From Neospora caninum Liverpool (Eukaryota; Apicomplexa; Conoidasida; Eucoccidiorida; Sarcocystidae), in NCBI RefSeq assembly GCF_000208865.1, contig NC_018390.1:4668270-4732269 (forward strand): a stretch of DNA of 64,000 nt, written 5' to 3'. The notes beneath the pieces were generated by a model. It made no database searches. It had not been told where the DNA came from and saw only the letters and a list, made by a program, of their open reading frames with translations. This document shows, piece by piece, positions 1 to 64,000 of the stretch. Position numbers and translations under genes: made by a program. Numbering within the stretch: the first letter of the stretch is position 1; the number at the start of each line of letters is the position of its first letter.

Positions 1-1675
1 TGACACGGAAAAAATCAAAGACACTTCAGAGACACACCGCCACTACGGAAACCTTTTTCAGCGCGTGGACGAACTCAATACAACGCAAATATACCAACCC
101 ACATTAGGGAGGGAAGGACTAATACGTGATAAACAGCCTCCCAAAACGACCACTGAAGCAGAACAAATATTCCCTCCTTGCGTGCATGCGCGTTCACTAT
201 AGCTGCAACCCAGTTATGTCGAACTCGCGGACGCAGTGTTCTTTTCGGCAAACAAGTAAAAACACGTTCATCCATATACATGTGTTTCCATCCACCGTTC
301 GCTATATCGACGCGTCCTCAGCGAAAAGATTACATCACTGGCTTCCAAACCGTGTATTTATGGTGCAAACCCGCGTCATGTCACCGACTGTGCACCGCCG
401 TTCGTTTGCTGCGGACTCAAACTATCGTGGTTCTTTGCCGTTGTAGAACCCTTGGAACGACATACGGCGCTCATAAGTTGCAGCTCTCCCAATCTCGAAA
501 TAAACTTGAAAGACAATGCTAGCAACCCACGCTCCCCGGCACGAGCTGTGTGGTCCTTTGTTGCATTCATTCTCAGGCTTCTGCCGTCGGTGAACAAGAA
601 AACAATGCACTAGCTTCTGTCATATTCTCCCTCTGGAATGCGTGCCTGTAAGAGTTTTCTGAATGCAAGACTTTTACTGACCCGCCGGACTGAGGTGAAG
701 ACGGTCGCTCAAGCCTCACAAACCATGCCGCTTCGGCGTAGACTGTTGATCAACACATCCAGCAGCTGCCAAAGATCGAACTAACGATTCCGGGACTCGA
801 TAAGTAGGTATACGCATTCCGGACAAGGAACAAATTCATTAGCCCTGGCAACTACAAGTACCCGTGGATCGTCTCCGCTGCTCATATCCTAGATACACCA
901 TCTACCCATACGGACACTGGAAGTTCCCACGTTTTGTCCGACCCCCACAAGATGCCAGTCGGAGCCAAAAGACGCCGGAATGCAGCGACCGCCACACCCC
1001 GTGAACCTTTTTCCAGAGACGGAACTCGAAACAGGGCGTGGTGCTGTTCTCTGCTTCTGCTTCCCTCACGAGAACGTAATTTCTCGGACATTCACAGTCA
1101 AAGTTATGCCAAAGAAAGCCAGTTTACAAACTTTAGACACGGAGGCGGGCCTCATGAATGGCGGCGCCATCCCGCCCCACCCGCTTGAGAACCCAAGCAC
1201 TAACGGTAACTCGACACGAGATAGCTAGAGCGCCTGCTGCCCCTTATGTATGGGAAGAAGGCGGCGAGTACGAGAACTGAGATTCAGGTTGCGGGCCTAT
1301 ATACGGCTGCAAAGCCGTCTCCTCACGTTTCCCAAGCCTGCACACAGTAAGGTGTGTGCACTCCCTATCGTGAAGGACAGCAGAGCAGTTGGGGCTTGTA
1401 CGTCGGATTCTTCCGTTCTCGCGTTGCTAGCGAGGCACTGATTACATCCGAAAACCGGAGCGCCTCTCTGAAGCCGTCACATACTTTTCGTAACTAAAAA
1501 AAGGCCGCATAGCAATTAAACGAGACGATCGCATGCCCCGCTCTACAACGTCAAAACAATACCGAGTACCATGAGCTACCATGTTGGAACACTTTCTCAA
1601 GTCTCGGCCGCGGCCTCAGGGATTACGGGTTCCAAATACGATGCCCAGAGCCTGCTCTCATCGAGGGCAAGGTAC
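1..1675. other. No gene identified; left-edge non-coding stretch
   Basis: Only short, overlapping open frames on both strands are present. None has flanking splice signals plus a coherent protein pattern. It lies downstream of the minus-strand membrane-protein gene that ends at 1676, so part of it is probably that gene's 3' UTR. I see no repeat array, RNA gene or recognisable domain here. Confidence 0.5.
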
Positions 1676-3982
1676 TTAGTTGTTCTCGTCTTCCTCTCCT
1701 TCGGATGCCATGTCCTCACTCTCATCTTCGTCCTCCTCGTGTTGCTCAGCCTTCCGTTTCTGCCAGTTCCACGCTTCGCTCCCTTGGACTGCGCGCTGCG
1801 CCTTCAGCTTGAGAAACTCTGCATTTTTATATGGCAACACCCACACCCGACACACGGCAAGTCTATCACACGACTAGATCGGAGACGTGTAACCCAGCCG
1901 CTGCTTAGAAACGTAACAAGGGACTGCCTCGAGGCCGACGATACAATGAACCGTAGAGTTCCTGTTACCTGGATCTTTCATAAGCTGGGCAAGAGCTTGG
2001 TACGTGAATCGCCGATCTGCGAACTGTTCTGGTGTCATGGTATTCGAGCAGTACATGTGTTGGGGAGGCGACACTGCAAAATCAGACCACAGCACATGAC
2101 CGTTCGGCACGTTGCCCCAGTAGAGAACCCTGGACAGTCTGAACAGTCACTCAAACAAGCTGCCATCTGGGAAACTGCCAAAGCTCTAGCCACTAAATGG
2201 GAGCATTGTTTTGTGCACCGAGGCATCGAACCCGATTGCTCCCTGCGGCTTCACCCTTGAACATAAGGCACAGGCCTCCACAAAAGAGTCAAAGTAACCA
2301 TTACATTCACAACAAATCAGCAGTCTCATATAGAACAGATTTTGTCCTGTAAGCCACCAAGTGGTCTCTGAGTGTGTCCCTTGGAGCGGGATGTACCAGC
2401 GAAGGGTGCCCGATTGTGGACTGGAGACGAACCAGGAGGAAGCATCGGTAGGATACACCACTGACATACCCTCGATTTCTCTCTCCTTCTTGTACAGCCA
2501 AAGACCTCGTACGACAGTCATTGCCAGAAGAAGAGCAATGGCCGCGAAGCCGGTTAGAAAGGCACACTCAGTGTGGGGCCACGCAACGGCCCTGTCCAGG
2601 TACTCGGCCACGCGTAGATGACCCGCCTCTCTGAGTGCGTCCGCCGCTTGTGCGAGAAAGGGAGTCTGAAAACAAAGTGGAAAAAATCCAAGCAAAAAAG
2701 GAGAGCACGTGCATGAACAGTCTTTCTGCCACTGGAACAACGAGAAGGTGAACCGTCTCGAGTAGTCGATAGAGAGGGTACGGTGCAGAGCTTGGTAGGA
2801 CGATTGAACTGCTCAGATGGCCTATAACTCAGTCACAGGAACCATCTGTCTACCCTGCGGCAGCGAAGCGCTAGACACTCACTAGCAGTCTAACGACCTA
2901 CCACCTCAAGCGCGCGGGAAAGACCCAAACGAGGGGCGTGATCAAGCACGAAGCCAATGTACTCCTGTAGGGGGTGATTCGACGGAAGGGAGAGGTGAGC
3001 AATTCCAGCTGCACAGGCGACCACAAGGGACACTTTGAAAACAGGGTTTCCCAAGGCAGGCAACGAATTCCGTCTGAAGGGTGTAAATCCTCGCATCCCC
3101 TTGCACTGTGATATCCTCCATGACCCCCCCTCAGGACTAGCGGCTTCTGGAGATGCACCGCCTCGTCCACGCCTCCCAGTGAAACGGAACTGCCATAGAA
3201 TGGGTGTCCCCCGCAGGTGATACTGCAAGGAACGACGAGTTCAGGGAAAACTTTGACGTCGCACTAGCAGCCCATTTCACAAACAACAGACCCAAACAAG
3301 TCCCGACGCACCATTTGTGACTGATGCTGTGGCAAATTGCGTGCGGGCTCAGCTGTACCTTCACAACAAACGGAATATATGAGTAAGATCTCGAGCTTTT
3401 CGTGCAAGCAGGAACGTGGCATGGCACGCTGAAACCTGTGCAATCTGATCTAGCAGTTTTGTCTCCTGAGAGGTTCGGTTTCCCAGAAATGCTGAGTGGT
3501 ATCTTTTTTCTTCCTGCCATCCCCCCCCCCCCCCACACTAGGGCAATTATAGAAATAAAGGCTTCGGCCACAGAGTTACATGCAATGCACGTTCCGGATA
3601 CAGCCTGTGCAGTACATAGCTCACCAGCGGTGACCACCACGATTACGGACAAGAGCAGGCCGAAGAGGAAGTTAACAAGGGCGCTTATAGGGAGATGCGA
3701 CCCTCCTCTGTGATGCACCACTGATCCGCCTGGAAGCTGTTTTCCGCCGTTTTTCGTTTGGGGTTGTTGCATGTCTCGCGTAGCGAACCCCCTCGTCGAC
3801 GAAGCATCTCCCCTCGTCGACGAAGCATCTCCCCTCTGGTCGTTGTTCGAAGTACTGTTGTCAGATGCGGATGGGGCCGTAGTTCTACGCGTCGTCGAAC
3901 CAGAGTCTCGAGGAGACCGAACCCCTGACTGGCTCTGGGGAGCCGGTGCCTGAGATTGGGAGGAAATGGTGGCAGATGTCAT
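1676..3982 (-). CDS. Unrecognised multi-pass membrane protein with acidic C-terminal tail
   Basis: No family recognised. Seen in the sequence: a first exon (3982 to about 3625) opens with ATG, encodes a Ser/Thr/Arg-rich disordered stretch with a duplicated GDASSTR block, then a hydrophobic segment (ALVNFLFGLLLSVIVVVTA) and a consensus GTGAGC donor. Later exons join in phase: one ending at 2905 with a second hydrophobic segment (FKVSLVVACAAGIAHL), 2358-2665 with a third (FAAIALLLAMTVV) followed by basic WLYKK, 1894-2129 (WGNVPNGHVLWSDF), and a terminal exon 1676-1818 whose frame ends in a run of Glu/Asp. The junction between the first exon and the one ending at 2905 is unresolved, so a small exon may be missing. 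The pattern suggests a membrane protein with a soluble, acidic C-terminus, but which side of the membrane it faces is unknown. Confidence 0.55.
3790..3831. repeat. Tandem duplication of a 21-bp unit in coding sequence
   Basis: Two perfect copies of a 21-bp unit (3790-3810 and 3811-3831) containing GTCGAC. In the minus-strand membrane-protein gene the length is in frame and encodes the seven-residue block GDASSTR twice, in a disordered N-terminal region. This looks like a recent in-frame slippage or unequal-exchange event and could be length-polymorphic among isolates. Confidence 0.9.
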
Positions 3983-6365
3983 TGTTTGGAAGCTGTCTGC
4001 GGGAGGGGGTGAACGACGGAACTTTTGATGACGTTGGTTTATTGACGAATGCTACTGAAGTAAAAATTTTACTGTAGACAAGAAGACGGGATGGCCAGAG
4101 CAAATAAGCTGGTTTGCACCGGAGAGACCAGAGTGGAGAAACTTTCGGAACAGACACACACAAGGAAAAATAAGCGCGGCGACAACAGCAGAAGGCGAGA
4201 AGAAAAGACTGTCCAAGAAGCCACACACTTCGAGACAAGATCCCTCTGGGGTGATGTTTATCCCCTTCACAGAGTTTCGCAAGGAGTAACTTTCTGGAAC
4301 TTGAGTGTGCACACGAAAAAACCATCGGTTGTTACCTCGTTGCAAGCGACTGTGTGCTGCTACTCTCCTAGTTACTAAGCTGCTTGGTAGCGGTATGCAC
4401 ATCTGCGTTATGTTGTGCGGGAGAAGTGGCTGTACCCGGCTGGTCTGAATAACACGAGTTTTCTCCAGCGGGTGGTAAGTGCAACGCTCGCATCGTTCTC
4501 CACATACGGATTATCGCTGCGGTGGTACCACACTTCTCTCTCATGGGAAATTTGGACAGGCAGTTCCGCACATGTATTTTCGGCAGTTGAAATTGCTCCC
4601 TTTATCACAAATGCGTAGAAATAGAAAAACTATAGAAAAAATTATCAGGAGCAACAACGATAACAATGGAAAAATTGTTCTTCGCGTCTGCCAAGCAATT
4701 TTGAACTGGTAGAGGAATGCATTAGGGTACCTGTCTGCTTTCACCTAAAACGAAGCTGACAAATATTTGCTTTATAATGGACCAGTTTTCTGCGTTTTGG
4801 AAGACGCTGCAAGTCTGTCCTAGTATGCTGCCGAAAAAGTTGCTCTTTTTATTCCATGACGGTGGCCGGCAACCCTCGGTGCTCCGCGGAGGCACCAGCA
4901 CACCGGAGATGTGCTTCCCCGTAGACTGAAACTTTTTTCCGCGTTCGCATTTGCGTTAGCGTGGTAAGGAAATGGTTCCACTCGGTACAACTCTACGAAT
5001 TCGAGACAAACCTTCGCTTCTCTCGTTAGCAGTGGCGGGACCGGCAAGCGGTTCGCCAGACACATGCACACACCCGACAGACGTAATCTTCCACAGACAG
5101 CTATTACTCCTGCTTGATAAGAAAGACGCCGGCTGGCCACGCAAGACAGGAGAAGATGGTTTCAGTACGTTCGCCGATCCGCTTTATACACCTCTTCTCA
5201 AGTGGGATGTGTCTCTGCTGCTGCACCACTCAGAGGCGTTACGCAGCACGGAAAACTGCAAGCGGTCCAACACTCAATCCGTTCAGTGCGAACGAGAGAG
5301 CCAGCTCAGCACGGTAATTCACAAAAACACAGATACGAACCCGCACAAGGCTCACGTGGTACAAGTCAGTAGTTATGTTGTGCTTGGTTCAACGATAATC
5401 GTTCTTCGCTGGGCTGTGACTCCGTATACTCACGTGGACCGTGGCACACTGGTCTCTAATTGACACATCCATGGCTGTTGCTGCGCAGACAGCTGATGAA
5501 ACAGCAGTGCTGCGAAAAACACACGATGCTCCCTAAGACTCATGCCAACAGCCGAGAGCTGGCCACTTTCAGCAAATGGTACAACATGAGAACGCAGCAC
5601 CCTAACGCGCGTTGATGGCATTATGTTTGCCAGGGGGCTTCACTGGGCCACTCTCTACGGGACAGTCTTCGGTGTGCAATTGCTTGGTGAAAAACTAGCT
5701 TGTTGACGCTCGTGAAGCTGCGCCTTTACACTCCACAGTGTGTGTCAAAACAAACAGATCGATGACTGCCTGGTTGCAAATCTGATTCTCCTCTACAACT
5801 CTGCCGATGTCGTCAGTGAGCCCTTCCACGGAGCCTCTTTTTTCACAAGCACTGTCCTACTCGAGGTTGTTTCGGAGGTATTTTAGGGCTGAAGTCAGCT
5901 ATGATCTTCATAACCGAAACGCAATAGGTGTTTTGGATCAGAGCTGCAGACGTGTTCAGCCACTTAGGGCATCCAGCCCTGCGAAGAGTGGCTCATGACA
6001 GTGGATTCAGTACCTTCGTGGGACCACGGCGATACCTTCGAGCCTCTTGCTGTCTCTTCGATTCACCCGGCGGAAAAATTCCCTACACGGATGAGGCGGA
6101 AATGCCCCACTTCACCCGCTCCCCAATAGAGGACTAGAAGACACTCTAGTGGTAAAACAGAAATTCCACAAATGACACACTGGCACGACGGTGGCCGCTG
6201 GCCAGCACCTTGATACAAATGGAGTCGCCAAAAATCCGGCCACGGTGACCGCGAATCGCTTGCAGTCCCACTCACACCGAAAAGCAGCGAACAACAGACA
6301 CAGCAAGACTGTCAAAAAACCGTTACAACATCCCTTCGGAATTCTCGCACGGTTTGGACCACCGC
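3983..6365. promoter_or_regulatory. Intergenic: promoter side of the membrane-protein gene, 3' side of the PHRF1-like gene
   Basis: Both flanking genes are on the minus strand, so this stretch should hold the 3' UTR of the PHRF1-like gene (high-coordinate end) and the promoter and 5' UTR of the membrane-protein gene (low-coordinate end). It includes an A/T-rich patch near 4610-4700. No open frame here has convincing splice signals or domain content. Confidence 0.45.
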
Positions 6366-9300
6366 TCAGCTTGGCCCTGCAGACTCCCCAGCATCAGAAG
6401 AGAGGAATGCCTTAGAGACAGCGGCACGAATGATATGCTCGTGCTGTTGCCAGAAGCTGCTGGTTGCAGATTTGTCCATTGGCAGACTGGAGGCATATTT
6501 CTCGGTGAGATCTTCACAGATCTTTCGACATCTTGCCTTGAATTCCAAGCGGTAAGCCTCAAAACTTGACCAACGTTGGGCCTTTAACTGAGGCTTCACA
6601 AGCTGCTTTACGAGGTCAATCTGCATTCAAGAAAAGTTGCAACGCACAACAACTCGGTGGACACACTCCACGTGGTTTTGCTCATTGTATCCACCACCCT
6701 CAGAAACAAGACTACCCTCTAGAGCCCACCTCTGAAATGGACAGAGAACCTCACACGATTGGTAACCGCTGAAGCAACAAAGTAAGCTTACCAGCGCGGA
6801 CGACGGCCTAATCTTTTTCCGCAGGCGCGCTGCGGCAACGGCACCAAGCGACTCGTGACTGTCCGCATCAGTCCCGAGGGCTTCGAAACCTTGGCCTGGT
6901 CGCTTTTTCTGCTCTCCACCTCGACCGCTTGGGGCATCCGGCACAGCCTTTCCCTCAAAAAGTAACACCTGCTTGGACGATCCTCTCTCCGGATGTACGC
7001 CTCCTAAAAAAACACGGGCAAATGCTGCACGTGCTCGTAGTTACGAGTAAAAGAAGCGCATTTTACGCCGGAGTACAAGGTGCGTGAGGAGTCCTGAAAG
7101 ACACTTCATGACCAGAATTTCCTCCGAGCGCCAACAAAGTCTCACCTGGACGGTCAACGCGGGCGGAAGTATTGTGGTGGACCACTGCGTCGGAATCTCC
7201 CTGGCTCCTCTGAAGCGAGTGATGGACACGATATGCCTCTCTGCCACCAATGAGGTGACCCGCATGAGAGAAGCCATCTTTGCCTTCTGATGTGGCAGGA
7301 AAGCCTTCTCGTCCATCTTCCGAATGATGCGAGGCGACGTCCACTTTGTTCCTCCTTTGCTTGCGAAGTAAAATGCCCTCAGCATAATCCGGGTCTTTGC
7401 TACGACCAGGCGCGGGTGCATCGTTCCCGCCGACGGCAGCTACATTTCTGCTACAGTCCCCTTTGGCGATGCCGACAAACGGAGGGGGATTACGAGATGC
7501 AGACACGCCCTTCAACGGAGCAGAGGAAGAAGACACAGACGCATTCGAAGAACAGATTGGTGAAGAATCTCTAGAGGCTGCAGCAGCCAAAGAGGAAGGG
7601 TACGCACCAGGGCGGGCGAAGGCGACACCGGACAGCGCTGAAGCCGGGGTAGCTGACAGTGTGGACCTAGAACCGTTGCAAGTCCCGGACTTGGCGTCCA
7701 GCGCCTTATCTGTGAAAGTGCGTCCGGCCACAGAAACTTCACTCGAATCCGCTGAAATACCTGACTTTGACCGCGTGTCTTCGAAGAAAACAGATTGACA
7801 GTTTGGTGTGTACTGATTATGATCACAGTCCCGATACTCAACAAAACGGGAGCCTGCCGCAGTTTCTGGTCTGCTGGAGACACGTCTGTGGCACGGGGCC
7901 GCCTGGCGTGGCACACCACTGCGTCGATTAGAAACAGAAGAAAATTGCCTGCGTCGCGCGAGCAGAACTGACGAGGGACCAGGAAAATGAATCTGACGTT
8001 TAGGTCGAAATGCGCCACAAGTAAGCATTTCCGTATTGATCGGGATCCGCCGGCGGGGCGGAGGACGCCAGGGCAGCCCAGGAACCGGCTCCGGAGACCC
8101 TGTTGCGACGCCGCAGCCAGACACGGATTCTTTCCTCACCGCTTCTTCGTCCCTGTCCTCATTCGGCGAACTTGGTGCCAAGGTAGCTGGCTGACCCACA
8201 GTCGTGTTCAGACAGTCGCTCGGACCTGGACACCGGGAATACTCCCAGCCCATTTCCACCAGTCTGGTTAAGTGCTTCTCCAGCGTTAAAGCTCTCTGTT
8301 GCTGAAAAGCATCCGCTTGGAGACCTGAGCGGTCGGACGAGGATGCCGACGAGAATGCGGCGCTGCCACCAGCAACAGATGACGAGGAGGAAGACGAAGA
8401 AGATGAAGATGAGCAGTTCGACGACGAAGAAGACGAAACGGACAGGGAAGACGAAGAAGATAAAGACGAAGAGGAAGACGAAGCCGAAGAAGATGAAGAC
8501 GAAGAAGATGAAGACGAAGAGGAAGACGAAGCCGAAGAAGATGAAGACGAAGAAGATGAAGACGAAGAGGAAGACGAAGAAGATGAAGACGAAGAAGATA
8601 AAGACGAAGAGGAAGACAACGAAGAAGACGAAGAGGAAGCAGCCTGCGACAGCGCATGACCTGAAGATGACGATGGCGCTGCAGATGACGAAAGTGAAGT
8701 TGCCGAAGTAGTACATGTAACGGTGCGAGAGGAGGCAGAAGCCGATGACGTACAAGAGGAATGAGCCGATCCCCGTTGTACAATAGAGTCGCCCCAGTTG
8801 AGAATGTCCTCGAGCCAGTGGACTGATGTATCGTCTCCCTGTGGCGTCCCCGCCTTCTGGGGCCCTTGAGCGGGTTCCCCATCGCGATTGCTCTTCCGAG
8901 TAGCCCTTCTACCGCCGTCCTCCGAGGCAGATCCTGATCCTTGAGAAAACGCGTCCACAACATTCCACACACAGCAGAGACGAGGCTGTGCGGAGCTCGC
9001 AGCAACACGACCCTCGCGTCTTGTCATCCTCTCACCCTTCTGGAGTTCACGAGAGCAACCAGATACGGTAGGACACAGGTGCTCCACCCCTCTGGTATAG
9101 TGCTGTACCTACGCCTTCACCAAATCTTGCGTTGTCCTTGTTCCCCCCGGTTGTGACTTTCTCACCTGTCGTTTCCTGTCCTGCCGCGGCAGCCGCAGCA
9201 TCGCTGCGGTCCGTCAGAGGCGGTTTCTCGTCGCCTCCCAAAGTCTGAGCAGTGACCACCCTGTTGTTAGCACGAGTGTCATCGCGCCGCGATTGCAAAG

Positions 9301-10366
9301 ATTGGGTCTCCTCCAACTCTCGCACGTTCGCGCGGTCGCTGGTGGGCCCGTCTGGAAAATCGCTCTCGCTGAGCTCCCTCAGGGACAGCGCCCGCCTTGA
9401 CGTGGCCGAGCGACTTCGCCGCTCTCGGCGGCTCGACACACTCGACCTGCCTTGCCTTCTCTGTGGCCTTCGTCGCAGCCTCCGTCTCGAGTCCACGAAT
9501 CCATTTTCCATGATCTGATGCCGCGGAATCCGCCTGCCCTCTTCATCTATACAGGGGCGACCGGACTCCCGACAGAGTGGACAGATCCACGGCCCGCTGT
9601 GGTCCACGCGAGACGGAAAAAGGATGCAGCACGCGCGATGGTACCGCTCACCGCAGAACTGGTCCTCACACACGAGGATGTTGTCGTCATTGTGGACGTT
9701 CTGACCGCAAGCGGGGCACTTCCCAGATCCATAAACATTTTCGACAAGGGCGATAAGGTCGTCAGAACTATCCTCCTCTAGCTGCGTATTCTTTTGATCC
9801 CGTTTCCGAACTGGTACTAGAGTCTGTCGCTCGCCTGTTCGTGAATAGCGCGCCAACCAGGAGAACCTGGACTTGCACTGGGGGCAAGAATTCTCCCTCG
9901 TGCAACCCCATTTTTCGATGCAGAAATGGTGAAAAACGTGAGTGCAGCCGGAGATCAAGCCGAGAGGCAGAAGAGACGGCGGGGAATATGACAGTAAGCC
10001 GCGTGAAGAACGAGCAGGTGGTGGCAACCGAGACGGATTTCGCTCGGGGCGAAGAGACGTTGAGGAGGAGGATGGATAACGGGAAGACGAAGGATCGCCG
10101 AGAGAGAGTTCTTCAACAGGACTCTCCGAAATCTCGATGAGAACTTCACTCGGCGAGGGTTTCGTGGCAGTTGTGTCATGGCTAGTGTGATGCCCTTCTG
10201 AGCAATGGTCATCTTGGAATTCCCCGAGACACACGCCACATGCGAGGTCTAGATGTAACCGAGAACGTGGCACCACTTCGGGGAAAACCTCCGTCATCAC
10301 ATAGTGCTTCGTCAGGCGCTTCTTCGCCGCAGGTTTGTTCCTGGCAGGCGGTTGTGAAGTCGCCAT
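6366..10366 (-). CDS. PHRF1-like RING and PHD finger protein with SRI-like C-terminus
   Basis: Four exons join in phase (9113-10366, 7146-9039, 6792-7003, 6366-6620) to give about 1204 residues. From the chosen ATG at 10366, a RING begins with C43-x2-C46, but the second half (C141-x-H143-x2-H146-x2-C149 ... C161-PQ-C164) follows only after a 94-residue Ser/Pro-rich insertion. A PHD finger follows (C217-x2-C220 to W260-x-C-x2-C265) with the expected His-Arg-Ala-Cys core. Then comes a low-complexity region with a very long Ser tract. The last exon (about 85 residues: VKQLVKPQLKAQRW, then a Lys/Arg helix) resembles the SRI-type RNA polymerase II CTD-binding helix at the end of PHRF1 and SETD2. 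Established for PHRF1: E3 ligase and PHD reader linked to Pol II. Inferred here: a nuclear chromatin or transcription-linked E3. A start 44 codons upstream (10498) is possible but less likely. The exon 3 acceptor is strong (a run of T then AG). Confidence 0.75.
8375..8640. repeat. GAAGAC/GAAGAT-type low-complexity tract encoding poly-Ser
   Basis: About 265 bp made almost only of GA-rich triplets on the plus strand (TC-rich on the coding minus strand). In frame it encodes a near-continuous Ser run with scattered Ala and Leu inside the PHRF1-like protein. An internal block of about 60 bp (AAGACGAAGCCGAAGAAGAT and its continuation) recurs, suggesting slippage growth. Read in other frames it mimics an acidic or lysine-rich protein, which is an artefact. 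Confidence 0.9.
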
Positions 10367-12369
10367 CACGTCCAAACTCCACAGTCTAGTGTTTCCTTCC
10401 CCGACCGTCTCAAAAACATGACATGCCTCAACAGCGGCAACGTCTGACCGACGCCCATCCCGAGGACAACACGGATGGAAACGGCAACTCGGGTTCAAAT
10501 CAGAACGGAATGAGAAGCGAAAGTATTCTTGTGTCTCTACCGGTCAAAGGCAGAGACAAATACGAATCAACGAAAGGTCAAACATGAGGCGAACTTGACT
10601 GAACTACAGGGCCTTGCTTTCCCGAGCCAGCTGAAGCGTCGCGTGGCAACTCGTGGCCGTACTATAATTCCTCGAGGAAGATGCAGAGGGCAGTCTACGT
10701 AAATGAGAAGGGAACATCCGCAAAAAAGGCAAGAGCAGCTACGAAGACATCACCGACCAGCTCAGAAAGGAACTACTCATTTCATTGGTCGCCTGAACGC
10801 GGATACTAACGCGCAAAATCGCGCTGTCGTGACAGTTCGTTTCCTACTTCTGTCAGGCAGCTCTTTTTTCCGCGACGAATCTGGACGAGTGCGGCAGCTG
10901 CTGCAGAGAGCTATGGCATGTAGATCTCTATAGGAGAACACGCGTTTCTCCTCTTACCCTTTTTAAACCTTAAGCGAAACTCGCATATGGCCGGCGCATG
11001 TGAAGAGACACTGCGGGTGTGGACTCTACTTGAATATAAAGGGCCTCTCCCTTCAACTCTTTAACTCCCCGTGCTCCCCGCCTTCCACGTGTCCGCGATG
11101 TTTGTGACCCCCCCTCCCCCCCCGACTGTAGTGCGATAGGCAACCGTAACAGTGGTACGTGTGGTCTGTGACAGTACCAGAGAAACGCGGTTTAAGTGAC
11201 GCAGTAGAAGGGTCCATCATTACGAATCCACCCCAGATGTGTATTTCATACGCCATACAATTGTCTGTGTTGCTTGCGAATTCCGTGCTAGATGCAGAGC
11301 GGTAATTCTGCACTTCTCGTGTTGGCGGATAGGGAACCACGCCTGGTATGTATGATGATACATGGTCGTGGCTGGGTTGCTGGCCTAGAGAGATATGGAC
11401 GACGGGCTAGCCGGTGGCTGTTCCGATGTGCCGCCCTCTAGGAGCCTGCTAGTGGTGGTGGCAGCAGTACGTCGCAAAGGCTTTCAAAAATGCCGTGTTT
11501 TTAGTAATCAAGAACAACTTCTACGACTTCCTCCCTGTGGCGCAGTTCTCCTTGGGAATGATGATCCCTTTTTTTCGAGTCATGCTATTTCCGAGAAACG
11601 GGCGCGTCGCAATGCATAATCGATGTTGTCGTGTGAATTCCGCCTGATCTCTGCATATAATTTATGGGCACACCAGAAAGTGATCACATCGCTGCTGCTG
11701 CCGTCCAACAGCCTCGTCTTTTCTGAGTGCTAGGGGCACCGAAACGTCCACGACCACCGTTAATCATGCAGTTCGTACGATTTGGATTTGGTGTAGTGAC
11801 TTGGTGAGCACGGTGCCCGCACTTAGGGCTTTAGCCCCGATTGCATAAGTACTCGCGAAACAGGTTTGGTGACACGATTCTCATTTGTTTCCCCCCTGAA
11901 AACGTCCAGATATTTCCGCTCGCGGACGCAAAGTGATTCCGGTTAACGTTGTGTACAAATCTGGCAACAGGTACTTCTTTTGTTGCGGCACGGTACTGTT
12001 GGCCTAGCTGTACAGTGACTCTTGTTCGTAACCTCCTCACTCGGAAGCTTTCCCCATAGGAAACGCGAGACGTTTCTCCTCTTGAGCGTTCAAACGTTTG
12101 CAAGAGTTCAGTCTCCAGTCTTCTATGACATGACCTACTGTTTCCCATTCCTGAACGACGAATCGTGGCATTCTTTTTCGGACGTTGGCAAAACGCAGGC
12201 TTTCCCTGTTGCACTTTGTACATCTTCCTTCGGAACTTGTTTTCAAGAGTCACTGTGCTCTCTTCTTGACGTTCGAAGGCAAAAGAAAGCCTGACTGGTT
12301 TAGGGCGGGGTTATTTCACCTTCCCTTCGTTTCACTCTTTAAAACCGTGCCCCGTCTGCCCGGTGGACC
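10367..12369. promoter_or_regulatory. Divergent intergenic region between the PHRF1-like gene and a secreted-protein gene
   Basis: The flanking genes are transcribed away from each other, so both promoters should lie in these 2 kb. Short frames occur on both strands without matching splice signals. I see a C-rich tract near 11108-11121 but no motif I would name with confidence. Confidence 0.5.
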
Positions 12370-14410
12370 ATGGATCCGCGTGTAGCACAAGCATCTGTTT
12401 CCCCTGTTACTGACCGGTTGGCAATATTGACGGCCCGCTGCAGAGGGCTTGTCACAGGTGCCGGTTCTATGGTCTGTGTTCTGGTGGTGTTTCTTACTTT
12501 TCTTGGATGCTTCGAGGCATCGCTTGTGGTCGGTGTCGACGCACGGATTGCAAAAAATGATGGTCTAGCGGTGCCTAGTTCTCGGATGGAAGCTGTCATC
12601 AGAGCGCAACGAATCAGCGGGACTGACGATGATACGGCAGGAGAGAGTTCATGGGGATCGATCATCACAGCGAGAGTCCCTGGAGAAATCCGGATTGTTG
12701 TGCCGGAAAATTCTTCTAAGCGTTCAGTGAGCAGCGACGCTGCATCGAGGATCGACACACTCGCTTTCTCGCGGCATGAAAGTAAGCTTAGCTTGACATA
12801 CTCGAAGAATGCAACGCGTTGCAGGGATTCACTCGACTCACATCGAGACGTGTAATGTAGGCACTTGCCTCAACGTACAAATTACATATTAACTGACACG
12901 CAGACGGCTGCAGGCAGGCATGCGTACGCACGTAGACTTACGTGGATGCTTGCGGAGGCACGTTCTCAGGAAGAAGTTGAAGCCACTTGTGGGATCTCTA
13001 TTGGTGGGACGTCAGCTAGGGCAGACACTCGCAAGTTTTGACGTCGTTGAAGTGAATCATGACCTCTTCCGCTCAGTTGTAGAAGCAGTACGTTACAGAA
13101 GGAATATGATCGTTTGTGGCACCGTGTCCCATAGTTGCCGCTTTGAGCCGTTACTACATCTCTTGCGATGAAAAAGCAAGAGAAGCTGTGTAGGACTGGT
13201 AGGGTAGACCGGCTGTCAGCACGGGCGAACATTTGCATACTCCGATCGTTCTGTGTAGCAGGGTAGGTGAAGAGTGGTGCGGTTTCAGAAGAGTTCTTGC
13301 TGAATTAAGGACGGCGTTCACGCTTGCTACTGTTTGCCTGTTGGGTGTCGCGTGAATGAGCGCAGGCGTGTTTTGTCACGACTGACTCTTTCTGTTCTCC
13401 ACGTTAGCTGACACGCTGGCTGGCGCAACGCCAAAGCCTTGGCAATTCACTAACACTATGTCTTTCTGTGGTTCCAAACGTCCATGGGATAACACCAGTT
13501 TGAATAGCAAGCATCAAATTTTGCAGGGCGGGGGTGTATTGCTCTGCAGGACACGGTATTGAATGCCGTTAGGAAACTGCTGTGGATTGATGTGTGCGTT
13601 TGCAGGGCCAGCCGACCTCCCAACCTCCTTTTGGGACGAAGATTCTGTGGACAACTGGGGAGATGCCGACGACGATGCCGATGATGCAGCGGACTTCATG
13701 CGTCCAAACAGAAGTCTGTGGTCGTTCTTTATGCCTGGTTTTTCTGGACCCGGCGTGAGAGCGAAATATTAGTGCGAAATCAAGGCTGTTCAATGTAGAT
13801 GCCACAGGCGTTTTCCGTGGCTTTTGGAATTTGTGTCCCGTCCTGTATTCAAGTTCAAAAGATCTTTTGTCTACAGTACCGAAGAACGGACCGCCGCCTT
13901 GCGCTTGAATGCAGTAATAATGACACTAAATCATGATTTAGGAACAATTGGCAATTGAAGGGATTAAGCACGAATTGGCGGCAAAATCGCATTTGATGAG
14001 GATTCCTTGGCTCATTTGCGTTTCCATTGAGAACTAGGATAGCCATGCGGTGTTTCGTGTGTAGTGGCAACTCACTATCGCAAAGCAACTTGCTTACATG
14101 AATAAGCTCTTCTCATTTCAGGAGGAACTGTTGGTTCGATCACAGCCCCGTACGGTAGGATGAGCTTGTACTTATTTTGATCGACACACAGGAGTTATTG
14201 GTTACGCTTCGGCCGCACACCAAGCGGACCGGGGTGGACAGATCAGAGGGAGGGGCGAATAATTCTTTAAAGCTCAGTGAATTTCTCTTCCCCAAAGGCA
14301 CCGCTCCCACAATTCTTTCCAGTCAGAAAGAGTGTGTGACTTGGGAAGCTGCTGAACAGATATATATTCCTGTGGTGTCTCTGCAGCCACCAGGAAATAA
14401 ACACGGGTGA
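12370..14410 (+). CDS. Unrecognised secreted or signal-anchored protein, 259 residues
   Basis: Three exons join in phase: 12370-12781, 13606-13754 and 14192-14410 (donors GTAAGC and GTGAGA; acceptors end in TGCAG and CACAG). The ATG at 12370 is followed by about 30 residues and then a strongly hydrophobic stretch (MVCVLVVFLTFLGCFEASLV), which could be an internal signal peptide or a type II signal anchor. The middle exon is unusual: FWDEDSVDNWGDADDDADDA, a highly acidic run, followed by an aromatic segment (RSLWSFFMPGF). The C-terminal exon is Lys/Ser/Pro-rich and has one Cys. No family recognised. Lineage-specific secreted proteins of coccidia (dense-granule or rhoptry cargo) often look like this, but that is only a possibility. 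Extra small exons between 12.9 and 13.2 kb cannot be excluded. Confidence 0.6.
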
Positions 14411-15646
14411 CTCCGTACACTGCAAACGAACGCTGTCTAACGGCTCCAGTATAGCTGTACTTGTTGCTCTTTCAGGACGACTGTCAGTGCCTGATTTGGG
14501 ATGGGATGTGTAGAAGAATAGATGATGTGAGCTGTGCATATCTGCCCTCTGTTGGTAACGGGGCACATCCTCTACGATGGTATCCTTGAGATGCGTGGGG
14601 CGAACTTGCCTGCGCGTACTCGGGTCAACGTAAAGGCCACCTCTGGCAACGATGCCGCAAAATAACGCTGAACGAGTTTTAGTTGTCTGCGAATTTGGTC
14701 ACGACCCGAGGCCGCAGGCCACAGACTTAACGCCAGGCTCTCACCCGTGCAAAACAAAAATTGGATCACCAGAGAACACGAAAACAGAATATCCTTCGTA
14801 GGCCTCCCGAATTCTAAACTGGCCATCAGTCGTTCACCTGCAAAATACCCTTCTTCGGTGGCAGCCTTTCGGCAGCTACCCGAAAAATGAACACTTTCAC
14901 TAGAAAAAGGCAAGCGCGCTCTTTCATCATACTCAATTGCACTAAGCGCATCTACAGCACACTCTGTACCTGAATTTTTTTCGGGATCGAAAATTGGTGT
15001 CTCAAGTTCGTGAGCTAACTCTCCCGTGCTCTATGTACTCACAGGTGGGAACTACACTACGTTAGCTTCTCACAAACCACCCCTCTGCTGAGTAACCTCC
15101 AAGTGCAAGACGGAAACGGTCCTAACTCCTGAGTTATTGGTAATCTTTATCCACAAACGGATCTTCACGTTCTGATGCGCTTTGTTACCCCAAGTTTACA
15201 TTGCCACGGTTTGTTTGCTTTACATCCGTAAGCTACTGACGATTCCTTCAGCGTTCAGTAGACTAGTGCTCTAAACCTCAAGTATCCCACGTTGTCGTAA
15301 CTCAACAGGCGCAGCACTGCAGCAGGCGAATATTTTTCGGGGCTTCACGATGAATGGCTGGTATACCTTGGTACTTTTTTCCCCTAGCCACAAACTGCCT
15401 CGGAAAAAGAATCCGCTTCCAGAGGCCGGCCTACAAGTGACACAAACTCTGAACACAAGAGGCAAGCCGCTCATACACCTAGTATAACCAATAGGCTAAG
15501 TCCACTCTGACTGCGCCAAGAAATGATTTCTAAGTGGCATGTTGGAACAATTCGAACTCAGGATCGCTCATTTGCTCTCTGTTGAAGAAAGCAGATGATT
15601 CTTTCACTATCCATTCGGACTCCGTACTACTGGAGACCTTGCCTAG
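14411..15646. other. Convergent intergenic region
   Basis: It lies between the 3' ends of the plus-strand secreted-protein gene and the minus-strand ERD2-family gene, so it should hold two 3' UTRs. Only short shadow frames are present and I see no RNA gene or repeat. Confidence 0.5.
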
Positions 15647-17706
15647 CTATATCTTGTAGATGAGCGCTCCGCCGTGCCGCAGCTTCCGACACCACATAAC
15701 GAAGTAGTCGGCAGCCAGGACGCTATGAAGAAGGTCCGCGAGAAACAGACCCAGAAAATGTTCGCCTGTGAATGCAAAGCAACCACACACGCAATTAGAC
15801 AATTTTCTTTTGCATATTGCCGTCTTGGTTCAGGCGGAGTCGTATATTTTAAATATCCCGGCGCTGCCTCTGAAGCAATGAAATCATTGCCATTGACCCA
15901 ACAGAACGGAAGCAAGGATTGAAAGTACCTCAACAGGGCTTACAGGAATTGTGCGTTTCTTATACCCACCAATCTGCGCTACTCATGCTTTTCTGCTACT
16001 CCTCCCACAGGAAGGCTGTACCTGAATCTCCGTCTGTTGCAATGCCGAGATACTAACGGTTCGCAACAACGGTAAAACAAAAACTTTAAGGCAAGCACAG
16101 AGCAAATTCTTCTGCAGTTCTGTGTGTCGACGTCCTCCGAAGGACTGGAGGGTATCTTTAATTTGCTCTAACAATCGTGCCACGAATGAGTTTGTTGCCC
16201 CTAGCATCACTGACACCGAAATAAAAATCCACTACTAGTGCGTGGAAACATTCTAGCTCCAAGACGTACCCTGGAAATAAAGGGTGACCCAAAAGAAGAG
16301 TCTCACGACGCGAGACAGCACAAGGAGACCAACGTAGTGAGACGTCAAAGGCTCGATCTGCGAGACAGAAAGGCATGAAGGCAACGTTGACCAAAACTCT
16401 AATTTCACCTAAACAGATTCTTGATTTAATGCGTCACGTTCGTCGGTTCACCATTTGCGCACCCTGGAGCAGCCTGCAGGGTTCTGCTCTCCGGAAACCC
16501 CTGGGCGGTGGCAAAAAGCCATACTTTTCCTAGGTAGCGTTTCGTATAGTGGTTTCCGACACCAAATATAGACTCGTTTTTTCCTTTCGCTTCCCTTCTG
16601 CCTTTTTCCTCTATTGCTTCGTCTTGCCCCTCGTACTCATCTGCAGCGCAAGCTACATGTATGCTTCTCTTGGTTTCGTATCTTCAGCAGAGGGACTGAG
16701 CAGGTTGGGAAGTCCACGCAGAGGACTGCCTGCCCTCCCAAAGGCATACCTCCAGCATTCGTCGCATATACCACAGCTGTGGAAGAAGGCCTACAGCTTC
16801 GGTGTAAATTGAGAAGGCAACGAGAATCTGGACTGTCCACCACTGCCGACCCGGGTGGATAAAAAATGCCGTAAGCATGGAAACTACCAAGAGATACACA
16901 CATCAGAAAGACATTCTCTGTATAACCAGCCGAAGCAGAATCGTGTGGGAGAGCGCGTTAGTGACCCAACCAATAGCAGAAATGTGCGGACCATCCACTG
17001 TTTCTCTGCTGTCCTTCCTGGTGAGGTATCGGATGCATCCCCCCCCTTCAGAATCTATGCGTTAGCTTACCAGGAATGATGACGGCAGCTTGGCATGGAG
17101 TCCAGACGGTCTTAGTATTTGTGTGACGGTAACGCCACAAATAGTAAGTGAGCACGACTGAAATAACAGTGCTACACAAGAGCTCCAAATAGGCCAGCCA
17201 GGTCTGCACACACATGGCATTTCCACAGGAGAAATCCGGTAATTGCGCGAAAACCGTGTGGATTTGTTCCCGCAACGGCTTTCACCGACACTCTCGACAC
17301 CGCTAAGCGCCATGCTCCAAAGAAGCATGTCAAACTGACCCACTCGCACCCTTAACAAGTGGACATTTTTGACCGAGACCCAAAAGAGTGTTTGAAACCC
17401 GACTGTGACTAGACCGGTAGCTTGGCCAGGGGTACAAGATAACATCACCGTGGAGGCCTGCGATGAAATGAAACGCGAGTCCTGAGCTGTAAACGCTTGA
17501 AGTGGCAAGCAGCAAAGCTTCAGGCGTACCTCCACTAGGCGGGTGTCCAGGTACCAGACACAGCGCGAGAGAGACGCAGCCAGAAAACAAATCTGCGTGT
17601 CTATTGACAATCCGTAGACCGTACGTTGCTGATGGATCTTGTACACCAGCACACAGCTCGCCACGAAGTGGATCAGATACCCCAGAATAAAGAGCCACAC
17701 TTCCAT
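15647..17706 (-). CDS. ERD2 (KDEL receptor) family membrane protein
   Basis: Five exons join with perfect phase: 17530-17706, 17071-17203, 16750-16883, 16270-16357 and 15647-15765, giving 216 residues, close to the 212 or so usual for ERD2. Family landmarks occur in order: an N-terminal helix plus YKIHQQRTVYGLSIDTQ (matching the KI-x-GISGKSQ region), RCVWYLDTRL for ARYLDLF, FFIHPG before the next helix, FSIYTEAVGLLPQLWYMRR for the diagnostic FSIYLESVAILPQL, then TSHYVGLLVLSRVVRLFFW for SHYLFALGVYR. The last exon gives the final helix and a basic tail ending in LIYKI. Known for the family: seven-helix Golgi/ER receptors that retrieve K/HDEL cargo. The helix between these landmarks is clearly diverged, so this may be a divergent paralog rather than the main HDEL receptor. 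A start 16 codons upstream (17754) is equally open. Confidence 0.88.
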
Positions 17707-18175
17707 CTTGCTACAGTTTTGCAGTATACGGGAAACCAGATCTTCAGGAGACAAGGAGAAACGTCCGACACTTCCGACTCCTTCCTTCCCCCTTTAGACA
17801 GTTCCCGTGTGGACGTCCCTATTAAATCGGCGCCCTCTCTACAGTCAAACACAACGAAGGTAGCGGAGACCACGAGCTTCCTTCACAGCGGACTGCGTCC
17901 ACGAACCACCTTCGACCGGATGACCTCCACGCAGACCTGGGGGGGTTGGCGCTCAACGGCAGAAGACGAGTGTCAGCTTTTCTGCAGAGAATAATCGCTT
18001 TTTCAGGCTTCTGTAACTCGCTCGGAAGCCAGCATCATCCAGATCCCATTTGTAAGATCCCTTCCAGCAAATTCTCAGGCACAGAATCGCCGGTATATCC
18101 GCTGTGAGAAGCTTCACAGATTCTTTCGAAAACGAAGTAAAGACTGGAAACCTGTTGTGACACGACAAACAGGAT
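17707..18175. promoter_or_regulatory. Short divergent (bidirectional) promoter region
   Basis: About 470 bp separate the first ATG of the minus-strand ERD2-family gene from the first ATG of the plus-strand 344-residue protein. Head-to-head genes this close should share a bidirectional promoter or nucleosome-free region. No single motif is identified. Confidence 0.5.
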
Positions 18176-19959
18176 ATGTTTCATGGAAGAGAGCCCCCGG
18201 CCTTGGAGCTGTCACCGTTTTCGTTGAGTGAGGACGACCTGAAAAGTATCCACAACAGGAAGAAATTGCCAAGGAAGTATACCTGCACCAGGGAGATACG
18301 TGCGGTGAGGGAAAAACGAGAGACGACGGCGCCGGCGATAGTGTCAGATTTCAGAAATACACTCTCGCCCTAAGGAAATTAACATGGACCTGAGCACACT
18401 GCTACGATACCCCATTCTCAGGCACGCGGCAAAACCTGCTGTTTACAGCCGACGACCAAATGGGCTCCGGGCATCTCCCCCAGGAATTCTTCCGAACAAA
18501 ACGGGATTCATCCGTACTTCACTCCAAAGTTCTCGACATGAGAAAGCATCAGCAAAACACCACCGACCGTTTTGGCTACACTCATATGACCTCAAAGCCG
18601 CAAAACCAGGCCACCCGTGTACAGTCCTTCTGCGGGACACACAGTTCGCGCCCCGTACGGGACCAATCAATACAACGTGTCGGGTGAGAAGAGCAGTGAC
18701 AACAAAGTATAACACATCCGCGGATTGGGTCTTCTTCGTTACAGCTGGTTTTCAGTCACGATGCTGAAGCGGTTGACTCTCGTAGGTAGCCTCTTCTGTG
18801 TGTTTTTTGCCCTACAGAGGAGATCAAGATACTCAACTGCTTGGCCAGCTATATTTGGTAGCACGAAAAAGCAGGGGGGACGAAAGGCAAGTAAAAGCGA
18901 TAATAGAAGACTGCCTTCGTGGCAGACTACCTGACGAGGAACTGTTGATGAAGATTATTCCTGTATTTTTCCTTTTTTGCCAGCACCACCGTGAGCTTTG
19001 TTTACGACAGGTATTTCTGCATGGGCGGGGCGTGCACTTTTCCGCAAAGAATTCACCGTCGTGATGAAAGCCGCCCCGAGAAGCCAAAAAAAAGATAGCC
19101 CCCCCCCCCCCCCCTCTCCCAAAATACAGCTGAAACTATACCTTGCGCGTATATATCCAGGCCAACCCTTCATTCCCCCCCGTTGTCGCCGACCACTTAC
19201 CTATTCGTTCTCCGGACAAGCAACAGCAGGCCTCTGGAAGCTTCTTGCGGGGAAATCTTGCAATGGCTTACAAAAGTTTTCCTTCAAATCTCCCACGTTG
19301 CCGGTCCTGCTTAAGGAATGAAGAAAAGTATTGATGCAGTAGGGGTAACTCTGTCACATGAAGAAAGCGTGTTCCCCTCTCAAATCAATAATGGCTCTTC
19401 TTTTTTGTCAGAAACGATTCGACATTTCAGTTTCGTTCCACTGTTCGGTAATGCTATAGGGTTTCCTCGAGGCAACACACAGCATGCACAACAACTGCGG
19501 CGGCACACAGCCTCTCCCGACAAGACAGAGTGCCACCCAGTGCAGAAATATGAACTGTGACGCAGAATGCGTCCCCCTATTAGTCTCACATGTTCAGTTC
19601 CAGACACAGTATGTTTCCACTACCCTCGGTTTCTCGGTTTCAGCATGGACAGGTGACACCAAAAATGGACCACAGGCAAGGCGGGGGGAGGCTACGAATA
19701 TGACGGATACACGACACAGCAGATCGAAAAGGATGGGTACTGCGAGGAAGAGAAGAAATATCACTTGCGCACGAACGATCCTTCTAAAAGACAGTGTCCT
19801 CGTATGTCGCTGTTGGCTCACACAGCTACAAAGCGGCCGGACCGGCCAGCTCACAAAACGCAAAGTAGCCAGCCAAACAGAAACGCCTTTGCCGCATCCA
19901 GCAGCAGCAGGCTGCCCAGATTTCCTGAAGACAACCGCATGCCACCCAACTCTCGATAG
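18176..19959 (+). CDS. Unrecognised 344-residue protein
   Basis: Six exons join in phase: 18176-18299, 18449-18683, 18818-18962, 19161-19327, 19460-19539 and 19676-19959. The N-terminus is ordered-looking (FSLSEDDLKSIHNRKKLPRK). Exon 3 encodes a compact helical segment (GDQDTQLLGQLYLVARKSRG then an acidic amphipathic helix ending LPDEELLMKIIP). Exon 4 carries a C-x2-C (RCRSCLRNEEK). The last exon starts GGGYEYDGYTTQQIEKDGY and ends in a Ser/Arg/Pro tail. I recognise no family. The first donor (GTGCGG, chosen because only it keeps phase) and the small fifth exon are the weakest joins. The composition suggests a cytoplasmic or nuclear protein with no signal peptide. Confidence 0.6.
19099..19114. 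repeat. Poly-C tract in intron
   Basis: A run of about 16 C residues lies in the intron between the third and fourth exons of the 344-residue protein gene. Runs like this are prone to slippage and sequencing error, so the length should not be trusted. Confidence 0.8.
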
Positions 19960-21363
19960 TACCAATGACCCGAATGGCATCATTAATAAGACATCGCGTC
20001 ATTCTGTAACATATCAAGGTCCTAACGTCGAAGGTCCGATGGCACCAAGAAAGAAGCCTCGTATTTTTCGCATACAGTGTGACAACGAGGTGAAACCGCA
20101 CGCCGTTCGTGATTCCCGGCCTCGATCACCCGGCATGTGAAAGAACCGCGATACAGCCTCATATAGCCTTTCGCCGTCAGCGCCTCTATGCCTTTTGTTT
20201 TTCAGGGTTAATCACAAACCAGCGTCTTTCGTGGCTGAGAGAAAGGCACACCGCTTTTCCGTCAGCTCTTCCTGCAGTGAAGTCAGGCCTCCTGAGAGGG
20301 TGAGTTGTGGCCCTCCAAGAGTGCCCTATCTTCTCGCTGGTTGCGGCAGAGCGACGCGCCGAAATACAGAAGCGCAAATAAGTATAAGTACCCCTCTGTG
20401 TCATAAGACTATTCGCTTGTTCTCGCCCGTTCTCAAGTACTCTGTCGCATTCGTTGCCCCGCCCTACATTGTGGGTCGGCGTGCGACCATGTGGCGACGC
20501 ATGCACACAGCACAGACGCCGGGATGTGTGCCCATTACGATGTATAATACCTCTTTTACCTTCCCTTCTTGATGCATTTGCTTGTAGTACACATTGGAGC
20601 AGTTGGTGCGCGCCATCTGTGTAACGCGCTCTGTGGTCCGGTACAAGTCTCGATGTGTTGTCACTGTGGGCAGGTTAAACCGCCGGTATGCCTCGACTTG
20701 TACAGAGGCTGGTGATAAAACGAGTGGCCGAGTACTCTGTACTCTCAACATATTTTTGGCCTGTTGGTAGTGCTGACTACGAAATCCGTGGGTGTTTTCA
20801 GCGGTATCAGCCACGGTGTGCTGCTACGATGTGGAACGAAAGTCTCCGTGATCCTGTGGGATCCGCTGAAGTGGCCGCTGTACTTCTGTCTACAGTCTTC
20901 TACCACTCTGACGTCCCGGTGATTGAGACTAATTTCCGAACTGGGAGGATACATGAATATTTTTTTGGAACTCGCTTGCCGCTGTACAGAAACTCGGCAG
21001 GGGAGTTCCGAATTGCTCTCCCCTTTCCCTCTTTCGCTGCTTGCTGAAACTCCGATGTGTCTTCTGCCATTGCCAAGCGTAGTCTGGCTAAACCACATGT
21101 GGCTTGGGTTCTCAGTTTCAGCCGCGTCTCTTATGGACGTTCCCAGTCACAGGCCTACGGGCGGCAGAGTCCCTGGAGACTTCTTCTTTCCACAAGGCTT
21201 ACCACTGTATGCAGGATTCTCTTCGGCGCAAGTGCACTAGTGCTCTTTGAGGTCTTCTCGCTCCATAAAGAGCCAGTTAACAATTGTACCGACGACCTTG
21301 TACGGGACAGTTTCTTCGCCATGCGCATTGCTAGCGCTATCAAGGGACCAACGCTGGCCCGGA
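19960..21363. promoter_or_regulatory. Intergenic region upstream of the release-factor-like gene
   Basis: It lies between the stop of the 344-residue protein and the chosen start of the RF1-domain gene, both plus strand. Moderately long plus-strand frames occur at 20195-20572 and 20688-21047, but they lack convincing splice partners or domain content. They may be UTR or unrecognised upstream exons. Confidence 0.4.
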
Positions 21364-23377
21364 ATGAAGGTGCAGAGCTTCACGTTTCTGGACTGCGTAT
21401 GTAGCGCGTCACTTTTTCGAAAGAGGAGGCTATCCACATGGGTTGCTTTCCTTTTTTTGACACTGTGCGGATTTTGTCGTCTCGCTCGTTTCCAGTCACA
21501 CTGCTTGAGGATTTCTGATCTTGGACGACACTCATTTGCACACCTTCAGTCGCCGAACAGACTGTCCTTACTCTTCGCTCCTCACGGTAGGGAGGAAAAT
21601 GACTGTTTTGTGGACCGAGCTGCGCCTCCGCATCTGGGCGTGAGGCACCATGCCCACCAGCACCGACACTCGCTTTCCAGCGGATCACGGAGTTACCGAT
21701 ATCCAATAAAACCATCAAGCCGTGCGGCGTTCCACGAATTCGACGCATTCTGTTTTACGAGCAAAGAGGTGCGACTATCAAGCATCACTAGGGAGTCTCT
21801 TTCAGTATCTTCCCCGCAACTTCTTCCTGGTACTGAAGGAGTTCCCGCGTTCTTTTCCTCCCGTGGCCTGTCTGGGTGCTTCTCCGCTGGATCGTTTTTA
21901 CAGACCGTGGCAAGCTTTCGGTTTCGCTCACCCTCACGGCCGCAACGTCCACGTGGCAGGTGGAATGATATGCTAGCACCGCCGAGTGCCTTGCCGCTCC
22001 TTCAGAGCACGAGCGGCCACCAGTCTGTCTTCCCTGCCTTGCTAGAGAGGTCTGAAACGAGACCCGCTGTGTCCTCCCTGCACCACAGGGCGCCGGTTGA
22101 TTTTCGAGAAGTACGGCACTCGACGTCGGGCGGAAGTCTCGTAGCTCCCACAGACAGAGACGGGTTCCTTGCACGAACAGATGACGCGAAACTAGACCCT
22201 CCGGAGAATTCGCAGGAAGCATGTCACCTGCCGGGTTCCGAGAGAACGTTCCAGTCCAGTGAGACAGCGGACCTCCTGTGCAGCCGGGGAGGAGAATGCT
22301 TGCTGGATCGTAGTGTGTGGGCTCGAAAACTTTCTGAATTTGGCACCAACGTGGAAGACGTGGTAGAGCAATGCGTAAAAGGGGGCGGGAAAGGAGGCCA
22401 GAAAATCAACAAGACAAACAGCTGCGTGGTGATTGTGCACCTTCCTCGGGGTCTCGTAATTCGCTGTCAGCAGAGCAGGTAAACGTCAAGCGTAGAACGG
22501 CTTCGCCAGAAAGACCGTGGTACGGGAAGAGCATCTGCATCCTGGTCGACCTGCCACCCTCTTTCGATGGTCCTGGTGCAAGCAAACGAGTATTGAGAAT
22601 GCTGGTTTACTGGGCGTGCTTTCCTGAATTCGACGTTGCTCGGTGATGTGAACATCTTGAAACACATCCGTAATGGCCAAACGCTGCACAGTACTTGTTA
22701 CCTTGCACTGTTCGCTCGTCCTGTCTCTCTTGACCAAGCTTCCTCAGGCCCCGTCTCTGGTTTTCTACGTTCGTGTGCTTTTTTCCGGTGGGCGCCGCAT
22801 CGCTGTGACGTGGAGCGCAGGTAGACACGCCCATTTTTTGCTGTCTCATGTGTTACCATGTCCTTAGGTCCCAGCGGAAAAACCGGATCCGCGCTCGCGG
22901 GCTCCTCCTTCAAAAGCTGCAGGAATCCCTGCTTCAACACCATCAGCACATCCGTGACACTGAGGAGGTAAACCTTTCATTTCTCACTGACCCAAGTATC
23001 ATGACTGCAGGCGCTGATAACACTCATCTTGCCTGCAGCGCCGACCGAAACAGAAACATGGAGTGAACTTCGAAAGTGTACAGGAGTACTTGCGCGTTTG
23101 GTGCTTCAATGTGATTTCCTCATACGCATGATACAAGAAGTGGAACTTCCAGTTTCTGAAGTCACAGGACATCCTTCCGAGTCGTACGGAACTTTCCGCA
23201 AGAGAAAACGACGACGATGTGTGGACGGAATTTTGTGCATATGCCCTGTCTTCGCAGAAAGAGAGGCGGCGCAACCGCCAACCGACGGAGGCACAAAAGG
23301 CGCGTGTGCGGGCCGAGAAGCAGCGCCATTCTGAGAGAAAAGAGCAGCGACGGAGGATTTCCTCCTTCGATGTGTAG
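21364..23377 (+). CDS. RF1-domain (GGQ) ribosome-rescue factor, MTRFR/ICT1 type, organelle-targeted
   Basis: Four exons join in phase (21364-22478, 22868-22967, 23039-23085, 23203-23377), giving about 478 residues. Near residue 345 is the release-factor signature: VKGGGKGGQKINKTNSCVV, then HLPRGLVIRCQQSRS. GGQ is the universal peptidyl-tRNA hydrolysis motif. No codon-recognition domains are present, as in MTRFR (C12orf65) and ICT1, which rescue stalled organellar ribosomes. The C-terminal exon is the expected very basic helix (KERRRNRQPTEAQKARVRAE). The long N-terminus (about 330 residues) has a hydrophobic segment (TWVAFLFLTLCGFC) at residues 25-38 followed by a Ser/Arg/His-rich, acid-poor stretch, as in bipartite apicoplast leaders. 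Plasmodium is known to have apicoplast and mitochondrial ICT-type factors. An apicoplast or mitochondrial location here is inferred. A start 39 codons upstream (21247) is also open. The third exon's ends are the least certain. Confidence 0.82.
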
Positions 23378-24846
23378 GCCGATAGGCTAGGGGAATTAGT
23401 GAACGAGCACGGGAGTTATTTTCCTACTGGATCATGTCTAGGGAGGCCAACCTGGCTTCCGAAGGTATGCCGCATGGACTCGCGGCCATACGCTCTCCCG
23501 TCGGAAAAGCATCGTCTCTTATTTTATTGTCCTGCTCCGCTTCTGCATATACGACGCCAAACTTGGAAAAAACTATCCACTGCTCGCTCTCGCCCACGAG
23601 AGCGCAAACGCTTCATAAGGTCATTTTCCGACAGAGAGACATCCAAACCATTTCGCCGAGCGGCGTTCGTTTCATCCAAGTCTTTCCACGAACTGGCGGT
23701 GGAACCTTCATGTTCACCAACTCACGTCGTTCATGAGAACCTGTGTGAATGCCCGTCCTTGGATACCGACGGTTTCAACCCTGCTCACTACATTACTACA
23801 CCCAACATTCAGCGCAGCTTCCCACAGCATAACCCGTGCACACCTGTACTTTCTAGGACCGCTGCGAGCACATCGCATCCCGTCAAAAGGTCTTTTTCGA
23901 CAAGAATGTACACGTTCACTGGGAAAAACTCAGTTCAAAACGCCCCGCCATGATCTCTCGGCACCCCGAGAGTCTCTCGAATTTACAGTGTGCCTGCATG
24001 AGCAACAAGCTGAGGAAGGCTGCTAGAAGTTCCAGCACATCGTTTGCTGAATACGCCTGGTGCGTTATCTTCGCGTTCGAGTCAACTTGCTTGTTCAGTT
24101 AACGACCTGTAGTATTTGAAAAAAAACGCGTCATACCCAGCATTTTCAAGCCTGCACATACCAACCGACCACTTGACGAGATGCCTCTCACATATGCCAA
24201 TGTCACCCAGACCTAACAGAGCGAAGTGGGGAGGTGTGAAAAGACGCATCCGTGTCCTTCAGAAGCTGCCCAGGCTGTCTGAAACTTCGAGGGCAAACGA
24301 AGGTTCCGCGTAAAAGTTCCTGAAGCACGAAAAAAACTCCAGCCGTTTTGCGAAAGCCAGCGACGCGAGCACCAAGGACCGCGAACCGAAGGCAGTTTAT
24401 ATATCCTCACGCAGTCCCATTCTCAGACTTCTCATTCTCAGAGATGTCGAAATATCTGTCCACAGCTGAGGGCACTACAGACTAGTCGTTGCAAACAATC
24501 GGTTTTTCCAGTGTTGAGCGGCCCCCGTCCAATCGAACGGAGTAAGGATGGAACGCCCCCCGGAGAGACACGCGGAAGATCGGCGGATATCCTGCGAGAT
24601 GGACTGTTGGTTTTTTTACCTTGAATGTTGTTACCGGATCCACGTTCTATTCCGCGCCGCGATCGTGATGTGAGAGGCGAACGCCGGGGGAACCAGCCGT
24701 GAATCTGAACTCTTCTAACTGCCCCGTTATCTTAGCGTCTCTGCGGCGGCAGGTTGTGTAGAGAGCCCTCCCTGTGGCCGAGGCAGGGACACGTGAACAG
24801 CTGCCTGAATTCGGATATCCTCTCCTTCCCTTGCCGCCGGAGAAGG
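23378..24846. other. Convergent intergenic region
   Basis: It lies between the 3' ends of the plus-strand RF1-domain gene and the minus-strand LIR-motif gene. A 184-codon plus-strand frame (23399-23953) has no splice context or domain and starts just past the RF gene's stop, so it is more likely 3' UTR. Nothing else is seen. Confidence 0.5.
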
Positions 24847-26627
24847 TCAAGTCGTAGCCCCTGCGGGTCTGGCGTTGGTGTAGAGATCAGTCTTCTCCGT
24901 GGTCGGTTGGTATTTCCAGCGCGCCTTCTGCTCGTTTCGTGCACGGGCTCAGCGAGAATGAAACACCAGGACACGTTACCTTCGAAAAAGAAGACGGAGC
25001 GGCCGGGAAAAGAGTCTCGTCTTCACGCGCAGACAAAAACGCAGGTGTCTCAGCGCTACCCCCTCTTCGAGCTCCGTGAACGGCCTGCGATCCAGCAGCA
25101 AAATCCCTAGCCTGTAAGGCGCGACGCACTCTCGGAGTTTCCCCCCGCAAGAAGGAAGTCTCCCGCGGGGAGGAATGCTCGCCTGGCAGTGCCCCGTCGA
25201 CGGAGGTCTGGTGTGCTGGCTGTGGCGTCGCTGAGCATGCGAGCGGAGACCCTGGCCTGCTGCGTCCCTCCGCCGCATAAACGACCTGAAGGAACTGCCT
25301 GTGAGGCGCGAAGCATTCTGTCTTTCGGGCCTCTTCTTCGTTTTCTTCTTCGTCTTCCCTCTCTTCATCATCGTCGGCAAGGGCAGGAAGAAACTCGCAT
25401 TCGACAACTGGCTGGAGACGGCCTCGGCGGCCTCCATCGCACAAAGAAGGTGGCCAGACCAGATCAACAGTCTCCGGATCTTTCCGAAGAAAGAACGCAT
25501 GGCTCCGCACTCTTTCCTTTCGTTGCCCACGGGCATCTGCCGCCGGCTCAAACCCCTCTGGAAGCGCCGTTTCAACTCGTTGGAGACGCAAGTGCCTGTC
25601 AACCACCCTAGCCGTCTCCGTCCGCTCTGTCGATCGCACCGCCAACTGGCTGACGAGCAACTCCTGCGAGACGTTTGTCGAAGTCGGAGACCTGGCGCCG
25701 TGGCAAAGTTCAAGAGTTCCCCCGGGTGTCTCCCCCGCAAAAGCCTGCTGCTCCTCCCGAGAAGCACTTTCCTCGCCCTCCCTCGAGGGCGCGTTTCCGT
25801 GTTCCGAGTCTCGTGGAACTGGAGTTCTCGGCGACTCTCGATGCTCCGCAGAAGACACTTCGTCGTTCCCTGAGGCCTCCTGAACGGTTTCCCCTCCTCT
25901 CTGGGCCGCCACGGAAGATCCGGAAACGCGAGACGGAACAGTTCCCAGAGCCGAAGCGCCGCGGCCGCCTTCCAAGTCCGCAGGTCCAGGGTCAATGAGC
26001 ATCCACCCGTCCTCTTCAGGCTCATCGAGCAACGAACAGACTGAGGGAAGACCTGAGAAAGCTACAGAGACACATTCACACAGCTCCCATGCTATTAGGA
26101 AGAACCCGGGACACCGCGGCAGCGATGGCACAAAACAAACAAAAGGCTGCTTGCATCGCCGTGCCGGAAGACATGTGCAAGCCTGTGTGGATATGCATGC
26201 GTGTGCACCTTTGTCGCGCTTGCAGTCCCCGAGCCTGAGTGGCACGTGTGCTGGATACGTAGGCAAGGACGAGCTGAGGCATTCTGCGAGGTGCGCCCTA
26301 CGGACCGGGCAACTCAAGGGACGTTGGCCTGCGAACCACACGCTTCGCGCGTTTTTCCAGGCGAGAGGTCGCACCTGCAAGCATTTCGCCACTCGCGGCG
26401 TGTTGTTCGTCACCCCTCGCGACGCGTCCGTCATCACGCTCGCCTGCATGTCGATTTCCGCCTGCGGCTCCGCTGCGCTCGAGGAGGACGATCGAGCCTC
26501 TTTGCGCTGTCGGCTGCTCAGAAGAAAGCTCGGGCGTTCGGGCGTTCTGTCTGGAGACCGGCCCCGTTGGAGAGGCTCGACCCCACATCGCTGCGCCAAG
26601 GAGCAGGAGAGGAGGGAACGACTGCAT
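24847..26627 (-). CDS. Disordered protein with a canonical ATG8-interacting (LIR) motif, TP53INP2-like
   Basis: Three exons join in phase (26375-26627, 24980-26040, 24847-24927), giving about 464 residues. The second exon opens with LLDEPEEDGWMLIDPGP. This is a textbook LIR: acidic residues, then W97-M-L-I100. It closely resembles the VDGWLIIDLP LIR of vertebrate TP53INP2/DOR. The rest is Arg/Ser/Glu-rich and mostly disordered, with an acidic run (DDDEEREDEEENEEEA) in the middle and a short tail (KARWKYQPTTEKTDLY) in the last exon, which is better conserved in appearance. Known: LIRs bind ATG8/LC3. Inferred: this is an ATG8 partner; homology to TP53INP is not proven. The exon 1 start is uncertain. 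The frame from 26627 begins MQSFPPLLLLGAAMWG, which could be read as a signal peptide, so a start at the second Met would suit a cytosolic ATG8 binder better. An Atg14-like gene lies about 2 kb upstream on the same strand. Confidence 0.58.
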
Positions 26628-27295
26628 CGTGGCGGAGAGACGGCTCCAGCCAGCTCCGCCGCCAGGCGCCCGCGACGGCGCGGCTCCGCGCAACCAACGC
26701 GAGGACCGCGGCGCTCTGCGGGCACTTTCGGGCCCTGCGTGCGGCCGGAGGTCTGCGCTTCCGAAGGACGAGAGGAACCTGGGAGAGCACGCACACCCCC
26801 CAGTGAGGGACACAGCGAGGAATGCGCAACGGCACGGAGAACGGGTAAAGGTCGAGCGGACGCTGCAGGGCACGCGGCAAAGCAGCTGCCCAGCCTACAC
26901 CTGATCTCCTGGGGCTGAAACCGACCCTGTCTCTTTCGCCAGGGACGCACACCGCTCCCGAGTGTCGAGTATTGAGAGAGGTGACTCGGGAGAAGGGGAG
27001 AAAGAAAACGAGGAAAGTAAAACAGGCGTGCCTTCCCGGTGGCGACTCTGAGAGATGTCTTACGGGCCACACGCTGAAAACGCCTCGGAATTCATCAACG
27101 CGGCGAGGAGCGCCAGTGTGTCGCCTGCGCAAAACAGGTAGAGAGTCGGGGGATTTCACGTTCCCAACAGAAACGCATCGCACGCGTGGCAGCCTAGACG
27201 GCTTGGCCGGCATGAAGGGTACCCAGTGAGGCGCCGGCGTCCGCTGGGCCTCAACGATCTCCCTTCACCGCACTCGAAGACTCTGCGGTCCTGCC
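26628..27295. promoter_or_regulatory. GC-rich spacer between two minus-strand genes
   Basis: It holds the putative promoter and 5' UTR of the LIR-motif gene and the 3' end of the next gene. Long frames on both strands reflect high GC and lack of stops rather than coding. The LIR gene could have an additional upstream exon here. Confidence 0.4.
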
Positions 27296-28625
27296 TCACA
27301 GGCGACAGGCACGAGACCACCATGGCGGTGTCACCTGGAGTCCGTGTGTTTTTGCCTTTTCGAATTCGTTCTCCGACTTAAACTTCGCAACAGCTGTGTC
27401 CAGGTTTGGTGCACCTGAAAGCTTTACTTCTCCGGCCAGTCTATACGCCTGGCACAGCTCCACCGGAGGCATAAGCCGTCGTGGTAAGCGAGGCCGTCGA
27501 GCGACGCAACTTTTGCTTACGCCAGATGGCCGCAGGAGGCAAGACGCCTTCCTTGCCCAAGTGAAGCGCGAGGAGATCCCAGTTGAGCAGCTGCAGGGTC
27601 GTCTGCAGCCTCTCGAGCTTGACGTCGCCATCAACCGCACTCAAGCGGAATGCTTCTCTGCAGGTACGTGAAAGAGCATACAGAGAGGGAGACTCGAAGA
27701 CAAGGTTTTTATGCACACCGTGCACTGAAAGCAAACCTCGCTCGTTTCGGAAAGGGCCAGGCGAGCAAGCTGTTCCCCTCTCCGCTGGGGAACGTACGCG
27801 ACAGACGCCCAGAGATCTACACACTTGTCTGCCTTCTCAAGGCCGGCACGCCTCTGCGCCGGAACAGGGCAGAGCTTGGCGAGTGTTTCTGTTTGTTGCC
27901 AGTGGCCAGACAGGTCCTGGGGAACGTTGATTAAATCCAGGCTGTTCCCTGCTTCGTTTTCGTCTCCCGCAGCCCCGAAAGTGTTGCGGTAACAAGACAG
28001 CGCCGGTGAAGCGCGCTTCCGTGCAGGGAGAAAGCTGCGCCCCTCACTCTCCCCCTTTCCTACGCGTCGCCTAAGTTGCGCGTCTCCCGCTGTGGTGTCG
28101 GCAGCGCTTATATGAGAGACGGGAGTGCCGCCCTATCTACTCCTCCCTACATGGCACCCTACGTATTCGAAAACTCCCAGGCTCCTCTATTCCACGTTTC
28201 CAAGCACCCCGGGGCGACCCCACACACTCCCTCCTGTGGCGCGCTGTGGCAGCTGAAAGAACGCATTTCGGGCCCACGTCGCTCACGCGAGGATAGGAAG
28301 ATAAGGGGGCCAAGGTTGCCTATGCACCCGACCGCACTTGGAGACAGGGGGCAAACAACTGGCTGCTCTGCACCAGAAGCACTCGCGGTCTTCCCGCCGC
28401 TCGACCGCCGCTCCCCCCAGCTTCGTAACTGTCCGCAAATGACAGTGTTTTATTTGCGCGCACCTCGGGTGGACTGACGCACTCCCAGGTATCCGCACAA
28501 ACACACTCCGGGACTTTCACCAAGGTTCCGGCGACCAAACCGGCACTTTGGGCACACGCAGGTAGCGAGAGGCTCGACAAGAGACCGTGCCAGGAGCGAG
28601 CGCCTGACCCACGTCCACCAAAAAT
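27296..28625 (-). CDS. Unrecognised gene, partially reconstructed
   Basis: Three exons look real. 28521-28625 follows a TCGTCTTCAG acceptor and encodes FLVDVGQALAPGTVSCRAS then YLRVPKVPVWSPEP. 27521-27657 encodes EAFRLSAVDGDVKLERLQTT followed by LQLLNWDLLALHLGKEG and ends at a GTAAGC donor. 27296-27414 encodes RAPNLDTAVAKFKSENEFEK and ends PPWWSRACRL-stop. The last two join in exact phase. The first cannot join the second directly, because the junction would create a stop, so at least one exon between 27.66 and 28.52 kb is missing and the 5' end is unknown. No family recognised. The short helical segments would suit a small mitochondrial or complex-subunit protein, but that is a guess. Confidence 0.45.
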
Positions 28626-28730
28626 CTGAAGACGAGTCAGGTGAACGGCGCAACGCGAGCTGTCAGCAGCTTTTCTGGCAGCCCTAAACCGCACGCATTC
28701 ACCGCAAAAGCGAGATGTCTCTCGATTTAC

Positions 28731-31700
28731 CTACCCAGTGCCTCTGTGGACAATGATTGCTCGCGCGATGCGGAAGTCGACGTTGGCGGCCTCTGCGCAT
28801 CCCCCTTCGTCTTCGGTCTCATCGCCGTCGTCTTCACAATGTTCCATTCGCCACGAAGCTGCAAACTCCTGGGCACCACTGGTATGTTTCTTTCCGGAAA
28901 CTCGCGTTGCGTCTTTCCCACTCGCTTCCTCGAGCGATGCTTTTCTTCCGCAACCACTCGTTTCCACGCCGCTTTCCTCCTGGCCCAAAGTGAAGCGGCC
29001 GTACCCTCCTGACGGAGACTCGAGCATCTCCGCCTCCATTCCTCCGCGCATTCTTCGACAAGTTTCCATCTCCATACGCGCCTGCGTGTCTCTTGCGAGC
29101 TTCTCTGCACTGCTCGTCTCGTTCGGCTCCTCTGGAGGCCGCCTGGAGGCACTGGCGTCCAAGCTTTGCACTCGCTGGGCCTCCCTCTCTGTATGCGGGT
29201 GATGAGAAAAAGGAGACAGGCCCTGGGAGGGCGTGGACGCCTGGGCTGAGGCGGGAAACCTGTCCCTCTGACTCTCCTTTTCGCCGGTCTCGTCTAGCTT
29301 CGCAGGCTTCGTCGCCATCGGTGTCGCTGTCTCTACGGCGGCGGAAGAGTCGCCGCTGTCGTTGCTCCGAGAAGACCCTGGCGCATTCCATTGGACGGGG
29401 CGCCATCCACAAGCAGACAGCCTAGCCACGCCGTTGCGGTCGCCGAGCCCTTCCGCTGTTTGTTGCCCTCGCTCTCGCCGCCCGTGCGCATCAGCGCTGC
29501 TTCCAGGCGCCTTGTATGTGTCCTTCGACGAGGCTTCGTCGCTGGGCACGCGCTTCAGGCTGCCAGCCAGCCCCCCGCAGCTGTGCGTGGCCGGAGTCTT
29601 GGTCTGCTCCACGGCGAGAAGAGACGAACAGGGGGACGGGGAGGAAGACGGCGTCGATGTTGGGGAGAAAACCCCAGAAGCGCCCAAGACCTCCCGCGTC
29701 GCGTTGTCGCCATTGAGAATCTGGCGCCACACCAGAACGTCTCCCCCTCGTCGCGTCCCCGTTCCCCGGTGTCTCGGTGCATTCCCGTCCTCTCCGTCCG
29801 CCTCTTCTCTCAGTGACTGAGAGACCCGCCCCTCCCCGAAACCGACGTCGAGTCTCCTACTCCCCCCACGGAACGCCGCCTTTCTCCGCGACGCCTGGGC
29901 AACTTGTCGGTCCCGAGCCGCTGCCGCAGCTGCCGCCATCGTGGCGCCACTCCACGAGAACAACGGCAGCGCGGGTCTTCCTCTGGGTTGGCCGGTCGAG
30001 GCATCTTGGCCGGCAGTCGCTGCTGGAGACGTGGACAACCGGGAGAAGACCGCTCCCACCTTTCTCGACATAAAAAGGGTTTTGTTTCCGGTCACCTCGA
30101 ACACTTGCGTACTCCCTTCTCTGCCCCACCGGTCCTCTCGACTTGTTCGCGGAGCCGCCATCCCTGCGGATCGCCCGTCGAGTCGCCGGGCGGATCTCGG
30201 GGAATCTTCCCCTTCGCCTGAAGTATTGGGCGCAGAAGGAGAGAACGAAGAAATGGGCTCGAGCCTGCAGTCTCCAGGGCTCGACTCCCGGTGAGGACCC
30301 CCCCTATCTGGCACCTTCCCGAGTTCTGGAGTCACGGCCCCAGAGGCTCCTTCGTCCCTACCGACAGCAGAGAAGCGTGGTGCGCCAAACGCCGGAGTGT
30401 CGTCTCTCTCGCTCGTGGCGCCGCCTCCTTCGCAGTCTCTTTCCATCAGCTGGTCTTCTTTCCAACTGACATCGACTCTGTTCCCCGCTGTTCTCTGGTC
30501 TATCGCCCGTCTCTCTTCCGCACGTGTCGCCACGGGCACAGTGGGTTCTCCACACACGCCGCAGCCGAGGAGCCGAGGCGAGAAGCGCGCGGCTGCGGGC
30601 CCAACAGAATGGAGGACAGCAGGGAGGCGCTCTGCGAGAAGCCGAGCCAAGCTGCGACCGCTGAAAACTGGGCTGTCTCCTCCATGGTGGGGCCGCTGTG
30701 GCAAGCGCCGTGAGAAACCACTTCGAGCGGCTGACCCCCGCAAGAGCTCGGCTGCAGGAGGGAAGAGACTGTCCACTACAGACCAGCGACTGCCTGAGCT
30801 CCCTCGGCTCTCGTCAGTCCCTTCCTCCGGATGCGAGGATGACGAGGATAGCGACAGAGGGTGCCTTCCCGGAGCCAGGCTCCCGGGAAAAGGCGCGGAA
30901 AGATGGAAATCCGAGGGAGGGGCGTTCACGAGGAGACAACCGTCTCCGGGATGCGAGGCACGGTTTTCCAATAAAGCCCCAAGGCTTTGCCCGTCACGCA
31001 CCTGAACCGTCGATGTGTCGGGAACGGAAGAAGAGAAGCGCGAAGGAGCAAGGGCCTCCTCTCTTGACACCCAGCTATCCGTAGGTGAGGAACGGGGGGC
31101 TACACGGCGTGCGTTTCGAGCGGGGACGAGCGTCGCTGCTTGTTGCAAGGAAGAAGGCGGAGGACAAGGCGGGGAACAGCACGACGAATCGGAAGGAGTG
31201 CAAGATCCGGAAGCACCGGGAGAGAGAGACGACGGAACAGGTGAGCTGGAGTGCGTGTGTTGACCAGTTGGTGTCCCTGTCTCAGCCAGCGATGCCCGCG
31301 CCTCGGTTCCGTTCTGATCAGTTCTTCCTGCGCAGTCCGCCTCCAACCGTGTCGGCGCCGCTGCACGTTCACAGGGTTTGTCTTTGCCGTTCGCCAAAGG
31401 CAAAGTGCCTCCGTCGGACCCACGTCGTTCGCTCCCCCCGACTCGCGCCGCTGCCAGATGGGCGACTGTCCCACCGCGTTGCAGAGGTCGCGCGCTGCCT
31501 GCATCCGGAGATGGAGCAGTCGATTGTTGAGGCGTGCGTCCCCGTCCCAAAACACTCAGAGACAGAGCTGCGGCCGAAGACGAGGGCGACAGCCAAGACG
31601 AACCGTCCGGGCCAGCAGAAAAAGAAGGGGCTCCGAGAAGGACGGATCCCTCTTGCGTATCACTCTGACCTGGAAGTGTCTGCCGCGGCCACGTGTTTGG

Positions 31701-34700
31701 CGGCCTTTGCTTCGTGCCAGTGTCTGTACGGCCTTTGTTTCGATCCTGCTCATGCACTTGCCGCTCCCCCAGTTCTGTCCGCGATCGCCCAAGCGCGTCG
31801 TCGTTCGGTCGAGGGCCCGGTATCTGCGCGTTTCTTCCGCTGTCGCCTGTCTCGGCCCTCAGAGCCATCTCTGGAGCGGCGGCGGGGTCTCCCCCGTCTG
31901 GCGATCCCAGTGGGCTGCAGGATGACGGAGGGGCTGCTGACGTCGCAGGAAAATCAGCGGAGCTCCGCTTGACTCCTTCCAATCCCGTGATGCCAGTTCC
32001 CAGTTGGACACTTGGTCTCCGCGAGGCCCCGCTTCGACAGGCGAGACTGGCCCGAGAAGAATGCTGCAGGTGATTTGAAGACGAACCTCGCCGGAGGCGG
32101 GATTTCCTCTTCTGTTGTTCACTTGGAGACGAAGAAGGCAGGAGGTAGACGGGAAAAGGCAAGAGGACGTCGAGGTAAGAGGCTAACGCAGCGACAATGT
32201 AAGCCAAGAGATTGAGCGCAGCCTGCAGGTCAAGCAGCGCCTCTTTTCGAGATGAGAAGAACGGTTCTGGCTTCCACAGACCTCCATCCAAGGACGAAAC
32301 CTGAGTCCAAGTCCCTTTCTTTTGATCTTCCTCGTTTTCCTCGTTCTCGCCTCTGGGCAAGTCACCCGGCGACACACGAGTGCCCAATGGGGAAGCGCCT
32401 TTTTCTGTTTTGTCGAGTCTTGCAACTGGAGATGCACCACCCGTCACGGCTTCGGGTCCGCACGCCTTGCAGGCTGAGTTGCCCGCGCGCTCGGACCGCT
32501 GAAAGGCAAACAAGCCGAGGAGCTCTTGACAGCGCAGTGCACGCATCTGATAAAGCGCTTCCTTCGTAATGCGCAGTTCTGCCGAGACATCACTGAACGC
32601 AGAGGGCCCCGCACCAGACACCCGGAAGGGGGCGTCGACGAGCGGATGCCTGTGGTGGGGAATCCGGAGACCGGACGGCGCCGCGAAAGACGAATGCGGG
32701 CGTCCCAACTTCGCCAAAGGGTCGAACTCTTCAGAGGCCTCATCGCCGCAACTGCGGCTGCTGTCTGCCGCGTGTTGGGTTTCTTGAGCGACGGCTTTGG
32801 CGACGCGGAGGAGGACTTGGAGAGGCACACTGGCCACGCCCTTTCCCTCGAAGAAATGGCTTTCGCCGCAGTGATCGACCTCCCACAGAACTGCTTTTCC
32901 TTGCACATGCGTGAAGGCTGGGGGCCCTTCTCCGTCGCCCACTCTCCTTCGCACGCAGTCGTTCAGGAGACAAATGACGTTCCGGCGCAGTCGTTGAACG
33001 TGTGCTTGGAGCAGCGGTCGTCTGCGACGCACGTCGGACACCTGTCGCCTGACAGACTGGAGGGTCGACTGTAGCTCGGATACGGTCGGGCGATGCAGAG
33101 GGCCCCGTGGACTCCTTCCGCCAGCCTGGCGTTCACTTAGAGCCTCGCTTGCTGTGAGTAGTCCCCAGGTCGGCTCTCGCGTGTCTTGCAGTTGTCTAAA
33201 ATCTGCGATTCCCTTCAATCGGCCCGGATGCTCGCCACGTTCCGCCTCCGTCTCAAAATTTCCGTTCTGCGTTCCTCCTACAGACACATCGACTTCATTT
33301 TCTGTTGTTCTAGACCCTCTACCGCGAAGGCCGTCCCAGGTCAGTCCCGTGCGCAGCCCTTCCTCGCCGCTGCCAACCGTGAGCGTAACCCGATCACTCA
33401 GTAAGGAGGACCGCGTGTGTGAGCTTGCGGTTGCGGCCTCGTCGACTGTAGGGACTTCACTGACGGCACTGCGTCGGCTCAGTTGACTATACGCACTCAG
33501 AAAACTGCTGCGTCGGCTGGATATAACCACGTTCCCCTCCGGATCTTCTCTGGCTGGACAAGATCCACAGGGGCTTTCTGCGAAACATGAACGTTCACTC
33601 TCGCTGGAAGACTTCCTTTCCCTTCTTGACCCGATGCATTCTTTCTTTGACAGCGTATTGTTTTCTGCCTCCTCAAGTGCCTCCGGTGGAAAAGAAGCGT
33701 CTTTCACAGGCACGAGCGGACCCTGCAGTTTAGCGAGACGTGCATCCACTTGAAACGCTTGGTTGTTTCCTACCCTCTCATGTCTCCCGCCAGTGTGATC
33801 CAGCTCGGCCTGGAGACGGTGTCTGATAGCCTCAATCGCCTGCCTCTGCTTTCGTAGCCTCTCTTGAAGCTCTCGGACTCGTATTGCAGAGCACGGACCA
33901 CAATAACGAGCGAATTGTTCTTCTGCTACAAACTTCTCCTCCTCTCCCGCCCTTCCGCAGACCGGACATCTCAACCAACATGGCCCTTCGTCGCTTCCGC
34001 GCCTTGATTCCATGGACCTGACTTCATCGCAACGGCGCCCCTCAGTCACGTCTTGTTTGCATGCCGCGGAGGTTCGAAGCTCCGCATTACCTTCCTCTGT
34101 CCCCCGAGACGGGAGAATCTCGTACGAACCGTCTGGTAGCGGCTGCTGCGAATGCAGAGTCGGAACGCCTTTGACGAGTGCGCCGGTCATCCCCAATTGA
34201 AACGCAATGGATTCGCGCGCCTCAGGCGGCTGACAGAGAGCCTGACCTGCCCACCGAAGGCATTCGGCGAGATCGCCTGTGGAATCCCCTGCTGCGGCCT
34301 GGACAGCGCCACGGACAAGCAGAGCCCCTCTACCCTCCGCTTGCTGAAGTTGTTCCATCTGGAAGAAAACCCGTTTGTCTTGCGCAACTGTTTGCTGCTC
34401 GGAGAGCGCGCTGCCCTGTGTTCCTGCAATGGCACGAGGTGAAACAATGCCGGCCATGGGGCTGCATGAAACGTGACGACCTGCAGCGAGATCCACGGGT
34501 GCCCGGTAAGTTCCACGGCCATCTGATTCCAAACCTCGCGTACGGGTCTCTATAACTTCGGAGAAACGAACTCGAGGGAAACCTTCACACGGGCGCTGAT
34601 CCGTGAGCCCTTCAGGTGGAACGGCACGCTCTAAATTTGAGAAACTTCCACCGTGCTGTCCAGCTTCAACGGCAAACTTTTCCGGGGGAGGAATCTTACT

Positions 34701-35249
34701 GTGACCGGCCTCAAGCTGCAGAGGCGTTACAACAGGATTGCGTGCCTCAACCGTACAGCAGGACAAAGGGTTCTGTGCCCTATCATATTTACAGTTACTC
34801 ACATCCTCAGCTGGCAAACTCCGCCGGAAGTCCGCCTGTCTACCGGCCCAAGAACAACCCACAGAGCATGCGGAGGTGGAATCTCCTGTATCCTGCCGCT
34901 CGGACTCTAAGCTGAACTCTGCCTCCATTGTATTCAAGGTCTTTAGCCCGCCCACTGGCCCACAGATATCCACAGGCGGGGTAAAATCTTCTGGTGCGTG
35001 AGATCTTTTGACTCTTAAGTGCACGGGACTGCTGCTCTGTCCTCTGTGCATGGCCGCAAAATTAGGAAACCTCTCAGTAGTCAAATGCTGATGCTGTGGG
35101 GTAAATTCAGACGGGGGACAGTCAGGTTCACAAGATCGGGTGCGAGGGAAGGCAGGTGCGCCTTTCCTTTGCAAACAGAACCCACTGCAAGGCTCGGCAG
35201 GACTGACCGATCCGCGTATCGATTTCCTATGACGACGTGATTGTTCCAT
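28731..35249 (-). CDS. Atg14/UVRAG-like candidate subunit of the Vps34 complex, giant disordered form
   Basis: One open frame of about 2172 residues from the ATG at 35249 (the frame stays open 48 codons further up, with an ATACAG acceptor just before this ATG). Ordered islands appear in the order expected of Atg14/UVRAG. A Cys knuckle, C428-PV-C431 ... C450-GP-C453, runs directly into a coiled coil (RVRELQERLRKQRQAIEAIR). A second coiled coil near 720-770 is VSELQSTLQSVRRQVSDVRR. Near 890-915 is ELRITKEALYQMRALRCQEL. Near 1003-1035 is LNLLAYIVAALASYLDVLLP followed by FPVYLLPSSS, which matches the hydrophobic-helix-plus-PFP segment of the family. The remaining 1100 residues are Ser/Pro/Arg-rich, with a modest ordered patch at the C-terminus (FRIARAIIVHRG). 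Known: Atg14 and UVRAG/Vps38 define the autophagy and endosomal Vps34 complexes. Inferred: this is the parasite counterpart. Alternative: an unrelated coiled-coil Zn-knuckle protein. Confidence 0.58.
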   Translation of the reverse strand: MEQSRRHRKSIRGSVSPAEPCSGFCLQRKGAPAFPRTRSCEPDCPPSEFTPQHQHLTTERFPNFAAMHRGQSSSPVHLRVKRSHAPEDFTPPVDICGPVGGLKTLNTMEAEFSLESERQDTGDSTSACSVGCSWAGRQADFRRSLPAEDVSNCKYDRAQNPLSCCTVEARNPVVTPLQLEAGHSKIPPPEKFAVEAGQHGGSFSNLERAVPPEGLTDQRPCEGFPRVRFSEVIETRTRGLESDGRGTYRAPVDLAAGRHVSCSPMAGIVSPRAIAGTQGSALSEQQTVAQDKRVFFQMEQLQQAEGRGALLVRGAVQAAAGDSTGDLAECLRWAGQALCQPPEARESIAFQLGMTGALVKGVPTLHSQQPLPDGSYEILPSRGTEEGNAELRTSAACKQDVTEGRRCDEVRSMESRRGSDEGPCWLRCPVCGRAGEEEKFVAEEQFARYCGPCSAIRVRELQERLRKQRQAIEAIRHRLQAELDHTGGRHERVGNNQAFQVDARLAKLQGPLVPVKDASFPPEALEEAENNTLSKKECIGSRRERKSSSESERSCFAESPCGSCPAREDPEGNVVISSRRSSFLSAYSQLSRRSAVSEVPTVDEAATASSHTRSSLLSDRVTLTVGSGEEGLRTGLTWDGLRGRGSRTTENEVDVSVGGTQNGNFETEAERGEHPGRLKGIADFRQLQDTREPTWGLLTASEALSERQAGGRSPRGPLHRPTVSELQSTLQSVRRQVSDVRRRRPLLQAHVQRLRRNVICLLNDCVRRRVGDGEGPPAFTHVQGKAVLWEVDHCGESHFFEGKGVASVPLQVLLRVAKAVAQETQHAADSSRSCGDEASEEFDPLAKLGRPHSSFAAPSGLRIPHHRHPLVDAPFRVSGAGPSAFSDVSAELRITKEALYQMRALRCQELLGLFAFQRSERAGNSACKACGPEAVTGGASPVARLDKTEKGASPLGTRVSPGDLPRGENEENEEDQKKGTWTQVSSLDGGLWKPEPFFSSRKEALLDLQAALNLLAYIVAALASYLDVLLPFPVYLLPSSSPSEQQKRKSRLRRGSSSNHLQHSSRASLACRSGASRRPSVQLGTGITGLEGVKRSSADFPATSAAPPSSCSPLGSPDGGDPAAAPEMALRAETGDSGRNAQIPGPRPNDDALGRSRTELGERQVHEQDRNKGRTDTGTKQRPPNTWPRQTLPGQSDTQEGSVLLGAPSFSAGPDGSSWLSPSSSAAALSLSVLGRGRTPQQSTAPSPDAGSARPLQRGGTVAHLAAARVGGSERRGSDGGTLPLANGKDKPCERAAAPTRLEADCAGRTDQNGTEARASLAETGTPTGQHTHSSSPVPSSLSPGASGSCTPSDSSCCSPPCPPPSSLQQAATLVPARNARRVAPRSSPTDSWVSREEALAPSRFSSSVPDTSTVQVRDGQSLGALLENRASHPGDGCLLVNAPPSDFHLSAPFPGSLAPGRHPLSLSSSSSHPEEGTDESRGSSGSRWSVVDSLFPPAAELLRGSAARSGFSRRLPQRPHHGGDSPVFSGRSLARLLAERLPAVLHSVGPAAARFSPRLLGCGVCGEPTVPVATRAEERRAIDQRTAGNRVDVSWKEDQLMERDCEGGGATSERDDTPAFGAPRFSAVGRDEGASGAVTPELGKVPDRGGPHRESSPGDCRLEPISSFSPSAPNTSGEGEDSPRSARRLDGRSAGMAAPRTSREDRWGREGSTQVFEVTGNKTLFMSRKVGAVFSRLSTSPAATAGQDASTGQPRGRPALPLFSWSGATMAAAAAAARDRQVAQASRRKAAFRGGSRRLDVGFGEGRVSQSLREEADGEDGNAPRHRGTGTRRGGDVLVWRQILNGDNATREVLGASGVFSPTSTPSSSPSPCSSLLAVEQTKTPATHSCGGLAGSLKRVPSDEASSKDTYKAPGSSADAHGRRERGQQTAEGLGDRNGVARLSACGWRPVQWNAPGSSRSNDSGDSSAAVETATPMATKPAKLDETGEKESQRDRFPASAQASTPSQGLSPFSHHPHTEREAQRVQSLDASASRRPPEEPNETSSAEKLARDTQARMEMETCRRMRGGMEAEMLESPSGGYGRFTLGQEESGVETSGCGRKASLEEASGKDATRVSGKKHTSGAQEFAASWRMEHCEDDGDETEDEGGCAEAANVDFRIARAIIVHRGTG

Positions 35250-37019
35250 CTCCTGTATGTATAAACATGCTCGAGGGAAGGAATATGGCTTCAACAACCT
35301 CAGGCTCGCCTGTACGGCAGCAGACACATTCAAGGTCCATCGCAAAACTGGATGACAAAACTGAGGGCAGTGCGGTAGATCGACACGCGACACGGTAAAT
35401 AATACCCATATCGGGCCAATCTCGTCAGGCGCGAGAACCTACGCCCCAGAAAGGCGTTCCTGGCACTGAAGGTACGCGGTTCCCATCCTCCCGCCTCACA
35501 AGCTGAGAAAATTCTTGCAGGAGGAATCGACGGTTGTTGTGGATCCTTCTCGGTAAGAGTATGACACACTGAGATGGCTTAAGTGGCTTCCGTATTCTAC
35601 TGGAACCGCCACAATGAGGAAAACTGGAGACCTTCGTCAGCCTCTACGAAAAGCGAATTATTACCGCACAATCCTGTTCCTGAGACATTTCGCTGCGACC
35701 GTAGTTTCGCACACCGCGGAAATCGCGTTAGTACCACGGCGGACAGCACTCAGGTCCGCCGCTTGTTAGCACAGGGAAGCGTGCTGAGGGGAATCCGGAA
35801 AAAAGACATTCAATTCCCTGTAGTGTCGCGGAGGCAATAACATTCATAAAACGCTCTGAGTACACTATTCCTACAGATAGCTGTGCTACTAAGCACAATT
35901 CCCCATGACGCAGTAGTTGCACGGCTCCGCGAAACACCACACCCACTACTAGTCTTGAAACGTCTCAGCAGACTTCGCGATGGCGTCGTTGCCGAGCGGA
36001 ACCAAAACCACATAGATTTCAAAAAGTTAGTAAACCAAAATACTCCGATTCTTCAGCCAGAGTTCGCCCCTGGTTTCGTCTACCATCGCGACGCGACGCT
36101 ACAACGGATTCCAAGCAGACAAGCGACTGTACACAAAAAGCTTGAGGCTTCGATAGTTGCTCGTCCACCAAGTCGCAGTGCTTGAGGCCGACTCATAGGA
36201 AGGACGGTTCACAAATCTTCCTTGCCACTATCTTGCGTCGATAATTTTCGATTGTTTGCACTGGATTCGCTCGCTTTGCTACCCTTCCCGTGGTCCTTTT
36301 ATATCAATTTAGGGCTGACTAGGGAGTCGCATGTTCTACGCTTTTTGACCATTGCAGCCGACGATAAGCGGAGCTTCTGAGGCGCCTCCCCTGGAGCTGT
36401 AGGGTCGGAAACACACATACTTGCGAAGCAAGTGGCGACAATCACTCTTCTTCCCAACGACCCTAGTGGCGAGAAAACTCTTTACGCTGTCTCGCAACTC
36501 CTCGCTGGTTTTTTTATTGAAAAGTCACGAGGTAGTTAATTCAGCGCGATTGACAGGTTCGACTGGGAGCCGACCCCTTCCCTCGCTAGCACGTAGCCTA
36601 ATTCATGCTGCTGCATAGACTAGTGATTCCTTTAAAGTGGAGAAGGCCAAAACAAGTCACTGTTAACATTTTCATGCAATTCCTTCGGTAGATGAAGAGG
36701 ACACTCCTATCAGCAGTACGATGTACAGTCTCAAGAACAGTGGCTGCAACTGTCGCCGCAGAGCCAGCCGTTGCTCTTCCGCATCAGACACGAACTAGAG
36801 AAATGACAGAATCCTATGATTCAATGTACTCAGGAGATTGGGTGTAATCAAACCACATAGTTCAAAGGGCTACCAGCATGAATGGCGATCCATGTGTTTG
36901 TGTCAATTCTATCACAGGGTCTGCCACTGGTCAGTCATAAAACCGTTTCATTGCTGCAGCGGCAAGCACGTTGTGCATAGCCGGACGGTCATTTTGAAGC
37001 ACCCACGCTTGAAATCTTC

Positions 37020-37170
37020 CAAATTAGAATTAAGGGGATTTTTAAAATGAATGTTCAAATCCTAAAAAGACTAATTCTAGATTTCCATTATATATTCTAA
37101 AAATAGATTCCCATACATTACTCACCATTACACTGAGATCTAATAATACCATTCAATTACCATGCGTTAA
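37020..37170. other. AT-rich island, possible organellar DNA insertion
   Basis: About 150 bp of strongly AT-rich sequence (AATTAG, TTTTTAAAATGAATG, TTATATATTC) stands out sharply from the roughly 50 percent GC flanks. Coccidian nuclear genomes are known to carry many short mitochondrial-DNA insertions, and this patch has the right size and base composition. I cannot confirm identity to the mitochondrial genome by eye. A simple AT-rich spacer is the alternative. Confidence 0.25.
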
Positions 37171-38345
37171 GCACATCCATTGCGTTCTTCCGGAGCCAGG
37201 ATCAATCTCGACAGTCGGAGGGGCTAAGAACTGGCTATTTTTTCTTGGCCACATGGGTCTGGTAACGCATCTCATCGGGAGCAGCGAAGACACAGTCTAA
37301 CCACTTTACGGTGCACAGGCCGGGCTTCGCAGCAACCGTGCACTGCCTACCGAAATCCAAGCTGTTTTTCCTGCTCTGATGTCAATCCGCTGAGCGGTTC
37401 CTTTCCTCCTCGACTGCTTTCACGCACAAGACTGACACCAATCGTCTGGTGAATAGGGAGACAATGGCATCCGAACAGCTCTACGCGAATAGTCGTCGCA
37501 AAACAGTCGTACAGGAGTTAGTGCCGCCCCCCGAAGCCACCAGCGCTTGAATATTGTTTTCGACTCTTTAGACTTCTTTAGGGGAGCGCAGTGTTTCCAC
37601 TCAAAAAAGGCTGTACACGCGCCGAAATGCGGACAACCGGGGTGACATGTCGAAGTCGGGGGAAGGCCACGATCCCGCGACCACTGCCCCTCGCACACTC
37701 GTCGGATTGCAGTACGAGTTGGAGTGGTGTTCAAATCGACGCACAACACAGCTTTTCTGCAGCTCACAGTCGCCCTGAGAGTTACTGGTGAATGCGGTTG
37801 TAGCACAGTGAGAGGGTCAGTGGGGAGTGGTTGTCGCGCCATTGAGGTAAAAAATGATAACGGGGCATGGAACACCTTAGTGGCTGTGTGTAAACCAACC
37901 GATGGTCCGCTGTTGCGTGTGTGCGAACATCTGGCGGCGCGAGTTCATTGGAAGTTTGCTGTCCAAGTGACGTCTTCCATGCTCTCCCGAGTCGTTTCTG
38001 CAGCTGTTTCACGGGCAAAAGAGCACTGGGTAGAACATCTATTTAATCAGAAGTTCACTTTTTTGCACATGGTTAGTATATCTCCGGCACTAAAAACCAG
38101 TATAGTTTCCACTGTGGAGCGTGCCCGAGTTTGGGCCCTTGGAAAAGACTCCGTATTATCTCAGAGACCTTCACGCGGCATAAAGGCGTGTTCAGCCGTA
38201 TAACCTAACATCTCGTTCAGCATATTCCTGAAACCCACAGTTATATGAATTGCTGTTTTCCTTCTTGTGTTCTGTGTTGATCCCAACTGGGGAGCAGGAT
38301 CGTAGAAAAACATGCAGCGCTGGACACGCGCTGGTCACTCGTGTT

Positions 38346-38359
38346 GCATGCTGCATGCA
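38346..38359. promoter_or_regulatory. Adjacent GCATGC / TGCATGCA palindromes
   Basis: GCATGC (38346-38351) is immediately followed by TGCATGCA (38352-38359). TGCATGC-type elements are enriched upstream of apicomplexan genes and are bound by AP2-family factors. The pair sits about 1.1 kb before the first resolved HUS1-like exon. Function is inferred from the motif alone; single copies occur elsewhere in the window by chance. Confidence 0.3.
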
Positions 38360-39466
38360 GATGAAGCTGCAGCTGAGCCGAGCATGGCCACCGACACCTG
38401 AAAGAGGCCTGCCGTTCGCCATTTCTTTCTCCGTATACGCACAGAGAATTTAGATGGGCTCGATTCCCTTCAGTTTGGCCGAACATTGAACTAAGTGGCC
38501 AAAGCCTGTATGGAGTTCGAGCAAGGGTTCTCGTCGGTGTGTTCGTCCCAAGGCAACCGCCCAGAGAGCCCGCTGGCGACGGGGGGTCCGCACATTTCTC
38601 GTACCCTCAGCCTTGCTCCGTGCTTCCGCTTGGTTTTTTGTATTTTCCCTGGCATAGAAGGTTCCTGGAAGTTCGTCGTCCTGCTGTGGCGTTGCACACT
38701 CCCACTCAAGGTTTGCTCGTTCGTGCTTCGCCGGCCCCGATTGTCTTATACGGCAGTTGTCCGGGTGTCGTGTTCAACGTTACCGGCTGGGCGCCATGCG
38801 TCACTGTCAACTTCAGGGCGTAATGTGCGCCGAGCGAACCCGACCACGTCTGGGACTCTGCGACAACTTGGTTGATTTTCATCCTCGAAATGAGGCAGCG
38901 CCTAGCAGCAAATGCCCGCGAGAAGCCTAACGTGGAGAGAGATTCTCATTGCCTGCTAATGGTGGGATCCGTGTCAGACATGTATTGTACTCGCGCCATT
39001 CACGAGAGAGAGGATGTACCTAACAGGGGGAGCGAGAAACTCGCATCGTGGTAGACAGAGCCCGACAAGACAGCTTTCCAGAGAAAGACGCCCTCGAATG
39101 GTCAACATCTCCAGAGAAAGACACTCTCGAATTGTCGAGATCTTGGCAGGGGGGAGTCTGGCTGGTGACCAACAATGAAGTTCAAGGCATCTTTGCGCTT
39201 GGATACCCTCCAGTACCTTCTGGGTACGCGACCAGGGGAAAGAAGAAAAACCGGCGCGTGCCTTCCCCTGTGATGTGTCTTCACTGTGCCGTTCAGCACC
39301 ACTGCTGCGTGCACCCGTCACTGTTTTGCACTTTGTGCTTTGCCAGATATCGCGAGGTACTGCCCCACGAGCTGTTGCTGTCTCCTCAGTTCGCGTGTCG
39401 TTGCCCTTGCGCGTCCATGCATCTGTCTAGCAAGCGTACGCCTCCACTCCCTATCGGTTTCCCTAG

Positions 39467-42400
39467 TTTGGGTTCTGAACGGGAAGTTGCATGCAAGAGT
39501 TCGTAGCTACCAAAATGTGGCTTTCTCCCGTCTTTCCGACGTTTCAGGGGCCACTGCCGCACTCGCTCGCATGGCAAAGATAGGCGCTGCAAGCCGATCG
39601 ACGTCTTCGGCCTTGGGGGCACCCATATGCTACCTAAAACTAACGCCTAGTCAAGTTTTCCTCAACGTGCGACACTGCGATGAAATGGAAGCCTACGTCG
39701 AGGCTGAGGCCGTAAGAACGTTCAGCGTCGCTTGACGCTTGCCGGATCATCTGTAATATATCTATCTGAATCTGAGAGCTTTTGGTCGTCTTTCTTCGTC
39801 GTGTGTGGACGCGGCAAGGCAGTCTGATGCGGTACGCGTGGCACAGCAGCAAGGGGTCCTTCTGGTTGGTGGTGCTGCTTTGTCTCCAGCTCCAGATTTT
39901 GCTCCACTTGCGTGGTTTGCGTGGACACAGCCAAAAACTCCATGGGCTGGGGCCTCCCGGTGTTCAGAGGCCCTCGCGGGTTACGAAGCTTTTCAAAAGG
40001 GATATGGCAATACGATGTGCCTTAGACGGTGTATCTCCCAGAATGTATCTGGTTTCGCCTTTTTTCCTCCGCGTAATCAGAGGGCACTCTTCCACCCCGG
40101 CTGGGTAATTGAGAGCAAGCGTCAGAACAACATTGGACTGGTCGTGGACATCCTTCACTTACACAATACTCTAAAACTGGCCTCGCACTGCAGCAGGATC
40201 ACCATGAAACTCGCCAAGTAAGACCCATCCGTGAAACCGGTGTCTCAGCATTGTAGGAGCGGGTGCAGGAACGGACACTTTCCTTCGCGCCCACTTCTTC
40301 GGGCGCACGTTTTTTGTTCAAGGTTAGGGCGGGTAGCCAGCCTATAACTTCGTGGCTGTACTGTCGTTTCAGCGCGTCAGTTCCGTCGGCTCAGCGTAAG
40401 TAGTTACCACGGCCACTGGAACTACGTCAGCAGCCTCCCTGATCGCACATGGAGTGAGGCGGCCGTAAACGGAAGTCAAGGTTTTCACGTGAACGTTTGC
40501 TCTCCCCCTGCGGTGTGCGATACAGACGGCAAGGTCAGGGTGTCCTCTCTTTCGATTTCACGGATGCACTCATGGAAAATCTCTGGATTACTCAGGTACG
40601 GGAGCGTTTGACTCGTGCGTGGAGGATAGCTTCGCGTGCTGGCAAGAAATCGGTGGAGAGACTCGAATCATATTCCGCGTTCCCCCACTTCCGCATACCG
40701 CCTGTCAGAGGCTCGTCTGCCGTCGGAAGATGAAGACGTTTTCTGGGCTCGACCCTCCCTGTAGGCGCCGTCTAAGTTGATAGGCCGGAAGCGTCGCGCC
40801 GTTTATAATCATCTTTCCCCCGCCAAGATGCACGTACTGCAGAAGCGAAGAATTTGCACCACAAATCGATCGCCGGTTCTGCGTGCGGGTTCGTGTGTTG
40901 CTTTTTGTCGCGAGTATCGTTCATCCACAGCGGCGCCGTAATGTAGTTCGAAACGACTTCCGGTGGTTTCGGGCGCCTTCCGTCCGTGAGTTAATCCCGG
41001 AACAGGGAGAGGGAGCGTGGCCACTTCTGTTCTGTCCTTGCTCACGGCCCTCTTCTGGGGTGGAACGCGTTTCTGTGCTCTCCCGTCTGGCTGGTGTGTG
41101 CTCGAGATGCATCCTCTTGTCATTGCGCTCTGCTGGAAACCAGTCAGGCAGCGTCAACACTGGAGGTTGAGTACGTCGCTTTGTTTCAATACCCTCTGCT
41201 GCCGCTCAGGACTGTCCCGTACAGACACTTCAAGGGGAGGACGTCGACACCGCCGGCACGCCAGATATTCCTGCCTGCGAGGTGCGTCCACGTGGAGACT
41301 TTCGCTTGTCATAGGACCGTCCGCAAAAGAAAAAGTGATGTGGAATGGTAGTTTTGGCGTAGTCAATTGCTTAGCGAGATTCCGCAGCAACGGCTGCCTA
41401 GGGTTGCTAGAGACCAGCCCACAGGAGCAGCGGGGATGCTTGGCCCTGTTACGCCGAGCCGGGACAGTGTTCAAGCCGATTACCACCAGCTTTACGGGTT
41501 ATTGATATGCGAGGGTGCCGGATCAAAAATGACGACACCCCGTCTGTTGGTGAGTCGTTTTTTGCACTGCTTCCGGTGAACGTCTGGGACGAATCCGTTA
41601 TGTCACGCTCAAGCGAGACATCGCAAACCGCCAAGCCTCCCCCGTTGCACAGCGATTTCGTGAACGCTCACAAAACCCTCACAGTTGTGAGAGTGCTTGA
41701 CGAATCATCGGTGTCAGCCCCATGAACACGAGTGAAGATGAAGCCCACAAAATGTCCATCAAGGTTCACAGTCTGGAGCAGTATTTGCCAATGCACACTT
41801 CATGGCTTTCCATGGCCGAACTCCCTCTGGACCGACATTGGCCTCTGTCTCTTTAAACCATTTTATCTGCCTCCGATGTCGTTTTCTTTGCAGTGGAACG
41901 TGGAAGCTCCGAGGCTGCGTCTGGTCCTCAGCGTTCTGGATCGGATGTCACGGTTAAGTAAGCCGCGACGGCGGTCGAAAATACTTTTTTAGGCCTTGAA
42001 AAATCCCGGCGCTTCTCTCCTCTTGTTGTGTTCCGTTTCGTTTCGTGCACAGAGCTGCAATGTTCTCTTGGTTTTCTCTGCCGATTTTGTGTGTGGCTTA
42101 CCCCCATGCATCTACACGTCGTGCTCGGAAGAGCGCGGCAACAGCCTGTGTTCATCACCTCGAGTGTGTGCCGACTGTACGTCTCTGTGAGAGAACATTT
42201 AATTGTGCAGTGCATTGCCTTCTTGTCTTCTTCAGAGGCGGAATCGGTCATGGTCGATGTCACACCATCTGCAGCCGACGACGGACTGTGTGAACTAACG
42301 TTTATTGGGGGTGAGATTCAGGAAAGAGAAGACCACCAAGATGTCACTGAACCATTGCCATGACTGAGCCTTCCATTCTCTGTGTCGAGCTAGGAACTCG

Positions 42401-44270
42401 TAGCGTTTTTCTCCGAACACCGTCTAGACTTTACGTGGGTGAACTGGGTTGGACCTATGAACCTGGGCAGTTCCGCAGGCGTTTCAATCGCCGGGGTAGA
42501 ACTCTGAGCTTCACGCGGCTGCAGAAGCACTGGGGAAAGGTTTGCCACCTTCTGTGTCCGGTGTATGAGCAGCTTCGGATCTAGTGAGCGTTAAAACGGC
42601 CTTCCCGAAGTGCTCGCTGCTGGTAGCAGACACGAACGCAAGTAAGTGAATCCGAAACTTTGGAAGTCCGTCTGACCAGATAGGGACATGACTGCGCGTG
42701 TGGAGCGTGCTGTGGTTCTGACGTTACGCAGTCCGAAACAGGGTTCAGTCGTAAACCGCAGACAAGGAAGTCTGAACCGTTAGCCAGGGCGTGGAGCATG
42801 GCGACGCGTGCGTCTCATCTGATTGAAAGCACGTTTTCCAGCTGCAGGGCACGCCGCCGACTCGAAGGGTGACGCGTCTGCAGAGCTCGACGAAAATGCG
42901 TGTGTCTCTGATTAGTGTGAATTTTAAGAAAGCATCGCAGTCAATAGGCGGCACTGTTTCGTGTGACTCTCGGGCTTCCACGGTGTTTGCGATCTACTTT
43001 CTTTTGAGTCGTGGGGGCTTTTTCGTGCGTTCGCCTCTCACAGAGAGTCTCGGCTGCTAGTAGATATGTCCGATTGTTCACTACGATCCTTCTCTTTTTA
43101 GAACAACCTACCGAGCCCCGTGTGTCACGGTGTTTCAAGACACGACGCCTCGCTGCAGCCCTCAGGGTAAGGCTCCTCGAAACGAGGACCAGTCGGGTTT
43201 CTCACAGTTGCTTGTAGAATCTACAGAGTGCCCCCCGGCATCCTCCATGGCACACACAACCTACCCTCTATACTCGACGCGCTCATCACGAGCTCATGAG
43301 CCTGCAGATCCGGAGCCATGAACAGTCAGTCTCCACACACGTAGCCTCGTCGCCGCGTTTCGTTTTTCCCCAGTAAGGAGCGTATTTGCGACTTCCCGGG
43401 CACGGCATACTCACCCCATGCTTTGCTGCTGCTCGCCGTGTATTTGCGGCCCCCAGGAACATTCACTGTCTCCAGTGATGGGGTGCACGAAGTATGGTGG
43501 CGAACGGAGGAGCTGGACAGAATAGTTCGACTGTGTTGGCGGTGTAGGAAAGGAGCATTTGAACAGTGGGTTTGCGAAATTGACCCGCTGTCCTTTGTTT
43601 TCAACTGCAGGTGGCTCTCGATATGGCGCATGGACGGAGCAATGACGGCCTCGTCGCCTGCGGTGAGATTCCAAGACACTTTGTCGAAGCGACGCGCCGC
43701 ACGTTCCTTGAAGCGTGTTGGTCCGTCGGTGCGCAACTTGAGACGCATGATCGCGCTACATGCTTAACGGCCAGGTGCACAGGAGACTCTTGTGTGGCCA
43801 CAAACGGCAGATCTTGGGCGATATTCAGCTTGGGGAGGGGCGGCTGCTGGGGCTCTGGGTCGGTCGCAGCGGACGAGCGTAGATCGGCAAGATGCGGAGT
43901 TCGCGGTCGTTTTGTACGCGTAGAGTTTAGGCCGGGACTTAGACTAAGAGAGGGATAGATAGAAAGTGTCTGAGCGTCCGTAGCCCCGTTCCTTCAGCGT
44001 GACGCTGCACGAATGCGCTTCTGTTCTCTGCAGTCATCCCAGAAGACGAACACTCGTATCCGTGGGCCTGCGTAGTTTTCCATTCCTCCAAGGTACAGCA
44101 TCCCTTTTCTATAGAGCGCAGATGGTGACTCCTCGAGCGTTGCTACGCTCGACTGCCTCAAGAAAAGCGGCCTGTGGTGGCGCGCCGCGGCTTCGACGCG
44201 CTCGAAGCTAATTCGGCAGTGGGTGGGCGACAAACTGGTGAATGCCTTTCGCCCCAATGAGCTTGAGTAG
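39467..44270 (+). CDS. HUS1-like subunit of the 9-1-1 DNA damage checkpoint clamp (5' end unresolved)
   Basis: The first resolved exon (39467-39711) matches the HUS1 N-terminus: KLHARVRSYQNVAFSRL, then ALARMAKIG, and after a small insertion ICYLKLTPSQVFLNV and MEAYVEAEA (human: KFRAKI ... IAKLAKTCTLRISPDKLNFI ... WCELE). A mid-part exon carries GVLSFDFTDALMENLWITQ. The C-terminal half is phase-consistent: a strand-helix-strand ending at 41953 (APRLRLVLSVLDRMSRLK), then 42236-42310, 42428-42495, 42732-42750, 42848-42899, 43102-43166, 43457 onward, 43611-43662, 44034-44092 and 44115-44270. GVHEVWWRTEELDRIVRLCW and GLVACVIPEDEHSYPWACVV correspond to the last HUS1 helix and strands. A C-terminal extension of about 50 residues ends LVNAFRPNELE. 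Known role: PCNA-like ring with RAD9 and RAD1 that activates ATR signalling. Missing: the start codon exon and junctions between 39.7 and 41.9 kb. Confidence 0.68.
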
Positions 44271-46352
44271 CGTTTTCTTTCGATCGGCTCTGGACGATAC
44301 CCTGGAACCGTGATGCAGTGACGAGCATCCCTCGCTCCAGTATAGCCGCGCACACCACGGTTCAGAGATGCCCATCCCACCACACAGAGTGCAAGCTGAA
44401 GGAAGCATGCCAGAACGGTTTTGACAAGCACGTGTACCTAAAGATATCTACGTTTATCAATGTATGCACATGGACCGTGTCGCCACGTGAGCCCGCCTTT
44501 TTTGTCTGGGCTTTTGCCAGCGCGTGGATCGGGAGAATCGGCGTTGCGGCGTTGCCGACAGTCATATGATCTTCGTCTTCGCGCCGAGCGGCCGAACGTC
44601 GCATGCATAAGCTGGCTGCCGGCGGGGCGGTGCGTCACGGGAAGCGAAGGATGGAGCCAGATCGGATTGCGTGTATGATTGCAGCCTCTCTGCAGTGCGC
44701 GTGTTTTCGTCTGTGCAGCTGGCGAGTTTGAAGCTGTTCTGTGTCCTGCCCACGCTACGTCGGCCCAGAGATGAAATCATTTGAGGCTTCAGTGCCGGTC
44801 TCCCACGGTGATCTGCTCTGCAAGGCTGCATGCCACGCCCACAGACACCGCGAACGGAGTCGAACAGAGATCGCCTGCTGCCGGCGATATCGAGTACTTC
44901 GTCAATCCGAGGGATCGAATGCGATCGAAGCCCCCATGACCAAATCACACTTTATGTTCATATGTTTCACTCGTTGAGTGAGCGCCAGCAGACAGCGCAG
45001 TCTGCCGTAAAGATATAAAAAACTTCAGGGTAGCGCGAAGAGTGTCCGGTGTTGAGCGTTACTGGTACAGCCGTGCTGATGTGATCCAGGCAGTTTGCCT
45101 CATCATCTCGCGATTTATTGTCTCCAAGGTGGGAAAGAGCAGGGGATTCACGACTGACCCCTGTTCATCGATCTGCAACTTTTCACAGGCAAAGGCCGTG
45201 TCTTTTCCAATGTAGTCAGCCTCTGGCTGCCCCGTTCTAGCTAAATTTTACCTCTCGAAGAACCCGTTGCTCCGAGGGTATCGCTTTCCATGGAATTCAG
45301 CCTTTGGCTGGGGCCTGATGAGATTGTTTTGTTCGTTTTATTACAATTTTTTGATGTTACTTCGGTCTCTAATATAAAACGGTGAAAAGGTGTGCTTTTC
45401 AGATGACTGCACAGCAAAAATTCCACATATTGCTGTGTAACCGTTGCTGCAACTCTATTTGGTTCTTATCCGCCCACAGTGTTTGCTCTCTCGCCAGGTT
45501 CCTGGTCCTTTTGTCAAAGTCCTCTTCGGAGGTGCGTTCTGTTTCTTGCTGACACGCCGGCCACTAGCAGTCGCTTAGCCACGAGCTCGACTCTCCACAT
45601 ATTTCCCTTGTTTCCTCATGGTGTCTATATATTCGGAGCTCTGCATATTGTCTGAAAACGGGTTTGCATATTTACCAGGAAGCACCCATTGAAACCCCGT
45701 TCCGTCCACTAAGGCGGAGCAACACTTTTCCTGTGAAATGCCTCTGCATGTATTGAGCGCTGCAACCGCACGACTGGTCCAATACGCCGGTTTGAGGGAT
45801 ACTGAAGCCTCGGGGGGCCTCCGCATCTATGTCCAAGCCGGACGAGAATACTTGCTCTCATACTCTTTGCGTTGGTACCCGTGGCGCCGCGAAATAAAAC
45901 ACCAGTGTATTCACTTCTATACTGAACCGCCTTCTTGTGCAGACGCGACGCTGATGTTCAGGCAAGCGTGAAGCATTTTGGCCTTTGTTGAACACAGCTG
46001 CCCAGTCTGGCAAGGCGACCCGAGACAGAGGAAACCGCGAATCGGACGGCCTGTAACCTGCCGGGACGGGAGTTTTCTGCGATACCCCTGCCATACCGGT
46101 GGCGCACATTTCGTTGATTTCTCTCGCGAAGCAGGCTTTCTCAACTCCCGGCTAGGAAGACGGGACGGGGACGGGTACACGCAAGTAAGCCGTCTCCAGA
46201 ATCGAGAGCAGTGAAATTGTGCGCACAATTTCCCGACGTGTTTAGCGTCCATTCCTCGCTAGGATTTTACTTGACGTGGCTTATCCTGCTTTGCCTTAGA
46301 ACCATTATCGTTCGGTGAAATTAATCCACGATTTTAACGGAAGGTCACACTC
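44271..46352. other. Unresolved stretch between the HUS1-like and Cys-containing genes
   Basis: No gene model could be built. Possible small plus-strand exons exist, for example 45497-45531 (VPGPFVKVLFG between an acceptor and a GTGCGT donor). These could be upstream exons of the gene that follows. A minus-strand frame at 45575-45826 is also open. Nothing else is seen. Confidence 0.35.
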
Positions 46353-48678
46353 GTGGCATCTCTAGGCACGAGGGACTCAGCAGGAACAGGCACTCGTTTG
46401 TGTCACGCGCGTTCAAGACAGCGTACGTGTGCCATCCTCGAGCAACTGTGCGCGGCTTCTCGAACCTACCCTTCGACCCAGGATCGACAGCAAGGGCTGT
46501 TGCGAAAACTCTGCCCCACAGGGCCGTCGCCCCGCCTCCCCCCCGCTTCCACATCGTCTGCGGGAGACCGGAAGTTGTACACCACACACTCCCGTCGTGG
46601 TCGGCATCCCGTTCATTGCATTTCATCTTCCGTTTTCCCCCGCGTTTATTCGCGGAGAGGAAGCCGCTGTGGATCAACGCACGATTTGCAGGCGGCTCTT
46701 GTATCGGCGAGAGGAAATGCAATCCGCAACGGAGAAAAATTTACCGTTGCGTCGGATTTTGTGTCCGTACACTTAACACCGCGCTGCGGGTATAGTCTGC
46801 GGTACAAGCAGGTGTTTTTCCGGTCACTTTTTAGGTTATTCCCTTTTTAAAGTTTCTTGGGGCGGGGGTTGCCGCGTATTCCAGGCAACATGGTGACACA
46901 CCAAACCGCAAGCGTCGCCGTCGGAGTGCTGCAGTCAGCACCGTCGATCAGACGAGCTTGAGGGAAGCACTCAATCTTCTCACTTTGTCACAAGTAAGTT
47001 TTCGCCACAGTGGAGGCCCAAGCGGCGTAGTCTTCCAGTTTTGCGTAAAGGAGAATTGCTCGAGAGACACGGATTCCGTGTCGGACACTGGCGCAGCTGG
47101 TGTGTCGCGTCTGCTTCGCTGAGAGTGCCGCCCCCCCCCCCCCCCCCCCCCTCGGCGGGCCGATTCGCGCCATTCCGTGATGTGTGCATTTCACCCGTCT
47201 TTTGTATGTTTACATCTAATGAGGGGTTAAAGGCACCAAGCGGATGATAACGATGGAGCAGCCGCGCTTTGTGCTGCGCATCTGACGTCCTGTTGACATC
47301 ACCCATCAATGCTGCCTTCCTTCTGATACGCAGTGCCATGGTTGAAAACGAACCCGTGTTTGTAGGGTGTTTGAAGCTCGTATTTTGACGCATTTGAGTG
47401 CTGGGAATATATTTGGTATGGCTGCCGAACTCAGAACCGTGACCAGAAGGATGGACAACAGAAATCCAACCCTGACCAACACTGTGGGGAGAGCATAAAC
47501 AAATCGAGCTTTTTAACCCTGATGGTCTGGTGTGCGGCGCCGGTGTGTCTTGTGCTTTTTGCCGGTTTTTCCATGATGACAACTTTACTTCTCCTTCCAC
47601 TGAGTGGGGCGTTCCCTAGGATCGCTCCTTGGAGAGATTCTTTTTTATCCTCTAAGAAGTTCTGAACGAAGAAACCGTCTCGCTGCAAGCCAACGTGTCG
47701 TGCCATCTCCGTTTCGTTTGCTTGTTCTGTGCGACGTTGACTTTGTTGCCTTTCAGAACCGGTCTCTCTTTTTGAATCAATGTGGAGCCGCCGTGTTTGA
47801 CGACTGTGTACATTGCCTCTTTGACGCGATGATGATACATGTTTTCTATCTGTCAATCCGCTGACGCCCATAATCTGGGTTTAGGGTGGAGACACCTTTT
47901 CTGTTTTTCTGACGGTTGATACGCGTCTTCCCTTAGAATGATGATCGAAGTCTCCCAGCAGTGCTCTGCACTCAAGTTGCTGTGTGTGGTCAAACATCAT
48001 TCTACACTGTCCTGGTCCGTGGGTGACGGGTGGCACCAGTGCTTACCAGCATTTCTAGTGGCCTTTCCCGTCAATCAACGGTTCCCACATTCATGTGGTT
48101 TTTCTGTCCGTTTTCCCAGGGAGTGGTGTGTGTGGTGTCTCATCGAAATGGTTTGCAGGGTCAAATCCAGCCTTTTGCACACGAGACGTATTCGTGTTAC
48201 GTGCTTTCCTTGCAGACTGCGTTTCGGCAAACGTGCGAGCTTCTGGGAGCAGCAAGCGAGTTGCATCATAGCGTTCCAACGAGGGCGTGAAGATCTTCGC
48301 TGTGATCGTTCGTACTCTGTGCGTCGGCCACGCAGTCTTCGGCGCTCTTCACAAGCTATGGGGAAAGTCTCCGTGCCATGGGATCGAGAGGATCGATGAG
48401 AAATTCGTGGACGCCTCTCAGCTGTGTTGTCGCCTGATGTGTTCTGCACGTCTCCTCTGTGACCGGCAATCTTTTGCCTGGAGAAGAGGCAGAGCGACGG
48501 CTGGAGGTTGATTGCAGTTGCCGCTTACATGCGGGCTCTTCCAAGGATTGAGTTCATGCGACTGGCGGGACGCTCTCCTTACGGATGGCGTTCCGCTTAC
48601 AGAATGGAGCTTACGCCTTTGCTGTTCCCAACCACCCCGAAGCAAGCGCGTGAACCGAAATGGATTCTGGCGAAATAG
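46353..48678 (+). CDS. Unrecognised multi-exon protein, 5' end unresolved
   Basis: Seven exons join in exact phase: an exon ending at 46801, then 46885-46993, 47757-47807, 47937-48022, 48120-48286, 48336-48506 and 48518-48678 (stop TAG). The frame of the first exon is open from 46353 without an ATG, so upstream exons are expected. The protein includes SDFVSVHLTPRCGYSLR, a basic nuclear-localisation-like PNRKRRRRS, a helical DQTSLREALNLLTLSQ, and a Cys-rich part (GEWCVWCLIEMVC; CFPCRLRFGKRAS; ASQLCCRLMCSARLLC). It ends TPKQAREPKWILAK. No family recognised. The basic cluster and position between two DNA-repair genes make a nuclear role thinkable, but there is no domain evidence. Confidence 0.55.
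47131..47151. repeat. Poly-C tract
   Basis: About 21 consecutive C residues in the long intron of the Cys-containing gene. On the other strand it makes a Gly run in frames that should not be taken as coding. Confidence 0.85.
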
Positions 48679-50214
48679 AAGTGTATTTGAGAAGAGCGTC
48701 ACTTTTGGGTGAGTGTCAGAGCTCGGAAATCTCTGCGCCCCTACGGTGTTTCCCGGTGTGTTCTCGCTGAGAGCTCTCAGTGTCCCACCGCGAGCGACAC
48801 GAAAAGGCAGAGGGGAGGGTCTGAGATGCCGTTTTCTGACCTAGAGGTCACATGCCACGAGGTGTGGGTCGCCAACCAGAAAAAGTCAGATTCGACGGAC
48901 CGAGTGCACCCTGTAGCGCTTGTTTACGGCCGAGTGCCTTGGTCCGGGTGTCTGCTTGAAAGAGGCAGACTGGCACGGGCGCCAGGATTGGCTGGGTTTC
49001 GCTCCAGGATCCTGTCGTTTAAAGCTTGAGTTCAATTTCCGAGGCGTCTACTTGTCCAATTCTGGTGCTCGTAGATGAACTTGATTCAGACTACTCCTGG
49101 CACTCACCCCACACCATGACGCTGTTTTCCTTCATTGTTCTTGTCTTGGCAACGTTTGCGTGGGTTTTACGTGTACCAAACACTGCCCTGTCTAACAAGC
49201 TTTTCAATTTTACAACTCGGCGCAGTTTCCCAGCAACTTGCCGCTGGCTTCATTGTCTGACTGATTCCCGAAAGGGATCACCCGGGGTAAAAGGCCCGTA
49301 CAAATGCAGCTCCACCACTACCAATATACTACAAACAAACGTCTGTAGTTGAGCTCCACATAAACATAGCAAACAGCAGTCAGCTTGCATTTAACATGGA
49401 AGAGCGGTCCCGACGGTCGTTAATCTGTTTTGAGGCGTTCGCTCAATCGTAACGGTGGGGAATCATCGTCGGAGAAACGTCTCGATCTTCGTTTGTCGGA
49501 AGATGAAAGCGGTTTTCGTGGAAACAAAATACCAGAGTGGAGGTCCACTCGACAGCTCGAATCTCGTATTCACCTCAGGCTTTCGGACGCGGTTACATGG
49601 CTAACCACGAAAGGGAAACAGCTGTCCAAAAACGCGCTGCATCAGTTGCAGAGTCGGATTTTTGACCGCGTTCCAGCTGTGCACAGCTTGCGGGGCCTGT
49701 GTTTTATCAACAGGAAAGCACTTCCCGCATGACACAATGCAAAACAAACAAGGCGCAGAACTGTTCTCTTGTTTTGTCGGCGCCTTTGAAATTCACGCTG
49801 GCAAGCCTGGCTAGGCCCCCCCCCTCCTCCCTACCGGAACACGGTCATGCTTGCAAATGTGACAACCCGGCACAGCGAAATAACTTTTTGGACTGGCCCT
49901 CGAGAGGAGTAGAGCTAGCGAGCACACCCTCGCCCAAATCGGGTTTCACTTCCTGCAGGCCCTCCGGTACTCGGGGTATTCGGAGAGACCTCGCAAGCAA
50001 CTCACTTTATCGTGACTTCACCTTGTCATTTGTCATTACTTGGCGTGCGTTCGACAACCGCGTTGGGTTTTTTGAACCTCTTTGTTTTCGAGCTATAGCG
50101 TAGAGCACGTTTGAAGAGCCACCTTGCCAATATTTTTTTAACCTTGTATTAGCAGCGCTTCTACGAGTAGATTTTCCAACGCCAATCATCAGCTGATACG
50201 CCGCTGAAAGGAAG
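48679..50214. other. Spacer upstream of the photolyase gene; possible unassigned exons
   Basis: Holds the 3' UTR of the preceding gene and the photolyase promoter. Two plus-strand stretches are open and look somewhat coding: 48779-49029 (DLEVTCHEVWVANQKKSDST) and 49430-49732 (QLESRIHLRLSDAVTWLTTK). I could not connect either to a start or to a neighbour, so neither is called as a gene. Confidence 0.35.
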
Positions 50215-53082
50215 ATGCCGCATCCTACGCAGACGTCTCCCCCGCACAAGGCGGCGAGTCCACAAACTAAGGGACTGAAGAGATCCGCCTCAGCAGAAAG
50301 CGAACACAAACCCGAGAAGAAAACGAAGAAGGCTGCCACGCTTCCAGAAACCAGCCGCATGCATCGTGGCGAACAGGAATGGATAAAGAACGGCTGCGTA
50401 GATGAGCGTCGAGTTCGTCTGGTGACAGAGGGAATCCGAGAACCCAAGGCCGACGGAAAGGTCGTGATATGCTATCTCCAACGTGATCTTCGTGTTCAAG
50501 AAAACTGGGCGCTTCTCTTGGCACAGGTGAGACGGAGTGACCACCATGTGTTGGTCTTTCAGTGACAGTCCTGACTGATTGCTATACACCTGGATTAGAA
50601 ACGAAATCTTTTTTAGTGCCTGGTTGCTCGGTGTGCACGAATATAATGGAACATGCTACGACGCACCACCTGTCGATATTTGTTGTGCCGGAATGGCTTC
50701 GACACCCAAGATGGTGCATAACTTTTGGCTGCAAGCTCTAAGCAGATGTCACAGCTCTCCGTGTCCTCGCAAGACAGGCGACGTCGCGTGGTTGCCATAT
50801 TACTCATGTGCATTACGCTGTTCACTTTGTTGCACCACTCAGGAAGCGGCTCGAGCACTGAATAAGCCCCTCGTAGTGATTCACCTTCTCGTTCCCGGCC
50901 TAGCATTCCAACCGACGCGGCGCCATCTGTCCTTTTTTATTGGGGGAGCCCGAGAGGTTGAAGCCGAGTTGAAGTCCTTGAACATCGGATTTGAATTGCC
51001 CATAGTTGCCAAGAAAGACCCCAAAGGCAGACTCGATGAGGCTAATAAGAAAATCGAAGAGGTGTTTGCTGCACTGCAGCCAGCCTTGGCTGTTTGTGAC
51101 TTCAACCCCCTCAGGTATAGACTGCTGAATATATATATATATATATATATACGTATCTGTAAGTGCATGTAGTACAAAAAAGGCGAGAACAACATCCACG
51201 CGGACGGCCAGGTAGTTGAAACAACAACGAAAGAGGCTGTGGATTGTTCCGGACTTTTCTTCTGCCGTCATTCTGCCCCGCTGTATTGATCATTTGCTTT
51301 GGATGTGACGTGGTGTCTGTCATTTGCAGACTGCCGACACAGATCGTCGAAGCCCTAGCGAGAGTGTATGGGAAAGGCCTCTCGCCACTTTACCAGGTGG
51401 ACACACATGCAGTGGTTCCCTGCTGGGTTGCTTCGAACAAGGCAGAGGTAGGTCTGCTTTTATTTACCACTTCTCCTGTCGAGATTTGCACGTTTGATTT
51501 CCAATCTGGAAGCGAATACCTTTGCTCCGTATTGGTTTATATGTAGTTGTGGAGGAAAAGACTGGGAACTGGCTATACCCCTGTCGAGTGGTTGTGTTGT
51601 TCTAACAGACATCAGCCCGCACAATGCGACCAAAACTCCAGGCGATGCTGAAGGAATTTGCAGTGCCTTTCCCCAAGGTTGAACCGCATCCGGTTCCGTG
51701 GACATCCAAGCAATTGTTTCCCTTGGATGAGGACAGAGTCCTCTCAGCAGTGAAGCCAGATCCCCCAGAGCCTCTGGACTCCTGGAAACCAGGAACGAAG
51801 GCTGCGCTCAGGTTGCTTCAGTCTTTCGCAACTCCTCAGAATATTGCGAAATACGGCAAAGCACGGAACGATCCGTTGGCCGACTGTCAAAGTGATTTAT
51901 CCCCGTATATTCACTTCGGACACATTGCTGTGCAACGCTGTTTGATGGAAGTTTCGAAGCTGAAGGATACGACAGGCGATAGGGCGGTACATGAAGGCGT
52001 CAGGGCCTTCATTGATGAAGTTGTTGTGAGAAGTCAGCTCTCAGACAACTTTGTTTTCTTTAATCCGCACTATGACGACATCAAAGGTGCACCGGACTGG
52101 GCAAAACAGACGTTGGAGAAGCACGCGAAAGACAAACGTGAACCTCAATATGAGTTTACGGCGCTTGAAGAAGGGAAGACTTACGACTCACTGTGGAATG
52201 CTGCGCAACTGCAACTCGTACGTGACGGCAAAATGCATGGATACCTGAGAATGTACTGGGCAAAAAAGCTGCTGGAATGGACGAAATCGCCTCAAGAAGC
52301 ATTGAAAACAGCCATCGCTTTGAATGACAAGTATCACTTGGACGGCACAGACCCCAACGGTGTGACAGGTTGCATGTGGAGTATCGGCGGCGTCCACGAT
52401 CAGGGTTTTAAGGAGCGACCGGTCTTCGGCAAAATTAGATACATGAATTACCCGGGTTGCGAGCGCAAATTCGACGTTAAAGCATTTGTTCGCAAGTTCC
52501 CGGGCGCAGCAGAGAATGCAGTTAACGCAGCGAAGCAGGGACTGATTCCTTTCAGCGGTAAAATGAAGAAGGAACTCCAGGAAATACCAAAGGGACGGGA
52601 CTCAGAACAAGCAACGGCTACCATGATGAAGAAGATAGAGCAGCATAAGGCGCAAAATACAAACGCAGGTCCATCATCGAGCAAGGAGACGAAGACGGAC
52701 GAGCCAAAGAAACGCCAGAGAAAAGGAAGCGTGGATGAGCGGGCCCCCGCAAAATCTGGTGCTGCCAAGGAAGAAGCGGAAGTTGAAGCTGAGGAAGGTA
52801 AGGGACTCAGAAGCCAAATACTGAGCACTGGTAGAGGCTTCAGAATGCGTTGTCGTCATAGCGGTGATGTGTGGGGTAATAACTCAGCGGCACACGTTGT
52901 CATTCAGCACTGTGCAAATACCAGCTTTCTGAGAGGCAGCTGCACTGCGTCAAGTGGTACCATCCGGCCAGGGCTGGGGCACACACACACGACGCCACGT
53001 AAACAGTTCATCTGCGTGGTCACCGCAGCAGGACCTCCTGTGTTTTCTCTTCCTTCTCTCAGAGGCCGGTAGCGACGAATAA
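50215..53082 (+). CDS. Class II CPD photolyase (deoxyribodipyrimidine photolyase)
   Basis: Five exons join in phase (50215-50526, 50843-51114, 51330-51447, 51609-52797, 53063-53082), giving 636 residues. Class II signatures: QRDLRVQENWALLLAQ at 89-104, FNPLR near the end of exon 2, YQVDTHAVVPCWVASNKAE then TSARTMRPKL, SDLSPYIHFG near 329-338 (FAD pocket), DGKMHGYLRMYWAKKLLEWT near 439, and GVTGCMWSIGGVHDQGFKER then FGKIRYMNYPGCERKFDV near 485-524. Reaction: light-driven, FADH-dependent splitting of cyclobutane pyrimidine dimers. Longer than typical class II enzymes because of a basic N-terminal extension (KPEKKTKKAA, likely nuclear import) and a Lys/Glu-rich tail (KKRQRKGSVDERAPAKSG) ending EEEAGSDE. 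The HDQGF position has Phe where class II enzymes commonly have Trp. A read through a longer last exon is possible but needs a phase the donor does not give. Confidence 0.93.
51129..51151. repeat. (TA)n microsatellite in photolyase intron 2
   Basis: About eleven TA units shortly after the exon 2 donor at 51114 and well before the exon 3 acceptor at 51329. Likely polymorphic; no effect on the reading frame. Confidence 0.9.
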
Positions 53083-54779
53083 GCCAAAAGAAACACTTGC
53101 CGTCGCCGTTCCATATCAAAAATTCGATCTGCAGGGGTATCTTCTTCGCATTAAGTCGGCTGACGCAAAAACGGGCGTGAAAGGGGAGTTCGCGAAGCTC
53201 TCAGAGGGGACCGTATCCAAGCAGAGCGACTTGAAGGCCGGTTGTCATTCCTTTTTATGGACAGACTTAATCTGTGAGTGCGGCTCCGGGTGAATGCAAA
53301 CAGAGGAACACGTGAACAGTACTTTGTTCAGCGGTGCCCTGTCGCTGAGCCCCTCAGATGTTGTCGACGTGAGTGATTTTTTTCCCTCCCTAACCATTAA
53401 ATCTTGCGTATAGTGAAAGAAACCTGTGAAGGTAGCAACTCCGTGCGGGCGAAAGCATGCCCGTGTTCATAGAGGTGCAAATAAATGTATGAAACAGCTA
53501 CTGGACGGAATTCTGAGCTCCATTCTTTCCTGGTGTCGTTCGAACCGTCCTGCGATGTGACGACACGGCTGACCGAGGAGTTTATTTCCGTACACTCCCG
53601 TTCAGGATAAGCAGTATCTGAGTACAGCTTCTGAGCGTGTGGTCCAAACAAGAGAAAAGTAGCGGAGACATGCCAGAGGAGCTGGTCTGCCATACACTGT
53701 ACGCCTTCTGTGATCGCGGAAGTAGTAAGCTAAATGCACGTGACCAGTATGGTGACAGTGAATCAAGATGACTGAAAGTGTTTCAACCTCATGCATAGCT
53801 GGTCGTGTTCCCGGATCTTAGCCACATATGAGGACCATAAACAATCAAAGAATGCTTCTGTCTTTGACCCAACCATTAGCCTCCCAGGAAGAATGACCAG
53901 CATTAACTGAATTCCCAAGTTTGGGTATAGTGACATGCCTGTTTTCTCCGTGAAGCTGCTACCACGCACCTCTCCAGGAATGGAAAGCTCCGCACAGAAA
54001 GACCAGGGGCGATACATGTCTGGAAAAAAGTTGGAAAATGAAGAAGGCGTTTGCTTTTTGACTTCGCTAGTGAGAAAATGATCGGACCGAGCGCTGCCGC
54101 GATCAACGCAGTATTACGTATATTAATATCTTTAGCAAAAATATTTCGTAAGCCTCCCATTTGAAGCGCCACCCCTGAAACAGTATGGGGGTTGATGCTC
54201 CACAGGAATAGTTTCCTGGAGCTACTACAGAAACTCATCACTTACTGACTGTGATCTCATCAGCTGAAGATTGGCAACGTTTCCATTTAAACAGGTGGTG
54301 CTAGCACTCATGAAAGCCCTACTCTTATTGTTCCGCTGTTAGCCTCGTACTTGTCCCACAATGAAAACGCTTCAAAGTGCGTGATACAGCACGATGAGAC
54401 TAAGCTAGGGCTTCCGAAAACAAGGCAGTGCGCCGGATAGACGGACTTTTCCCCGCCCTTACGGCTCTACTACTTATCTTGAAGGCTGTTGGGAATACAA
54501 ACGTTTTGTACAAATTCCTGATGAACGGTAACCAAGCAACCCCACAGCCTGCTGTTACCTACCTAAGATGAGCCCCTGGACGCTGGAAAATTTACTTGGG
54601 CCCCGGAAAAAGTATGTGCTCACAAGGCGGATGAAGGCACAAAGTGTGTGGAACTGAGAGATCAGGGCTGCGGCACGCAGTGTGCCTTTCCTTTTACCGT
54701 AACACGTGCAAACGTGCGTTGCTCTTTCTTTGGGAAACTGTTGACTCTGGCACAGTTCCTTGACAAGCTTCACCATAGA
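53083..54779. other. Convergent intergenic region
   Basis: It lies between the 3' ends of the photolyase (plus) and the basic disordered protein (minus). A stretch just past the photolyase stop (53085-53275) is open in one plus frame and looks superficially coding (FDLQGYLLRIKSADAK); I treat it as 3' UTR. Short AT-richer frames on the minus strand near 53.6-54.2 kb have no support. Confidence 0.45.
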
Positions 54780-56475
54780 TCAGACAACGAAACATACCCG
54801 ATCACGAAAAGCCGAAGTCCGGAGCCTATACCCATGCCCTCGCGAAAAAGGTCGACACTGTTCTTGAAACCCACACGGCTTCCCTCGCAGAGAAGCCCCC
54901 TAAAAGGCGAAAAGGGCGTCTGATTTTCATTCGTTTCCGGCAGATACAACCCCCCAACTCGCAACGGGACCAATCACACCTTCATTGCGCGGCTGGGACG
55001 TCAGTTACCTTCCGTCTTTTCTGCTTCATAGCAGCCACGAACAGAGAAGGCGAAGGAATTTTTGTCTCGCAGACCAGTGGAGCCCTTCGCCCGGCAAAAA
55101 CCAGCCCGGCACCGGTCAACGAGTCCGAGGACAAATCGTTAACATCGCCAAACACCTGTGCCCGCGCCTCACCCGCTCCACTGTCAACACCTGCACTGGC
55201 GGCGGTGAACGCCGCACAAATCTTTCCAGTTGCTGGTTCCTGTGCGACAGGTGACCCATCGATCTGCTTCGCCTCTGGCGTATCAAAAAAGCCTGCTGAA
55301 GGACTGTCTGTTCCTCTCGGCTCTCCGTCTGCGCCCGCTGCAGCTTTTGCGGTGGAAGCTTCAGCCCCACAGCACGCAGACGTTCTCCGGAGACTAGATG
55401 TCTCCTCTCGTCGAGAGGCCAGCCGGGAGATGCGTTGCTGGGAGAGAGATCGATCTTCTGGCTGCCGCGCTCCGCTCCATTTGGATTCGCTCCTGTTCCC
55501 CGTCCTGAGCCGCTCTCGATGCGGGTCTTTCGTTGTCGGCGGGGTCTTTCCACCACACGGCAATGTCCGTCTGGCCTTCTCTGACGCCGGGAGACAGTCC
55601 TCAGTTGGACTCCTTGAACCCGTTCGCTTCTCTCCCACGGAAACTGCTCGCAAGATACAAGGGCTAGCTACGCTCCTGGCGCTGGGCAAAGCTCGCGAAC
55701 GCGCTTCACGCTTCGCCTCAGCCTCTCCTAGACGTCGCAGAGACGACCGGGAACCTCGACCCCCCTCGGACGGAGCCGAGGAGCGCGGCCAACGAGGCGA
55801 TTGAGGCTGTGCACAGGCCGGCACGGACGGAGACGCTGACGGAGTCGCATGCACCCCTTGAGCCTTTTTTCGAGTGAGGGAAGGAATTCGGGAGGGTCGG
55901 ACCGAGCGGGAACAACTTTGCCACTTCGCGGTCTCGAGAGGCAGACGTTCGCAGGAAGGCCCGGAGGGTGACTTGGGCGGTAGCAACGGAGACTGTGGAC
56001 CTTTCGCACCTTGCGTGTCTTCACCGGTTTCTTCTTCGCCCTCACTGGAAGGCAAAAACGCCGTTTCGCCCCACGAGTCTGGCGTGGCTTTCTGGCTCTG
56101 CACGTCTGCGTGGTCTTTCTGCTCTTCCGGCTCCCTCTCCCGCTTGGCGCGTCCCGGTAGCGGCGCCTCACCTTTTTCGTTCTCTCCTCCCCGTTGTCGG
56201 TCGTTGTCTCGCCGTGGGGGCACCGTCCGCGCAGCGTGCGATGGCGCCGCGTCACGTCGGCGTCCCGACGGACACACGCTCGGCGCGCGCGTCACTCTCG
56301 CCACGACGGAGTCTCTCTCCCTCTCTCCCTCTAGCCTGTCCGACGCAGCGAACGCGCCGCAGGCTGCTGGAGAGCTGGCTGCATGCAGGCGCATCCCGGC
56401 GGCCGAGGAGGACGGCAGGCGACGACCGGAGGTGCCAAGAGGCTCACTCGAACTGCTCAGTGCAGCCCGCAGCAA
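54780..56475 (-). CDS. Disordered, basic, probably nuclear protein
   Basis: Two exons (55009-56475 and 54780-54899) join in phase across a 109-base intron with donor GTAACT and a strong CCTTTTAG acceptor, giving 528 residues. The first exon from ATG 56475 is Arg/Ser/Pro/Glu-rich throughout with no ordered domain. Near its end it becomes hydrophobic and defined (PSPSLFVAAMKQKRRK). The short second exon continues as KGASLRGKPCGFQEQCRPFS then RGHGYRLRTSAFRDR, a Cys/Arg-rich tail unlike the rest and the part most likely to be conserved. If intron retention occurred, the protein would end VTDVPAAQ instead. The basic clusters suggest a nuclear location. No family recognised. It lies 400 bases downstream of the myosin 3' end on the same strand. 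Confidence 0.55.
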
Positions 56476-56875
56476 AGCACCTCGCTCTGAGACGATGTCA
56501 GCCTAAGCAACCACCCAAAGACGAGACAGGTCTTCTGCCGCACAATGAGACAGCCACCAAAACACCACGACTTCGCATCCCAGCCCGCGCCAGCGGACTC
56601 TTACATTCACAGGGGGGCGACTCCTTTTCTGCTGGACATACGAAGCGGTGTAAGTGATAGACGCGCACCTACTTTCCAGCAGTTTCGCCGAACCACGGAC
56701 GCGCGGGCACACCGGTCTACACAGAGCAACTCTTAAAGACAAGGATCTGCACATGCAGACGTGCATTCCTCCACGGGAAAACCACGATTCTACAGATGCA
56801 TTGGGCGATACCGTTCCAAAAAGTCACAAGGGGGTGTCTTAGCCTGGCAACTCGAACGATAAATTGGTACGTCTC
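56476..56875. promoter_or_regulatory. Short spacer: myosin 3' UTR and promoter of the basic protein
   Basis: 400 bases between the myosin stop and the first ATG of the next minus-strand gene. Tight same-strand spacing for a coccidian genome; a shared terminator/promoter region is likely. No motif called. Confidence 0.4.
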
Positions 56876-59800
56876 CTACGTTAGTTCCACTCTCTGCAAC
56901 CACGGGACGGAATCGTCGAACGTGTATTGGAACAGAGTTGCAGCCTGCCTTCGCCTTGCCGATGCGGACACCAGTTGTCGCGCCCTTTCCCCCAGACTAG
57001 AGCAACCGACCTGTTGGCTGCTAGCGTCTGTCTTTTGTGAGAGTCTTCTCGTCCGCGTAAGTGGATGAACGCCGTTTACGGGACGTGTGCATAATACTCG
57101 ACTCTTTGCATTCTCAAAAGCCTCTTGCGGAAGAAGAGGACTCTGCGTGGTTTCTGCTCGTGTCTTTTTATGCAAGATGGACCGTTTTTCGCAACTTACT
57201 TCGCTCCGCGTTGGCTGTCGATGACCAGGTTTGGGAATGCGACTCTCCTGGTTCTCAGCAACCGACGGGGCCACATCCCGCGCTGTATTCGCAGCTCTCG
57301 CCTTTGATGAGGCACGTGTGCACCCCGTCTGTTGCGTTTCTTCTTTGGCTTTTCCCCCTCTTGTCGCCAGCCCAGACGCCTCGGCGCCAGCTGCTGGCCT
57401 CAGAGCTGCGTCTTCCTGTTTTTCTACAAAGGCCTTCCTCTCAGCGCTCCGTTCCCACCCGGCGCTGCCTCGAAGTGAGGAAGTCGGGAACGTCAGACGC
57501 GGCGACCTCGGAGAAGCGTGTCCTGGGAGGACTCTCTCCTCGCCCTCAAAGTCGAGTTCTTCGCGGCCTCTTGGACGCTTCTCGAGTGCTTCCGCACCCC
57601 AAGTCGATGTAGCCTGTCCTGAGGCTCTGGACGACACAGCCGAGGGGAGGGAAAGTTGCCTTTCGTCTTTCCTCTCTTTTCTTGCTTTCGTCTCTTGCGA
57701 ACTCGTGGTTCTCCGACCCTCGGCGCTCTGGCTACTCGCCAGCTCGCAGCAGCGGAAAGACGCAGAAAACGCACCCGAAGAGGCCGGAGACGTCGAGGGC
57801 GACGAGAGGCCAGGCGAGAGAGACAACGTGGAAGAGGAAGGAAGAGAGTGCGACGGCGAAGAGGCGCGCGGCTTCTGAGACTCCTGGGAAGGCGGCATCT
57901 GCCCCTGGCCACCGGAGGCTTCACGCTCCGGGCCCTCGGGGGACAGCTCGACTGCGGGCGGTGCCTCTCTTGCAGAGAACAGAGAAAACTCAGTTTCATC
58001 GCTGGCTGGGGCCACTCCGGAGGACTCGAAGAGGAGCTCGGCCGAGCGATACGCGTCGGAAGGCGCACGCGAAGCTCTCCCTTCGCGCCGCTCTGCCTCT
58101 GTCTTTACTCGCTCTCTCCTCTCTCGCCATCGCTTTCGAATCAGCCAGCGGCGAGTCGCTCGTTGCAGTTTGTGCAGTTGGAGAAAGAAGAAATGCTTGC
58201 CACGGCGATTTCGGAAACCCCACCAGTGACGCTGGATCGCCACTGCGGCGGCATGCTGCGCCTTCAGTGTTCTGCGAGTCAGGAGGCCTCGCCAGACGCT
58301 CTGCAGGACGACGGCGGCTTCCTCGCGCCTTTGCATGACCTTCTCTTCTTCCCTTTGGAGATGTTTCTCCTCTCGCAACCGCCGAGCGGTGTCGCGCGCG
58401 AGGCAGCCGCGGAAGAAGGCCTGAGAAAAAACCAGAGAAAACGAGCCGAAACGGAGACGCTGAAGAAGAATCGCCTCTCGCCGAGAGGCCGTACGTCGGC
58501 CTCGGAAAAGCTTCCAGTGAAAAAACCGACTCGTCCTATGTCTCGTCCGTTTTCGGGAGAAACGCCCGAGCCCAGTGTACCCCTTGCGTGCGCACTTCAA
58601 AGGACACTTTAAGTCTGTCTCTTCTTCCCCGCCTCTCTCCTCACCGCAAGTCTCGTCGCCGCCACAGCTCTCGCGTTCAGCTTCTTCTCGCGGGCGCCAG
58701 CTGCCGCCCGGAACGCCGCGACGAGCCCAGAGACGGCGGCCGAAATTTCCTGGCGAGGGTGAAGAGAACGGAGAACGCGAACGGCGCAGCAGACCGCCAC
58801 GTGGGAAGCTGAAGGAGAAGGAAGAGAGCAAAAACGAATTAGGCACGACGCTAACAAAGCGCGATGCATTGTCCGAAAGACCAAGGATGTCAACTCTGGA
58901 CCGGCAAACGCTCTGTCCCACACCTAATTAGTAGACGGTGGCGCTTGGAAATCTCAGGTATCTTTCCCAGTCGTTGGAGTTAGTAAGCGCGAGAGTGACT
59001 CAGCACACAGCATGCACGCACGTGGATGTATACACACACATAAACATATATTTATATATATGTATATATATGTATATGTGTATATATATGTTTATTGCAT
59101 GACCATGCATACATATGCATAAAGGACGTAACTGCATATATATATATATATATATATATATGTATCTGTATGGATATGGGGATGTGTGGTAGTTCGCTTG
59201 AAAGGTCCTTCCTTGTAGGTCGGTGGCCCGTCCGTGTGCCCTTTAGAGTCGCTGTTTCTCTCGCGTTGCTTCCGAGTGTACCGACCTCTTTTCTTCGCGA
59301 AGGAGAGGCGCAACCGGGCCCCGATCCGCACGTGTCTGAGGAGTCGCCGGCGTTTCCTCCGGGCGTTCGCAGTCAGTACCGCCGTCACGAGGTCCAGCGA
59401 ATACGCATCCAGCGCGCAGAGGGCGTCGGAACTGTTCGCCAGTTGGTCTTCTCCGTCGGGGACAGGCCGCGCACTCGTTGCAGGCGACTCCTCGCCGGAC
59501 GGAAGGGAGCGCTTCGACACCTTTTTGCGCAGCAACTCGTCGACGGTGTCGAGACACCCGAGGCGAAAGAAGACGCGAGAAGACCCCAAACGGTAGGCGC
59601 CTGACGGAGGAACCCAGACCGAGAGGAGGAAAACGCGTGGAACAAGGAGTGGAAGGACAAGGAGTGGACGGACAATGAGTGCAAAGGGACGAGGAATCAG
59701 AAGCGGAAGGCAAAGCGACATCAATCGGCAACACCGCTTGTCCATGGACAGGGGAAAGTGTGCAAAGAACGCGCGCCTGTTTGACGCTAGAGCCGGCGAA

Positions 59801-62800
59801 CGAAGGAGAGACACAAGACACTTCTTTGGCTCGGCTGGCGCGCACCTGAAGGAAGGCGCAGAGCTTCAAGGACGAGAGAGGCGAAATCTCGGGGAGTCAG
59901 CTGCACGACGCAGGGAAACCAAGCCACAGAGAGCGGAGACCTCTGAGAGAGCACCACGCGGGGCGCGAAAAGGAAGCAAAACGCAGGGGCTCGCGACGCA
60001 AAGGTGGACACCAGAAACCGCAAGACGCCGCGAGAGAATACGGGGAAAACGGAGCAAGGGAAAAACAGCAGAGGGAAGGCAAATGGCCCGACGGGACAGA
60101 GAAGGCACGAGACACACGAGTTCACACCGGGAAAGTGTAAAAACCGACACAGAGAAGAAAGTGGGGCACCGCGACAAAGGGAAGCGAAAAAAACAGCTAC
60201 AGGCACACTTTTGTCTCTTTCTATCGGGATGCATGCACCACACACGGCTACTCGGAGCCACTCGAGTGTTTCGGCCCTTTCCAGCGCCCTACCGCCTCGC
60301 GTAACTCCCTTGGGAGCCGCGCTTCGTAACGACGCCACAAATCCGCGTACGGGAGGCGACATGGGAAGCCGTCTGCCATCACGTGGAGAAGATCGGTCAT
60401 TCCGCTGAAGACACAAAAGAGAATCTCGAGATATGGGCAACAACCCCGTCCTTGTCCGCTTTCTCTCCTTTCGTTAAAACCCGCGCATATTTCACCCCTT
60501 TTGCGCTTCGTCGCCTCCTCTCTCCTCTTCCTAGCCGTTGCTGCCGCCGTGGTCCCCTCTCTGCGATCTGTTCCCGCTGGCTTTTTCCCTCTCGCCCTCT
60601 GTCCCTCCCTTCCTCTGTGTCCGAGACGCCGTTCCGATCTCGCTTTTCCGTCTCTTCAGAGTGCCCAGCTGCGGCCCACCTTGGCGGCGAGCCTCCTGTA
60701 GAAGCCTCGTGATCGAGAAGGGAAAGCCAAAAGGCCAAAGATCTCGTGATGTCTTTGCCATTTGATCTAAATCGCTTAATGCTCGTCAAGTTCCTTTTGT
60801 ATCCGAAAAGGGGGGACACGTTTAGGCTCACCTGCATCGCAACTGAGTATGGACGTATGGTTCTTCGAAGACTCCGGGCTGCTGTCGCCGGTTCGGTTTG
60901 ACGCAGCGAATGAAGTGACACGGCTGCAGAAGGCAAACAGGGTGGGCAACACACGCCACGCAGCACAGAAGAAAGCACGGACGCGTAGGCCTGAAGTGCT
61001 TCGTGGAAGTTCAAGAGCTTTTCGCGGATGCACTTTTTGAATTCAAGAGCATGGATCCTGCCGGGCGGTTTTGACGAGAAGCACCTGAAATTAGCTAGAA
61101 GAAATTCGCACTAAACGTGTCGGAAAGCGCGCAGAGAGAACAGAAACGCGAAAACGAGACCCGCCGCCTGGGGATACTGTCCGACAGCTGTATGCACACA
61201 GTCATCACACCTTTGAACCGTTTTCTGCGCTAACGTCTGCATCCACCTCTCTGCGCACTGGAAGACCTCCGCTTCTCTGCGGGTCTTCATCCCCCGCCCT
61301 GTCTGTCGAGTCCAATGTTGGCGGTAAGGGCTCTTGTCGAGTCCGTCAGGAGAGGCAACAGAGTGAGCGAGCGCGTAAACGAGTCTCCCGCCGTGTAAAA
61401 AGTGCATCAAGTCGAGTGGTGTCCAGCGTGCATTTGGCAAACGGAAACGCGACGCTGTCCCAAAAAGCGGGTTGCGGGAGCAAAAAAAATCCACCTCGGT
61501 TTGGCTCGAGAAACCGACTCACTGTCTCTTGCAGGGCTTTGACGACTTGCTGCAGCTGCGCGGCAAAGTGAACGCTCACGGTGCCTCGCCGGCCCACACA
61601 CCCGCCAGCCCCGTGCCCGCCTGGAGCCTTCGCATGCACCGCAGCCAGGCGCGTGTACGCTGAGAGACACGAAACGAAAAGCGACAGACCAGACAGACAG
61701 GGCACTTTCGTGGGAAAACAAATGTGTGTCGTCCCCGAGGCGCCTCTGCCCCGCTCCGCGTGAAGGGGAAACACTCCCATGTCGGTCCCGCGACCGGCCT
61801 TCATGTGGAACAGACAGCACAGCACAGATCGACGCTCTGTCTCTTTTGCTTCTTCGATTCCCTTCTCTTCTCTGCTGCCTTTCTATCCTGTCTCTCGCCT
61901 CACTGGTGCATGCGTGGAAGAGGCGCTCCAGTTCGTCGGAGGTCGCGTCGCGGTTGGATCGGCAGAAGTCTCGCGCGTCGTAGGTCACGTCGCATGCAAA
62001 GTGGGAAACTGTGAACTGCAGGCATCCTTCTCGAGGTTGAGCAGCCGTCTCTGCATGCGGAAAGCCAGACGCACGAGGAGAAGCAAGGAAGCATGCAGGA
62101 TGACGAATCGGGGAAGCGCAGGGTTTTCCCTGGGAGAACATCTGCGGCAGAGAGCACGGGGGACGGCGGAAGATCCCCCTCGAACGAAGACGGGACCGAC
62201 CAGCTTCGACAGGCAGCCAGAGCTGAAAAGGACGGACGCAGGAAGCGTCTCGGACGGCGAAAAGAAAACCGGATGGAGCGAATCCCAGGAGAAAGAAAGC
62301 GGGGTCGGCGACATCCCGAGCGGAACACGGCAGAGAACCAGGGAAAGAAAAAACACAGATTCCCCCGTTCCATGACTCGCTTCCAAACTCACTTGTGCCG
62401 CGAATGAAGCTCTCAGCGCCTTTGCTCTTCATCTCTGCCAGGAGCTGCACAAAAAACCCCAGGGCGGATCACCAGAGAAAGGCGCGACTTTGAACGGCAA
62501 AGAAAACCGGAGTGATGGCACACGACGCCACACACAAAAGCTGGGGAGTCGCGCATGCTTTCCCTTCTCTTCTGTCCAGAAGAACCCTTCCTGTTCTCTT
62601 TTAACGGCTCGCGACTGTGAAGTTCTTTCGGCCTCGCTCGGCGCTGCCGGTGGGTATCGGCCCGCGCCGAAAAAGGTCTGGTGTAGGCACCCCGCGCCGA
62701 AAAAGGTCTGGTGTAGGCACCCCGCGCCGAAAAAGGTCTGGTGTAGGCACCCCGCGCCGAAAAAGGTCTGGTGTAGGCACCCCGCGCGGAGGTGAACACT

Positions 62801-64000
62801 CTTTCTTGAAGCAGATGACCAAGACCACAGAGAGGCGTTCAAAGACTGCCGTGTGCCCCAGAAAAACAGGGCGGGGATTAAAACCGAAGAACCGCGCAGC
62901 GTACCCGATTGCAGAACAGGACGTCGCGGTCCCCTTTGGCGGGGAGTCGGCCTGCTTCTTCGAGGATTCCAAAAACGCCCGCCGTCTTCACCAGCGAGGC
63001 GACGGGGGCGACGGAGAATTTCTTCGCCTTCTGAGGGGCTTCGCCTCGCTCGTCCTCAGGAAGGAGACACCGCAAGTCCCCAGTGAGGGCCGAGCCGGCC
63101 AGCAGCGTGCAGAGCACACTGCTTGTCTGAGTCAGCTTCTCGCCGTTGCTCAGCGCGCCCTGAACTCCACAAAGATCCGAAACTTTGACGGGGCGGCGGC
63201 CCTCCAGGAGAGGCGGCGTGGCAGCCACAGAAGAAGGAAAAGAAGAAGGAAAAGAAGGAAGAGAGGGCGAGACTGAGCAGGCTGCAGCGGAGCGGAGAGA
63301 TGGAAAGGATACGCGCGAAGAGACACGCGAGGCAGAGAAAGGAGAGGCCGCAGCGGGCGAAGAGGCGGGAAGGGGAGACGCCAGAGGTAACGAAAAGGGA
63401 AAGGCGGAACAGTTCTTCTCCGTGAAAATCCCTTCTTGCGTGTACAGCACATGCTCATTGAGAATCAACTGCTGAAGAAGGAAACAATGGAGCCGTTCGT
63501 TCGCGTAGTTGATGCACAGCTGCTCCAAGCGGTTGTTGCTATGGTTTCTCTGCCACAAAAACAGAATTCAGAAAATCAAGTGGGAACGACGCACTTATCA
63601 AACAAGAGAATGGGCCTTTCCAAGGAGGGGAGAAGAGCAGAAAACCCGCGACAAAAAGCCCGAAGAACGCACGAACGACTTGCCGCCACCACGAGAAGTG
63701 GAGCCAAGATTCCGACGGAAGGAGGAGCTCTTTTTGGCAGGCAACAAGAATGCGAATCGCTTCTATTGACAAATGCGAGGCACCAAACGAACAAAGAGCC
63801 GAAACGCTGCCACGTTCGACGCATGACGCCCAGACCTGGCTGCTCCTGTGACTGTGCATTTGAGGTGATACCCGGTGATGCACGATGCATGGTGGCGGCG
63901 AAATACCAGTCAACATGCGCAGTTCAGGTTTTCCGTGAAATCTGTGTGGAAAAGGCTCGACGTGACCATCGCGGGTCTGTTGACTCGATTTCCACGACGT
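56876..64000 (-). CDS. Unconventional myosin heavy chain, 5' part beyond the right edge
   Basis: Nine exons in the window join in exact phase: 62905-63549, 62393-62444, 61904-62050, 61523-61659, 60832-60923, 60293-60404, 59846-59900, 59282-59600 and 56876-58808 (1163 residues). Late-motor landmarks in order: NNRLEQLCINYANERL, GVFGILEEAGRLPAKGDRDV, FTVSHFACDVTYDARDFC with SNRDATSDEL, TVSVHFAAQLQQVVKAL, HFIRCVKPN (the actin-proximal signature), MADGFPCRLPYADLWRRYEA, and the converter YRLGSSRVFFRLGCLDTVDE. A neck with IQ-type helices (VVLQSVWRGLLTRRTLKAQ; VAIQRHWWGFRNRRGKHF) binds calmodulin-like light chains. The tail of about 450 residues is disordered and ends SVPWLQRVELT, with no long coiled coil, so it is probably single-headed. 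Odd: an insertion of about 110 Ser/Pro/Ala-rich residues after YTQEGI in the motor. ATP-binding loops and the start lie outside the window; the class cannot be assigned. Confidence 0.88.
59036..59161. repeat. TA/CATA-rich microsatellite cluster in myosin intron
   Basis: Runs of (TA)n and TATGTATA units at about 59036-59095 and 59137-59161, inside the intron between the 59282-59600 exon and the last exon at 58808. On the minus strand they would encode Tyr-Ile repeats, which should not be annotated as protein. Confidence 0.9.
62662..62781. repeat. Perfect tandem repeat, 4 x 30 bp
   Basis: Four identical 30-bp units (62662-62691, 62692-62721, 62722-62751, 62752-62781) followed by a partial fifth. 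Each starts CCGCGCCGAA and contains AAAGGTCTGGTGTAGGCACC. It sits in the myosin intron between exons ending at 62905 and starting at 62444. All frames stay open because 30 is a multiple of 3, but no splice signals bracket it. Exact identity points to very recent expansion. Confidence 0.95.

Follow-up and report, generated by a model that had tools for sequence, protein, structure and literature searches.

The gene on the minus strand at positions 24887 to 35249 of the window (the whole 64,000-nt stretch of Neospora caninum Liverpool DNA analysed, within which all positions are given) likely codes for a strongly diverged accessory subunit, of the ATG14/UVRAG(Vps38) type, in the class III PI3-kinase (Vps34) complex of coccidia. 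We assign this reading, drawn from sequence comparisons, a rough probability of 0.72, lowered from 0.75 because of a block-order control described below. In other eukaryotes, a subunit of the ATG14/UVRAG type steers the Vps34 lipid kinase to membranes. A Vps34 targeting subunit has not been recognised so far in Toxoplasma, and the very long, largely disordered protein that Neospora and Toxoplasma have in common, with the relevant pieces dispersed along it, looks like a candidate by faint resemblance. The Toxoplasma homologues given in the available passages of a TgVPS15 study are VPS15, VPS34 and ATG6 only (PMC9624415), and no ATG14, UVRAG or Vps38 was named for Toxoplasma in the titles, abstract openings and passages of the literature found, supplementary tables lying outside this scope. 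For Plasmodium, the excerpts of the reports conflict, Atg14 being identified according to a 2013 review (PMC3962217) and not identified according to a 2014 study (PMC4245143). The targeting of PI3P synthesis in apicomplexans is the question addressed here, and T. gondii 206380 provides a named candidate that can be tested at the bench.

The first-pass annotation described a protein of 2.2 kilo-residues. The corresponding minus-strand ORF is present (28731-35393; 2220 aa, counted from a GTG), but the span described covers exon 1 only, and four further exons extend the gene to 24887. The exons were placed by tblastn with coccidian protein models and by exon tracing, and the joined frame is open to a single final stop.

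24887..35249, minus strand: whole gene, five exons
35249-28735, minus strand: exon 1, beginning at the ATG (35249) that matches the T. gondii start in the alignment
27657-27521, minus strand: exon 2, GT-AG borders
27124-27064, minus strand: exon 3, GT-AG borders
26778-26375, minus strand: exon 4, GT-AG borders
26052-24887, minus strand: exon 5, GT-AG borders

Provided that exon 1 undergoes no internal splicing, the joined five-exon frame encodes 2760 aa. Orthologs, each of more than 1200 aa, were identified in T. gondii (206380), Hammondia (HHA_206380) and Besnoitia (BESB_056380), with conserved blocks common to all, and the two models tested, those of Toxoplasma and Besnoitia, match the downstream exons of the window. 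The database names of the orthologs are hypothetical or uncharacterized only, the existing N. caninum gene model lacks the knuckle region described below, and searches of the literature with the ortholog locus tags (the Neospora tag being a guess) yielded no relevant paper. Taken as one, the three C-terminal blocks of the other species share 91, 93 and 75% identity with those of Neospora, and the best local alignments over residues 400-1140 have 56, 56 and 36% identity. Homology and profile searches detected no relatives beyond the four coccidia. The profile search for compact relatives, which also found none, scored proteins that were 0.55-1.75 times as long as the query and had 5-residue words in common with it, a scope that Eimeria or Plasmodium relatives could escape.

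The protein contains a CxxC...CxxC knuckle, two predicted coiled-coil helices and a split C-terminal region, predicted to be helical, that can be aligned to the BARA-like domain of UVRAG; its large tails are poorly conserved.

33891..33968, minus strand: CPVC-x18-CGPC knuckle (CPVC at residue 476, CGPC at 498-501), directly N-terminal of coiled coil 1
33792..33899, minus strand: coiled coil 1 (residues 499-534), an AlphaFold helix with pLDDT 62-89 in 10-residue blocks
32937..33083, minus strand: coiled coil 2 (residues 771-819), a 49-residue AlphaFold helix with pLDDT 49-70 over most of its length
32505..32603, minus strand: helix SAFSDVSAELRITKEALYQMRALRCQELLGLFA (residues 931-963), matching UVRAG ...IRCRQLLSELSY in hhalign and pairwise global alignments
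32124..32252, minus strand: SRKEALLDLQAALNLLAYIVAALASYLDVLLPFPVYLLPSSSP (residues 1048-1090), found at the same place in UVRAG and ATG14 across several alignments
28794..32123, minus strand: insert of ~1,110 residues inside the candidate domain, from the four-species alignment, its flanks aligning to neighbouring parts of UVRAG (hhalign)
28735..28793, minus strand: end of exon 1, EAANVDFRIARAIIVHRGT(G), from the four-species alignment and exon tracing
27521..27657, minus strand: exon 2 sequence EAFRLSAVDGDVKLERLQTTLQLLNWDLLALHLGKEGVLPPAAIW, matching UVRAG (exon tracing and hhalign alignment)
27064..27124, minus strand: exon 3 sequence RDTLALLAALMNSEAFSACGP, matching UVRAG RQTLPNLKNFMEHG (exon tracing and hhalign alignment)
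25997..26017, minus strand: EEDGWML near the C-terminus, conserved in all four species

The CPVC...CGPC pair initially reported to run into a coiled coil is indeed present and adjoins the well-predicted AlphaFold helix 499-534. The four cysteines are invariant in all four coccidian orthologs, and the region of the first aligns to position 1 of the Pfam profile PF10186 (ATG14/Vps38). The second coiled coil and the helical and PFP segments said to follow were likewise recovered, with helices at 771-819, 931-963 (pLDDT under 50) and 1048-1077 (low confidence), the last preceding LLPFPVYLLP. An assembled coiled coil and C-terminal fold had been expected from structure prediction; helix 499-534 was well predicted, but the remaining helices of the exon-1 half (residues 465-1110, mean pLDDT 35) were separate and of low confidence, with no assembled fold. 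The dilution by more than 1000 residues inferred at first is borne out in exon 1, where residues 1091-2200 are mostly unconserved in the four-species alignment, with a few short conserved motifs inside. This insert occupies the site of the UVRAG loop between the LRYP segment and FPLYPKGG, and the rest of the candidate domain corresponds to conserved sequence in exons 2-3, such that splicing is needed to bring the two halves together. A conserved subunit could in this way be concealed from whole-protein searches by large inserts. In exon 2, hhalign and global alignment to UVRAG agree on the LLN segment and place the preceding stretch differently; in exon 3, TL alone was aligned in the Neospora global alignment as in hhalign. 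By eye, EEDGWML resembles TDWENLPS in the tail of ATG14, a protein with a C-terminal membrane-binding (BATS) domain.

The intact ORF matched no Pfam family at E up to 10, a PDB search with the whole ORF returned nothing useful, and PF10186 searched against the whole genome did not report the present locus, giving a single weak match elsewhere (E=2.34). With the inserts removed, PF10186 was the best Pfam family in all four species (Neospora, E=1e-4; Hammondia, 1.4e-5; Toxoplasma, 0.0021; Besnoitia, 0.013), and the consensus insert-free construct matched it with E=1.5e-6 and 28.0 bits, the next family having an E-value of 0.19. The proposed match above background therefore stands as regards family rank, but the scores (15.0-24.8 bits for the constructs of the four species, 28.0 for the consensus) lie below the curated cut-off of 33.2 bits. 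We thus treat the protein as a candidate diverged relative of PF10186, and not as a Pfam member.

The C-terminal region was compared with the two human proteins. With hhalign (-M 50), the construct and UVRAG gave one 163-column alignment with 30% identity, in which features of UVRAG/Vps38 appear in order (an RCxxLL helix end, an AL-helix ending in L-(D/Q)-V-x-L-x-(F/Y)-P, FxL..G, LLNxxxxxL and TLxxLxxxM); with -M first, only the LDVLLP helix was aligned. In the profile-profile comparison initially proposed, the E-values obtained with shallow vertebrate profiles (0.0094-0.3) are weak and setting-dependent, the score against ATG14 falls within its null, and the C-terminal blocks alone scored 16.5 against UVRAG, inside the null. 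Global alignment of these blocks to human UVRAG was equalled by 3, 0, 0 and 0 of 1000 block shuffles in the four species, with z values of 3.3, 3.6, 3.6 and 4.8 (decoy maximum 2.8; reversed UVRAG, 2.4 for Neospora), and none of 99 decoy targets was as good as human UVRAG for any species; as a yardstick, human UVRAG against human ATG14 gave z 5.0. The pieces can therefore be aligned in the order of the UVRAG C-terminal domain, above controls in all four species, as had been claimed for ATG14/UVRAG proteins in general, but the Pfam score tolerates the wrong order (see below). Profile searches of the PDB with the coccidian blocks returned no ATG14 or UVRAG. The family chains returned by a vertebrate ATG14+UVRAG profile were ATG14 (Beclin 1-associated regulator) or UVRAG only. 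Structures of yeast Atg14 and Vps38 are also deposited there, which would make the negative PDB result uninformative. Among the 120 matches listed of 819 in the ATG14/UVRAG family search, those with an organism name were from vertebrates, and the family profiles are therefore narrow.

The subunit could be specifically of the UVRAG/Vps38 type (complex II, endosomal) rather than ATG14 (complex I, autophagy), a refinement that we put forward tentatively, doubting it on balance. UVRAG is the partner in the long hhalign alignment, and the C-terminal blocks exceed shuffles against this protein, whereas against human ATG14 they mostly do not. However, the paired CxxC immediately before the coiled coil, which UVRAG lacks, is a feature of ATG14/Barkor (CPLC-x8-CAKC in human ATG14) and contributes a large share of the PF10186 score, which fell from 28.0 to 15.2 bits when the knuckle cysteines of the consensus were replaced with serine. 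Furthermore, PF17649, the second Pfam domain of most full-length UVRAG sequences among the matches listed, gave no match to the ORF at E-values of up to 10, nor to the exon 5 frame at up to 0.01. The candidate also differs from UVRAG in the insert within its C-terminal domain and in coiled coils interrupted by poorly conserved sequence, and shares with ATG14 a helix segment (hhalign) and PF10186 as best Pfam family.

This mixture of an ATG14-like knuckle and a UVRAG-like C-terminal domain would also be consistent with a sole ATG14/UVRAG-type subunit serving a single merged Vps34 complex in coccidia, which we consider rather unlikely. No second candidate emerged genome-wide, PF10186 giving the one weak match mentioned above and a piece of human UVRAG none, but both searches also miss the present locus and could miss a second diverged gene. 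It is still less probable that coccidia keep a single hybrid, with an ATG14-like N-terminus and a UVRAG-like C-terminus, that replaces both proteins and directs Vps34 to the apicoplast, autophagosomes and endosomes through parasite-specific disordered regions; if true, it would help to explain the conjugation of ATG8 to the apicoplast.

The resemblance might instead be due to chance, the protein being some other scaffold of coccidia in which a zinc knuckle and coiled coils occur, and the PF10186 match a product of coiled-coil background and of the blocks chosen by the analyst. We judge this rather unlikely, although the sub-threshold scores, the lack of an AlphaFold fold, the weak hhalign values, the dependence on block borders (E=0.0083 for a tighter construct of 258 aa), a wrong-order construct and one decoy are in its favour. 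Also weighing on the subunit reading, the knuckle and coil 1 did not match PF10186 by themselves, PF24460 ranked above PF10186 for the knuckle with both coils of Toxoplasma, and the three C-terminal blocks alone matched no Pfam family. In Hammondia, shuffling or reversing the C-terminal blocks alone lowered the score from 24.8 to 17.4 and 17.6 bits (a loss of ~7), but placing them in reverse order left 23.1 bits (E=4.6e-5), with the match entering the wrong block. The Pfam score is therefore no proof of C-terminal block order. Among ten decoys keeping the knuckle Cys/Pro and heptad positions, one touched PF10186 (E=0.02); however, the best decoy E-value against any family was 0.0049, ~3,000 times worse than that of the consensus. 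Two whole-construct reversals lost PF10186. This family ranked second (E=0.018) with knuckle and coils reversed, and it was the sole match (E=0.14, profile 99-230) when the knuckle and coil 1 were left out of the Toxoplasma construct. Chance is also opposed by the C-terminal blocks, which do not include the two coiled coils and exceed controls against UVRAG in all four closely related species, though not by Pfam alone.

We therefore retain the ATG14/UVRAG-type subunit suggested by the first-pass annotation, with PF10186 as best family, the UVRAG C-terminal alignment and a Beclin encoded in the genome on its side, but with a border-dependent score below the cut-off and weak profile-profile values. 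The coiled coils of such a subunit would form a parallel pair with Beclin (ATG6) of the parasite, its C-terminal domain would pack beside that of Beclin, and membrane or adaptors may be bound through the knuckle, the tail or the disordered regions. Vps34-Vps15 would thus make PI3P on a particular membrane, be it autophagosome, endosome or apicoplast, where it could feed ATG18 and ATG8 conjugation.

The general plan of Beclin/ATG6 itself, with a BARA-type domain after a coiled coil, is similar to that proposed for the candidate, but this identity was rejected since PF04111 was matched by no construct scanned. The genome carries a separate Beclin gene, which matches PF04111 above the cut-off (E=1.9e-8; G000:C3:295451-297638).

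The first-pass annotation had placed the candidate gene at window positions 28731–35249. This span was recovered as exon 1, but tblastn and exon tracing showed it to be incomplete, with four more exons lying downstream. The genome that contains the window comprises 14 contigs and 57.5 Mb. Spliced together, the five exons yield a single open frame of 2760 aa.

Exons of the candidate gene (tblastn and exon tracing, GT–AG borders)
35249–28735, minus strand, exon 1
27657–27521, minus strand, exon 2
27124–27064, minus strand, exon 3
26778–26375, minus strand, exon 4
26052–24887, minus strand, exon 5

The nearest protein in a protein similarity search was a Neospora caninum 'conserved hypothetical protein', and the orthologs from Toxoplasma gondii (206380), Hammondia hammondi (HHA_206380) and Besnoitia besnoiti (BESB_056380) are named just as hypothetical or uncharacterized. 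The published N. caninum model starts at 34457 and omits ~525 in-frame bases (about 34091–33567, minus strand; tblastn) that code for the CPVC-x18-CGPC knuckle and the first coiled coil (coil 1). The Toxoplasma, Hammondia and Besnoitia models retain this stretch, and the four cysteines are invariant; its omission may reflect an annotation error or a retained or alternative intron. A C-terminal block in exon 5 (26052–24887, minus strand), FF-R---P---DLVWPPSLCDG-R-GRL, is common to Neospora and Besnoitia and missing from the Toxoplasma and Hammondia models, which may be shortened or frame-shifted.

Identity in the four-ortholog alignment was clustered in short blocks, and the ~1,110 residues between ALLDLQAALNLLAYIVAALASYLDVLLPFPVYLLPSSS and VDFRIARAIIVHRGTGEAFRLS were mostly poorly conserved, a few short motifs excepted.

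Conserved blocks of the four-ortholog alignment
Knuckle and coil 1
Coil 2
DVSAELRITKEALYQMRALRCQELLGLFAFQ, after coil 2
ALLDLQAALNLLAYIVAALASYLDVLLPFPVYLLPSSS, after DVSAELRITKEALYQMRALRCQELLGLFAFQ
VDFRIARAIIVHRGTGEAFRLS…LQTTLQLLNWDLLALHLGKEGVLPPAAIWRDTLALLAALM, beyond the insert of ~1,110 residues
Stretch with SRLSATMQSFPPLLLL, after VDFRIARAIIVHRGTGEAFRLS…LQTTLQLLNWDLLALHLGKEGVLPPAAIWRDTLALLAALM
EEDGWML, after the SRLSATMQSFPPLLLL stretch

The three C-terminal blocks, when pooled, were 91, 93 and 75% identical to Neospora in the three orthologs, and the best local alignments of residues 400–1140 gave 56, 56 and 36%.

We consider that the candidate is best explained as a diverged subunit of the Vps34 complex, of the ATG14/UVRAG type (probability about 0.7), its N-terminus being ATG14-like and its C-terminal domain UVRAG-like. 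The profile match foreseen in the first-pass annotation held only in part. The intact ORF matched no Pfam family at E values up to 10, and PF10186, the ATG14/Vps38 family, was not matched by two pieces of it. By contrast, PF10186 was the top family in all four species for insert-free constructs of joined blocks (326–328 residues), the borders of which were fixed by conservation and our reading of the likely domain, ahead of any joined-block Pfam scan (Hammondia, E=1.4e-5, 24.8 bits; Neospora, E=1e-4; Toxoplasma, E=0.0021; Besnoitia, E=0.013). A consensus construct gave E=1.5e-6 (28.0 bits), with the second family at E=0.19. However, no construct reached the curated PF10186 cut-off of 33.2 bits; as a yardstick, human ATG14 scores 207.3 bits.

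The knuckle and coils supply most of the Pfam score. Together they gave 15.9 bits against PF10186 in Besnoitia (E=0.0073, ranked first, profile 1–100) and 14.5 bits in Toxoplasma (E=0.019, profile 1–98), for which PF24460 ranked first (E=0.013); PF10186 was not matched by the knuckle and coil 1 alone, and the C-terminal blocks alone matched nothing in Pfam. Without its first block, the Toxoplasma construct had PF10186 as its sole match (E=0.14, profile 99–230). Reversal of the knuckle and coils in the Hammondia construct left 14.6 bits (E=0.018, profile 108–230; PF09486 first, E=0.0081), and swapping its first two blocks left 9.6 bits (E=0.61, profile 147–230). From these dissection constructs, the third and fourth blocks recurrently map up to profile position 230. 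Replacement of the four cysteines by serine lowered the consensus score from 28.0 to 15.2 bits, with PF10186 remaining top. The PF10186 match was lost when constructs were reversed as a whole (two cases) or block-shuffled (one case). Among ten decoys preserving the knuckle Cys/Pro and heptad positions, one touched this family (E=0.02), and the best decoy match to any family had E=0.0049.

The Hammondia construct (24.8 bits intact) scored 17.4 bits with its C-terminal blocks shuffled and 17.6 bits with them reversed. With these blocks in reverse order, PF10186 still scored 23.1 bits (E=4.6e-5), and the match extended from the coils into the now-wrong block; the gain of only ~7 bits from the C-terminal blocks is therefore mostly regained by a wrong block. 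Because of this block-order control, we lowered our confidence in the ATG14/UVRAG-type reading from 0.75 to 0.72. Furthermore, shortening the linkers to give a construct of 258 aa weakened the match to E=0.0083, so the significance of the match depends on linker choice. This dependence and the knuckle/coil share of the score are the main statistical weaknesses of the PF10186 match.

Profile-profile alignment with hhalign (-M 50) gave a single 163-column alignment of the construct to UVRAG (30% identity, nominal E=0.021), in which the three C-terminal blocks are all paired with UVRAG and keep its order. The construct scored 24.9 against UVRAG, and 200 column-shuffled nulls had a 99th percentile of 23.8 and a maximum of 25.0. 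Under the -M first setting, the alignment to UVRAG was confined to the LDVLLP segment (E=0.029, full construct), and the same segment was returned by two further small profile alignments (E=0.13). The C-terminal blocks alone scored 16.5 over 104 columns against UVRAG, a score within the null (n=500), none of which exceeded 100 columns. Comparison of the construct with the ATG14 profile gave a score of 19.4, inside a null distribution whose 95th percentile was 22.5. A joint ATG14/UVRAG profile scored 26.4 with the full construct; with the C-terminal blocks, to which the null for this profile applied, it scored 19.1, level with the 95th percentile of that null (19.0).

Global alignment of the C-terminal blocks with the human UVRAG C-terminal domain was equalled by 3 (Neospora), 0 (Hammondia), 0 (Toxoplasma) and 0 (Besnoitia) of 1000 block shuffles, and local alignment by 2–16 (BLOSUM62) or 4–32 (BLOSUM45) per 1000. 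For human ATG14, 27–170 (local, BLOSUM62), 6–124 (local, BLOSUM45) and 131–505 (global) shuffles per 1000 were as good. RCQELL, AALNLLAYIV and LLN are placed in the same register by hhalign and by pairwise alignment to UVRAG, the two differing in parts of the sequence between these segments. UVRAG z values of 3.3, 3.6, 3.6 and 4.8 in the four species, which are closely related, so that these tests are not independent, were reached by none of 99 decoy targets (98 window-translation segments in all frames, block-overlapping ones excluded, and reversed UVRAG). The highest decoy value was 2.8, reversed UVRAG gave 2.4, 1.6, 1.2 and 0.2 (Neospora first), and the true relatives human UVRAG and human ATG14 gave z=5.0.

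AlphaFold, run on the exon-1 portion of the candidate domain (residues 465–1110) with three orthologs included, predicted helices at the expected places, of which only coil 1 was confident; the model as a whole had a mean pLDDT of 35.4 and a pTM of 0.18.

A Beclin/ATG6 gene is present in the N. caninum genome (PF04111, E=1.9e-8). T. gondii and Plasmodium are stated to have no obvious ATG14L or UVRAG counterparts (PMC10543664). Only VPS15, VPS34 and ATG6 homologues are reported to have been identified for the Toxoplasma complex, with ATG6 seemingly absent from Plasmodium, and TgVPS15 has been connected with the formation of PI3P and with ATG8 at the apicoplast (PMC9624415). No ATG14 has been identified in P. 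falciparum according to PMC4245143, but PMC3962217 reports Atg14 as identified in Plasmodium. The extracts of PMC10104450 and PMC13381302 contain nothing on an apicomplexan ATG14, and the titles and abstract openings of the open-licence matches listed name no ATG14 or UVRAG in Toxoplasma or Neospora. We infer that the candidate would bind partners of the complex and be targeted to membranes, and it might have a role at the apicoplast. It may serve either complex or, as a single subunit, both.

Two PI3Ka (PF00613) matches of equal score lie ~16 kb apart on one N. caninum contig (G000:C1:1797902–1798111 and 1813708–1813917), perhaps through a local duplication, of the genome or of the assembly. 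Within the window, an ORF at 21247–22482 (plus strand) carries an RF-1 domain (PF00472, E=8e-11), as in genes of the peptide-chain release-factor type, and an ORF at 9047–10498 (minus strand) has RING and PHD finger matches, all under cut-offs (best E=3e-5). Adjoining ORFs at 56876–62450 (minus strand) are perhaps exons of one myosin gene: they show an IQ motif (E=5.7e-6) as well as part of a myosin head, the latter below its threshold (E=1.2e-5).
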